Source: Heliocidaris erythrogramma (lineage: Eukaryota > Echinodermata > Echinoidea > Camarodonta > Echinometridae). From it: a stretch of DNA of 64,000 nt. The position numbers and the translations under genes were made by a program. Below, in pieces: positions 1 through 64,000 of this stretch. Each line of letters opens with the position of its first letter. The stretch's first letter is position 1. The notes beneath the pieces are model-generated. The model worked only from the letters and a program-made list of their open reading frames with translations, made no database searches and had not been told where the DNA came from. Where the stretch lies: assembly GCA_025617745.1 (NCBI GenBank), contig CM046853.1:56753233-56817232 (forward strand), given 5' to 3'.

Positions 1-20
1 TAAGACCGTGAATAATATTA

Positions 21-157
21 GTTACACCCTGCTTGTTCACGGAATACGGGAAATATCTACGTTCTGGTTCCATATTCCATAAGGGCGGAGGCCGAATGGA
101 ATATGGAACCAGAACGTAGATATTTCCCGTATTCCGTGAGAACAAGCAGGGTGCAAC
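21..157. repeat. Foldback (hairpin) repeat
   Basis: The two halves are near-perfect reverse complements: the left arm (about 21-78) runs from GTTACACCCTGCTTG to ATATTCCAT and the right arm (about 97-157) mirrors it, with an 18-20 base loop. One arm carries a one- or two-base difference near TTCACGG/CGTGAGAA. Arms this clean suggest a young foldback element or MITE. No coding capacity. It lies in what should be the last intron of the DCST1-like gene. Confidence 0.85.
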
Positions 158-159
158 GG

Positions 160-340
160 TTTTATCCCTTAAAGTGTACACATATAATTTATTGGTCAAG
201 AATACGGAATTATCTCTCAGACAAACTGACCAATCAGATTACAGAATTCATGAAAAAAGAGCCCACTGAGAGATAATACAAAAGAACAAAGTTATTCTGA
301 GAATGAAATTAGATTCTTGTTATTGCCACTTGCGTCATGT
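160..340. other. Non-coding, presumed last DCST1-like intron
   Basis: AT-rich. Short inverted match between ATTATCTCTCAG (about 211) and CTGAGAGATAAT (about 266). No exon recognised. Confidence 0.4.
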
Positions 341-3300
341 TTATTGATGTATTATGCAATAGAGTGAATAGACCAATCTCAGACGTGCCAAAGTTGCTAT
401 CACGACTGAGACGGTATACCTAGCTGCTAATTTGCTCCTGAATCCAATATCCTCTTGGGTCTCATCAGGTCCATACTTCTGGAACTTCATCCTGAGTGCT
501 TCAACCAAACCACCTCGCTTCTTCATGATGTGATTGTAGAGCCAGACAATACGATACTTCTGCCGTTCAGGATAATAGTAAGCCGCCGCGACATGACGGA
601 GTCTTCGTCCGTAAGACTCGGTCAGCACCAGTATCAAACACAGACCAAAAACTCCTCCTTGAGTGATTTATAAGAACATCCACAAAAGTATGAAATTAAT
701 TTTCGTCAAAGAAAAGAGGTGTCTTAGATAATCTGCATATATCGGCCAAGGGGTAACGCACATGATTTATGTATTAATGCGATAAGAGGACTTGGGTCCG
801 GAAATCAACAACTGTTACACATGAATTTATTTTATGCTGGCCATTTGAAGCTGACTGACAGAAAAAAGGACAATAATCACCTACAGGCGAAAAGAAAGCT
901 CATCGGAATAATTTCTAAAAGAAATTCCAAGAAAAAAAGGCAAGGAATGCAAGACAATGACCTCAGGGTAAAATATTTGCTGACGGACACCCTGACCCAG
1001 TAGTGACGCCCCTGATACATGTAGGGGACATCCTAGTAGACCGTACCGACAGCCCACGAGACCGGGTCTCGTGAACCCTCAGAAAGCCCGCGAGACCGTC
1101 ATGTCGGTCTCGTAGGCTGTAGTCACATTGTAGTTGCACTATTAAGAATACATTCCATCTACGCCGGGTATTGAACAAGATTGAGGGAATCGAAAGCCTT
1201 GTGATTTACCTATTTGATAGTAGGAGAAGATATCTGGAGGATTGGCTACGGGTAGACACTTGGTGGTATCTATGGTGATGTTAGCATGGGATGAAGGGTC
1301 CAGGGCCTTTACTAAGGCTTTGTAGACATCAGCGAGTAACCCATCACCTTGCACAATCAGATGAATCGTCCCGGGCACTACGAAAAGACGATAATCATCT
1401 TAGTGTTAGGCCTCTACTTCTTGCTGCTACAAACCATTAGTGAAGCAAGCCATTGATGACATTGATGATAGATTGGTAATTTGAAAATTCCGGAATTTCG
1501 CAGGGCCCTTCCCATACACTGGACTCTCTTGGTGGTGGTGGGGAGGAGGGGGGTCCTAACCCCTAACCCCCATATAAAAAAAAGAATGAAACGTAAACGA
1601 ATTTGTCTTCCGATAATATGATTTTAGGAATCCCGCCGGTCCATCCAAGGCCCCAAGGCTCGGAATATTTTCCCCTGAATACAACAATGTTTAAAGTCCT
1701 AATAAAGAAAGATTATTTTCTATGTTTAGTAATCCAATAGGAAGGGGTCCCCCGAGCTGCCTGTGTCTCTCTGGAACAACTACCCCGGACATTTACGTTC
1801 TAGACAACAATCCTGTGGATTATTTTACCTATTAATTGGGTAGTTTTCCTAGGTGGTGTCTGTTTCGGGTACCGTAATGTCACCAGTCGTGGCGCACCCT
1901 TGTAATAAAGCTTCATTGCTGCAACGCCCTACGTCAACTTACTGCCCTAGTCTCTCCGGAGCGCAAGCAATGAACGAATGCGATTGGCTAGCAGTTATTT
2001 TACCAAATTAAATAAGGAACAACTACTGTGCGGCGTTTCGCTGGCTGCCGATCGCGCAAAGAATGACGGCTGGAAAAAAATTCGTTTCCAAAAAGAATTA
2101 TCCACGGGGCTTTTTTTATGTTCTGCTATTTTTTTTGTAAAAAAAGAACTTCCTCTTTAGCAGACTGGAAAAAAAAAATGTTCCATATTTCTGTTTTCAA
2201 TGTTACAGAGCTTAAGTTCCATGGATGTTGGCCAGACAATTTTTTTCATGAAAAATAGTTTGGAAACAAATTATCTTTGTTCAAAGTTGGCTGTCTCGTC
2301 GAGATGCTATATGATCCAGTCTTGACAACACACAAATCATGACGTAGGCAGCCCGACAAGCGCATTACACAGTGCGCATGCACATCCCGCAAAGGCAATG
2401 CCATGTATAGCCAGACAGCTTCATGCGTATGGTTTAGTAACGCACCGTGTACTGAGTGAATATTTTTACAACAGAGTGATTTATCTTAGGTTAAACCTTC
2501 CTTCGCCATATCATTAGGGGTGCAGCACCACTGGTGCACAGTGCGGCGACACTGGGAGCAGCAGAAGCCCGGCAGAAGCGCCTCAGTGGCGTTCGCGCCG
2601 TGGAAGCAAGATGCAATGTTTCAGATGGATTTTATTCACAAGCACTTTCGGCATCGAATGGTTGGTGATTCCTCAACAAATTTGGTATTTTTCTGAAAAT
2701 TATGAATCCAAAACTGTCAAACCAGTCCAAGACTGGTGACACTACGGTACTGGTTGTCAGTGGGAAGTGTATACGGCTACAGATGTATTTTCTGGTAACA
2801 TGTTAGGAAAAAATGGCAAATACTCATTGTTATTTTATGCATAGCTTTCTACAGGAAGAAAATACTTCAATTGTGATATTACAATCAAATAACAAATATC
2901 GTTACTCTGACAGAAAAGAAGAGAGACGATAATTACATCCTTGCTTGACACTCATCTCGACTTTCTTGCGGACCACGCTGAGGAAAGAGAAAGCTGATAT
3001 ATCTGAAAATATGAGCATGAGAGCATAGCCTGCTTGGTAGAACCACATCGCTAATCCAATGATCATCTTCCTACGTTCACTTTTGGCTAGGCGGAGTGCA
3101 ACTGTGAATCAAGAGAAAAAAAATCATTTTATTCTGCTGATTTTTTCAAAGGCTGCAAACATGGAAAACTGACAACACATTTTGACGGCAATTGGCTGTA
3201 ATCGTCGATTACAATGCATTTAAACTGGGGTCGAGCTAAAAGGGTTATATTATGAGAATATCTTTTGATTCACTAACAGACTTTTAGTGAGTGGCCCTCT

Positions 3301-6300
3301 GACATGTCATCAATCATGTCAGCAAGAATTATAATATATCGTGGTATTTTTTAGCCCTTCTTACCCAGTCTGTTTTTTTTTAAATGGTGAAAGTTATGCA
3401 ACGAATAATAATTTGAAATACTGCAATGGGGACTGCCAAATCTAGTCAAGCAACAGTCCACTAATAATTTTATTACTGGTAATGTCTTTTGCGGTTATAG
3501 ATAATGCTGTTATGTAGTAAATGTTCTTTCAGATCGCTATGTCACTGTAGAAAGTCTGTCTATTTATCTATTTTAGTGTTTTAACTTTACGAAATCACGT
3601 AGATGTACGGTACAGACAAAATAATGATTATGAAATGAGGGATTAAGTTTAAGAGATGTTACAAATATAAATTTCTTACATGGCCTGACATAGTAGCGCG
3701 TCTCACGATCGCTGAGTGGAAATAAAGTGAATTTGTTCCTCGCACGTCTTTTCTCCTCCAACCGTACAAACTGATCGGTGATGTACACATTGTCAAACTT
3801 ATCCTTTGTCAAATATTTCGTTCTGTACTTCATGGCCCTGAAATTTAAAAAAAAAATTATTCAAAAGAGCCCAGAAAATGAATGAATCATCTATCCCCTT
3901 TTTAATAGAACGAAGCCTATAACTCATCGCTGTGGTGGTCTATGGCAAGAGATGAATATGGATTGAGGTTATGTCAGAAAAGAGTGGAACCAGTTTTATT
4001 TTAATTTCAGATCGCTGGCTCTACTGAGTGTTCCTACACTCCTGAAAATACTGCAGCCCCCCCCCCCCCCCTCAACTCCACCAACAATTTCGACATTACG
4101 AACATTTTAGCAAACGTCTTCTAATATTTGGGGAGCGAGGTGGTCAATTTGTATTTTCGTTGTATCTTATTTAGTATTTTTTAATGAAAATTAACATTTT
4201 CACTACAACAAAGTTTCTCAGTAAATTTGATATTAGGGCAAACGGCGTCAGCCCCAAGCGATATTGTACCCGCACGCATAAGCCATCGCAGTTTAGATTT
4301 AAGTAAATGTTATGCCAGTGGATAATAGAAACATTCCATTTATACGTGTTTAATGGTTAACTCACTTGAAAAACAGGAATACGACAGTGAACGATAGAGC
4401 GTAGTTGACCCAATAGAGAACCATTCTGATGTTGGATGTCCTCCCTCCAATCTCCTCGATGATGGCTTTCTTGATTTCATCAGGCGTCTTCGAGAAATTC
4501 CGGTTGAGAGAGAACTCGTGAGTGAACTCGAAATCGACATTGAACTGCTTTTCTAACTCGTCCACGGCGACATCGAAGGCTGGATTAAAAAGACAAATGT
4601 TTAATAGCGGTCATGGATATTACTGCATTCTGGAACAGGCGTGGCAATAATATTTTTAGGGGTGGTGAACATATTTCACCCCCCCCCCAAAAAAAAAAGT
4701 GGGGCCCTTAAGCGTCAATATAAGCATATTTATATGAGGCAAATTTGGCTGAGGGCTGCAGCCCTTTTCCCCATAAGAATTTTGAATTAGCAATATCTGA
4801 GCAATCGTCACCTCATATTCGAAAAGCGGAGTGATCTTACAAGTTTTTTCCCCGTAATTTAATATATTTTTTTGACGAATCTATATTTTAACTGTAAAAG
4901 TACCAACTATTTTGCTCGCTCACTTCGGTAAAGTTATAGAAACGGTAAAGTTGATATTTGGGCAACACTCGTCAGCCTTCCTGGCGAAATTTGGCCGTAC
5001 GTATATAATTAGTTGAATTAAAAGAGAAAAGAAATGTTTAGATCGTTTTTATTTACCTGCTGTTGCCTTGGTTATAATCAAGTTGATTAACATCGGCAGG
5101 TAACAGAGAAGCTTGCCCACTAGAAAAAAAGGGGTGCATAAACAACTGTTAGGAAGAAAAACTGACCGAGGGGACTGCACAATTCTTTTTAAAAATATTA
5201 ATAATATAAATTTGTATTATTTCTGAAAAGAACGTTAGGAATAAGTTTGTCATCAAGTTGTCATATTTTGCTCATTTATCTATATTTTGCTCATTTATCT
5301 ATCATCCCCCAAGAATCCTACAGAAGAAGAATTAAAAATTAAAATTAATTGATGAATCATACTGGCACACATGTATTCATATCCACCCTCCTGAGGTAGC
5401 TGAGACCAAACAGAGTGAGTCCATTATTCCTTCTTTTTGGCGGTCCGATAAGTGTATATAATTATGAGCATTTGTCGCTTCTTATGATAATTATCGGTAC
5501 ATATATTGCATGAGCCCCCCCCCCCCCCCCCCCCCCTCCCCCTTCATTCCCAACGTAGCGAAACTGAATACAGTTAACCATGGTTACTGCATAACGCCAC
5601 GCGCAATATAATTTTTTTTTTTTTTTTTTTTTAAGGATATTGCTGATTTCAACGGCTATTTTCAGACTTACTTGCAGCGAGCTCGCAAAGTTTGCTCGTC
5701 AGATTGACAATGTTACAGACGAAGCTCCATCCCTTGGCCCTGCAATTCTTAGCCGCCGCCTCGAACTTGTCGTAACATATGTCCCTTGGTCTACCCATCC
5801 TCTCATTACACCGGTCCACCATGGTATCCATCCAGTCGAAGAAAGCTTGGATCGCATCACCTAGACCAATGGTGATGATTCAAATATTTATTCGAGACCA
5901 ACTCCAGTGTTTAACACTCCTCAAGATTATTTACAATTACGATGATACAGAAATGTCATTATTACAAAGTTCATTATGGAATATTATTTTGTCGTTGTTA
6001 CTGAGAGAATGATCCATATAAGATAGTGTTAGAGGGCCTACTAAAAAGAATTTTTTGCGAGCGAGCAAAGCGAACGAGGAAATTTTTCTTAACTTTTCGT
6101 AGAGAAAATGTACAGAAGTTACATACAGAAATTACATGATTATCTGGGAACCTCGCTGCCCAAGTATGTGGATATTCTTTCTCCTCGCTGCCCGAATTAT
6201 GATGAAGTGGTGGTTGCCCGAATATCGGAACTTTGAAAATACTCGGGGGAAGGGGGCTGCAGCCTATATTGCCGAAGGGGGACGCCTTTTGCCCGAATAT

Positions 6301-9300
6301 CAAATTTTCAATTCCTAAAGTTTTGCAAGCGAGCGACCAAAATATTTTTTTTACTTTTCCTATAGAAAATGTACAGAAGTTACATACAGGATTTACATAA
6401 TTATCTGGGGAACCTCGCTGCCCAAATATGTGGATAATCCGGTACCTCACTTCGCTGCCCGAATATCGGAACTTTGAAATTCCTCGGGGGGGGGGGGGGG
6501 GGGGGGGGGCTGCAGCCTATTGCCAAAGGGGGACATCTTTTGCCCGAATATTAACCCATGCATAGACTACGGGAACCGGGTGGTTCTTGTATTAAGCCTA
6601 TGTAAAGAATTGGCCAGTTTTCCTTCTTTTTAGTTCCTTCCCTTCCCTTTCCTTCTTTTCTTTCTGTCTTTGTTTTCCTTTCCTTTCCCTTTCCGTTTTC
6701 TTTTTCTTTTTTCTTTTCTTTTTTTTTCTTCTCCTTTCTCCTTTTCTCCTTTCCCTTCCCTCTTCCCTCTTCCTTCCCCCTCCTTTTTTTGCCCCCTCCT
6801 TTTTTTGCCAGCCTATTGCCAAAGGGGGACATCTTTTGCCCGAATATTAACCCATGCATAGACTACGGGAACCGGGTGGTTCTTGTATTAAGCCTATGTA
6901 AAGAATTGGCCAGTTTTCCTTCTTTTTCGTTCCTTCCCTTCCCTTTCCTTCTTTTCTTTCTGTCTTTGTTTTCCTTTCCTTTCCCTTTCCGTTTTCTTTT
7001 TTCTTTTCTTTTTTTTCTTCTCCTTTCTCCTTTTCTCCTTTCCCTTCCCTCTTCCCTCTTCCTTCCCCCTCCTTTTTTTGCCGACAGAGGTGGCATACAC
7101 CCCACCCCCTTTAGCGACGCCCCAGGGTATAAGACAGCAGGCAGAAAACGAAAATGCTGGGAGGACAAAGGGGAAAGAGATGGGCAAAAATTGGACATCA
7201 AGAATACCAAAGAGAATATGGTTCTCTCAAAACTCCGTAATGGTTGAACATCACCGTTATACAATTATGGTTTATGAATAAATACCACATAAAATCATTT
7301 CAAATGATCCATAAAAAACACATTATATTCTCGGTCTAAGTCATTTTTAGATAAATTTACCGTAGTCAGAAAACAATTTCGATTGAAACAATTTAATTAT
7401 GTATTTCAACTAGACTTACCAATTGCTTTGACAGCATCTACGAGTGCTATGAAGGCATCATGGGCATTACTAACTATCTTCTTCACTGTTTCAATCATTT
7501 GCTTCACATCGTCCACAATACCTATCAAAGAGTCCGATAAAGAGACACAGAAAGAGAGAGAGAGAGAGAGTACATAAACAGAGAGACAGTCGGAGAAAGG
7601 AGAGAGACAATGATACATAGAGAAAGAGGGAGAAAAAGAGAAGGAAACAGAGAGAGAAATTTTTTTTAGCATCAATAGTGTGTTTACTATGATATTTTTT
7701 TTTTTAAAGCAAGAAAGGAAAAAAACTGCCTTCGAATCAATTCTAAGCGGTTTATTTATCAACATGTATATACCAATTTAACTGTTTCTTCGCAGCCAAA
7801 CTCATGGTTTCGTAAATTCAAAAATTAAGTTTCAAGTTTTTAAATTTTTCTCTCACTCTTACTTCCTTGCTTATGTTTTCTGAAAATTTCGGGAAAAGTC
7901 GGACTGCTCAGAACTCCAAGAAAGGCTTTACAATCGCCGCGCTTCAAACCGTGATGTTCAAGATGAAAGAGAAGAAAGAATGGAAAGTAACTTATACCCC
8001 GTACCCCCCCCCCCCCCCCCCCCCCTTCTCCCTATATTTACCAGAAAGTGGGGCGGTGACAATTTGAAAGATGGTCGATGATTGGTTCTTGGCCAAGGCG
8101 CTACCGCAGGCCTGGGCCTGGCTGGCCGCGTCCAAATTATACGTGAGGTTTGCCAGAGGTCCACCCAGTAGAAGGATGTATCCGTATGCCAACAAGATCA
8201 CACGTCCTTTGCCTTTATCGCAACAAAACCATTTGGAATGGAAACTTATTCGTGTTGGTAACAGTATGTAACTTTTACGTTCGAGATTTCAGCAGTGAAT
8301 TTTTCTGCCACGCTTGAAACTTCAAACTGCCATCGTCCATGTAACATAATAATAACAATAATAATATAATCCGCTTTTATATAGCGCCTAATGCATCGGC
8401 GATGTCTCTAGGCGCTTTACAGATGTAAACATGTAATTTAAATACCGGACATCAAAACACTATCAAAACACGCTATTAAAAAAAAATCCGTAATGAGTTT
8501 ATTCACCTCCCTGGTTTTTGTTGCAATTGTGTGGTTGAATATAGTGGTAGCATTTATGTTTATCGAGATTGACAAGAGAGGCACCGTATAAATAATTAAA
8601 TTTCCACTTAAATGAAAAGGGGCAAAGAATAATATCCTAATGATATCTCATTATAATTTAACACTTAAAAAAAAAAGACAATTGTCATTTGTTACACACA
8701 TTTTGTTTATTGGATTTCATGAAATAATCTTTGAAGTGATGTGAACACCCACTTACCTGTAAAGAACTGTGGGATCATTAGCATAACTATGCACCGCACA
8801 CGGGAAGAAAATGCTAATCCAAAACAGAATATAAAACCTAGTATGGACGTGGTGGTTACGGCTCTCTTCCAATCATAACCGATGATGAAGATGAAGATGA
8901 AGTAGAACACGAAAGCGAGGATGCAGCCCGAGAGGAAACCGACAATGTTCTTGCCTAGAGTGTTGGGGTAAGAACCGGGCACACAGCACCACTTCCAACA
9001 ACACTACAATGAACAGGTTTCAAAGTGGGATATGAAGCGTGTATCAAACTTATCTGATTAATGCTTTGAATTCCTATTTGTTTCATATTTTTTATATAGC
9101 TGTTTCTTTAAAGTACTTAATGCTAAATTTAAGCGAATTTTAATAATGTCAGTCTTCTATTTCGCCTCAACGCAGTTACTATAGCACAGCTACTACATAA
9201 CAAGGATGGTATGGTGGATGGGGCGATCGATCGCCCCCTCCTATGATTTGCCCAAACATATCCCGGCTGAACTAAAATTTGGAATATCACTACTCAGCAC

Positions 9301-11976
9301 TAAAACAAATAATGGGCACAAATTGTACATTTGTAACTTGTCATAGATTTATCAGAACTTTTGGAGACAACTAGTCAGCAGCGTTTGAGACGTAGGGCCT
9401 ACGCCCCTAATGAAATATTCTGACACTGCCACTGTCGCATGACAAGATGTAAACATTGAATCAGAAAGGTTACAGTTGCAAATTATGAAAAAAAAAAATC
9501 AACAACATCATGTCATCAGCATGTTATCCTCATCGAATCACCATCGTCATCATCGTCGACCTCAGTAGAAACCATAAAGTTGCTTACCACTCTGCATCAC
9601 CATGCAACCATCATCAACTTACCTTAGCCTCAGCCGGAGTTCGATCTCGGAACACCTTTCTTAGGCACTTACACAGCAGCCAGCAGCAGCATGTCAGTAT
9701 CTTCCAAATGATAAAAAAGACCAACTTAAAAACGATCTTGATGAGCCCTGGCCGCTCATCAGCGAACCGACCCGTATCGGGTATGTCTTGCTCAAAGATC
9801 TTCACGGATTTCCTCCGAGGTTGATCCTTGTTGCCACCCCTGCCTTTTCTTCTCTTTTCCTTTCTATCACTCTGATCTGACTCCTCGCTTGGACTATCAC
9901 CCTAAATCGTGCAAAGAATCAAGAAGAAAGTGGATTATAACAATAAACATTCATATTTTAATAATAGTTTTTTCTTATTGACTCAGGTTAGCCTCATCAG
10001 TATTAAGAGAGCTCTTCCTGAGGGCCCTCCAATTGTTAATATCCCAGCATTGCCAGGTACCCATTTGATACACCTGGGTCGAGAGGGACAATATTAATGT
10101 GAGCAAAACACCGCGTCCAAGGACCGACCAAGGATAGAACATGGGACCCCGACGTATCTAGTCAGGTACCTTCACCAATAGACCACGCAGTGCTCCCACG
10201 TGGGATTATTAACGAATAATCAGTGGAAGCAGCGTAATGCTGATCGGGAGGGGAAGGGGGGGGGGGGGGGGCGGGACAAAATTGACAGGTTAGCCTTTGT
10301 TACATGTTCTGCCGTCTCTGCGTCATGCTATATTCAGGTTGTATAACCGCAATGCATATTGACTGACTGAATGGTAGCACAACCTACCGGGGCCCCCTTA
10401 AAACCCAATATGGCATATATATATGATATGCCATATATACACAAAATAATATATTTCTAATTGTGTTTCTCTTGTCCCCTTCCAAATCATAGACCCAAAA
10501 GACACTTGGAAAATAGCATTTACAAATGCTGGGATTAATGATATGATAATAACATTCTGTTCTAACACGGCCGTTGGCGATGAGAAGGAATAGGAGGGGT
10601 CGTATCATCTTCCCATTTTCACGACGTTGCACCACCCGGCCCCCTTTTCTCTCTGGGGAGAGTGTCCCAATGCCCATTTCCGTGGCTATACACCAATGCT
10701 CAGGCCATAAAAGACAATGTAAAGTGCTTACTTGTAACTAGAGAGGGGCCAGACTAGAAGAAAACAATCAAGCCATCAAACTAACTAAAGAAACGAAAAA
10801 AGAGCCCCCCAAAAAGAAAAAGAAAATAAAAGCAGCAATTACGTTGGGGGAGGTGGGGGGTTATGTCCGCACTAAAATAAAGCTGTCACGCTTGCCGTTG
10901 GATTTCAATCAACTAGAAAATAACCACCATGAAAATTTATTGTCCAGCATATACGGTAAGTTTTAAAAGATTCCTGAAATATTTCATGCAAACTTTTTCA
11001 AATTAGATCTACCGTATATACCTTTTAAAAGTATCTGTCCGGAAATACCCAACCTGTTAGGACATACAACTTGTGTGAATACCTATAGACCTTATCTGAC
11101 ATTCTACCAATACGATTGGCGTGTAATTCGTGGGAATCTTTGAATAGCATCTTTTTATGAAAGAAACCAAGAGGCCCATCAAATCAGAAAAATAATTTTT
11201 AAAAATTGGAAGGGGGCTGATCGATCCGAATGCATCTAGGCCCTATGGAGGTCAACTAAAAAATGCTTAGATATACTGACCTCGTCCTCGTTTTGTGTCC
11301 CACCTAGCGCTGCTACTAAGAAAACTCCAGCAGCATTCTTTACTTCCTCTATGGCATCATCCTTCATATCATCCAGCATATCTTCAATTTTTTCTTTTGC
11401 TTTCTCTTTGAGTTTCCTCTTCGCCTTTTTCTTGACTTTTTCCTTGGCTTTATTCTTCGCCTTTTTCTTTGCTTTCTTTTTTGCTTTGCTCTTGACATTC
11501 TTCTTCGCCTTATCTTTGACCTTCTTCTTCGCCTTATCTTTGGTCTTCTTCTTCGCCTTATCTTTGGCCTTCTTCTTCGCCTTATCTTTGACCTTCTTCT
11601 TCGCCTTATCTTTGACCTTCTTCTTGGCCTTATCCTTGACCTTCTTCTTGGCCTTTTCCTTGGCTTTCTTCTTTGCCTTTTCCTTGACTTTCTTTTTCGC
11701 TTTCTCCTTTACCTTCTTTTTCGCCTTCTTTTTCACCTGCTTTTTCGCCTTCTTTTTAACCTGTTTCTTGACCTGCTTTTTGGCCTGTTTCTTGGCCTGT
11801 TTCTTGACCTGCTTTTTGGCCTGTTTCTTGACCTGCTTTTTGGCCTGTTTCTTGACCTGCTTTTTGGCCTGTTTCTTGACGATTTTCTTGCCTTGTTTCT
11901 TCGCAACTTTCTTTCCAGTTTTCTGTGCCGCCTTCTTGCCACTACTCTTGGCCGCTTTGCCTGCTACTTTCATCAT
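341..11976 (-). CDS. DCST1: DCST1-like DC-STAMP domain membrane protein (multi-exon, 3' end beyond window)
   Basis: Multi-pass membrane protein of the DC-STAMP family; DCST1/DCST2 relatives act in sperm-egg fusion, and DCST1 also has a C-terminal RING. Exons in transcript order: 11976-11281, 9901-9623, 9003-8757, 8212-8042, 7521-7420, 5860-5672, 5119-5057, 4579-4366, 3837-3680, 3101-2937, 1377-1210, 657-420. Every junction is GT-AG and phase-compatible, giving about 896 residues to the last visible donor. Hydrophobic segments lie near residues 270-300, 340-385 and 410-430; the DC-STAMP domain covers roughly residues 590-800, with NVYIT, PLS..E..YYV and a conserved KCLP. The end (ESYGRRLRH, YYYPER, LYNHIMKKR) fits DCST1 better than DCST2. 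The RING cysteines are not in view: either a donor at 420 leads to an exon off the left edge, or the frame ends at the stop at 341. Oddity: the lysine-rich first exon. Paralogue choice is by eye. Confidence 0.88.
420..657 (-). CDS. DCST1: DCST1-like exon 12 (last in window)
   Basis: Phase 1 start after CTCAAG|; encodes GVFGLCLILVLTESYGRRLR, then AAAYYYPERQKYRIVWLYNH and a cytoplasmic stretch to SKLAAR. I end it at a donor AG|GTATAC (420), because family members continue from here into a C-x-C-rich RING tail. Reading on instead reaches a stop at 341-343 after 26 unfamiliar residues (YTVSVVIATLARL...). Confidence 0.8.
658..1209. other. Intron 11 of DCST1-like gene with GAGACC inverted motifs
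   Basis: Positions 1,040-1,125 contain several copies of CGAGACCG/CGGTCTCG in both orientations that can fold into a cruciform (for example CCCACGAGACC, GGTCTCGTGAA, GCGAGACCG, CGGTCTCGTAGG). No coding signal. Confidence 0.5.
1210..1377 (-). CDS. DCST1: DCST1-like exon 11
   Basis: 168 bases, phase 1 to 1. Encodes GTIHLIVQGDGLLADVYKAL, VKALDPSSHANITID, then TTKCLPVANPPDIFSYYQI. KCLP and the following DxxxYY are the DCST1-type end of the second ectodomain; NIT is a potential glycosylation site. Confidence 0.9.
1378..2936. other. Intron 10 of DCST1-like gene
   Basis: Mixed-composition non-coding DNA of about 1.56 kb. Small G-rich patch near 1,535-1,555 and T-rich stretches near 2,105-2,180. 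No further exon or known repeat seen. Confidence 0.5.
2937..3101 (-). CDS. DCST1: DCST1-like exon 10
   Basis: 165 bases, phase 1 to 1. It has no internal ATG in good position, so simple ORF scans miss it. Encodes ALRLAKSERRKMIIGLAMWF, then a span with YALMLIFSDISAFSFLSVVR and KKVEMSVKQG. The donor GGAT|GTAATT is weaker than the others. Confidence 0.85.
3680..3837 (-). CDS. DCST1: DCST1-like exon 9
   Basis: 158 bases, phase 2 in and 1 out. Encodes AMKYRTKYLTKDKFDNVYIT, then QFVRLEEKRRARNKFTLFPL and SDRETRYYVRP. The FDNVYIT and PLS..E motifs are diagnostic of DC-STAMP-domain proteins. The donor is CCAT|GTAAGA. Confidence 0.92.
4366..4579 (-). CDS. DCST1: DCST1-like exon 8: start of DC-STAMP domain
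   Basis: 214 bases, phase 1 in and 2 out, donor AA|GTGAGT. Encodes AFDVAVDELEKQFNVDFEFT, then NRNFSKTPDEIKKAIIEEIG, then a membrane span with YWVNYALSFTVVFLFFK. Confidence 0.92.
5057..5119 (-). CDS. DCST1: DCST1-like exon 7
   Basis: A 63-base micro-exon, phase 1 to 1, encoding MGKLLCYLPMLINLIITKAT. A cysteine followed by a leucine/proline turn is the usual feature at this point of the family. Confidence 0.85.
5672..5860 (-). CDS. DCST1: DCST1-like exon 6: cysteine-rich ectodomain
   Basis: 189 bases, phase 1 to 1, between TCTAG| and GCAA|GTAAGT. Encodes DAIQAFFDWMDTMVDRCNER and a cysteine series (CNER..ICYDKF..NCRAKG..FVCNIV..LCELAA), the disulfide-bonded ectodomain pattern of this family. 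Confidence 0.9.
5861..7419. repeat. Intron 5 filled with nested tandem repeats
   Basis: Two tandem layers. (a) A unit with GAGCGA, AAATTTTTCTTAAC, ATGTACAGAAGTTACATACAG and TATCTGGG-AACCTCGCTGCCC occurs at about 6,045-6,235 and again at about 6,325-6,475. (b) A roughly 280-base unit starting CCTATTGCCAAAGGGGGACA and ending in a polypyrimidine block occurs at about 6,515-6,807 and 6,810-7,080. Both pyrimidine blocks have the same internal order, so the copying is recent. A run of about 25 G lies near 6,486. Confidence 0.85.
7420..7521 (-). CDS. DCST1: DCST1-like exon 5
   Basis: 102 bases, phase 1 to 1. Encodes a helical amphipathic stretch IVDDVKQMIETVKKIVSN then AHDAFIALVDAVKAIG, as in the coiled extracellular part of DCST proteins. 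Intron 4 upstream of it holds a GA-rich microsatellite (about 7,550-7,660). Confidence 0.88.
8042..8212 (-). CDS. DCST1: DCST1-like exon 4
   Basis: 171 bases, phase 1 to 1. Encodes GKGRVILLAYGYILLLGGPL followed by ANLTYNLDAASQAQACGSAL, the family's third membrane span and the start of the first extracellular region; NLT is a potential N-glycosylation site. The donor abuts a poly-C tract at 8,005-8,025 in the intron. Confidence 0.9.
8341..8440. repeat. Dispersed repeat with GCGCCTAATGCATC
   Basis: ATAATAACAATAATAATATA followed by CCGCTTTTATATAGCGCCTA and TCTCTAGGCGCTTTACAG. The arms GCGCCTA and TAGGCGC are inverted. I recognise this as a common marine-invertebrate repeat of unknown class. Confidence 0.55.
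8757..9003 (-). CDS. DCST1: DCST1-like exon 3: membrane segments
   Basis: 247 bases, phase 0 in and 1 out, GT donor AG|GTAAGT. Starts CCWKWCCVPGSYPNTLGK, then two membrane spans (FLSGCILAFVFYFIFIFIIG and TSILGFIFCFGLAFSSRVRC), ending MLMIPQFFT. The sequence 'FSSRVRCIVMLMIPQ' matches the family's second-span signature. Confidence 0.9.
9623..9901 (-). CDS. DCST1: DCST1-like exon 2
   Basis: 93 codons, phase 0 to 0, between TTTAG| and AAG|GTAAGT. It begins with a charged stretch (GDSPSEESDQSDRKEKRRK) and continues into IFEQDIPDTGRF, then a hydrophobic segment IVFKLVFFIIWKILTCCCWL with a cysteine cluster that could be palmitoylated. GC content is higher than in the flanking introns. Confidence 0.85.
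10030..10200 (-). mobile_element. tRNA-derived SINE fragment
   Basis: Read on the minus strand it has CGTGGTCTATTGGTGAAGG (A-box-like), a degenerate B box (TGTTCTATCC), then a body with CACCTGGGT and AAATGGGTACC. The body matches the SINE at 16,199 (CACCCAGGTGAAGTAAATGG). It is an old, diverged copy in intron 1 of the DCST1-like gene. Confidence 0.6.
10201..11280. other. Intron 1 of DCST1-like gene
   Basis: Contains a G-tract near 10,256-10,272 and a short TA-rich patch at 10,412-10,455. An ORF on the minus strand at 10,384-10,677 has no recognisable family and no splice support. Nothing else seen. Confidence 0.45.
11281..11976 (-). CDS. DCST1: DCST1-like exon 1: lysine-rich repeat N-terminus
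   Basis: 232 codons from ATG 11,976, whose context GCCGCCAAG-ATG is a strong Kozak match, to a GAG|GTCAGT donor, phase 0, matching the phase-0 acceptor at 9,901. Residues 1-27 resemble a histone-tail-like start (GKAAKSSGKKAAQKTGKK). About residues 28-80 repeat KKQA/KKQV four-mers; about 80-180 repeat an eight-residue unit KAKKKVKD/E. The last 35 residues turn acidic and hydrophobic (IEDMLDDMKDDAIEEVK, then AGVFLVAALGG). Lysine codons are mostly AAG, so the DNA is a 12/24-bp minisatellite. Attachment to the DCST gene rests on orientation, spacing, phase and lack of another ORF between; it could be a separate gene. RNA evidence would decide. Confidence 0.7.
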
Positions 11977-12340
11977 CTTGGCGGCTGTCTCTGGGTTGTT
12001 AACTACTTATTTAAAAAAAAATCGAAACAGCAACGCAACTAAAACATGGATACGACAAATTCATGATGATTAACATCTGTCACCAACTTTGCGGTGAAGA
12101 TGCTACAACATTGAGACTAGCTGGCCGAGCTGACTATATAGTAGAAGTGAACAAAATACAAATTTCACAAATTAAAAATTAAGGCCGACTATACTAGCGC
12201 AGGCACAAGCTAGCTATACTAGCGCGCACAGCTCAATGACTTCATGTGCGTATAATGACAAATGCATACAAGAAATGCTATTAGCACGCGCCATACGCAA
12301 GATCATGACGCAAGGCCACGGCGCAAGACCAAGTTATAGA

Positions 12341-12503
12341 CAACGAACGTAGAGGGCGGCAACACTTTGCAGTCTTGCTATGAGGAAGGTTCACTTCTTA
12401 CGCGCATGCAGTTGAAGTGCGCGCACATTTTGGTAGGCATGCCAACCAACGAACGTAGAGGGCGGCAACACTTTGCAGTCTTGCTATGAGGAAGGTTCAC
12501 TTC
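12341..12503. repeat. Direct 57-bp duplication upstream of the DCST1-like gene
   Basis: A block beginning CAACGAACGTAGAGGGCGGC and ending GAAGGTTCACTTC occurs at 12,341-12,397 and again at 12,447-12,503, separated by 49 bases with ACGCGCATGCAGTTGAAGTG. The block plus most of the separator recurs inverted at about 18,178-18,280. Possibly within the promoter or 5' UTR of the minus-strand gene. Confidence 0.9.
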
Positions 12504-12774
12504 GCTAAATTTCTGTGACCATCGTTTTCTCTCAGAGAGGTTTTTAGGTAGATTGTAGATTTGATTTTTTTTCAATTTATACTTTCAAAAACATTTGAAT
12601 TAAAATGTTAAAATAAGATGTTATGTTCAATAATATTGTTGAATGATTTTTATAATTTTCAAGAGAAAAAAGATTAAAATGGTTATAAATTTATCATTTT
12701 ACTTTACTATACAATAATATGTATTTGTGAGGTTGCTAACGTTTTCCTGCTATATTTCGCTGCTACTGCACTGT
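12504..12774. other. AT-rich spacer
   Basis: No gene or repeat recognised; runs of A/T between the duplication and the start of the palindrome arm. Confidence 0.4.
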
Positions 12775-13033
12775 ATTTCGATATCGATCCATGTCCGTAC
12801 CGTGTGCATACCGTGTACATTATTGCTACATAATTATACAGTTCTCTCTCTCGATCTGACCGCCTAAGTGGACTCAGAGTCGGAGCTCCACGATGGATCA
12901 ATCAAGGTTTGTTTTTATTTATAAATTTAGATTAACTTATTTGAAGTGATGATGAAACAAATTTGGCAATCCAGGGTAATAAAATTAAAAATAGAGAGAG
13001 CTGTTACTAGTGTTACTGTTACTGTATTATGTG

Positions 13034-13648
13034 GTGTCCAAACTTCGCGGACATTTTGGCCTTTTATGACGTTACAACACAATTTGATAGATATACATTA
13101 AAAATGTTATATCAAATGAAGCAGAATATACCGTAAAATAATGCCATACAAAAATGTTTGAAAATTTTATCTTATAAACTCTCATTTTAAGGCCAAATCC
13201 AATCGCTCACCATCAGCTTTTGCCCACGACAGACGAGTCCATACTTCGTGGATTATGTTTGGTGCCCTCTTTTGGCCCTATTTGTGCAGATTAATTACGA
13301 TAAATAATAAATAAGACGTCAGATTACACTCGTCGGACGGAACCCGACAGCGTAGAGCCGACGCTAATTTATTGGGGGTAAGAATTTGATAATTTAGGGG
13401 AATTTTAAATGCGGTACAAAATTATAATTTTAAGCTTGATTTTACTAAAATTGACAAGATTCTCATCAATATATTGACTAAATTATACATTTACTTACAT
13501 TTTTTCGTCGCATTTTGCCTCTTTTGGGTTCTTTCCGTATTGTAGAACGATTTTCCGCAGTCCCACATACAGTAGCGCGTACAATGTACTTTTTATCGCG
13601 TATTTAGTACTGATACGCGAAGTATGGACATCCGCGAAGTTTGGACAC
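13034..13648. mobile_element. MITE-like insertion in left arm
   Basis: Starts GTGTCCAAACTTCGCGGA and ends in its exact reverse complement TCCGCGAAGTTTGGACAC, an 18-bp terminal inverted repeat. About 615 bases, AT-rich, no ORF of note. The right palindrome arm lacks this block at the equivalent place, which supports a unit insertion. Confidence 0.82.
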
Positions 13649-14394
13649 GCTGCCATACTATGTAGGCCTAGTGTAACGTTAATTTGTTCAATTAAAAAAA
13701 AATTGTTCGGATGCTGGATGGAGCGATGATGATCATGATGATGGATGACCGGACACTTAACAAAAATGAAAAAATGAGGGGGCTGGGACATAAGGAATTC
13801 TTGTCGTGATAATCATCATTGATATATTTTTCTATAAATAATATCGGGCAAACCCAAAATAGGGGCAGGTCGGCGTACGCGTGCCATGTTTTACAGTGCG
13901 GAGATCGGCAGAGGCAAATGACTTTACACATGTAACAAGTTCTTAGGCCTAATCAAGTTCAAAATCAAGTTCAAAACAACTTCCAAATATATTTCCAATC
14001 AAGTAATTAATGCTGTGATAATCATATTGTCCTCTTGACTTTCAGATTTGTAGTTGTTTGATGAAAATCATAACGATTTTGGCCAGAAATGGAGTCAAAC
14101 TCGCAAATGTTTCACCGCTGAATCTGGTACAACATCGTCGCCGCCGCCGCCGCCGCCGCTGGGCTACATTTGCTTGCACACAAATGAATACAGCACGCGC
14201 AGACCGGCCCCTATTCTCCGGGTTTGCCTAATAATATCGTCTAAGTTAGATCAAAATAGGTCTAACTTAGGCCTAACATTAACAAAGTTAGGCCCTAACG
14301 TGAACCATAATGATAATTGTATTTGTAACTTGTAACTTTTCACAAACTTGAGACAAGGTCAAACTCAAAGGCAAGCATGATGATGTTTTATTTT

Positions 14395-14861
14395 TTTTTA
14401 ATTTCAAGAGAGAGAGAGTGGGTTCATATTTAGTCTTGATTCTACTATTTGTAGACCAGAATCAAAGCACTTTTAATGAGAGGTAATAATACATCTCCAC
14501 AGAGTAATATATCATATGGATGGCCTTTGTTGTTTCACTCAGTGACTTTCAGTAATCACATTCATTAGTCTCATGTTGACTTTGATTGCCCTCAGATAAA
14601 CTTGGCAAGGAACTAACTTGTGGCTGATCTACTTGAAGATATAATAGAGCCTAATGTTAGAGGTCTACATAACTCAACAACTGTTGGAGGTGCCGGATGA
14701 AGCGGAAAATCCTACTGTAAAAGATGAGACGTGAGAAATAAACAGGTAGGTCTAGACCTAACTAGTTGGACCTAGACTTAATAATACCAAGGAGTTACCA
14801 CAGGGTATTACAGCTAAAAATTATAGGTCTGGTAATGGTAGTGGATCCAGAATCGGTTTAC

Positions 14862-14900
<39 letters not shown>

Positions 14901-15015
14901 GTTTTTAGTTTTCATTGTCCAACCAAAACAGCAACAACAACAAAAGAATTCTGAGAGAGTGGACATTTCATTTGTCCTTTTCCTTTATCCACCACTGAGA
15001 TCTGTTTTCTTCAGT
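14395..15015. mobile_element. Left-arm-specific insertion with long G run
   Basis: The right arm passes directly from 'GATGTTTTATTTTTTTT' to 'CTTCAGTGTAATATTAAATT', skipping this block. It holds a GA repeat and a run of 36 G (14,864-14,899). No clear terminal repeats, so its class is unknown. Confidence 0.6.
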
Positions 15016-15474
15016 GTAATATTAAATTAGCTGTTTTTAATAGTGTCTTTAAAAATCAATTATGAGATCTTTAGGGAATGTTCAGGGTGATGTCAGTATA
15101 AATATATTAATTTTTAGTCCCCCTTAATTATTATATTAAACATTTCATTAATTAATGCAAACAGAAACAAAACAAAATACGATGGTTGAATACATTACAC
15201 TTTAATTAAATTCCACAAATATTTTAGGATGGATTGCACATGCAGTTAGTATTTATCCTCTTTGAAAAGATCACGAGGGTGAGGATGAGCGTATCTCATT
15301 TTTTTTTCTTAATACATAATAATGCTTCTCTACTCGACTCTCCATCTATTTTACAGATGATGATGAAGATGAAGGCTTACCGCTGAGAATGAAGACAAAT
15401 TCTGAGAGGAACAAATAAATACTTAGCTGCTCCAGTTTTGCATGGTAGGTCTATGCTGTAAGAGTAAGATTGCT

Positions 15475-15595
15475 ATCAGGGGTGTCAATCCGTTTTTGGA
15501 TGGGGGGGGGGGGCAAAATGATATATTTGCCCTCTCAATATTATCGGGGGGGGGGGGGGGCAACTGCCATTGCATAATCGACGCCCCTGGTTGTT
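15475..15595. repeat. G-tract repeat (GGGGTGTCAATCCG)
   Basis: Begins GGGGTGTCAATCCGTTTTTG and ends AATCGACGCCCCTGG with two G runs. Its partner in the right arm (32,978-33,172) carries about 80 extra bases between G runs. Confidence 0.65.
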
Positions 15596-16198
15596 ATTTG
15601 TACCTCAATACAATCTAGGTACACATATTTTTCTTCACATAAACATACCAACTGAATTTTTTTGAGACTTTACTAATTTGGTTGCTTTTGAATAGCCTTG
15701 AAAATTTTATGCGTCCAACTTATTTCCTCTTTAAATAGTTTTGAGAATTCACACTTATTATTCCATTTCATAAAAAGAGTTGATGCTAACTGTGTTAATA
15801 GGAAGCTCGAAGTTTCAGGGTTTTATTTTAATACTAACTGTTGCTTGTTTAATTATGAAATACACAATGGATGCTATTGTCTAAAATCTTTCCTCTTTTC
15901 TTTCGACAGATATGGATTTCTACTTCAGCTCTTCTGTGGAATAGCCCCCTGCTTTGATCAACATGTATCTCTTCTGGGTCCGCTCGCTATTCAAAAGGAC
16001 ATCTATTCATAGAAAACCACTATATTCATTTAACACACGTTATGAAGAGCAGTTCTTATGAATAGTTATGAATAATGGTAATTTGTCTATTTAGAAGGAC
16101 CGCTATTCATTTAGTCACGCATTATGAATAAGCGGTCCTTATGAATAGCGAGGTTACCCCAAAATCATATCTGGCTTCAAGTTTAATATGCATGTTGA

Positions 16199-16460
16199 GG
16201 TGCCGTGGTCTAGTGTATCCGTCACCAGACTGTGGATCATATGGTTCACGGTTCGAATCCTGCCGCAGCGCTAATGGCAAAACAGTCATCTACATTTGTC
16301 ACTCTCCACCCAGGTGAAGTAAATGGGTACCGGTTGGGAGAAATTGCTTAAATGCCTTAGCGCCTTTCATGGCAGCTCGGCTAAATCTGCAGTAATTAAA
16401 GGGCAGAGAGTATATTTGTATAGTAGTTGTGCTATATAAATGGACATACATGTATATTAT
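16199..16460 (+). mobile_element. tRNA-derived SINE
   Basis: Head GGTGCCGTGGTCTAGTGTAT (A box TGGTCTAGTG) and GGTTCGAATCC (B box) form an RNA polymerase III promoter of tRNA origin. Body: CACCCAGGTGAAGTAAATGG, GGTACCGGTTGGGAGAAATT, TTCATGGCAGCTCGGC; tail ends in TATATAAATGG and TATTATT. A tRNA cloverleaf is no longer intact. The inverted counterpart in the right arm is split by the 11.4 kb element. Confidence 0.82.
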
Positions 16461-17452
16461 TATAATTAGAATGACTGAACAGGAGTTTAAAGTTCTTCAA
16501 TTATATCTTGACAATTTTACCCACCCCCTCCCCATTTCAAATGTTGTAGTCACATGCAGCCATTTTGTTACAGTAGCTCGTTAATGTGAGGAGGTCTTCC
16601 TCTTCTGTGTGGCCTATATAGTGAGATTACAGGGCCCCTAAATGATATTAAGATAAGCACTGCCAGGGCCACTCCTTTATTAAATCTACCCGCAGTGTAT
16701 CACAAATTAATAATAATCTTATCTGATTCTATGAATTTATAAATTATTAAGTAAATTATTATTTTATTCATTATCTACTGAGAAAATCCATACTATTCCA
16801 ACACTTCATTTGACTTGAAACTATCTAATTGTGTGTTTCTCCTGCCTCTTTTTTATAGTTAGATTTATAATAATAATAACATGCAATATACATGTACCAA
16901 CCTCAAAGGAGATGGATCATTTAAAGAGTTCTTACAACTGTCAAAATTATCTTTGTTTTTTAGGAGTACAATTGTTGTCATTGGTGTGTGTTGAACAAAA
17001 ATTTATTTTTCTTCTTGTGTAGTGGGTAAATAATCTTTAAATTGTAATTCAAATAATTTACTTCTTGGAAAGGGATTGAAATTAATAACGTATGATTCAT
17101 GTAGATTGAATTTTTTTTTTTTTAATGCATGTACATAATTTGTACTCAGAGAATATTATTTGACAAGTCGGCTGTGATGGAACTATATTGTATTGTAGTA
17201 TATGAAAAAAGTGTATGCAGATGAATTATATAAATTATGTTGGAATTTTTAAAGGAGAAGAAGTAAATGTGTATTTAAGAAGTAAGACAATGTCTAAACT
17301 TCTCTAAAAACTCATTTCTGCAAGCAAGAAAATATTCATTAAAAAGTAAAAAAATATAAACGTATTTCTGAATTGACATGTATAAACTATTGTACCTTAA
17401 ATATTGATTGTGAGAAAGATATACATGTAATTGAAAATTATTCTGTGAACAT

Positions 17453-17896
17453 GATAAAGGTCAGTAAACGAAGAAGCTTGACTGGGGAGGAATTTTTAAT
17501 TTGTAAACAAATCTTTAGGCATGTTACTCCCAGTGTTAAAGATCGTATGCTCGATCTGTAATGAAAAACACAAGTCAGAAAAAATTTGGAACCAGCGGGA
17601 TTCGAACCTGTCATCTACTGCTTGCCGGGCAGCGACTTAACCACCAGGCTATTCTGGTTCACGGCCAAGTCACGATGAAACTAGAATCAAATAACCAAGA
17701 TCCTCTTCTTTCCGACTCATTAATATTCATTTTTAACGGTCCGCCGTAGACAATGGTTAGTAAACGAAGAAGCTTGACTGGGGAGGAATTTTTAATTTGT
17801 AAACAAATCTTTAGGCATGTTACTCCCAGTGTTAAAGATCGTATGCTCTGGGAGTAACATGCCTAAAGATTTGTTTACAAATTAATGATAAAGGTC
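17453..17896. mobile_element. Left-arm insertion with 12-bp target duplication
   Basis: Flanked by ATGATAAAGGTC at about 17,453 and 17,885; the right arm has a single uninterrupted copy. Inside: a block with GTAAACGAAGAAGCTTGACT at 17,464-17,550, a tRNA-like segment, a second direct copy of the block at 17,758-17,848, then about 36 bases inverted (CTGGGAGTAACATGCC). This layout suggests a SINE with a terminal fold-back. Confidence 0.78.
17589..17664 (-). ncRNA. Degenerate tRNA-like sequence (SINE head)
   Basis: On the minus strand, a 7-bp acceptor stem GAACCAG/CTGGTTC pairs perfectly, and a 5-bp anticodon stem GCTGC/GCAGT encloses a 7-base loop. Internal promoter boxes TAGCCTGGTGG and GGTTCGAATCC are present. 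The T stem is mispaired and U33 is missing, so it is not a working tRNA. Confidence 0.55.
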
Positions 17897-18165
17897 CTTT
17901 CACATTATATCAATGAAATGAACCATATAGGGGAGGGGTGAATGAACCAGGACATGTGATCAATGTGTATGTATGAGATAGAGAGGGAAGACAAAAAAGA
18001 TGAGAAAAGGCGAAACTGAGAAGATATGGTGAAAAGGAAAGAGAGAAGGGGCGGATCCAGGGGGGCACTTCCGGCCCCTGCCCCCCCCCCCCCTTTGGAA
18101 GAAAAGTATGCATTTTATGCCCCCCTTTTACAATGAAGACCTTTTTTCTTTTCTTTTTTTTTCTT

Positions 18166-18297
18166 TATGGTTTTGTTGGCATGCCTACCAAAATGTGCGC
18201 GCACTTCAACTGCATGCGCGTAAGAAGTGAACCTTCCTCATAGCAAGACTGCAAAGTGTTGCCGCCCTCTACGTTCGTTGATGCCAACAAAACCATA
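18166..18297. mobile_element. 132-bp segment with perfect 17-bp inverted ends
   Basis: TATGGTTTTGTTGGCAT (18,166-18,182) mirrors ATGCCAACAAAACCATA (18,281-18,297). The interior is the inverted copy of the unique-looking block at 12,341-12,445. It sits where the left palindrome arm ends, so it may mark the rearrangement junction. Confidence 0.75.
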
Positions 18298-19180
18298 AAT
18301 CGAAGTAATACAATGACGGATTGATAGCGACATGAAGACAAAAGGAGATACTATGAATAGATGCAGATTTAAAAAAAAATATCTAATGCAAGTATACATT
18401 ATTTGAAACATTATTCTATTCATGATACCGTGTAAATTTTATTTCTATAATACATAATCTTACCGTAAATAGGCACCTTTGTGATTAGTGATTGTACCAG
18501 TGTACTAAATTCATGACGTTTTCGGCAAGCTGATTTTGTGACCACTCGCAATGCATTTCGGGATAGGGGTAACCTCTCTCCCGCTGCGGGCGTACTGCTG
18601 AAATTAAATAAAATCCATTCGCTGATCCATCTAATGCGGTATCAATGAATGCGTCGTCTGCTGGGCTTGTTAACGGTATACAGTCTAGGCTAGCGTCAGC
18701 GTAGGCGGCTGGGCAAGGCGAGGGAAAGGTACCGAGCGTCATACCCTCTCGCTGCACTGGACGTGCCCGAGGACGTATATATAGCTGTGCTGTCAGGGTA
18801 TGAATATTTCATAATTTATGATAACGGCTAAACACATCAATTAAACAAAAAAAAAAACTTGCTGCAGGGAATTTAATTGGAAATTGGAAATTGGAAATTT
18901 CGACATGAATTCAATTCATATTATCTTTTATTAAAAAGTTTTAAATAATTCTATTCATTAATTTTTGGTTATTCATGATTTATTTTTTGTATTATTTTTT
19001 ATTCATTTATTCAAATATTTTTTTTTTTTTAAATAATTAATAATCAATATTATTAATATTAGGTGTGTATTTATGTATGTATATATTCATTTATTAACCT
19101 ATTTCATTGTTATTATTTTTAGAGGAGGGGTTAAGCTAAATTTAATTTGACATCGCCACCACTTCTATTCAGACCTCGCC
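18298..19180. other. Palindrome loop, no gene recognised
   Basis: GC-richer patch at about 18,500-18,790 (GTACCAGTG to GCCCGAGGACG, then TATATATAG) followed by strongly AT-rich DNA to 19,140. The patch has an ORF on the minus strand (18,485-18,757) without recognisable family. It could be a promoter or first exon, which I cannot support further. Confidence 0.35.
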
Positions 19181-19182
19181 CA

Positions 19183-19341
19183 GGGGCGGATCCAGGATTT
19201 AGTATAAGAGGGGGCACACAAATGAAGGTTTGTCAAGGTAGACCCGTATTTTGTTTGTCTCGCCAGCCTTTCGAAAAGTCGTTCGGGGGGGGGTTTGTCA
19301 ACAACAAAAAAATTTCGCCAGACCATCAAAATTTGCTCAGT

Positions 19342-19383
<42 letters not shown>

Positions 19384-19525
19384 TGGGGGTCCAGTTTCCC
19401 CTCCATAAAAAAAGAAAATAAAAAAGGTCTTCATTCTAAAAGGGGGGCACAAAATGCATACTTTTCTTCCAAAGCGGGGGGGGGGGGGCAGGGGCCGGAA
19501 GTGCCCCCCTGGATCCGCCCCTTCT
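19183..19525 (-). repeat. GGCGGATCCAGG-family repeat
   Basis: Bounded by CAGGGGCGGATCCAGGATTT and its inverse CTGGATCCGCCCCTTC. Contains a run of 39 G (19,342-19,380). Related copies at 18,048-18,150, 39,752-40,085 and 42,622-42,945 share TACACAAATG-like and GTGCCCCCC motifs. The inverted ends suggest a non-autonomous DNA transposon. Confidence 0.7.
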
Positions 19526-20746
19526 CTCTTTCCTTTTCACCATATCTTCTCAGTTTCGCCTTTTCTCATCTTTTTTGCCTTCCCTCTCTATCTCATACAT
19601 ACACCTTGATCACACATCCTGGTTCATTCACCCCTCCCCTATATGGTTCATTTCATTGATATGTGAAAGGACCTTTATCATGTTCACAGAATAATTTTCA
19701 ATTACATGTATATCTTTCTCACAATCAAGATTTAAGGTACAATAGTTTATACACGTCTATTCAGAAATATGTTTATATTTTTTTACTTTTTAATGAATAT
19801 TTTCTTGCATGCAGAAATGAGGACAGTTTTTAGAGAAGTTTAGACATTGTCTTACTTCTTAAATACACGTTTACATCTGCAGTCATACACTTTTTTCATA
19901 TACTACACTACAATATAGTTCCATCACAGCCGACTTGTCAAGGTCAAATAATATTCTCTTAGTACAAATTATGTACATGCATTAAAAAAAAGAATTTCAA
20001 TCTAAATGTATAATACGTTATTAATTTCAATCCCTTTCCAAGAAGTAAATTATTTGAATTACAATTTAAAGATTATTTACCCACTACACCCCTACAAAGA
20101 AGAAATGACATAAGAAATAAATGACCATCTAATTTCTGTTCAACACACACCAATGACAACAATTTTACTCCTAAAAAACAAAGATAATTTTGACAGTTGT
20201 AAGAACTCTTTAAATGATCCATCTCCTTTTAGGTTGGTACATGTATATTGCATGTTACTATTATTATAAATCGAACTATAAAAAAGGGGCAGGAGGAACA
20301 CACAAAGATCTAATTAGATAGTTTCAAGTCAAGTGAAGTGTTGAATACCGGATTTTCTCAGTAGATAATGAATAAAATAATAATTTACTTGATAATTTAT
20401 AAATTCATAGAATCAGATAAGATTATTATTAGTTTGTGATACACTGCGGGCAGATTAAATGAAGGAGTGGCCCTGGCAGTGCTTATCTTAATATCATTTA
20501 GGGGCCCTGTAATCTCACAAAATAGGCCACACAGAGAAGAGGAAGACCTCCTCACAATAACGAGCTACTATAACAAAATGGCTGCATGTGACTACAACAT
20601 TTGAAATGGGGAGGGGGTGGATAAAATGGTCAAGATATAATTGAAGAACTTTAAACTCCTGTTCAGTCATTCTAATTATAATATACATGTATGTCCATTT
20701 ATATAGCGCAACTACTATACAAATATACTCTCTGCCCTTCAATTAC
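19400..20746 (-). repeat. Right palindrome arm, inner part
   Basis: Reverse complement of about 16,400-18,150 in the left arm, with scattered substitutions. Ends at 20,746 where the 11.4 kb element interrupts the SINE tail. Confidence 0.85.
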
Positions 20747-20756
20747 ACTGTTAATC

Positions 20757-21270
20757 CTGCTGTGTAAAATTTTAAACAACTTGTGTAAATTTTTAAACAA
20801 CCCGCTGTGATATATATGAACCTATCAACTGTTGTTTAAGAACTTAAACAACCCCGGTTGTGTAAATTTTTAAATAGCGGTTGTTTAAATTTCTTTCACA
20901 ATTATTGTGTAAAATTCAATTAAAACAACGGTTGTGTAAATATTTTACACATATATTGTTTAAATATACATTTAAACAACCCAGTTCTGTAATGATTTTA
21001 CACATATATTGTGTAAATATCAATTTAAACAACCCGGTTGTGTAAATATTTTACACATATATTGTTTAAATGTCAATTTAAACAACCCAGTTGTGTAATG
21101 GTTTTACACATATATTGTGTAAATATCAATTTAAACAACCCAGTTGTGTAGGTGTTTTTTCACAAAAGTTGATGAATACTTAAACATTAAATGTTGAAAT
21201 TATACACAACTAGATGTGTAAGATATTTACACAATATATGTGTAAAACCATTACACAACTGGGTTGGTGT
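20757..21270. repeat. Subterminal repeat array of the 11.4-kb element
   Basis: Units of about 53 bases starting TTTAAACAACCC(A/G)GTTGTG and containing TTTTACACATATATTG recur at about 20,975, 21,023, 21,076 and 21,129; degenerate units precede them and an inverted run (ACACAACTAGATGTGTAAG to CACAACTGGG) follows. Smaller inverted pieces appear at the other end (31,960-32,115). TGTGTAA is shared with the TIR, as expected for transposase-binding sites. Confidence 0.8.
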
Positions 21271-22300
21271 CACAAATACACATACACACATACATACAAA
21301 CAATATGAAGATTTTGCATGTAATCTCATTTATTTTCCTTCAGAAATTGCTTTTTAACATTTACAAACGTATTTACATGTGTGAAAACAATAGTTGATCC
21401 CTACTGCATAGCACCAAAAACAATAGTTGATCCCATACTGCATGGCACCATTTCATTATTCTCCCAAAATGGCATATAAAGTTCCTGCCATGGAGAAACA
21501 TGTGAAATGAAGATTTGTATAGTCTTTTGCATTACTTCTTTCCCCTCATGTCTCTTATACCTTTGATACCTTGGAAATTTTTAACTATTGTATGGATTTC
21601 TTATTCCTACTAATATGTAGCTGTTTAAGACTATCTTATTACAGACCTCAATAAACACAATACAACATATAGGAGATAGAAAAATGCATAAAAACACCAG
21701 TTAAATAAAATCTCGAAATTTCAGGATTCTCAAATTATCATATATGCAAATATATAAGTTAAAATCAAATTACAGGAAATTTATCTTGTACATCACATTA
21801 ATTATATTTGATCAAAAGATAAAAAAAATCCAGAGCAAATAATTATTACACGTCCAAGTAGATCCTTGTCATTTGATTTGAGAATTGTTGGTCACACGAT
21901 ATGTAATAAGTACTCCATTCAACGAACTGTGCACTGTGGTTTAATTTTTGTGTGCAAGGTGCTTCCATTTGGTACCATACTGTGACAAAGATTTACTTTG
22001 AAAAATTAGAAAAAAAAACATTTGTTTTTTACAATGGTACAAATATTTTAATCGGTTGATATATATTTAATGTTCCATTCAAGTCAACTTTACTTTGTGG
22101 ATTGGAACTTTCAAAATCTGTCACCTCATGAAAATATTTGTACCACTGATTTCATGAACATTCATTATTTGTATACCACTTTAGTCAAATGCTGAAACAA
22201 CTATATTACAAAGATTTTCAGAAAATTTGCATGAGGTCATTAAATTGATTGTCAGAAAATAAGTAAAAACTAGATGGATATTCAACCAAACGAGGTCCAA

Positions 22301-22935
22301 ATATATGCCTCCGCGTAGTGCATGATCTATAAAATTTGACCTTAAATATAGGGGGAAAAAGTTTGTCTTATCATACTCTACCCTCATACAAAGTTTGAAG
22401 TTCATATCTCCATTAGTATGCAACATATGGCATAATAAAAAAAACATTTTTTTACAACATAATGAACTACATGACTTTTGACCTTGTGACCCCAAACTAT
22501 TTGTTCACAATTTTGTATTCACATTACCATCATACCAAGTTATTAGAAGTTCATAAGTCCATTAGTAGGTAAAATATAGCATAAAAACCATATTTTTACA
22601 AAATATTGACCTCTGTGACTTTTAACCTCGTGACCCCCAAAATATTTCTACAAATTTGTATTCACATAAACTACCATCATACCAAGTTAGAAGTTGATGT
22701 CAAATAGTAAGTAAGATACCGCATAAAAAAACATATTTTCACAAAATGACCTCTGTGACCATTGACATTTGACCCCATGACCCCCAAATCCAATCAAACT
22801 ATTGTCCACCCAGGACAAGTTTCATGTCAAACCATCATACGGTTTTTGAGATATCAACAAAAACAAAACGGACGGACGGACAGACGACCCAAAAACATAA
22901 TGCCTCCAGCCACTTCGTTGATGGAGGCATAAACA
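22301..22935. mobile_element. ATGCCTCC...GGAGGCAT repeat
   Basis: Starts TATGCCTCCGCGTAGTGCAT and ends near TGATGGAGGCATAA. Inside, three loosely repeated lines of the form TTGACCT(TGT)GACCCC and a GGACGGACGGACAGACGACC tail. It is non-coding and of a common marine-invertebrate type. Confidence 0.65.
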
Positions 22936-23184
22936 AAAAGCATGTAAATTGATTATCAGAAAATAAGCATAAAAGTACAAGCATGTACTTCTTCACATAT
23001 TTACTCTATAACCTTACTAATTTTTTTACGTCAAACAGACCAGCTGCACCAAGATCCTATATCCACCACCACCACAAGCTTGCAAAATAGCCAAAGAACA
23101 TCAGGGTCAAGGTCTTTACATATTTTGTACCCCCAAAACAATTGAGATTACATACATCACTCAGTATAGCAACATTCAGCTCCA

Positions 23185-23400
23185 TTGTATTAACCCTAAA
23201 ACATTATTGGGGGGGGGGGGGGGGGGGGGTCTGATAGGTTGAATCAACCCCCCTCATTTCACGCAATAAATCCATAACGTGATACAGTCAACGGCCACGT
23301 CTGAAGGGGGGTTGATTTGATTCCCCCCAACTCCCCAGGTCATAGAAAGACCAAAAAAGCAACCAAAATGTGCAATAGCATTTCATAAAATTAATCTATA
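23185..23400. repeat. TTAACCCT-family remnant
   Basis: TTAACCCTAAAACATTATTG followed by a G run, then CAACCCCCCTCATTTCACGC and AAATCCATAACGTGATAC, which parallels the fuller copy at 24,184. Confidence 0.5.
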
Positions 23401-24183
23401 GTATTTCATAAATTTCAACATCAACACCATGTTTAACTTCTAGATACATGTAAATTTAGCACAGGAAGTATATGAAAACACGAATAAATTTCAATTTAGA
23501 ACTTCAAATGTTGATACAAAAACAACTTGTTATCAATGTTGACACTTGACACATCTGCATTATGTAAACTAGATTTGATTTACGAACTCAACAATGTAAA
23601 ATGTACAAACACATTCATGTTAAGAACAATTATATGAAGGCCTCATTGAAAAATTGTACAAGTATAAAATGTGATTTCACACTGATCACTACTACGTATG
23701 AACATACAATGTAGTTTACACACATTCTTTCAAGTTAAAATTTTCCAATGAACTATTTGTAAGAGAATTTATCCTATAAAGCATCAAATTAAGCCCTTAT
23801 CATACAGAAAATGATGCAATTTTCTCATTAGCAACACTTTATTTTTCAATGAAACTACACTCGCAAACACGTATCAGTGAAGTAACTTTCAGCTATATAC
23901 ATTTTCTTATTTATACCATGTTAATGGGAGGGTTCCCCGACATCGGTATTGCTCAATACTATGGGCATGGTTGTGAAACAACTTGCCAAGTGTGTAAGCG
24001 CACTGCTTGTATTTTCCAATGGAGAGGCACATACCACACGCTTCGTGCGCGCCTTTAAATAGCGTCCTCTTGAATGTCGGGATCCATTCCCTTTAAAGCA
24101 CAGAGATAGTTTTGGTAAAACATTTTTTAGAATAACAGTTTTTCTGTACTTTCCCAACTATTTCTAAACAACTTGGCTTTAGT

Positions 24184-24198
24184 TTAACCCTATTCAGC

Positions 24199-24237
<39 letters not shown>

Positions 24238-24750
24238 CTGAATCAGTCCCCCTAGACGTTTCGCACGATAAATCCACAACGCGAAATGCTACCGCCGCGA
24301 GACTTCATGACTTTTTTCTTTCATTCATCGCGCAACTTTTGAGACCAAATTCAGCGCGCCCGGGCGTAAGGTCGCGAAGCTTATTTGTTTGTTGTATTTT
24401 AAAGAGATGTGTGAATAAACTTTGAACTTAAACTTTGAACTTTGAAGTGCATCAAACTAAAGAAATCTGCCCAAAATCAGAAGGCTTGGAGTTGTTTCAA
24501 GTAATTTATAAAGGAAAGAATACATTTTTGCATATATTAGCATAATTTAACTCATAAAATAAACAAAAGAAACAAAGACAAATCTAACAATACAATCTTG
24601 TAGAGTACATGTGCCTCTACCAACATGCAAATTTTCGCGGCGATCGCGCGATCGACGGCCGAGATCTTAGGGGGTGCTGAATCAGCTGAATCAGCCCCCC
24701 CCCCCCCCGGCTAGTCAACCTCCAAAATAGCCCGGGCAGAATAGGGTTAA
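24184..24750. mobile_element. MITE with TTAACCCTATTC ends
   Basis: Left end TTAACCCTATTCAGCCCGGG and right end CCCGGGCAGAATAGGGTTAA are near-perfect inverses. Interior: a 37-G run, GTTTCGCACGATAAATCC, GCGCAACTTTTGAGACC. TTAA at both ends suggests TTAA-targeting insertion. Partial relatives at 26,655, 28,115 and inverted at 28,430-28,600 show several rounds inside the larger element. Confidence 0.78.
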
Positions 24751-26062
24751 ACCTAAGTTAGATCATAAATTCACAACTATCCCTTGTAAAGTATAGCAGA
24801 TAACATGCATAGCCTTGTTTGGAGGCCCTCCAATTAAAAAATAATTCAATGGTATTCAGAGCAAACTCTTACTACTCGAAGAATTGCATTCATAATCCTG
24901 ATCAATTATGCAAATTTCAGCAAAGAAAATGTTAAGAAGTTTTTTTTTTCACATTTATCAAACTATCTTTGTGCTTCAAAGGTAAAGTCCAAGGTAAAAA
25001 TCACCTCGGCCTTTTTTAATTCTTACAGAGTGTGACAAATTTTCATTAGTTAAGGGGAAATTTCTTGAAGTGGCGAAGAATCTTTGGAGATTCACTAACG
25101 TTTTATAGATGTATGTTTGCGAAAATTGGGTATATGCCCCTCATTTGAGACATTAAGCGATATGTTAGCAATATTTTACATGTAGTTGACGATTTTTAGC
25201 ACTTGATCATTTGTTAATGTTAGTGATATCTTCTGTGAAGATTATAGTAGCAACTACTAGTATTTCCAAATTCTTTGCCACTATTTGTAAATATTTGGGA
25301 CCTTTTGCAAACTCTTGCAAAAGTACTAGGTGAATCTGGTCACATGAAAAACCAAAGAAGGATGGGCAAACTCCAGATTTCTTCTGATCAGTGTCGAAAG
25401 AGGTTTCGATATGAAAAAAATGAACATACTTATAAAGGGTTTTTCTTATTTTTGTTATGCAAAATCATTCAAAAAAGTAGCATAATTCCCAGGAGGTGCA
25501 GTCAGTATATATTGGTGTACACATGCCCATCAATAAAAAAAGTAAAAAGGGCTACTTTTTCAGCGATGTACGCATAATGTGCATTACATGTTTAAGGGGT
25601 CCAAAAACTGAGATTTTCTGCAAAAAGTGGTCCTTTAGAAGGTTCAGAGCAAACAAGTTCAAGGATTAAATTTTGATATTCTGAGTCAACCTGTTTTAGC
25701 GGATTGATTTTGCCAAGAAGTCGGTGGCTACATCCTCCTTTAGAGGTGCTTTTTCATCAAGGTTCATTGCGGTTTTAGAGGGTAATTTTCAAACTCAGGG
25801 AAGTGCATGGGTACACTAAAATATAGTGACAACAATCAAAGTAAAATGTACCCTAACATGTAGCCCTGCATTTAAATTGTTACGTTGTATTTTGTATTAA
25901 AGCCCACAGCACAAAGTGATTTTTTTAAAAGATATTGTAATCATTCTTTGGGATCTGACGAAGGTTGATGTATATTTTCTATTGAAATCAGTGTGAAATT
26001 CAAATTTGAAAATTTTGCCCAAAGCTCTGTTAGAGATTTTGGTCCGGACTTGCCATGTAAGA
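24751..26062. other. Non-coding DNA 3' of the SAMD3-like gene
   Basis: AT-rich, no repeats or exons recognised. Several short ORFs on both strands lack family resemblance. Confidence 0.4.
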
Positions 26063-26392
26063 TTACTCCTGATTCTCAATGTTCCCGAGCCACGTACGGA
26101 AATTAAGGAGACCAACTCCACTCAGGGTACCTGGTGGCATTTGGTAGACCAGGTGCTGAAGCATCTGCCACACAGGAGAGCATTGAGCTTGATAGTCTAT
26201 GTCCAGTATGTACGTCAGCTTGAAACATACATCCACGGCTTGTGTAATGGAGGTGCATTCGACTGTGTTGCGTTCGATGATCACAAAAACCTGATTTGGT
26301 TTCCATCGTGAGCCCCCAATAATCAGTAGAAAAGGCTGGGGTCTTTCCTTCCCATCCAGCGCTTGAAGGTAATGGTCAAGGGAAGTTCTTTC
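26063..26392 (-). CDS. SAMD3-like terminal exon
   Basis: Acceptor ACACAG|, phase 0, then ERTSLDHYLQALDGKERPQP, FLLIIGGSRWKPNQVFVIIE, AVDVCFKLTYILDIDYQAQC and WQMLQHLVYQMPPG, ending at a stop at 26,063. This is the best conserved part of the gene. Confidence 0.75.
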   Translation of the reverse strand, partial: ERTSLDHYLQALDGKERPQPFLLIIGGSRWKPNQVFVIIERNTVECTSITQAVDVCFKLTYILDIDYQAQCSPVWQMLQHLVYQMPPGTLSGVGLLNFRTWLGNIENQE

Positions 26393-27118
26393 CTGTGTTA
26401 CAAGAGAATAGAGACGAATTATGCTAAAAAAAGGTCTGATAAATTCTGTGAAAAAGAAAAAACAATTGGTAAAAACAAAGAAATACATAAGAATTTACCA
26501 AACAATACAAAATGAAATATTTTGTGCACAAAATCATTTTAAAATACAAAGGGATTTTATACTTAAAGCGAGGAGATAGTTTTGGTAAATATCGGAAAAC
26601 GTAATGGAAAGGTATAGCTTCCAATGTAGTTAACATGCAAGGATATATCATAACTTAACCCTATCTGGACTGGGGGGGGGGGGGCTGATTTGCCCCCCCC
26701 CCCGACGTTTCGCGCAATAAGTCTGCAACGCGAAATGCTGCAGCCACAAGATTTTATGACTTTTTTCTTACACTTATCGCGCAACTTTTGAGACCATTTT
26801 GGCACGCTCGTGTGTAAGGTTGCGAAGCCACGCCCGTTCGAAAATGTGATTAGCCCAAATGTGATTAGCCTAAATGGTGTTAGGCTAACTGGTGATTAGA
26901 CCAAGTGCAAATAGCTCAACCGATAATTCACCGAATAGATTTTAAGCAATACACAAAATACAATGAAGATTGGGCAATTTTCTTCTTTTTTTTGGGGGGG
27001 GGGGCGTTGTCACTCAGAACCATACTTAAACATACAACATGAGGTATTCTGCAAATTTAATGAACCTTGTCCTCTGACTTTTTGTCCTACAGACTCCATA
27101 TCTGAATACAAAACTTAC

Positions 27119-27237
27119 AGGTTGGAAATCTATGAAGGACTTCAAGGCGGCCTGTACTGAACATTTTCCACGCATTCCCTTGCTACGTCCAGCGAATAAT
27201 GTTGGCAATAGGCTGAAAGCTAATGTCTGACATTCAC
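27119..27237 (-). CDS. SAMD3-like exon 5
   Basis: Phase 1 in, 0 out. Encodes GECQTLAFSLLPTLFAGRSK, then CSVQAALKSFIDFQP. LLP.LF and ALKSFID are family positions. Confidence 0.7.
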
Positions 27238-27857
27238 CTGTTGATTAAATTGGAATGTAAAAAACAAATATATATTACAAGTACATACTATACAAATAAT
27301 GGATGTTCATGAGTTCGATGGTAGAAAATTATTGCATGAACTGAAAGATTTGTAATGTCCTATTGAACGACAGGGCTGCACTCTCCAAAATTTAGGGAGG
27401 GGGGTACATGCCCCTTGTGCCCCCCCCCCCCCTTGGATCCAGCCCTGCTAACAAGTGAAGCCAAGCATGCCTGACCACCCACTATCCATGGCATGCTGCG
27501 TGACTATTCTTTTGTGTGCATACATAGTAATTACATACCTATAGTTTTTGAAATAGCACTGGCTTTGAGATGTACCAGTAAAAAAAGAACAGAAAAATCC
27601 TGGAATCTATGCAGTAAACAAGAAACAAAGTTGGTTATGTTATAAAATGTCTTTCATTCACATGTAGCTTCATTGTTAAATGTTCCCCTGTGTGTGTTCG
27701 TGTTGAGTCTACTAATGATTTTTTTATTTGAAGGGCCATATTTAATCCTAATGCCACATACTGCACACAGACTTTACAACAAGCTTTCTTTGAAAAATAC
27801 TGCTTCAGTTAGGATACTATTTTTCATCAAATGTTGAAAAAGTTTATGGTAACGTAC

Positions 27858-28017
27858 CATCAGACAACTCTGACTTGTCAACATCAGGAATGTGTCCACT
27901 CCACCCCTTTTCAATGTCTTCTGCGTAGTCAAAGATGCGTTTGGCCATACGTGGCCATACTGCATACAGATTCCCTTCGTTACCCATACTGATTGCTAGA
28001 CGAAAGTCTTCTTGAAT
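27858..28017 (-). CDS. SAMD3-like exon 4
   Basis: Phase 0 in, 1 out. Encodes IQEDFRLAISMGNEGNLYAV, WPRMAKRIFDYAEDIEKGW and a short acidic end. EDF..I and W..+..I..YA match the central helix block of SAMD3-like proteins. Confidence 0.7.
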
Positions 28018-28964
28018 CTAAAATAAAAATGAAAGATGGATAATTATCTACCAGTAATCATTTAACATGAACAAGTTAATGAGTATTTGCATACAATGCG
28101 TGATAAGAACGTCCTCGACTCCTCGCCATCTGTTCTGCCATCTATGTATATTGGCACAATAAGTTCACAACACGAAATGTTACCAGCGCAAGAATTCACA
28201 ACTTTTTTTTTTCATCGCACAACTTTTGAGAACAAAATTAGCATACCCGCATGTACATGTAAGATCGCGAAGCCATGCTAAGTGTTCTTGGCAAGAAATT
28301 ATTCCTTATCATTTTGATTAGTTTTAGTCAAAATAATGCAATTTATGTGAATTTATTTCAAAATCAATATTTACATTGGATTTGTACAATAAATCAAGGT
28401 TTCGAGCAATTTGGATGAATTTTTTTATCGGGCGTGGCTTCGCAACCTTACGCGCAGGCGCGCTAATATTGGTCTCGAAATTTGTGCGTTGAGTGAAAGA
28501 AAAGACATGGAATCTCGCGGAGGTAGCATTTCGCGTTACGGACTTATCGCACAAATCCACTCTAATATCAAGGCAATTTAGCATTTTCGCAGGGTTAAAG
28601 ACTGGTGAGGAGTGTTCTTTTGAGCAGAAATTGCTACATGGAAGGCAGATTTCATATGAAAAGAAAGTTACGTATTAACTTAACCGAAAAAATCTTTCAA
28701 TTCTGGGTGCTCAAACAAGGCATAAATTTTGAGAAAACTTTCTGTCAGCAGCAATATTCCAGCTCGTCCGGGCGCTCCTGTCTGTTCGGGCTATGAAGTG
28801 TCCGTTATGGCGCAAAGCCGCATGATTTGACTGCTGCAGGTTCTGAGCGTTAATCATAACGCTCCTATTTTTAATCAGTGATTTCTCCATATCAGATGAA
28901 AGTTCTACAGATTTTTCTCATTTGTAAGTTTTGAGGTGTAAATATTTTGAAAGCAGTTTTAATA

Positions 28965-29117
28965 CATGAAATGAAACTTTTGCATTTTTGACCACTACAC
29001 TCTCCACCAGTACCTTTAATTTATAAAATTATTTGCTAATTTTAATGATCTGCAATTTGTCATTAAAGGTACTGGTGCAGAGTGTGCTGGTCAAAAGTGC
29101 AAAAGTTTCATTTCATG
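28965..29117. repeat. Foldback repeat in SAMD3-like intron
   Basis: GAAATGAAACTTTTGCATTT ... CACCAGTACCTTTAAT on the left mirrors ATTAAAGGTACTGGTG ... GCAAAAGTTTCATTTCATGA on the right, about 55 bases each with few mismatches and a 40-base loop. Confidence 0.8.
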
Positions 29118-29331
29118 AGATAAAATTGCCACCAAAATGTTCAAGCGCCCTAAAAATTAATAAACAATGACACAAATTTTGAGAACTTTCCTCCACTATG
29201 AAGATATCTATGATTAAAAAGAAGAGTGTTACACTAACGCTCGGCGTTAACGAGTCCCCGATCAGATTTTCATGAGCTGCAGAGAGACAGTTTTTCAATT
29301 TATTAGGAATGTTTGAGGGACCAGAACTACA

Positions 29332-29545
29332 AGATACCCTTAACTCTCACTTAAGAGCAGGGTGGGTATAGTGTTGTTTCATCAATCTGAATGAGCTCCA
29401 TCTTGGTTAGTGATGTTTTCATTCATAGCAAGGCAATAGGGAAGAATACTATGAATATTTACTTCATTATCTCATCTTGAACTAAAGGGGGAATGATCAG
29501 AAATCTTCAATTTTCTTGTTAAGTGAGAATTAAGGGTATTCTCAG
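29332..29545. repeat. Short MITE-like inverted repeat
   Basis: GATACCCTTAACTCTCACTTAA at the left end mirrors TTAAGTGAGAATTAAGGGTATTC at the right; about 214 bases, non-coding. Confidence 0.65.
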
Positions 29546-29678
29546 GCAAATTATTATACATGTATATTTTTCCTTTCAACTCCTCTAGAGTACGTTTTAC
29601 ACAACTGAACACTCTTCCTTGAATTCTAACCAGCTGTTCCCTGCAATAATGAAGGTAGGCAAAAGCATAAAAGCTTAC

Positions 29679-29845
29679 AATTCCTGGATCGAGCAGTCGA
29701 GGATATCTGTCGATGATCTGTGCTGTTGTCGGGTTGCTATCAGACCGTATTCATGTGTAACGTGACTTGCATGTTTCTGCCATAACCTCTTGGACTTTTC
29801 CTTTTGGGCCTGTATTATATTTCATCCATTCAATCTTTTCATTTA
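29679..29845 (-). pseudogene. SAMD3-like exon 3 with in-frame TGA
   Basis: Reads LNEKIEWMKYNTGPKGKVQE, VMAETCKSRYT, stop, then IRSDSNPTTAQIIDRYPRLL. The frame is the same on both sides, so a single base change explains the stop; TGA from CGA is the simplest path. YPRLLD is the family hallmark. Phase 1 in, 0 out. Confidence 0.7.
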
Positions 29846-30802
29846 CTGGAATGAAAGAAAAACAAAGTCATGTTCAATTTTTGACATATTTCCCTGAATA
29901 AAATAAAAACTACATGTACAATTATGTCAATTCTGAGAAAAATAAAACAATTAGGGGGAGTTGATTTTTTTTCAGGGGGGGGGGGGGGTGAATTTGGATG
30001 AAGTGTTTTAGATGAAGAAAATGTTTATCTCATTTACAAGAGCTGTAATGCATTGGGGTGACAAATATTGCAAGAGTGGCTTGCCATAACAGGCAAATTA
30101 GGCCTGTACAGTTTTTAGCTAGACTATATAGTTCATGATGCAAATTGCATAAAAAATGAAGGTTTTCCACAATCTGCCCGGTCTTCCGTCTACAAACATA
30201 AATGAATTTAAATAAATTTTCTTCAGAAGTAGAGATTGTAAATCTCATTCCTACAAAAGGATGGCTTCATGAAAATTATTTCCACTCAATTCTCCCTACA
30301 ACAAATACCGCTTATATAAATACCTGGGCCCCCATTACATGAAACTTACCATTAGTTTCTAAATTAGTTTCTAATGGTAACTACCATGATTTAAATTTGG
30401 CTTCACAGCCAATCAGCATCAAGGATTCTAAATGTTGCACCTAATTTGAAGAATTATGGTTAAGAAAGAGCTACATGGTCCAGCAGTAAGGCTTTTATGC
30501 AATGGGGCCCTGACATCAGCAATCAATATGAACATTTAATAGGGACCCCGATTTTATCCTACATGTAAAAAAATAAGATTGATATCAGACAGTAAAATAA
30601 TATAAAAGTCAAATCTTTTGAACAAACACATGCTAAATTGAGCATTGCCTACTTGATATTAGCTAATTATTATTATATGCCATATGGAGAATTTCACATG
30701 TATTCAAATTGAAATTTGTTGAGAATACAAAATCAATCACATTGGTCATGAATAAATAACTCCAATTCACGATTACATTTTGAAATTGATCATAATTCTT
30801 AC

Positions 30803-30995
30803 GTTCATCTTCGGACATATTGGGCATTTCATTAACTGCTGCCCTCTTCTTTTCCCGAGGCCTCTGTTGATCTGCAGGTTTGGCTGGCTTGGCTGGCTTC
30901 ATTTGTTGAAAGTGCTGCATCCTCACATACCGCAACCGCTCCTCAAGGCTGCCGCTGGCAGGATGGTGCTTTTTGCCTGCTACGAACCATTGCTC
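30803..30995 (-). CDS. SAMD3-like exon 2
   Basis: After TTTCAG|, reads EQWFVAGKKHHPASGSLEER, then a PAKPAKPADQQRPREKKR linker and NEMPNMSEDE. Donor GAAC|GTAAGA, phase 1 out. A basic, proline-rich linker follows SAM in this family. Confidence 0.6.
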
Positions 30996-31809
30996 CTGAA
31001 ATTAGAAAATGTGCAAATCAATATCACATTTTGCAACTTACATGTATCTAAACAACAGCCTGATGGGCTAACCGATCACCCAAATATCAATCATTTCCCT
31101 TTAAATTACGCATGATGCAGTGCTCGACATTAGCAGTGGCCCTGTGGCCCAGGGCCACCAAAAATTAGCTTCTGGCCACCAGATTTATCAAAAATATTGA
31201 TTCCGGTGGACAGGGTTAGGCCTAGGATTTAATTTTTTATGTCAAAGTGTAAATTGGTGGGGTATTCTAAACTTGTTCCAATACATGTAAGTTAAACTGT
31301 AGTAAATGTGCTTTCCGATGATTGTTTTTATTTGTTGTGATAATTAATTGTTGTTTGTTTACAAAATCGGCGATTAAACTTTTCGTGCGCGAAATTCCAT
31401 GCCGCTATCATATACCGATAATGTTATGTACAAAGTAAATGTCCGAATTAATAAACATTGAATATTAAATGGTCATATTAAATGGTTACAAAGACGCTCG
31501 TAGGCTTCGAGCTAGGCTAAGTTAACCAACTACGCTGTAGCCCCAGCGCTTGCGCTGGGTTCTCGCGTCCTGCGCCGGGGCTAGACCAGGCTAAGAACAC
31601 AGTACGTACGAGCTCCACGTACTTACACACACACACACACACTCGCCCATCACTCGGTGTTGCGAGTCTTGCGACGCGATCAGCACATTTGAAGCACATT
31701 TTTGTACCCCCGTTCTCATGCAGTTCAGTATAAAATGTAGGTTAAGTACAATCCACGCAATCTATACAACATTTTCCATCATAAAAAATACTTCCAGAAA
31801 TTAACTCAC

Positions 31810-31873
31810 CTTCGAATTTGCTGATGTTGGCTTCAAAGCCCCATTCACGGAGCCGCTCGATGACCGGTTCCAT
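31810..31873 (-). CDS. SAMD3-like exon 1 (SAM start)
   Basis: ATG at 31,873; MEPVIERLREWGFEANISKF is the first helix of a SAM domain. Donor AAG|GTGAGT, phase 1. The remaining SAM helices are not found in the 800 bases before the next exon. Confidence 0.65.
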
Positions 31874-32131
31874 TTTGCAAATTTGATTATAAAAAAAAAA
31901 GTCTGTCTAACTTTTATGAACGGTGATTGGCTGTGTCTAGTCACGTGGAATTTTTCTTTACACAACAATTGTTGACGGGGCCGCTTTGGCGGGATTTTAA
32001 AAAATCATAATGCAAAAACACGAACTTTTATGTTTACACAACCGGTTGTTTACCCAAAGATCGGGCGCATTAAACATGGTTGTGCAAAAAAAATACACAA
32101 CCTTTCTTACACAGCGTTTCCGTTACACAGC

Positions 32132-34596
32132 AGTCTAACAGTGTAGCGCAGATTTAGCCGAGCCGCCATGAAAGGCGCAAAGGCATTTAAGCAATTTCTC
32201 CCAACCGGTACCCATTTACTTCACCTGGGTGGAGAGTGACAAATGTAGATGACTGTTTTGCCATTAACGCTGCGGCAGGATTCGAACCGTGAACCATATT
32301 ATGATCCACAGTCTGGTGACGCCATACACTAGACCACGACACCTCAACATGCATATTATACTTGAATCCAGATATGATTTTAATATGAAGAAATGGGGTA
32401 ACCTCGCTATTCATAAGGACCGCTTATTCATAATGCGTGACTAAATGAAAAACGGTCCTTCTAAATAGACAAATTACCATTATTCATAACTATTCATAAG
32501 AACTGCTATTCATAACGTGTGTTAAAATTAATATAGTGGTTTTCTATGAATAGCTGTCCTTTTGAATAGCGAGCGGACCCAGAAGAGATATATTTTATGT
32601 TGATCAAAGCAGGGGGCTATTTCACAGAAGAGCTGAAGTAGAAATCCATTAAATTCTGTTGAAGGAAAAGAGGAAAGATTTTAGAAAATAGCATCCATTG
32701 TGTATTTGATAATTAAACAAGCAACAATTAGAATTAAAATAAAACCCTGAAACTTCGAGCTTCCTATTAACACAGTCAGCATCAACTCTTTATATAAAAT
32801 GGAATAATAAGTGTGAATTCTCAAAAGTATTTAAAGAGGAAAAATGTTGGACACATAAAATTTTCAAGGCTATTCAAAAGCAACCAAATTAGTAAAGTCT
32901 CAAAAAATTCAGTTGGTATGTTTATGTGAAAAAAAAATATGTATACCTAGATTGTATTGAGTACTAAAAAACAACCAGGGGCGTCGATTATGCAATGGCA
33001 GTTGCCCCCCCCCCCCCGGATAATATTGAGAGGGCAAATATATCATTTTGCCCCCCCCCCCCCCCGTAACCGTGGATAAGCTGGTAATTAAGAGGCGTTG
33101 AAAAAATCATATATAGTACTATTAGGCTGTTCTGCCCCCCCCCCCCAATCCAAAAACGGATCGACACCCCTGATAGCAATCTTACTCTTACAGCATAGAC
33201 CTACCATGCAAAACTGGAGCAGCTAGTAAGTATTTATTTGTTCCTCTCAGAATTTGTCTTCATTCTCAGCGTAAGCCTTCATCTTCATCATCATCTGTAA
33301 AATAGATGAAGGAGAGTCATGTAGAGAAGCATTATGTATTAAGAAAAAAAAATCAGATACGCTCATCCTCACCCTCGTGATCTTTTCAAATAAATACTAA
33401 CTGCATGTACAATCCATCCTAAAATATTTGTGGATTTTAATAAAAGTGGAATGTATTCACCCATCTTATTTTGTTTTGTTTCTGTTTGCATTAATTAATG
33501 AAATGTTTAATATAATAATTAAGGGGGACTAAAAATTCTATTTATACTGACATCACACTGAACATTCCCTAAAGATCTCATAATTGATTTAGACACTAAA
33601 ACAGCTAATTTAATATTACACTGAAGAAAAAAAATAAAACATCATGCTTGCCTTTAAGTTTGACCTTGTCTCAAGTTTGTGAAAAGTTACAAGTTACAAA
33701 TACAATTACCATTATGGTTAACATTAGGGCCTAACTTTGTTAATGTTAGGCCTTAGTTAGACCTATTTTGATCTAACTTATATTATTAGGCAAACCCGGA
33801 GAATAGGGGCCGGTCTGCGCGTGCTGTATTCATTTGTGTGCAAGCAAAATTAATGTAGCCCAGCGCGGCGGCGGCGACGATCTTCTACCAGATTCAGCGA
33901 TGAAACATTTGCGAGTTTGACTCCATTTCTGGCTAAAATCGTTATGATTTTCATATCAAACAACTACAAATCTGAAAGCCAAGAGGACAGTATGATTATC
34001 ACAGCATTAATTACTTGATTTAAAATATATTTGGAAGTTGTTTTGAACTTGATTATCATGTTTGCCTCTGCCGATCTCCGCACTGTAAAAGTTGGCACGC
34101 GCACGCCGACCTGCCCCTATTTTGTGGGTTTGCCCGATATTATTTATAGAAAAATATATCGATGATGATTATCACGGCAAGAATTCCTTATGTCCCAGCC
34201 ACCTTATTTTTTCATTTTAGTTTAGTGTCCGGTCATCCGAATCTGATCCCCCATCCATCATCATGATCATCATCGCTCCATCCTGCATCCGAACATTTTT
34301 TTTTAAATTTAAGTAACAAATTAACGTTACATGCATGCTAACACTAGTAACAAACAGCTCTCTCTATTTGTATTACACCGGATTGCCAAATTTGTTTCAT
34401 CATCATTTCAAATAAGTTAATCTAAATTTATAACTAAAATCAAACCTTGATTGATCCATCGTCCATCTCTGACTCTGAGTCTATAGGCGGTCAGATCTAG
34501 AGAGAGAACCACAGAACTCCTAAATCTGTGGATAGAACTGCAAAGTGAAATAATGTATACACGGTATATTTGCACACGGTACGGACATGAATCGAA
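32132..34596 (-). repeat. Right palindrome arm, outer part
   Basis: Reverse complement of 12,774-16,400 without the two left-only insertions. Begins inside the SINE copy (32,132-32,347) that the element split and ends next to the retroelement's TTTCAAG tail. It holds its own G/C-tract expansion at 33,005-33,150. No gene. Confidence 0.87.
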
Positions 34597-34818
34597 ATCA
34601 AGTTTCAAGTTTCAAGTTTCAAGTTTATTCAAAACCTTCAAAAACAAAGGTACATGAACTCATCAGAAATTACAATATATGTAAACAGCATAACATATTT
34701 TCAGCATCAAAATGCTCAGGTTGATAACAACAACAACAGCAAAAATTGATAAAATATAAAAAAGAGAGAAAAAACAACCAGAATAAAACAATATATACAT
34801 GTACATGGGAAGATGAAT

Positions 34819-36213
34819 TTACATAGTCTGTGTGATAAAAAGTATGAGTTTACACAAACTAATCAATTCCTTACCCATTGCTTGGATCAGCAATTTAAAT
34901 TTGAGAGTGGACGGATTCTGATAATAATACTTTTTGATTAACAATTTTCTCTTTTCTTTATAATAATCACATTCCAGTATATAGTGAAACCCGTCACCTA
35001 CAGCATTCTTTTCACATTTTTCACACTTTCTTTGATCCAGGGGTATACTCATATAGCAGCCAGAAACAACAGAAAGTTTGCTGAGGTTTCTACATCTGAA
35101 TCTAGTGTATGTCATTCGGGGGACAAAATATTCAAATACTTTTCATAACAAAATTCATCCTTAAATAATCTATAATTTATACAACTACTTGAGTTATTAA
35201 CATCGAAATTCCATTCTTGCTTCTTTTGGTCAGACAGGGTTTGCGTCACTACAGTTTTTAGCCACGAAAAATTTATACCATCACACTGATTAAGCCAAAT
35301 TTATCCAATATCTAATTTATTTAGTGTTGATTCAATAAACTGCATCCAGTTACACTTTACTAATTCATCTTTATGCATAGCAAGCATAAGCTTATATACA
35401 ATTGTAGACAATTTGGGACTGTCTTTTAAAACTATTTTACTCCAAAAAGTAACAACCCTTGATTTTATAATGCAAGACAAAGGCAATCTTCCTAATTCTC
35501 CATAGACCATATTTGAATTAGTGCATCTTTTAACCTTTAAAATTATTTTGCAAAACTGAAGATGCAGTTTTTCAATAAGATTCAAGTTCGAAAAACCCCA
35601 AATTTCACAACCATAAAGTATAATTGGAATTACCATAGCATCAAAAATTTTAAGTTGTGTGTCAATATCTAAACACATAGTCCTGCCCCTTTTTTAAGAT
35701 TTCGAACATTGCTCTACGTCCAATATCATACAGTCTTTTAATAGCTAGATTAAATGAACCATTATAATTAAAGACAATACCTAAGTAGGCATAGTTGAAT
35801 ACAACTTCTAAAGTTTGATCACCATAATAAATGACTGGTTTATTTTTAATCTTTCCTCTTGAAAAGACCATAACTTTTGTCTTTGCACTATTTATTTGAA
35901 GACCCCAAGTATCACAATATTCTTTCATACCAGTCAAAGCACTCTGTAACTGTTCCTTACTTTAAGCTAAGATTATAGTATCATCAGCATAAAGCACTAC
36001 AAAAATATTCAAATACATAACAGTATCATCACTTTCTAACAAATTGTACACACTTTCTCTAAGATTAGGTAACCCATACTTCTTATACAAGAACATTTCA
36101 AGGTCACTCAAAAAGATTGCAAACAGAAGAGGTGACAAATTTTCTCCTTGTCTTACACCAGCAAGACAATTAAAATAACTTGACTTGATCCCATATGAAA
36201 AACTATAGTGCAT
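34819..36213 (-). pseudogene. Reverse transcriptase C-terminal half, fragmented
   Basis: 36,213-35,950 has AGVRQGENLSPLLFAIFLSD (RT block) and VVLYADDTIILA with the catalytic YADD. After a TAA stop, reading continues as GLQINSAKTKVMVFSRGKIK and FNYAYLGIVFNYNG. A frameshift leads to TQLKIFDAMVIPIILYGCEI at 35,678. A second stop precedes the final part with a CEKCEKN..FHYILECDYY zinc-ribbon-like C-x2-C...H-x4-C motif (35,115-34,819). Confidence 0.85.
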
Positions 36214-37043
36214 TTGCTCAGCGCACTTCGCACCGCATCCTATAACACGGGAAAACTTGCCTCAGTTTGTGACACTGTCCATAAAATCACACGATTGCTT
36301 TAAAACAAATTGATATTTGACATCATTTCGCCCGGATAAATAATCTTCACACTTTTTCCTATTATGTAGTGTTAATAACCAGTAGATTACTTGTGAGGAA
36401 ACTACTGCACATTTTGGTTTAAAAACAGAGTTTAAGTTCAAATCAGACCTTTCCCTATGGCAGTGAGAGCATTTTCCTCTAATTTGACCTTACATTGCCT
36501 CATTCAATCGAGTGGGAATTCCGCACAAGATGATTTATTGAAACATTTCGCATACCAAATTGCGGCTAATGTCATCCTCCAACTAGTGATCTAAAAATAA
36601 TTCTGATTGGTGGACGGGAATTTGGTGCCTTTTGCCTGTTCATTCACAAATGGCCTCTTATTTGTTGTCACATTATTCACGCACTGTCTAACATCTATTG
36701 GATTGTGCCATTCTATCATAGGGGAACTCGATTTGTATACAGTGAAAAATAATTCGTCTAACAACAATGATAGATTGTGAGATGCGTGTAGGCTTATACA
36801 AGTAAGAGAGAAAAGAGAATGATATAAGAAACGAATGAAAATGTCAAAAGCCGTGATGGACTATATTGTGAAGTTGTTCGTTTTGAAGTGGTAACTACAA
36901 CGCCACTCAAAGTGCAAATAAACCCCCTGTTTATAAAGTGAACGCGCCCGATGACTCATATGCATGACGGAGATCGCTGGGTGTCAAGGGAGGTCAGGGA
37001 TTGCCCGCTCGAGAAGTATATGCGGCGAATCTGATGAAAGTAG
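36212..37043. mobile_element. Insertion in the RT coding region
   Basis: About 0.83 kb of unrelated AT-rich DNA lies between RT pieces that belong together, starting near GCTCAGCGCACTTCGCACC and ending near GATGAAAGTAGTTCAT. No clear terminal repeats; its nature is unknown. Confidence 0.55.
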
Positions 37044-37420
37044 TTCATATGATTCAATTTAACACATAACTTTGCCTGTTTATACATATTAAAGACAATG
37101 TTAAATAGTTTACCATTAATATTATTGCTTAAAAGCTTTTTCCATAGATTTACTCTGTCCACACTATCAAACGCTTTTCTATAATCGATAAAGGCACAAA
37201 ACAGATTTTTCCTTTGGCCTAAATAAAAATCTAGTAAAAGTTTGAATGTGAGTATGTGATCTAATGTTGAATAATCTTTACGAAATCCAGCAATAAAATT
37301 CTCAAAATCGTCTGAAAGTAATTTTGACTTCAAACCACATACATTTAACAAACAAAAATGCAATTTAGATTCAGTAGAATAACAATGATCAACATTAGTA
37401 TCAACGGCTTGATTAACCAA
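36956..37420 (-). pseudogene. Endonuclease-RT deletion junction
   Basis: Opens with the start of an APE-type endonuclease, then changes without a break into RT motifs FCAFIDYRKAFDSVDRVNLW (YRKAFDS is RT block 2/A). It fails after LCVKLNHMNYFHQI where another sequence is inserted. Confidence 0.8.
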
Positions 37421-37474
37421 AATGTTCGTAACAGACTCAACTTCATGTTGAGCACTACATCTTCCTGCGTTGTC

Positions 37475-38548
37475 CTATGGTGCCATGAGATAGTTTGACA
37501 GACCTAGCTTTGCAAGAGTTTCCTGGTCAACATCAATGCCCACCTTGAATAGGTCATCAGGATTCTCTACGCATGAGCGCTTCTTTTCCCTAAACACAAC
37601 AATGCGGCCGTTGATTGTGTGTGCGTGCTTGTACTCCTTTTTTTCCTTGACAAGCTTCAAGAGCTTCATCCTTAGAGGCGTTAGATCTTCATTCACATAG
37701 ATTTTTCCACCTGCGACATCTTTAAGCTTCTTTTTGGCCCTCATGACTTCCTCCTTTTTTATTCGCGTGGTAAAGCGACACAGCACTTGCTTGTGATTGC
37801 CTCCTCCAACACTGTGGCAAGCAACTATATCAGCCTTTGACAACTCCACCCCGACATCATTTGCCAGCTTGCACATCTGCTCCATAAGGACTGCAGTGTC
37901 GGCCCCATCCGGGATGTCCAATCCGGACACTCTAATGCTCTCCCTCCTTGAGTATTGTTCCAGCTTGTCAGCCTCATAGCGAGCTAGTAGACCAGGGCAG
38001 CGTTTCATCAAACGGTCATAAGTACAAGTTCGCCGACATCCCATTGAATCGCGTGTATTAAAATTAACATGCGTTTCAATGGGATGTCGGCGAACTTTGA
38101 TTGATTGATTGATTCATTGATTGATTGATTGATTTTATTTGCCAAGCATTCAGAACATAATAAATTTGTACAAAATGATAGTAGAATAACAAATTAGCTT
38201 AAAATTAACTTGTACTTACGACGGTTTGATGAAACGATGCCCAGATCTCTGCACTGATGCTGCGATACGATCGACCTTCTCATCCAGCTTCTCCATAACA
38301 GTGAAGAAAAGTTCAAGTGCCTTATTTACAGCAGTGATCAGGTCACTCTTGATATGCTTTAACACAGCTTCAGCAATTTTTTTGCCTTTGGCACTAAGAT
38401 CACAATTTCCCAGATTCACAACAGCCTCATCAATTGCATCATCTACAAATTCCTTTGCTGATGATATGACCGATTCATCCAGTGACAGGTCCATTTTTTG
38501 TCTTTTCTCTTTCATTTTTTGACTCTTAGACTTGGGTGTGCTTGCCAT
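37475..38548 (-). pseudogene. Retrotransposon ORF1, interrupted
   Basis: Two pieces. 38,548-38,216: MASTPKSKSQKMKEKRQKMD and a helical segment ending QRSGHRFIKPS. 38,044-37,475: DKLEQYSRRESIRVSGLDIP, KADIVACHSVGGG, YVNEDLTPLRMKLLKLVKEK and TINGRIVVFREKK, the RRM/C-terminal pattern of L1/CR1 ORF1 RNA-binding proteins. Between them lies 170 bases of foreign sequence with a GATT microsatellite and an inverted repeat. Confidence 0.82.
38005..38248. repeat. Nested inverted repeats in ORF1
   Basis: Outer pair: CGTTTCATCAAACGGTCATA (38,005) mirrors the end at 38,248 over about 29 bases with two mismatches. Inner hairpin: GTTCGCCGACATCCCATTGA (38,028) mirrors TCAATGGGATGTCGGCGAAC ending at 38,096. 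Between lies (GATT)n at 38,097-38,136 and the probable 3' end of another retroposon. Confidence 0.75.
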
Positions 38549-38560
38549 AGTTCCGCTATG

Positions 38561-39750
38561 CCTATATGATGACTCGTTGACATTGATTGTTCAAGTGCCC
38601 TTTTGATTGCCGAGTGAATAAGTTCTTCTGCCATGATTATGATCTCAGTCAAATAAAACGTTCAAACTTTACAATTTAATGGAAACCAAAGAAATATGCA
38701 AATGCTCACTAACTCAGACATACGTGTACAAATCGACGAATCTTGCATTTGGAGGTCCGTATTCGATGATCACACACAGTACAGTAGTCAGTACTCTAAT
38801 ACATCCACGTCTGAATTTATACCTTCGAACCTTTCTTACATTGATATTCATATTTGCAGTTTTCTTCCTTGGAATTATGGGTGCAAAAATTGACCTTCCA
38901 TAATAATGGTGATCAAAGGACCCTGTTCAGGCATGGTGCAAATAGACATGGGGGGGGGGGGGGGGGCACTGCCTTTACAAGGTCGACATCATTACTCGTA
39001 CACAAAGCTTGTACATGTAAAAAGGGTTGTCTTTCATTGCTGGGTAATATATGTGCGTACAGTAAAGGTTTGAAGGTATAAATTCAACAGCAAAAGTTAT
39101 CTTTCAAAAGTTATTTGTTTTCAAGTTAGAGCATCTGATTTCTAGTGTGTGGAGGTAACACAATGCAACAAGCGCGTTCTACAAACAAACCAAGAAGATC
39201 AAGAATGCCAACCAGCAGATTACTTCCAGCTGATTGGTATAGTCTAATGATCCAAACTGCAATACTTAGTTCATGGATGAAATCGTTTGGTGAGAGGAAA
39301 AAGAACTCGATATCATAACAAAAACATGGATAGCTACTGTTCAAATGTCATGACAATATGATTATTTGGTAGAAATTAATAAAAACTTTGCATTTTTCAT
39401 CATCTTTGAGGTAAAGTTGTTTTTGGTGAAGGAAAAAGTTTTGTACGCTATAGACTAGTCGTCCCCGATCAACAACCATGTCCAGAGACCGCCTCCCCCA
39501 ACTCGCCAGGGTTGTTTGACCAATCAGGGACAAGAATGTTTTGATTGATGCCTAGGATTTCCAGGATTCAAAAGTATTGTACTGGACTCTTTGTTGGGTG
39601 GTGTTGAGACGGGTTGAGAGGCCTTGTACCATGTCTCCCTCTATGTTGGATTTCGGGTATATAGATTCTCACTCAAAGAGGCCAGACTGGACGAATACAA
39701 GTGCAGAATCGAAGCATTATCAGGACGACTCACGCAAGACTATCACCCTG
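38561..39750. other. Non-coding DNA
   Basis: Only a G run at 38,951-38,967 stands out. ORFs on both strands are short and unfamiliar. Confidence 0.4.
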
Positions 39751-39751
39751 G

Positions 39752-40085
39752 ACCAGTGGCGGATTTAGAGGGGGACGAGGGGGAGAGGGGGGGGGGGGGG
39801 GGGGATCCCGGCCCGTGCTTCCTTGAAAGAAAAGTATACATTGTGCCCGCCCTGTTTTAGATTGTTCCCCCCTTTTACCCCCCCCTTTTTTTTGCTTGTT
39901 AGAGAATTATGGAGGAGAACTGGACCCCAAAAATCTGATACCCCCCCCCCCCTCCACTGAGCCACTTTTAGAGGCTGGTAAGAAGAAAAATACGAATCTC
40001 CCTCCAAGCAGTTCCCGAAAGTTGACAGCCCTGCATTTGTGCCCCCCCTTTTTTTAAAGCAATATCCTGGATCCACCTCTGCCCT
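39752..40085 (+). repeat. GGCGGATCCAGG-family repeat
   Basis: Starts CCAGTGGCGGATTTAGAGGG and ends CTGGATCCACCTCTGCCCTGG, imperfect inverted ends. Interior motifs AAAGTATACATTGTGCC and CACTGAGCCACTTTTAGAGG are shared with the copy at 42,622. Confidence 0.7.
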
Positions 40086-40089
40086 GGAC

Positions 40090-40510
40090 AACTACCCTTT
40101 AGGACAACTACCCCTATACACATGCTACCCCGGACAGTTAATCCCCGGAAAACTACCCCAACCTTGGAGTGCCTACCTGTCGTGTTTCCGAAGGTTTATA
40201 TAATTCCGAAGATTCGTTTAACGACGGTTCGTAATAATTCCGAAATTGAAGTAGGGCTTTATTGCATTCAAGAGTCGGAATTATGAACCCTTTTTTCATA
40301 TTTAGGAATTTCAAACCTTCACAATAATGAACCTTCGGGAGTAATGCATCAATGATACGGAATTCTGAATCCTACATTTGGAAACCCTATCGGAAATCTG
40401 TGTTTCGTTTTAAGAGGCTTCGGAAAAACAATCCTTCGGAATTATGAACCTTTGGCAAAAAGGGGTACCACAGGGCCCCCCTTAATACTTCCCTGACACT
40501 CCTTTAAAAC
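40090..40510. repeat. Degenerate array of CCGAA/TTCGG motifs
   Basis: Short motifs such as TTCGGAATTATGAACC and CCGAAGGTTTATATAATTCC recur in both orientations with irregular spacing. It begins after ACTACCCC repeats near 40,088-40,160. Unknown type. Confidence 0.5.
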
Positions 40511-41111
40511 TACGGTGCTCAGAGGTAGGTGTCCTAAGGGGTAGTTCACGATTGGCCGCCTAACAATTAATTGAGGAGAGTTTGGGTTGCTTTGTTCACC
40601 CATTATTATTATTATTATTACTATTTTTTTTTTTTTTTTGGGGGGGGGGGGGGGTTAAAGTATGAGACTAGGCCTATCTAATAGCTAGGTTATACACTGT
40701 GTCTTATCTATTTTGAATTTGGTTATTTCCTGAAAACAAGACGGTGTACCAAATAAATAGCAATTACATATGAATTTCTCACCCCTGATTTGTTCACATA
40801 ATTTGAAGCAAAGAGATTCGATCATACACAGTATGCCCTCCGAAGGAGGGCTAGAGGGCCAACTAAAATCTGACCTTTGACATTCCATAGGCTTTGCATT
40901 GGATGCATTGTGGGAGCTTTGGCCAATTTGAACAGTGAGCTAGGAGGGTCAATTTCAATAAATGTTTATTCATGAGGAATGACGTCAAAAACTCGTCAAA
41001 TACTGTTCGATGATTGGTTAGTTGCTCATATTAACATAATGTTTTATGTATAAGATCATACATAATTCATTTTTTTCATTCCCACAATTCCCTACAATTT
41101 GGACACGAAAT

Positions 41112-41128
41112 AGGGAAAATGGCGGCCG
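41112..41128 (+). promoter_or_regulatory. YY1-like motif
   Basis: GAAAATGGCGGCCGTG contains AAAATGGCGGC, the consensus bound by YY1 near many animal transcription starts. No gene start can be tied to it, so it is a candidate only. Confidence 0.25.
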
Positions 41129-42122
41129 TGCGGGTAGTGCTGCTTTTGTGCCATTTCAACACAAATCTCAAAAAAACTTTGTTTTTGAGAATTTTCTGTT
41201 TTAGAAGGAGTTTGTCTTGTAAGTCTCACGAAAACAGAAAATTCTCCGGTGGACATTCTCATCAAAGTAATGCCGTATGATGCCATGAAATGTAAGTAAA
41301 TATGTATTTTGTTTAACATTCCTCTTAATAATTGGGATGTGTTCGTCGTGGCTGCCAGTGAGTTCACTGTACAAAACGTATTATCCCACATCCCACCCAG
41401 CCCCCCTTCTCATGCATGACAAAACAAAATTATTATCTTTGATTGAACTCTAAAACGGTCATTTTGAATAGTCTACTTGTAATATTTTTCGAGAAGATGA
41501 GATATTTTCCGAAGATCTGTATATTATGATAGTGCTCAAGCCTAAAAAGTAAAGTGCATGGCTTCATTACCGACAATCTGCGGTAGATGTGGACCTGTTC
41601 AAGATTGATCATGCCACTGAATGCGCAAGATCCTCACTCTGGGGAGCTAGAGGTGGGCCGCGCCGGGTAAGATCTTGCCCAGCGGTCTGTTAGTTTTGGG
41701 TGCGCCGATCCTGGCCGGAAAACTGCGCTTTGCCTACGGCTACGATAGCCTGGATCTATTCTAGGCCTAACTTAGACTTAGAGTTAGGCCTTCGGCCTCG
41801 CCTTGAACTTTGTTTAAGGAGGGTCTAGAAAGATCAACTTAAAATTTGAATGATAATGTCTTGAATCATGCTGGACCAGATTAAAATGTTCTTTATTATA
41901 TACAGTGTAACCTTATGCTGCTACTGAGAGCTGTCCCAATTTATTTTGTGTAGGGCCTACTGTACTCTGTAGTGACAACCATGACGAGTCACCACTGTCA
42001 CTGAGACGAGAGAGTACATAGGGCCTTCATGTGCGAGTTATATTATTAATTTAAACAGTAGATCTGTGGCATGCTTTTAATTACTACTATGATTCTAACC
42101 TCTTGTTCTCTTTTGATTGCAG

Positions 42123-42275
42123 AGCTATTGCCTTGGACCGAAGTAGAGAAACGCAGGGGGACCAGGACCAGATCATTCAATATCGTGATACTAAAAACTG
42201 ATAGACCCTACCTGGGGCTGGGCTGTAGATTATTGTCATCCACTCACTGCAGGAAACCCAAGTTGAACTGGAAAG
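42123..42275 (+). other. Candidate exon of unknown gene
   Basis: A good acceptor (TTCTCTTTTGATTGCAG|) and donor (AAAG|GTAAAT) flank 153 bases open in one frame, phase 1 to 1 (LLPWTEVEKRRGTRTRSFNI...). No family resemblance. A further acceptor-like site lies at 43,036 and an AATAAA at 45,053, so a non-coding RNA gene is possible. Confidence 0.2.
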
Positions 42276-42621
42276 GTAAATTGTTTTTTGAAAATGTAGA
42301 CCTCTAAGCCCACATAATTGGTGTAAATTTCAATATTCCATTGCTTAGTCTTAGTAGTAGCTCTGTAAGATTAGATCTTATTATTAATAGACTTAGATTT
42401 CTACCGACATAGTCTATGCAGTCAAAATCAAAATTCTAAAGTTCAGTAAATTATTTTGATTTAGCCGTTTTAAAGTTTACTATTAATGCCTTGGTCTAGG
42501 ATCGAATTTGGAATGGAAGATGAAAATATGTACGTCTGATTTAAACTTAGATTTACATTTCTATAATTAAGAAGGAAGAACAAATGCAGTGGTGGGTTTT
42601 TTTGTTGTTGGTTTTTTTTTT

Positions 42622-42945
42622 TTTGGGGGGGGGGGGGGAGGGGGAACAATCCCGACCCGTGCCCCCCCCTTTCAAACAGCAGTATACATTGTGCCCCCCT
42701 TTTAGAACGGAAAACCTTTTTTGTTTTTGGTTTTGTTCTTGTTTAGTTTTCGTGTCAGATATTTATGGAGGGAAACAGGACCCCATAACCCCCCTCCCCC
42801 TCCCCCCACTGAGCGATATTTAGAGGGCTGGCAAGACCAAACAATGTACGGATCTCCCTCCTAGCAGTTTCCCAAAGTTGACAATCCAGCATTTGTATGC
42901 CCTCCCCCCTTATACAAAATCCTGGATCCGCCCCTTGATAGATGT
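42622..42945 (+). repeat. GGCGGATCCAGG-family repeat
   Basis: A G run, then GTATACATTGTGCCCCCCTT, CACTGAGCGATATTTAGAGG and GGATCCGCCCCTTGA at the right end. Same order as 39,752-40,085. Confidence 0.68.
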
Positions 42946-43945
42946 ACCCATATTTGTTTCCTTCTTTAAAATCCAGTCCACAGTCTACAAGAAGTTTAAT
43001 TTTTGTTTGTCCTTTCTTTTTGTTTTTATAATGCAGGTTGTCCAAGGAAGCTCATCAGTTACATTGCTTGTTACGTGTCAAGTAACGGAGTCATTAAGGA
43101 TCAAAGTATTTTTATATTTATTATCATTTAAACATAAAGTTTAATTAATTAATTTCTCTCGAGATTTATTGCTAATTTACATAATGGCAATTACATTTAT
43201 TCTAAATGTCAGGAATGCTATTTCTGAGCTGGAAATTGAATGTCAAAGTTTGGGTCAAAAGAAAGAGCTAACATATTATTCAAAGGGGAAACAAACAGAT
43301 TTGTAACTTTCATGTATTTATTTATTGATTTTTTCCATTTTTTTTGTTGGGGGGGGGGGGGTGGTTCAGGGTTGAATGGCCCTTATTGCAATCACTTGAC
43401 ATTTCACTTCAAGATCATTTATAGATACACCCCCTAATTCGTAATTTTGAAATAAAAGCAAAGACTAAATTTTACATCGGATTTACCTTTTGTAGGTGCA
43501 CATGTCCATGTACACGTAATTAAAAATATATTGCAATTGGTACGATTGGCCCATTTGAGACATGATTATGAGAAAGTGATTAATCTTGAGCCTAATTCTA
43601 AATTCTTTTCACACTTCAAAAAAATATTTGATAAAAACCTTTTAAGTACAGTCAGTTATCATGTCACCTCAGAATAATGCAGTAATTTAAATTCAAACTA
43701 TAACCAATAAATTTTCAAAATTAAATAATTTTCCTTTAAATTCCAATGTAATTTAGAAATAGAGTTAGAAAAATGTGGCATGACTACATTATGAAATATG
43801 ATTTTAGTTCATCATCTTTAATGCAACGTGTGTTTATAATTGTATGCATAAGTAGTGCATTAAGATGTAATCATATTTATTTGATCTTCAACCTTAAGTG
43901 ATAAATCCTATGATAATTTTTCTTGAAATGCAAATGGTTCTATAA

Positions 43946-44580
43946 TCTGTAATTTCTTCCTTTTTAGCTCACCTGAGCCTAAGGCTCGAGTGAGCTATTG
44001 CGATGGAAATTTGTCCGTTGTCCGTCGTCCGTTAACTTTTTACATTTTCATCTTCTCCAAAACCCATGATTGGAATTCAACCAAACTTGGTAGGAATCAT
44101 CCTTAGGGGTAGGGGACCCAAAGTTGCTAAAATGGTACATGTGGCCCCCAGGGGGGCCCAGGGGGCCCAGGGGGAAGGCCCCCAATTGTAAAAGCTATGT
44201 AAACATCTTCTTCTCCAGAACCAGGCATAGCTCAGACGTGGTATTGTGTATGGAGATACCTCTATAGATGAAGAATGAATGTTGTTCATGAAATTTCTCT
44301 GAGTGGCCCTATAGGGGCCCTGTGTGGGTAACATACTGGAGGGGGGGGGGGGCGCTGCCAGGTAAAATGTACATTCTGATCTTCTCCAAAACACATGATC
44401 GGAATTTAACCAAACTTGGTAGGAATCATCCTTAGGGGTAGGGACCCAAAGTTGCTAAAATGGTACATGTGGCCCCCAGGAGGGCCAGGGCGAGGGCCCC
44501 CAATTGTAAAAGCTATGTAAATTTCAAACATCTCGTTCTCCAGAACCAGGCGGGGGGGGGGGGGGGGGGAGGAAATATGT
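43946..44580 (+). repeat. 'AGCTCACCTGAGCC' dispersed repeat
   Basis: Begins TTTTAGCTCACCTGAGCCTA then GGCTCGAGTGAGCTATTGCG, GTCCGTTGTCCGTCGTCCGT and a block CCAAACTTGGTAGGAATCAT that occurs twice (about 44,080 and 44,405) as an internal tandem duplication of about 320 bases. Very common type in marine invertebrates. Confidence 0.8.
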
Positions 44581-45269
44581 TAATTTCTAACATCATCTCA
44601 TGTACATCCTCCTAGTTGTTTCAATTTCTAACATCTCCTGGTGGTGCTAGAGAGAACATGCACCAGATGTGAATTGATCCACCTCAGGCATGTTTCTAGG
44701 CAAACGAATCAGGCGCTTGGGAGTTTCAGCCCACCCCAAAATTTTCAAAACTACCAATATTTGGACAAACATCGCCTCATCATTTTGGGCAGTAAGGTGG
44801 TCTCTTTGGACTTTTATGTCTTGTATATTCTGATGATAGATTGAAGGGATGTACATGGATATACATTATAATCCACCTATATATCGGATGTCACTAGATT
44901 TAAACTTGTTTGCTTACAAACTGAAATAAAATAGCAGTTGGTATGCCGCCCCCTCACCTGCCCCGTGATTTGTTGTCCATGAACAACATGTTACAATCTG
45001 TATATTGCATTTCAAGAGAGCATTAACTTTTATGTTGATAAGTGAGTTAGTTTAATAAACATCATTTCACACTGAGAAACTTCTATTTGTTTTTTTTCCC
45101 CATAATTTTGTGAAAGATGTGGTGGTGATGCTGATGATGATGCAGGCACAATATGGCATGTGTTCTGAAGTGTGAAGGTAGATTGGTGTAAATACAGCCT
45201 TATATGCAACCTTGAATAACTGGATGATAGACTGAATTGTGTGGGTTTTCTGTTGATGGACTCATTTTA

Positions 45270-45470
45270 CAAGAAGATGAAGAAAAAAGATGATGAAGAA
45301 GAAAAAAGAAGAGGAAGAAGAAGAAGACAAAAATCAAATCAGATTTTTTAGGTTTGTTGCTGTTTGTTGGGTTTTGTTTTGTGCCTTTTTTGTTGTTTTT
45401 GTTTGTTGTGTTTTTGTTTTGTTTTGGGTTTTTGTGTGTGTGTGTGGGGGGGGGGGGGGGGGGGGGTACA
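45270..45470. repeat. GAA- and TTTTG-rich simple sequence
   Basis: (GAA)n at 45,275-45,330, then a T/G-rich stretch ending in a GT/G run at 45,430-45,466. Confidence 0.8.
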
Positions 45471-45617
45471 CGCACCAGAAGCCAGTGCATGGTGATACAT
45501 ATATGAGGTCATGGGGAGCAAATTTTCCCTTTGTACTTTTACTTGACATATGATATGCCAGATCTGCAAGGCACAAGAAAAGCGTTCAATGAAGGGAAAT
45601 TCAATATCGAAGGAGGG

Positions 45618-45652
45618 CTTCTTCTTCCTCCTCCTCTTCTTCTTCTTCTTTT

Positions 45653-45687
<35 letters not shown>

Positions 45688-45935
45688 TTCCTCTTGTTCT
45701 TCCTCCTCTTCCTCTTCTTCCTCCTCTTCCTCTTCATTTTTTTCTTCATCTTTTTTTTCTTCTTCTTGCACTTCCTTTTCATCTTCATCTTCTTTTTCGT
45801 CTTCTTTTCTTCATCTTCCTTTTCTTCTTCCTCTTCTTCCTTTTCCTCGTCCTCTTCTTTTTTCTTCTTCGTCTTCTATTTCATCTTCTTCGTCTTCTTT
45901 TTTTCTTCTTCTTTATCTTTGTCTTCTAGTTCTTC
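45618..45935. repeat. (CTT)n microsatellite
   Basis: About 318 bases of CTT/CCT triplets with interruptions (TTCATC, TTCGTC). Long Phe/Leu or Lys/Arg reading frames over it are artefacts. Confidence 0.95.
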
Positions 45936-46689
45936 ATTATCTTCTGCACATTTTTGCTGCAAAAGTACAGTATACGGCAAGTAAAGTTTAATTTTATGTT
46001 AATTAGTTATAAAAGCTCATGAATATTCAAATTTATAATTTCAATAACTTTACGCGCTGCGCGCCGGCTAAAATCTGGTTTTCGCTGGTACACTGAAAAA
46101 AAGTTGGCTTCATAGGCTAATACATGAAAAGTGGGAGCAGTGTGCACTTTTGACCCGCCGGAAATGCCCCCATGGAAAGCCGGATGCAGAAGCGGAGTTG
46201 AGACCCCCTGATTTGAAGGTTTAATTCTGCTTTAGTCAGCTGTGCGCACATACAAACGCGACTCGAGTACGCGCTCGATCAGCTGGGTGGTCTTGGCATG
46301 GGTCCAGGTCATTGCTCTGTATAAATCGGTGTTTTGTTCGCGGCTGTTCTATTATAGCAATGGGGGGCAACGGAGAAGGGAGGGACAGAAGAGCTGCTAT
46401 TTACGAATCTCACTCCGAGTACACAACAGTGCGTACGCGGGAAGGAAGAATTTTACACTTTCTCATTCGACATGATTCATCCATTTCATCCACGGTATGC
46501 AACATATCACTCCACAGCTGTAACGACTGCTCAATTCGCATTCACGGTCGTTCAACACACACATTAGATTGATGCGCCCCGTTTTACAATGGCACGGTCC
46601 AAATCGAGCCTATATACATACGCAGCATTACATACTGTACGTGCTTTATATACATGACATCTTTTTTGCTATGTTTCTTTTTAATTATG

Positions 46690-46960
46690 CAAAATAGACG
46701 GCGGTTTTTTTCGACCAATCAGGACGAACCTGATATCACAAGAAAGAGTAATATCTTGGCTATTTGCTAGTCTTTGCCCCCATACATTTTGACACGTAAG
46801 TCAGAAGCTATAGGAGGAATACGAGAGCAATGAGTGCAAAAAAGTGCTTCTCCTCACACAAAAAGCATGAAACCATGCATTTTCAGTCGAAAATAGACGG
46901 CGGTTTTTTTCATTCAATTAAAAAATAACTGATATCATGAGATGTAGAATTAATCAAAGT
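46690..46960. repeat. Repeated AAATAGACGGCGGTTTTTTT blocks
   Basis: AAATAGACGGCGGTTTTTTT occurs at about 46,693 and 46,891, each followed by AAT(C/T)A and then a form of CTGATATCA. Two direct, diverged copies about 198 bases apart. Confidence 0.6.
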
Positions 46961-48335
46961 TTTATAAACCGTTTGCCCCCATGAAAAATCTTGCGCGGTT
47001 CTCGAGATATGATTTAAAATGTGCCGAAAAGGACGTGTTTTCGCCAAATTTCTGTCGAAAGATCGGGGATCACGACCGGTTCGCGTTAAGTGAACATGAC
47101 AAATTCATATGGAATAGGCCTATGCTACAATGGCGCATGAACAGGGATGAAAGGTAATTGTGAGCGTCACTCGATTCCCATCCAATATATATTTTGTGTG
47201 AAAATAAAATGCCCTATATATAACTGAAACAAAGTTCCACTATTGCCCTTACTGGATGCATGTCATCCAGCTCATGAACATCGACTTTTTCAGGCTAGAA
47301 TTGCCTACATTTTCCCACTCCAAAATTCACAGACATGACAAGACCTCTTGCAGTAATGGGTGTAACTGAAAGCACCCCCTGCAAAAGAACCCCTGCTCCT
47401 AGGTCCATGATGTCATCATAAAAAGAGCCAAACAGTATCCAGATTTTGACTCAAACTATTTACTGACACCTGTCTGTGTAACATTCAAAGGCTCACTTTA
47501 CCGTTTGCAGACATGAACCGAAACTGAAACTGAATATTGACTTTATCTGAATTCGAAGATGGTAAATTTTCATTGTGATTAGTATAAATCATGAAGACAG
47601 CTTATAGTGAATTTTAAATGCAAAAAATAGTATTCGTTCATATAATTATTGCATTAATTAATCTTTTTGCTTGGAGCGCAGCTAGCAATCTCAAATAAAG
47701 GGGAATTTAATGACGTCATTGGGAGCGTCGCTCATAAGATCTCGTGACCATTACTTCGCCATGTTCCAATATATAATGGTTGCCTGATACACACGTCATT
47801 CTCCGAGAATAAAACATCTCGTCATTTTCAACCAACGTGATTCCTTCTAGCTTATAATTCATCAACAGCGGGTAAGTTGGATGGACAACCCATCAACAAT
47901 ATCAGTAGAGTATCTGATGATTAGTTTGTTCATTGACAATCAGTGAAAAATGAAATAAGCTTCGCCAGTTTCATAATGGTGGTCTGTGACGAACTACGGA
48001 ACGGGAAGTCGAATAGCGAACAAATGCAGGGACATGGCAACTTTGTGTACGTATTCCATTGACAATAATATATGTATGTGAGAGCTGTGTGGCTGTGTCT
48101 TGCAATGAGCTGGGCAAGGTGGTATGACTATGACTATGATGAGTATGAGTTAGTCAGTCCCGACTCCTGCCCTGGTATGGTTCTAGCCTACTTCTAATTC
48201 TAGCTACACTTCCCTGGAAACCAACCATGATAATGTGTGTGATCAATTTATGAACATAAATACCAGGGTACGGTACACATTATGATGATAAGTCCAACTA
48301 ACATGACTAAATCTAGCTGATAATATATATTTTTT
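46961..48335. other. Intergenic, nothing recognised
   Basis: No exon, RNA gene or known repeat found on either strand. Confidence 0.4.
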
Positions 48336-48365
48336 AGGTGGTCTGTCGTAGTCGACAGACCACCT
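48336..48365. repeat. Near-perfect 30-bp palindrome
   Basis: AGGTGGTCTGTCG is followed by TAGT and CGACAGACCACCT, with arms of 13 bases. Likely the tip of a repeat; it begins a run of lower-complexity DNA. Confidence 0.85.
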
Positions 48366-50430
48366 CTTAATTTTGTCAGAATTTTCTTTATTATTTATTT
48401 ATTTTTATTTTTCCACCACTTTCTTGTTACCATGATTCCTCAATATCGGCTGAGTCCACTCACGGGTACATTCCTGTAAAATAGTTGGTATTTTCTGTCG
48501 CATGTACTAAAGGTATGGGGGGGGAAAATAAGATAAATATTTTAAATACCTTGCTTTCAAATTCCGCCCTTAAAAATCTCACTCCTACCTCAAATGGCCG
48601 TTAGGAAGAACTTTTGATATTTTCAGCAAAATCCAAAGTCAAAATCTTGTCCAAAACCGGAGAAATCCCCGCCGATTTGTTTCGCGATCGCGTGTTGTTT
48701 ACATACTGCCGATGTCTTAGACTAAAATCGGCCAATAAAATTTTTGTCCACGAAGAAACTCGGGATCGCAAGCGCACACCGATCTTTACGATCGCGCACA
48801 CAGAAAATCGGGACTTTCCGTGTATGCCACATAGGGACCAAATTTTTAAGGACAAAACTCTTTTGGGGAGATGTCAGCGCCCGCGGCGACCAGGAAATGT
48901 ACACAATGACTCCGATAGCTCGTTTCGCGAGAATCAACAGTAAATTACGGATTTGATTTTTGGAAATATCTTTTCCAACATCGGTGAGTTGAATTTATTG
49001 TATTTCTTGGATATTTAGTGGTCGGTTTTTGTAAATTAAATGCCGATTTTGAGTGAATGTTTGTGACTTTTGTGCAGTGGTGTTTTAAAAAGTTGAGGTG
49101 TATGACTGCCTACATTATACACACGAAGTATAGGAATGTAGCTATGAGTGGCTGAGTCAATTTTTATCAAAATCTGTATAGTCATGAGGACCTATCAGAT
49201 CAAGCTCGGGTATATATTTCAAGGTCATCAGGTCATCAGGTCATCGTGACGTCATCCAGGCGCCATTTTGTGAAATCACATCAATCATATTTTTTTTTTT
49301 AGCTGCACATAGTTTGATTGTAGAGCAATTTTTACTTGCACTGTACGCTCGGCACTCGACAAGCACAAGGTATGATAATACACCAGCGGCGGTCTGTACC
49401 AGACTGGAAGAAGAAGAAGAAGATATCTTCATAACGAGTCATCAAAAATTAGCCATATTTGACATACATCAACTTCAGGTCAAGGGTCAACATAAAATGT
49501 CATCAAAATCCGCGTGCGCATCATGACGCGCACATACGCGCGCGTCAAAATTTTAAAATGCTCAAAATCACTTTTTAATCAAATTAGAGTATGGTTCAGG
49601 ACATTTTAAGCATTTCAAAATTTTCCGTCCGCGCATTATACGCGCACACAGCGCGTACAGAACGTAAAAACGCCGTTTTTTCGCATGTTTCATCTTCTTG
49701 ATACTATTCTTGACAATTACCAACTATTTACAGTCATTCTCGACCTTCCATAATGTCGTTCGCGCGCGTCAAACTTTCAAATTCGTGCGCACGTCAATGG
49801 GCATTCTAATGTAAAAAGTGGTAAAAACATGCCCATCTAGAATTCGCCATAGCTCGTCAGAATGTGCGGAAATCCCCCAATTTCTTTACATATTCTGAAA
49901 GCCTGTGAGTTGTAGATTTGAATTCATGTAGAATTTTTGCCGATCGCATGTTCCACGTCATATATTTGCATATGAACTCAAAAAAAATGATTTTTGAAAA
50001 ATGACGTCATCATTTTTATATTCTTTTGATAATATTTCAGTAATAGGTAGTCGATTTTCTTCCAAATTTTGATATGTTATAGCTGAGACAATTTTCTACA
50101 ACATCAGTCCCACCATTTTTCATTTTGATGGCGTCATCACAGTGAAATTTTCAATCAAAGATGCCATGTCAGAATTTTCCCTATTTGCGTGTTATGTCTA
50201 TGGAAGACGACTTTTTTTCGAATCATGAATCTACATGACATTGTTCTCTGAGCAGTATCTCAGTTATTTTTGGTCTATTTCCTTCCAGATTTTAATATGT
50301 TGTAGCTGAGACTATAAGCTTTTATAAGTGTGGTCTCCAATTTTTGATCAGATGTCGGGATCATGCCCAATTTTTTACTACAAAATGGGATTTGAGAATC
50401 CTGTTTTTCGCTTACGTGTTATCTCTATGG
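48366..50430. other. Intergenic DNA rich in short CGCG motifs
   Basis: A GC-richer segment at 48,600-48,940 has overlapping ORFs on both strands without a known family. 49,500-49,800 repeats ACGCGC/GCGCGC/CGCGCAC motifs. Nothing confidently annotated. Confidence 0.35.
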
Positions 50431-50438
50431 GAAATATT

Positions 50439-50505
50439 TTGGTATATTGGTCAAAGCACTTGCCTCCCATTCCGGTGACCCAGGTTCGATCCCCGGTGGG
50501 TCCAT
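50439..50505 (+). ncRNA. tRNA-Gly-like pseudo-tRNA or SINE head
   Basis: Contains TTGGTCAAAGCACTTGCCTC (A-box region with an anticodon CCC in GCCTCCCA) and GGTTCGATCCCCGG (B box and T stem). The 5' acceptor half does not pair with the 3' GTCCAT, so the tRNA is not functional. Confidence 0.5.
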
Positions 50506-51018
50506 AAAATTTTTTTTTTTTTTGCTTCATTTTGCCTTTCATTTTACCATCCTCTTCCACTATTATAACATAAACAATCACAAACCATGTAATAAAATGC
50601 CTTATTTAGCATGTTATGTCTATTAGAAAGTAGTGTGCAGTAGTTTGTGTACAACCCTATTAAAGGAAATTTTGATTCCCTGACGTGTATTAGAGCTATG
50701 GGGTTTATCTCCCAAGTATCCTGCAATATCAAATAGTCCTGTTTGATATCACAATTTCTCAAAATTGGCTTAGTCAATAAATTATCATATCATCTTTATC
50801 ATCATAATCATCACCATTATCATCATCACCATAATCATTTTACAATGACCGTTTCACACATTTTGCTACATTCCTGTCCTGAAGAAGCATCTCCATTCGA
50901 GGCATTCTTGACTTCCTATCTGCAGTTTAGTATTTCCCCATTATTATGATCATCCTGATTACAATCATGATCATACAAATTGAAAGACAGACCTAATTCG
51001 TCCTCATGACGAATTAAA

Positions 51019-51458
51019 TTTCTAGTTTCTTCTTAATATTACTATTAAGTATTACTTAACTTAGGCTTTTCGTGCAGTAGAATCGAGAGCTAAATCCCTT
51101 AGTTTAAACTAAGGCAGTGGCTATTCTTAAAGGCCAAGTCCACCCTAACAAAAAGTTGATTTGAATAAATAGAGAAAAATCCAACAAGCATAACACTGAA
51201 AATTTCATCAAAATAGGATGTAAAATAAAGTTATTGTATTTTAAAGTTTTGCTTAATGTCGCAAAACAGTTATATGCACATCTTGGTCAGTATGCAAATG
51301 AGGGAACCAGTGACGTCACCCACTCACTATTTCTTTTGTATATTATTACATGAAATACGAAATAATTTTATTTTTCTAGTTTCTTCTTAATATTACTATT
51401 AAGTATTACTTAACTTGGGCTTTTCGTGCAGTTTAAACTAAGGCAGTGGCTATTCTTA
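51019..51458. repeat. Tandem duplication including a truncated MITE
   Basis: TTTCTAGTTTCTTCTTAATA to CACTTTTGTA-like sequence occurs at 51,019-51,370 and again from 51,371, with few differences. Each copy includes AGGCAGTGGCTATTCTTAAA and the MITE's left arm. Only the second copy continues into a full MITE. Confidence 0.85.
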
Positions 51459-52063
51459 AAGGCCAAGTCCACCCTAACAAAAAGTTGATTTGAATAAATA
51501 GAGAAAAATCCAACAAGCATAACACTGAAAATTTCATCAAAATAGGATGTAAAATAAAGTTATTGTATTTTAAAGTTTTGCTTAATGTCGCAAAACAGTT
51601 ATATATGCACATCTTGGTCAGTATGCAAATGAGGGAACCAGTGACGTCACCCACTCACTATTTCTTTTGTATTTTATTACATGAAATACGAAATATTTTT
51701 ATTTTTCCTTGTTATAATGTGAAACAAGGTTTGATTCCTCGCTGAACATGTGTAATTGCCATTGTTGCAACCATACACAATTCAATGGGAGCTTCCAAAT
51801 TGTGAAATCTGCAGAAATTAAAATATTCTATATTTCACATAATAAAATACAAAAGAAATAGTGAGTGGGTGACGTCACTGGTTCCCTCATTTGCATACTG
51901 AGCAGGATGTGCATATAACTGTTTTGCGAAATTAAGCGAAACTTTTAAATACCATAACTTTCTTATTTTACATCCTATTTTGATGAAATTTTCAGTTTTA
52001 TGCTTGTTGGATTTTTCTCTATTTATTCAAATCAACTTTTTGTTGGGGTGGACTTGGCCTTTA
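51457..52063. mobile_element. MITE with ~200-bp terminal inverted repeats
   Basis: TTAAAGGCCAAGTCCACCCT at the left mirrors GGTGGACTTGGCCTTTAA at the right. Arms also share GTTGATTTGAATAAATAGAG, TATGCAAATGAGGGAACCAG and GTGACGTCACCCACTCACTA. About 607 bases, no ORF. I recognise it as a frequent sea-urchin-type repeat. Confidence 0.9.
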
Positions 52064-52070
52064 AACTAAA

Positions 52071-53366
52071 GGCTTTTGCCAAACAGTCGGGTAACGTTGC
52101 GTCGCGTTGGTAGAAATTTTTTTCAGGAATTTTATGTATGGTATCTTTTTTTTAGCAGCAAAAAAAAAAAAAAAAAAAAAAAAGAGGGAAAAAAAAAGGT
52201 GGCCTGATGGCAGCATGAATTAATTATTTGACTTCTTATGCCATGAATAAATCGATTGTTGGATTAATCAATTAATTATTCAATTAATCACTGTTTTATT
52301 GAACTTTGGATTGAAAACACAGAGATGTTTAATAATTTTAATAATTTTAGCTGTGTTTACGTTTTCCGGATTCGTGGAATGGCCTGAGCTGCGCATGGCC
52401 TAGCCTAGTTTGCAGGCACAAACCCTAGTCAGTCGTAAAAAAGTGCCTGCACTGTAAGACTACTATAGGCCATGTACTATAGCTGCTCTTTCCGACCAGA
52501 AGGTAGCTGAATTAGGCTTCTGTCAAGACACAATGATTTTCTGATAAAGTGTCAAATTAGGGTCTGTGCTTGCAGACTAGGCCTAGCCTGCCTATACACG
52601 TACGGTACGTGTAGGCTAGTCATGCTCTGGTCTACGCTGCATATCTTTTCATGCGTAAAGTGCTTTGCACTGTGTCACGATCATCGTCATCATCATCATC
52701 ATCAGACATCATCCGTGAAAGTACAGGCCACCGGGATGGTGTATCATCGTACGATGGCTTCAAGTTCAAGCTCAGCCTTAGGGTCAGGGGAAGATGGTGA
52801 CAGGTCAGCATTATATTAGTCTGTTAGTAGCTTCAATTAATTTAATCTAGTTTTGTTACCTTTACTTACGTCTACTGACTACCATCGATCGACATCTTCA
52901 AGACTAGAGTCAAAGATGTCGGCATACATTAACCCAAAATATGAGAACAATTTGTATATAGTGTAGATGCGTTCGTTTTGGGAATTATTATTTTTTTAAA
53001 ATAAGTTTACGAGCAACATGTTTGATCGGCTGCTAGACAACCAACTGCTGTGCGACGATACTCCTTGGAGGTTTATGCACGCTACTGGAAGAAGAAGAAG
53101 AAGAAGAATCTAGATCTAACACAGACGGGGTACAGAGGGAAGCTGCACCGCCGCGCAGCCACCGCCACTGTGACGGACTGTACGTCTTCTTTGCATTATC
53201 CTTCTATTGTTTTCTTTATTCCCTTGTTTGTCGTTTTTAGCCTGAAAACGGGAAAAATCATACTGAGATGGACTCTTTTTCAATTTGTCCCCTTGAAGAC
53301 ACCTTCCTGAAAAATGTTCGAAAATTTCTACCAACGCGACGTTACCCGACTGTTTAGTAAAAGCCA
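52071..53366. mobile_element. 1.3-kb element with 35-40 bp inverted ends
   Basis: AAACAGTCGGGTAACGTTGC...GTTGGTAGAAATTTT (52,081-52,120) mirrors the right end (53,325-53,356), which lacks four bases. The interior has a splice-like ATGGCTTCAAGTTCAAG open frame (52,756-52,803) and a block at 52,380-52,600 that recurs at 61,440-61,640. No transposase. Confidence 0.75.
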
Positions 53367-53933
53367 CACGAAAGGCTTAATTTTTCTTGTTTTTTTTTTT
53401 TTTTTTTTTTGTTTCCTTGCTGAGTGTTGAACATGCTGTCATGGTTTTTAAAAATATTATTACAATTGCTATTGTGTTTATGAAAAGGTAGACCTCTATC
53501 ACTCAGTACAATACTTAATAGTATTTAGATCTGTTTTTTTTTCTTGAATTTACTGGCCAATTTCCAATATTTTTAAAATTTTTATTATTTTTATGTCTAT
53601 TTGTGAATTGTGAATAATGTTTTCCTCGGAGTCGGAAAGTAGATGTTGAATTTAACATATAGGATATTAAATAGTAATAGGCCAGTTTCGTAATGTATGC
53701 ACAGACCTTTAAACCTGATTATGTAATCGGAGGGTTGGACAAACAACTGGTGACGCGGCAGTGCGAAGCTACTATTGTACATTGTGTCGTGTGTTTTACT
53801 GTGCAACTGCTGCCCTTTGTTCGCTATTGAACTGTTTGTTGCATTATTGTTTGAACAGATTATTGGCGGATGAGATTATTTAATAGAGACTATTTAATAT
53901 TTTGAGGATACGGTTCAAACAAAGGTCAGAAAA

Positions 53934-54368
53934 ATGGGAAAACACTACTGTTATGGGGCGTGTAACAGGGACACCCACTATGACACTTGCAAGGAGTTTT
54001 TTCATCCCCCTTCCCAAACAGAAAACAATGATGGACAAATGCAAAATTTGGTTGAAAGCATGCGGAAGGAAAGACTTTGGTGTGGATAACATAAAAAAAA
54101 ATATGTATACATCTGTTCAGAACATTTTGTCTGGGGAGTGGGGAGCAGGGCCTACCCGGTACCCGAGCACCCACATCCACTGTCTGCTGCAGCAACGGAG
54201 CTTGAGCAGCGATTGGCTGCTAAAGCCGTCCGCCCAAGTCCTCGCGATAGACAGTCGATATCACCCCGGCCACAGAAGCGAAACTTGCGCCTGAGGTCGA
54301 TGGCGTGGTACCAGAAAATGCGTTTGAAATCTCTTATTTCTTTTGTTATGAACCCTATAAAATCCTGA
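53934..54368 (+). pseudogene. THAP domain protein with two frameshifts
   Basis: ATG 53,934 gives MGKHYCYGACNRDTHYDTCK (first C-x3-C pair of the THAP zinc finger). The frame then breaks at a T6 run (53,997-54,002); reading resumes as KCKIWLKACGRKDFG in another frame. A second break at an A9 run (54,093-54,101) restores YICSEHFVWG, whose C and H complete the C2CH zinc site, then VPEHPHPLSA. After that comes a basic tail ending at 54,368. THAP proteins bind DNA; many are transposon-derived. Since both breaks are homopolymers, they could be sequencing errors in a working gene. No obvious HTH or DDE part follows. Confidence 0.75.
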
Positions 54369-55086
54369 GAAAAAAGTATATTCAAAAGAACTTTCCCTCC
54401 CATTCTCAAAACGGAGTGGATGATAGATGACGGGTCTCTGCTTGTTGTATCCTATGGTAAAATCTCCTCTTTCTCAAAGAAAATCTTGTAAATTCTTCAC
54501 ACTAAACTTGTCAAAAGAAAGTAAGGAAGCCATCAAAACAAAATCAAGAGTTGAGCAAGGTAATCGTAGACTAATAGTGAAAATACGAATGAAATAAAAA
54601 TATGAGGTAACGGAAATCGGCGCAGAGCAATACCAAAAGTACGGATCCAATATGGCGGTATGTCAAAGCTTGGTCAACCTGGTTACTATTACCAGGCATT
54701 ATGTCATCGCGCTCGCATTGCCGAAACTGGGCTGTTGCCTTTAGTTTAATAATTGAATGTGGTTTAGATCAAGAATGGCTGAAGAGTTTAAGTTTTGTGA
54801 TCCTTTATTTATCCAAGTATATTACATGTTGATCTATTTAAATGATGAGATGAACTAGCTAGTCAGAGTCATACATAATAAAGTTTTTTAAAAGTAATTT
54901 TGACATTTAATCCATATATTAAATACTACATGTATGCAGAACCCTAAAGATAAATTGACATCAAAATTAAATCTTTTGCTGTGATTTACACATGGGCAAA
55001 CATAGAAAAATAATCTGTGAAGAATTTGTGTGATAACCATACTACAACCTCAAATTTTAATGCCGGGTAACAACACACATCCACTG

Positions 55087-55118
<32 letters not shown>

Positions 55119-55340
55119 AAAAAAAAAAAAAAAACAACAAAAAAACAACAGCAACAACAAACAAACAAAAAACACAAAACAAAAAAAAAAAAACAAAAAA
55201 AAAAAAACAAACCCCTCCCCCCCCCAAAAAAACAAACAAACAATAGGTCTTAAGACTCCAAACTTTATGCCAGATATGCATTTACTGATAATTGAGAGAT
55301 CCATCAAAAATGAAATAATTCTATCAATTGCCAAGAAAAT
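54369..55340. other. Intergenic with C/A-rich tract
   Basis: Poly-C (55,088-55,107) followed by an A-rich tract (55,109-55,245). No gene seen. Confidence 0.5.
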
Positions 55341-55342
55341 TA

Positions 55343-55533
55343 TACAGTAAAACCTGTCTATAAAGACCACTCAAGGGAGACAAGAAAAGCGGTCTTTATG
55401 AGCAGGTGGTCTGAGAGAGGTTTCTTTAATGCACGTTTCAATGAGAAATAACCTCTTAGGGAAACAAAAATTGTGGTCTTTATAGACAGGTGGTATTTCT
55501 ATACAGGTGGTCGCTAAAGCAGGTTTGACTGTA
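55343..55533. mobile_element. Pogo-like MITE
   Basis: TACAGTAAAACCTGTCTATA at the left mirrors AAAGCAGGTTTGACTGTA at the right, with TA at each end, as for pogo/Tigger-type elements. Inside, GACCAC and GTGGTC blocks. 191 bases, no ORF. Confidence 0.75.
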
Positions 55534-56001
55534 CAATAATTATGACTGTAGGGTGATAAGAGATAATTTGTTAAATGTCTAAATGATATTGTGTGATAAA
55601 TTTTTAATCTCATTTTTTTTTCTAAATGCTTCTGTATTGAATTGACTTATTATTTTGAAAATAGTTATTACAAAAAATATCACCAATATTCAAATTAATG
55701 CAAAAGAAGTTACATTTGTATATTACAGGTCTTTAAAGGGCTAAGAGTGCAGAATGCTTGCTCTGTGATAATATCTGGCTGTGAATAGCTTGTTTTTTGT
55801 TTAATCTGTGAAGGTAGCTAAAAGTAGCCATTCTTGTTCATATACAGGCCTTGTAAGAATAATGGCCATTTCTAACTCCCCCTAAACCCAACCATCGGTC
55901 ATATTTGTTAAAAGATGAAACGAACAAACATGAATCTTTATTTTTTCTTATTTGTGTAATTGGGATGTAAATGTACTTACCCTATTTGGCCTTCATTGCA
56001 A

Positions 56002-56619
56002 TACAGTGGAAACTCACTATAACAAGGACCATGTTGAGACTATACCCGCTTTCACACACGGGTAAAATTCTGTAGTGCTGATTAGTTTAAAGAGCTTTAA
56101 GCTAATAAGCTTTACATACCATGTCATTCACACAAAACATTTTGGTGCGATCTTTCGAGATTCACTGCTGATTAAATGCGCAGTAGGGCCATTGACCATA
56201 ATAATAGCAGGTCATGTCAATCAAAGTGCGCGCCTGGTCTTAGCTCCGCCCGGTTAGAGACGTATATCCGTTCATACACAAAATATCTTGCCTCTTCCAT
56301 ACGAACTTTGTATCTGTAGGTTGCTGTGACCCGTCTTTAGATCGCGAGTTCGTATCTGTACGAATCGTATAGATCGACGTTGACACGGGGAAAATTTGCT
56401 GTAGGGCTGATTAGTTAATAAGCTTTAAACTAATAAGCTTTCCATACGATGAATTTTACCCTCGTGTGAACAGGATGTATGAAAATTACCTTGTTATATC
56501 AGGAATCTCTTTATATCAGGGTAAAAAAACAAAAGAACATAAAGACCTGGGACCAGCAAAATTACCTTGTTATATCAGGAATCTTATTATCTCGAGCTCT
56601 TTATGACAAGTTCCACTGA
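56002..56619. mobile_element. Nested pair of inverted-repeat elements upstream of the ATF2-like gene
   Basis: Outer element: TACAGTGGAAACTCACTATA... to ...GACAAGTTCCACTG, with internal TTGTTATATCAGGAATCT. Inner element (about 56,051-56,470): TTCACACACGGGTAAAATTC mirrors GAATTTTACCCTCGTGTGAA; inside it a TTAGTTTAAAGAGCTTTAAG-type block occurs twice. It lies about 140 bases before the start codon, so it may affect the promoter. Confidence 0.65.
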
Positions 56620-56754
56620 CACTGTGTAATTCAATTTTTAAGCTAAATAAACCTTTTGGAATCAGTGAAAATACATTCCTCCAATCACATCTCTCTCTGC
56701 TTCCTTCATAGTACCTTTGATGCTTATGGTCGTGTTCGGACAGTGGGCGGCACA

Positions 56755-56802
56755 ATGAGTGACGATAAACCTTTCGCTTGTCGAGTGCCTGGATGTAATC
56801 AG
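56755..56802 (+). CDS. ATF2: ATF2-like exon 1
   Basis: MSDDKPFACRVPGCNQ with donor CAG|GTAAGG, phase 0. The first half of the zinc finger; start codon context CACAATG is good. Confidence 0.93.
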
Positions 56803-59800
56803 GTAAGGAGTCTATTATAATTTCTTGTACATAAATTAAGATATGCGTGCTTGTAAATCACTTGTTTTTATATTAGCCCTATCGCCCCACCCACCGACTG
56901 AATGGAGATTTCCATTACTTGCCCATGAACTACACATGTAACATAGATGAAAGGAAAGTACCAGTGGCATATTCAAGTTTTTTGGAGGGGGCTAGAAAAG
57001 CAGCTCAGAAATGTTCACCAAAGTGAAAGTTCTGTGAAGAGAATGGCATTGGATATCTTTGAAAAGTTGAACAGTTGAATTTGTTTGAATGTTTAGTAAT
57101 TTTAGTCAACTTTAAAGCGTAAAAGGTAATGTGCAGTTTTGGTATAAAGCCCTCAAAAAAATTTGACAAATTTCTTTCAGTTTAGTCTTTAGATGATTAA
57201 AAGAAGACTACCGGTAAGCTGCTGTGAAGTTTTTTCCTTCTCATGTTAAATATTTTAACAAGTGAGAGGTGAATTTTTTGTTTTAGATACCCATAATACT
57301 GGGACAGGGATCTAACTCACACAAGGTGTATGTGCATGTGTAAAACCTACATGTATTGGTGGACTGTGTATGCAGTGCACACACTATTTCCACGCGAAGC
57401 GCTGACATGGTTGTGTGGGCAGCCATCGGGATGAAAGGGTCCTACATGTAGCACAGGGCATTGTGTAGCAGTTATCTAGCGTTCCTCACAGATATTTACT
57501 CTAAAATTAAATGGAAAACATGTTTCTTGAATCTTCATAAAATGGTTGTGTGGGCAGCCGTCGGGATGAAAGGGTCCTAGCACAGGGCATTGTGTAGCAG
57601 TTTTCTAGCATTCCTCAGATATTTACTCTAAAATTAAATGGAAAACATGTTTCTTGAATCTTTATAAAATTTCCTTTTCGGTACAAAAACTGCACATGAG
57701 CTTAACACTCTGAAAGTCATTTGGTTCGTTTACTACCTACCCTGTGCATACAATCGCCATACAGTTATGCAAATAAAAAGTGCACTTCTCCTTTATCTAC
57801 TTTCATTATTCCTCAAGTGTGATAAATAGAATTGTTCTCTTCTTTCTTTCTTTCTTTCTTTCTTTCCCTTCTTCTTCATTTTCTCCTTCTTTATTTTTTT
57901 CCTTTGCCTCCTCCTTTCTTTTATCCTTTCCGTCCTTCTTTCTCTTGTTTTGTGCTTCTTCTCTTCTTCTCTTCTTTTCTTTTTCACTACAGAAATTTGT
58001 AAATGAAGATCACTTAGAAGTACATAGGAGGAAGCATGACATTCACCTTGGCTTCTCAGACTTCAAATCACTTGACACCCCTGTTATTGGTAAGAAACTG
58101 CAATTATTTTTTTAATATTAATGATATGTATCACACTTTGATGATAAAAGATTTGTGTGGACATTTTTAAAGCCTGTCATTAATATTTCCATATTTTTTT
58201 AAAGTGTTTGCTATTTATTTATCAAGTATTATTAAGGGTCCCATTTGTGTAGGGGAAAGGCTTTATAGAAATTAAATAGTCATCAAAACAAATACATATT
58301 CAATAGTAAAATGATGAAGTTAAGTTTAGTTTTCAGTTATTCCTGCTGATCTTTTAAAATTCTTTCACTGATCCCATGATACTACTAGAGTAAAAATGAC
58401 ACTATCAAATAGAGAAAACAGAAGGGTTATGCAATATTCAGTGCATTGAGTTTGTGCATTGAGTTTGTGCATTAGATAACTGTTATTTTTAGGACTGTAT
58501 TGATAATTTGCATTCTATTTCAGATTGATTGAATGTTAATGTATATTATACACTATAGCGGATCAGACTCCAACCCCAACAAGATTTCTCAAGAACCTCG
58601 CAGGAGAAGAAGGTCTTTTCAGTGACCTCCATCCAAACCCTTTTGATGCAGAGTTTAGGAAAGCCAGCTCAAAGGTAGGTTGTACTAACAAAGATCGTGA
58701 TGAAAGGGACGTTGGAATAGATGATGTGAATGACCAAATGGTTCCTTCATGTTAAAGTGTTAGATAAAATATAGATTTTTAAGCATAATATTCAGACTAG
58801 GCTTAATTCAGACGCTTCAAAACATTAGACCTCACTTGATCCCTTTTACATTTTCACTAAAAAATACTTTATATCCTTTATAGAAATGTGCTGAAAATAG
58901 TTATATATTGATGTTTACACTACGGAATGAAACATTTTCAAAAGGCTTGCTATGATCGTATAACACTTCAACCATATGGCAGGACCCAGATATTTTAGGG
59001 TTTTATGTAGACTGTTTGAACATTTTAGATTATGAATAGCAGCTTCTGCTGGCCCTCTTCCTTGGTTGAACTAATTTGTCAGAGAATTTCAACAATCGGT
59101 ACCCAACACTAATGAGTGTAGTCTTCAAAACTCTTGCCTTTTTTAAAACTTTTTTTAAAATCAAACAGCTGGCCACAGATGAGAGCGAAAGTGGCTCTGA
59201 AACTCCAGTTGACATGTCAACAGCCCTCACCTCCAGAGACTCTGACATCTCACAGAGAATCATACTAAATACAGAAGAAGTCAAACCGGAGGATGTGGGT
59301 GTGGGCACGGAACCACTAACTGTGGGTGACATCAGAGACAGCCCTGAACTTCCAAAGGTGGAGCCTGAAACCCAGGGGCCTACCACAGTGGTGGTGGTGT
59401 CGCAACCAGCTCAGACGTTACAGCTTCAAGGTGTAAGGTAAGTTTTCTGTCATCCCTTTTGCAGCCCTAAATTTTGCGAGTATGCAATAAATTACAAAAG
59501 AAATTATAATTAGAAAACTTGTGTGGATGTGAAAAGGATTATGATTTGCTTTTAAGTAAGTACTAAACAACAATTTGGTAACACTAAAACAAAAGCCATT
59601 CTGTTTGGCAATAAAGTGATAAAAACTAATTATTTACCCTATTTAGAAACAAACACATTGCAGAGGTTTGCAATTTCTGATATATTAATTCTTATGAACT
59701 CGTATTTAAAAATCCTTCATGATTCATTCGTTAGTAAAATAATTATATACTAGGTCTACTTGTGGACATTAAGAAAAACAATTGCAGTCTATATATTTAT

Positions 59801-60887
59801 GTTGCTAGTGGATAATGCAAGCAAAACCATCTGTTTATTTTGATAGCATCTTCATTCTCTAATTAACACCCATTTTTTTCCATTTGTGATGTGTTAGCAG
59901 TGACCAGCTGGCCCTGAATGGCATCCCCATCAGTGGTCCTATCATGATCAAGCTACCTACAGGTCAAACCATCCCTGTCCTACCTCCATCTGTTACCAAT
60001 CCTCAAGTGCCTATCCCCACAGCAGTCTCGGCCAACCCCAACAAGGAACATGAGACCTCAGGGAGCAGCGTTGATGGCAAGCCTGCACAGAACAACTCGG
60101 TGAAGATGGTAAGTAGAGCAAAGGACCTTTCAGGAAGTCACCGGAATTTCCTTGTTTTCTCTTTGATTAGCAGAACAAACACTCTGGTCATATCCATGTA
60201 GCTTGGGTTGTGAAAGATTAACTACTTTGTCACTATCAGGAGCAAAATCGTTTTTTATTTCACATGTATCAGTTAAGACAAGAGTGTATGTGCAAATGTT
60301 TTTTTTTAATCTTAGCTGAAGTAATATGGTTGTTGGTCCTAAATTTTAACAGTAATTACCGTAACTCAAGGCCTTTGAGAATGATGGAGTGAATCCTGTA
60401 GCCATAAATCCACATGTTTAGTTAGCTAAAATTTCAGCTCCATTTCTTCAAAGTCATGTAAAGGATACTTGGATTAATCTCATAAGCAATCTGGGCCCCG
60501 TTTCATAAAACTTGCTATCAATAACAAGTTACAATAATTGTTATAAGCTACTGACATCCTTGCATCCGATTGGCTGAGAGCAAATTTGTGTTAGAAATGT
60601 GGCAGTTGCTACTGATAACATATTTCATGAAACAGGGCCAAGAATTTTTTGAAAAATCAAGGGCACTATCTATACGCATGATTACACAAAATATTTAAAC
60701 TATATGTAAAGTATATCTACTGAGAATATTTCTTTTCTCTCCAACAGAAACTGAAGACTACATTACTATCTAACCAATCACAAGGTAATATGAATGTGAT
60801 GGCACAGGCTGTCGATGTGGTCACCAAGCAACAAGAGGTCAGATTACTCAGTAGAGCATTAGTAACTCACCAAGAGCCATCGGGAAT
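56755..60887 (+). CDS. ATF2: ATF2/ATF7-type transcription factor, 5' six coding exons
   Basis: Stress- and MAPK-responsive activator of the ATF/CREB group. Exons: 56755-56802, 57993-58089, 58559-58674, 59169-59437, 59901-60108, 60748-60887. All junctions are GT-AG with matching phases, giving 296 codons so far. Residues 1-31: MSDDKPFACRVPGC...HLEVHRRKH, a C2H2 finger (C-x4-C-x12-H-x3-H). Then ADQTPTPTRFLKN, whose two TP sites correspond to the JNK/p38 phosphorylation sites of ATF2. The middle is Ser/Thr/Pro-rich, as in ATF2. The bZIP domain (basic region and leucine zipper) is missing and should be encoded beyond 64,000. ATF2, ATF7 and CREB5 share this N-terminus, so the ortholog is not resolved. 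Confidence 0.93.
57406..57668. repeat. Tandem 130-bp duplication in ATF2-like intron 1
   Basis: ATGGTTGTGTGGGCAGCC... to ...GTTTCTTGAATCTT(C/T)ATAAA occurs at 57,406-57,541 and 57,542-57,668; the second copy lacks a short ACATGT segment. Confidence 0.9.
57993..58089 (+). CDS. ATF2: ATF2-like exon 2
   Basis: KFVNEDHLEVHRRKHDIHLG then FSDFKSLDTPVI, completing the zinc finger. Preceded by a strong pyrimidine tract and ACAG. Phase 1 out. Confidence 0.95.
58559..58674 (+). CDS. ATF2: ATF2-like exon 3
   Basis: ADQTPTPTRFLKNLAGEEGL then FSDLHPNPFDAEFRKASSK. The TPTPTRFL motif is the kinase target; phase 1 in, 0 out. Confidence 0.96.
59169..59437 (+). CDS. ATF2: ATF2-like exon 4
   Basis: Starts LATDESESGSETPVDMSTAL after AAACAG|. 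Acidic and Thr/Ser/Pro-rich, ending TTVVVVSQPAQTLQLQGV; donor AAG|GTAAGT, phase 2. Confidence 0.9.
59901..60108 (+). CDS. ATF2: ATF2-like exon 5
   Basis: SDQLALNGIPISGPIMIKLP, TGQTIPVLPPSVTNPQVPIP, then PNKEHETSGSSVDGK. Proline-rich, similar to the middle of ATF2/ATF7. Phase 2 in, 0 out. Confidence 0.88.
60748..60887 (+). CDS. ATF2: ATF2-like exon 6
   Basis: KLKTTLLSNQSQGNMNVMAQ then AVDVVTKQQEVRLLSRALVT. KLK..L resembles the MRLKAALTQQ region of ATF2. Donor GGAAT|GTAAGT, phase 2. Confidence 0.85.
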
Positions 60888-61439
60888 GTAAGTAATATCA
60901 TTTTCGAAATTCATCTCTCGGCAGACTATTAATCATTGGGTATTTCATTAAGATTTTCAGTGTTCAGAAGCTGTTCTCCTTAACAGGAATCCTCATCTAA
61001 AACTTTATTACGGTTTTAGGTAAATAAACTACGTGTAACTAATGCTATGGTCACAACTTTTTTGCGCGAGCGTGTCTGCAGCTGCGATCGGCTGTGGGCC
61101 AACTTCTGTGATTGGCTGTGGGCCAACTTCTGCGATTGTACGTCCTTCATTTGTCACAGTCACAACCGGTCGTGCACCTCGCTGCTTTCCTCTTGGGCGT
61201 CTTGCACCCTTCTCATTAAGTTAAATTAATGTAAAGTTCAAGGAGGAGTGCTACAAATTACCAATTTTCCCCTCTTTTTATTAATTGTTGCATTGTCATG
61301 AAACTTACTAAGAATATTAAAGGTAAAATAAGTTTTTTCTTAAAATGTCTTTAGCTGCTGCCACTGGAACATAAATTTTATGTAGCGGGTGCGAAAATGG
61401 CGCAATGCGGGTCGCATGTTTTATTGTAATGATCCTATC

Positions 61440-61640
61440 CTGATGCACCCTGCCTAGTTTGCAGTCACAAATCCTGGTCAGTCGTCACAGATTGTCTGTA
61501 CTATAAAATTACCATAGGGCCTGTATAATAGCTGCTTGTGACTAGCAGGAACCTGGGTTAGGCTTCTTTCAAGACATTATGATTTTCTAATGAAGTATCA
61601 AATTAGGGTCTGTACATGCAGAGTTCACCCAACCCTGGGG
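61440..61640 (+). repeat. Dispersed repeat shared with 52,380-52,600
   Basis: CCTAGTTTGCAG, CCTGGTCAGTCGT, GGCTTCTTTCAAGACA and AAATTAGGGTCTGTAC occur in the same order in both places with moderate divergence. Non-coding. Confidence 0.75.
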
Positions 61641-61874
61641 CATAGGGTGCATCATAACAATGAACAGGTACATTTACTGCATTATTTATTTTATTTTGGG
61701 GTCTCTTGATAAAAGTAAAAAAGTGTGTGTTCTGCTGAAAATGTATTTGTTTTCTGGATCACTCATGTAGTGTATAGGAATTCAGGAGGTGCATGTTTCA
61801 ATTTATTTTGATTTATTATATTTAATTATTTTTATTTTGCAAGCGATGTGTTTTGACATTTGTGGTTAAACAGA

Positions 61875-63146
61875 TACAGTCAAACCTGTCTTAGCGGCCA
61901 CCTGTCTATAGCGGCCACCTGCTTATAGCGGCCACCAAAAAATCCCCCGCAGGAAATTACTGTGTTGTAGACCCTGCATATAGCGGTCACCTGCCTAACG
62001 TGGCCAGCGGCCACCCATTATGTATCCCTCGGTCAATATCTGACCGCGTATAGCGGCCACCAATATCGAGTCGAGCCGTAACTTCATGCACAAAAAGTAG
62101 TTTTTGCATAGGCATAATAAAGCCGCGATGTGTTTACCGAGTCCTAGCTCAGTGGGTCACACTCTCACACAAACGTCGTGAATAGATTCTACAATAGCCA
62201 AGAAGATCTAATAGTTTCACCACATTGCCGACTAATTAGAGATTAAAAGTCTTTTTAGTAAGAATTAAGCACTAGTATTGTTCGTTTACATAATCTTCGC
62301 ACCATCCAGCTGCAATCCCCTGCACTTGTATTGTTCTCATAAGCTATAATCACGGTCGGGATTGATATCGATCGCCATTGCGCAATAGCACAGGCTCGTA
62401 CACTTCAATATTAATTCTTATTTTTAAAAGATTTATAAAAAAAAAAGAATTTAAAGGGTTAAAACTTTCGAAAAAAATAATGAGTGATTTTTTTTAGAAA
62501 GTGAAAATAATAAAATACTACCCAACTATTATTTTTTTTAAAGATCAATAACAACGATTTCATGTACGAGAGATTGTCCTGCTGAAAAACGGCGTGAAAG
62601 CCCGTCCACCGGCGATCCATTGTCGACGTCGACGAATCAAGCGAGCACCTTCTATCGCCTGTTCTCAAAAACAGTTCAAACTTCTTTTAAACCATTCAAA
62701 AGGCAAATATTTATTGAATGAAAACTGCACAATTTTATTAAAAAGATAAACTTATTATTGTAATTTTTTGACAGGAAGCAAAAGCATGATTAGACATCGT
62801 TTTTAGACTATAAAAATCAAGAACAGCAGTCTACCGCGGGCGGTACGTACGTGGTAATTTGAGGGAAAATTCATTTTACACAGATGCTCGTATATCTATT
62901 GTTTTTCTCATTTATTGACAACAAAGCATATTATTTTAGCATTTATATATCATATGACATGTTATAGTATACGTCAAATCTGTAGATCCATAGCTTGTTT
63001 TCCTTAGTGATATATATGGATGCATGTACCCTATAAGTATAACTTTGTTGCGTGTAGGTGCAAAAATTAAAAATGGCCGCCGACCTGTGTATAGCGGCCA
63101 CTTTTTCCGTTTCCCTTCGGTGGCCGCTATAGACAGGTTTGACTGT
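61875..63146. mobile_element. Non-autonomous pogo-like element with GCGGCCAC repeats
   Basis: TACAGTCAAACCTGTCTTAG at the left mirrors TAGACAGGTTTGACTGTA at the right, TA-flanked. Left third repeats TATAGCGGCCACC five or more times. 1,272 bases, no transposase. Same TIR class as 55,343-55,533. Confidence 0.78.
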
Positions 63147-64000
63147 ATTTACATTTGTGGGCTAAATGTTTTACATTTATGGTTATTTTTACACTTGTGG
63201 CTGACATGTTATGACATTTGCGGATCTGATGCTTTTACATTTGTGGTTATTCTTACATTTGTGGGCTTTACACAGCATCTCTATGAAAATTGTTATGATC
63301 TAAGCCTGAGTCATATCGAATATTTCATAAACGGGATTCGACGGCTTTGATTCGATCGAATACCGGTGCATCGATAAATGATGGGCGGTGAAAACAGAGT
63401 TGCACGCAGTGCATGCACCATGCACCGGTGACCGGTCCGCTGGCATCGCGGGCATGCATACATATATGTATGGGCTCTCGCTCTCTGCTCGACATTAACG
63501 TTAGCCCGCTAGCCAATGGCTAGTAAAAATCACAGCGGACGAGCCAAAAGCTCAAGTTTCTAGTCCGTATGGCTAGCCAAAATATCACTCTAGTGTTGCA
63601 CGAAGCGATGCTCATTGTCGACACATCCGACAATGATTCAAATTCAAAGAATTAATAATCTTACTTTGTCTTTGGAGAGCTGAATGGAACACGTTTGTTC
63701 GATGCAAAAAAAAAAACAATACGAAATAAACTTTTCGTCGCTCATGACTCGACTTCATTCAGCTTCAGATCAAGAAGTAATTGCCAATTTGATGAGAGCG
63801 TGATAATTATTGCGAATTAAGTAGGAACACTCGTACTCATGCCCGTATTTATCATGTTCAATTAATACAATTGTCAAATTGACAATGCAGAGAGAGTGCA
63901 AGAATATTATCGTAAACTTCAGTTCGTAACGACAAAAACGATTTTTCCATAGAGAAAGCACAGGTAAAGCGCGACGTCCTCCGCGAGCGAATTAGCGAAA
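63147..64000. other. Non-coding, ATF2-like intron 6
   Basis: Three or four copies of TTTACATTTGTGG(GCT) between 63,148 and 63,270. A short GCTAGCCA(AT)TGGCTAG inverted patch near 63,505-63,580. No exon with a bZIP basic region is seen. Confidence 0.5.

Follow-up and report, generated by a model that had tools for sequence, protein, structure and literature searches.

The insertion studied here lies in a 64,000-nucleotide stretch of Heliocidaris erythrogramma DNA (the window), and is very probably a deleted copy of a two-gene, 24.4-kb transposon of the CMC (EnSpm/CACTA-like) type whose second protein would be TnpA-like in role. The element carries two genes, and the SAMD3-like one seems to be native to the transposon as its second gene, not captured from the host. 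An earlier note on this DNA had suggested both that the SAMD3-like gene belongs to the transposon and that its product might mobilize the element; the first suggestion agrees with our results and the second does not.

The element recognized in that note is real, but its true ends are at 20746 and 32143, and not at 20747 and 32131 as first read (Table 1). At these ends, CACTGTTAATCCTGCTGTGTAA on the left opposes CACTGTTAGACTGCTGTGTAA on the right (complement), and the TA duplication can be read directly on both sides, as had been claimed. The empty target is likewise kept in the other palindrome arm: when the flanks of the element are joined in silico, they align through the site to that arm (16638-16161, minus strand), with the insert absent at about 16391. 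A search with the 21-base right terminus, allowing up to three mismatches, gave one match in the window and none in 100 shuffles; the left end is unmatched in this search because it is one base longer. The richness of the subterminal zones in TGTGTAA and AACAACC is also confirmed, these words being approximately 64-fold and 55-fold more common, respectively, in the terminal 450 bases of the element than in the remainder of the window, and a 53-bp tandem array occupies 20880-21158.

Table 1. Positions of the element, its ends and its exons within the window.
Feature	Position	Strand	Remark
Whole element, 11,398 bp	20746..32143	.	Internally deleted, non-autonomous copy
Left TA	20744..20745	.	2-bp target duplication
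Right TA	32144..32145	.	2-bp target duplication
Left terminal inverted repeat	20746..20767	+	CACTGTTA...GCTGTGTAA
Right terminal inverted repeat	32123..32143	-	
Left subterminal zone	20761..21260	.	TGTGTAA/TTACACA and AACAACC words, 53-bp tandem array
Right subterminal zone	31958..32131	.	TTACACA words
First exon of SAM-transposase gene	31809..31872	-	First half of SAM-like domain; partner exon deleted in window copy
Junction of 13-kb internal deletion	31209..31210	.	Relative to C15; 4-base microhomology ACAG
Exon E2 of second gene	30803..30995	-	Fourth of eight in C15
Exon E3 of second gene	29679..29845	-	In-frame stop here; open in C15 and C16
Exon E4 of second gene	27858..28017	-	
Exon E5 of second gene	27119..27237	-	
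Exon E6 of second gene	26063..26392	-	Last exon, with stop (P0001)
Empty target site	16386..16396	-	No insert; other palindrome arm

This insertion belongs to a set of about 19 copies of a cut-and-paste transposon that are almost identical and have moved recently. Counting the window copy, at least 19 left ends occur in the host genome at 97-100% identity; nine of the 19, including that of the window, are identical over 354 bp, and the 18 other copies lie at unrelated places, their left flanks having no mutual similarity at E 1e-10. Equal 2-bp duplications surround 12 of the 14 copies for which both ends were read (eight TA, three CA and one CG), and those of copies C18 and C16 are unequal. 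TA is the preferred target, not an obligatory one; the CA/CA and CG/CG copies contradict TA as a strict rule and also rule out Tc1/mariner, in which TA is always duplicated. Six internal deletion junctions cover 17 copies (the window's included), and every one of them removes the transposase exon. Copy C16 has the same 13-kb deletion junction as the window copy, and this deletion also removes 5' exons of the second gene.

Copy C15, the one full-length copy in this genome, is 24,375 bp long with TA/TA flanks and retains approximately 13 kb of DNA missing from the window copy; this DNA contains the transposase and the missing exons of the SAMD3-like gene. The transposase gene is modeled at 936 aa with no stop and combines a SAM-like domain, C2H2-like fingers and a DDE region, in which D408, D502, C522/C525, H728/H732 and E752 are conserved across all three families aligned (C15 and two others). 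In these three families the DDE triad is accompanied by C(2)C and H(3-4)H between the second D and the last E, a signature described for EnSpm, Mirage, Chapaev and Transib in the available text of one source (PMC12730594). The catalytic signature region is deleted in the window copy; the statement that no transposase is recognizable holds for that copy only, and C15 encodes one. By signature, termini and duplications, the element and its transposase are probably of the CMC (CACTA/EnSpm-Mirage-Chapaev) type.

Against this assignment, neither C15 protein matched a Pfam model over the cut-off, Transposase_21 (PF02992) included, with DUF4218 reaching only E 0.033-0.064, and the 123 open frames of the window element gave a best E of only 0.025. 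Pfam yielded no SAM match for the transposase, and its N-terminus gave seven PDB matches at E<1 (best E 0.28), five of them seemingly to SAM-domain proteins (atherin twice, ANKS6, bicaudal C and SAMD1).

The exons of the second gene probably resemble vertebrate SAMD3. In the window copy, five minus-strand exons with consistent junction phases mark a real spliced gene, as previously proposed, but that proposal had merged two genes into one, since the C15 model places the SAM half-exon of the right end in the transposase gene. Both genes are broken in this copy, the second through the loss of its 5' exons and through an in-frame stop in E3, the second exon of the five. In C15, the second protein is modeled at 443 aa from eight exons with consistent phases, and its gene, which runs in the same direction as that of the transposase, sits between the stop of the latter and the left end of the element. 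The last exon is, to judge from its substitutions, under purifying selection between families (pS 0.79 and pN 0.13 against a 77%-identical relative). Among young copies, variable sites number 5/609 in exons versus 42/1943 in introns (p 0.037), a weak difference that is inflated by clustered changes. Pfam recognized no domain in the 443-aa protein, and a sequence search of the PDB with P0002 gave nothing up to E 10. A fold predicted from exon 6 alone (mean pLDDT 55.9) was set aside. Viral contigs gave two pattern matches, with no exon-6 relative confirmed.

Exon 6 is carried by all but one of the 19 copies in the window element's family, and same-strand relatives of the second gene lie within 25 kb of 21 of the 42 transposase loci in the genome; the gene therefore looks like a transposon gene, and the expectation that its family recurs in such elements is borne out. 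No opposite-strand relative was found within 25 kb, and random placement gave a mean of 0.11 loci and a maximum of 2 in 2000, versus the 21 observed. Within 15 kb, the same-strand count is 18 of 42. Co-location here means distance between loci, and at separations above about 15 kb the two genes of a pair may belong to different elements. The other 21 transposase loci have no relative within 25 kb, and within 40 kb there is one opposite-strand pair. Among the most distant families, several have the second-gene relative upstream of the transposase, not downstream. When 21 distant left-end matches were compared with all 130 exon-6 hits, a single one had a second-gene exon no more than 25 kb away. 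C21a and C21b, which at first looked like two insertions of a related family, share 399/399 left-flank bases and were therefore counted as one locus. The exon-6 relative in this pair is damaged.

The intact element encodes, on a single strand, a transposase with SAM-like, C2H2-like and DDE parts and a SAMD3-like protein. In the mechanism that we propose, the transposase would cut at the CACTG termini; the second protein, by analogy with TnpA in maize Spm, may bind the subterminal TGTGTAA/AACAACC arrays and help either to bring the ends together or to prevent silencing of the element. Deleted copies like that of the window would then move only with proteins supplied by a full copy. A narrower role, in which the second protein counters silencing by opening or demethylating the element and takes no part in end cutting or pairing, seems to us rather unlikely. 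It would parallel TnpA of Spm, which reactivates a methylated promoter (PMC1636069, in part), and the TET/JBP dioxygenases carried by fungal CMC elements (PMC12730594, in part), but Pfam recognizes no domain in the protein, and sequence cannot separate such a role from binding. Slightly more weight can be given to the possibility, still an unlikely one, that the two genes form one alternatively spliced unit in which exon 1 joins either the transposase exon or the downstream exons. All exons are on the same strand with the transposase exon upstream of those of the second gene, an upstream exon could be spliced to exon EA in phase 0, and Spm itself is described as a single, alternatively spliced unit (PMC1636069, in part). 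However, a direct join of exon 1, with its end in phase 1, to EA, with its start in phase 0, would lose the frame, and EA carries its own ATG.

That the SAMD3-like gene is instead a captured host gene, a passenger without a role in transposition, we consider very improbable. CMC elements can bear extra genes, such as TET/JBP in fungi (PMC12730594, in part), and for 101 of the 124 exon-6 loci no transposase was detected within 25 kb (for 98, none within 40 kb; 82 of these 98 fall outside the window element's family), which also weighs against our main reading. Against this, same-strand relatives of the gene accompany, within 25 kb, transposases with only 28-46% identity to that of the C15 family, and the identities of the two proteins rise together (Spearman 0.65 over 15 hand-picked family rows); such co-location with diverged transposases and correlated identities are not expected from one recent capture. 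The position and direction of the gene within C15 also argue against a passenger. A transposase-free mobile unit with the SAMD3-like protein itself as recombinase, toward which the earlier note had hinted, would fit the window copy but has almost no probability left: the separate C15 transposase has all signature residues, which refutes this idea for the window element's family, and 18 of the 19 copies lack part of the second gene, with exons 2-3 kept in three of 19. A full-length copy with a DDE transposase but no SAMD3-like gene, which the earlier note would have taken as a refutation, was not found within this family, its sole full-length copy having both. The other refuting outcome named there, SAMD3-like genes situated mostly outside paired termini, may still apply, given the 101 exon-6 loci with no transposase detected nearby.

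Read as the transposon's own, the second gene makes a multicopy gene family that had lacked an explanation a probable component of transposons, and counts, "expansions" and expression changes of SAMD3-like genes could be re-read. More tentatively, and with somewhat less than even confidence, we suggest that multicopy SAMD3-like proteins of animals are mainly the TnpA-like second protein of CMC elements, that single-copy SAMD3-type host genes are domesticated from it, and that a plant-like two-protein CACTA system exists in animals. In the available portions of the literature, no report was found linking SAMD3-like genes to EnSpm/CACTA elements; samd3 is named as a neighbor of a sex marker in a fish (PMC11258905, in part). 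This CACTA-type system looks young, with a copy that appears complete beside many deleted ones, and would allow a test of whether a second protein is required, as it is in maize.

Among known systems, the termini CACTGTTA..TAACAGTG fit the 5'-CA..TG-3' of CMC elements (CAC..GTG in EnSpm), and the 2-bp duplications (12/14 copies) fit the CMC range of 2-5 bp. Subterminal repeat arrays, a DDE transposase with C(2)C and H(3)H, and internally deleted derivatives that outnumber the full-length copy are further likenesses to EnSpm/CACTA, whereas the SAM-like domain and C2H2-like fingers preceding the catalytic part, the SAMD3-like second gene and the lack of a Transposase_21 match set the present element apart. 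The fungal EnSpm-like ESTA elements (CMCT group) also often duplicate TA (PMC12730594, in part), but CA or CG makes up 4 of the 12 matching duplications here. SmTRC1 and other animal CACTA-like elements share the 2-bp direct repeats and a CXXC motif, but SmTRC1 is 4.5 kb long with a CCC terminal core, and the available part of its description names no SAMD3-like gene (PMC1636069). Unlike maize En/Spm and soybean Tgmt*, the present element ends in CACTG, not CACTA, has a second protein without a Pfam family match and, compared with the 3-bp duplication given for Tgmt*, duplicates 2 bp. It nevertheless resembles both, as far as the available text of their descriptions goes, in its length (Tgmt* is 20.5 kb), asymmetric subterminal repeats, deletion derivatives and two element-encoded proteins, TnpA and TnpD in maize (PMC2613891, PMC1636069); the 443-aa protein modeled in C15, encoded besides the transposase, is likened to TnpA by this arrangement, not by sequence.

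The inserted element reported in the earlier note is real: TA flanks it at each end, and an empty site survives in the opposite arm of the palindrome, whose right arm holds the element (see table). Since the palindrome arms differ more from each other than the copies of the element do, the sequences fit an insertion younger than the palindrome. The element's termini match each other over about 21 bases, and TGTGTAA/TTACACA and AACAACC words are strongly enriched in its terminal 450 bases. We further note a short interspersed repeat that occurs three times within the element, perhaps as nested insertions.

Features of the element and its surroundings in the window
Feature	Position	Strand	Remarks
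Whole element	20746-32143		11,398 bp; TA on each side
53-bp tandem array	left side of element
Short interspersed repeats	24225-24380, 26672-26828, 28429-28547		identity about 78-84%
Deletion junction	31209/31210		4 bases of microhomology; identical junction in copy C16
Transposase exon 1	31872-31809		kept in window copy
Large palindrome	12841-34509		arms about 4-5 kb, 87-96% identity in blocks; spacer about 1.2 kb
Lysine-rich frame	11239-12006	minus	256 codons; KKxKKKVK-like repeats
Broken open frames, non-LTR retrotransposon-like	34822-38590	minus	recognised by eye only; YADD motif near 36000
Cluster of direct and inverted repeats	51019-52064		60-280 bp; identity up to about 98%

The view that the element is free of a transposase was not borne out, as one is present in the full-length copy C15. 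This copy is 24,375 bp long, with its right terminus present and TA/TA flanks; its first 10,468 bases match the window element at 99.2% identity, after which about 13 kb is missing from the window copy before the match resumes. Exon 1 and a 2.75-kb exon of C15, joined in phase, give a stop-free protein of 936 aa with a SAM-like domain, two C2H2-like fingers (called by eye, the Pfam match being below cut-off) and a catalytic part. Taken alone, the evidence for the SAM-like domain is weak: the best PDB match of this N-terminal part has E 0.28, and five of the seven entries listed look like SAM-domain proteins. Alignment of C15 with frames of two families (39% and 30% identical) shows D408, D502, C522, C525, H728, H732 and E752 all conserved, a residue set given as the signature of EnSpm, Mirage, Chapaev and Transib (PMC12730594). 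Six transposase loci of near-equal score that are 39% identical to C15 (C2:47792888, C9:40165, C21:21522137, C10:14793237, C7:2164127 and C2:61024390) each lie in an open frame of 826 codons and form a further family, which may have been active recently.

The search of the host genome (1.06 Gb, 26 contigs) found at least 19 copies of the window element's left end at 97-100% identity (40 of 90 candidates scored), and at least nine left ends, the window's among them, are identical over 354 bp. Examined were 18 copies other than the window's, whose left flanks show no similarity to one another at E 1e-10, and two places at 75%. Both ends were read in 14 copies (12 in one comparison, the window copy and C15), and matching 2-bp duplications are found in 12 of them (eight TA, three CA, one CG); that of C6 was read separately, its end being shifted relative to the fixed offset used for the others. 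Among these 14, C18 has no matching duplication, and C16, which lacks its first bases, was not counted as matching. In a 2.5-kb block aligned across 14 copies, 41 of the 47 variable columns reflect a change in one copy only, so the copies fit a recent burst. Six internal-deletion junctions, one of them common to ten copies, account for 17 copies, and the transposase exon is lost at every one of these junctions; a tblastn search detects the transposase frame in C15 alone among the copies examined, and a 100% match to it occurs at one genomic place (47 of 140 candidates scored). The match of C19 to the element is confined to 533 bases of the left end.

The second gene, which we take to be SAMD3-like, is modeled in C15 as eight exons of consistent phase encoding 443 aa from an ATG in exon EA, the first exon having been chosen from sequence alone. 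The window copy retains the last five exons without EA, EB and EC, and its E3, open in C15 and C16, contains a stop. E2-E3 survive in three of 19 copies (window, C15 and C16), E4 in 17 (partial in C6) and E6 in 18. Only C15 has the complete gene; the deleted copies therefore do not retain it selectively, and this pattern counts against a cargo role in them. For E6, the last exon, the window and a 77%-identical relative on C12 give pS 0.79 and pN 0.13, and five other relatives, with open frames, give pS 0.71-0.86 and pN 0.38-0.57. This contrast, used instead of a ratio with synonymous sites saturated or nearly so, indicates long constraint on E6. A related end, CACTGTTAAAACGCTGTGTAA, occurs at C21:34131460 (L028) and C21:34991887 (L027) in G000, the host genome; these two places look like a segmental duplication because they have a left flank in common. 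The place C21b has a damaged relative of E6.

That the SAMD3-like gene belongs to a transposon, the main idea of the earlier note, is well supported. Genome-wide, the transposase query gave at least 49 matches, merging into 42 loci, and the E6 query gave 130 matches at 124 loci. A same-strand E6 relative lies within 25 kb of 21 of the 42 transposase loci (18 within 15 kb), versus an opposite-strand relative at none. Random placement gives a mean of 0.11 and a maximum of 2 in 2000 trials, under a uniform model blind to transposon clustering; the strand contrast is independent of this model. When the distance is extended to 40 kb, the count is 24 same-strand loci versus one opposite-strand pair. 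The identities of the two proteins increase together (Spearman 0.65, p 0.008) across 15 rows hand-picked from same-strand pairs within 40 kb, with equal-score copies collapsed, C4:20897654 omitted and the self-pair included. Several of the most distant families have the second gene upstream.

Some findings count against this association. Half of the 42 transposase loci have no E6 relative found within 25 kb, and no transposase was detected within 25 kb of 101 of the 124 E6 loci; within 40 kb, 98 E6 loci have none (16 of the window element's family and 82 outside it). Of the 21 distant matches to the left end, only one has an E6 within 25 kb. Such unpaired loci may stem from deleted copies and limited sensitivity. 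C9a, a copy of the window element's family, has a transposase from a different family close by, which is probably a coincidence.

Maize Spm requires two proteins, TnpD, which is the transposase, and TnpA, which recognises the subterminal repeats; Spm proteins can work in trans (PMC2613891, PMC1636069). The termini of the element described here are likewise short and its subterminal arrays dense, a second gene lies on the same strand as its DDE transposase, and deleted copies are numerous. Because the element has this same set of parts, we infer that the SAMD3-like protein would take the part that TnpA plays in Spm.
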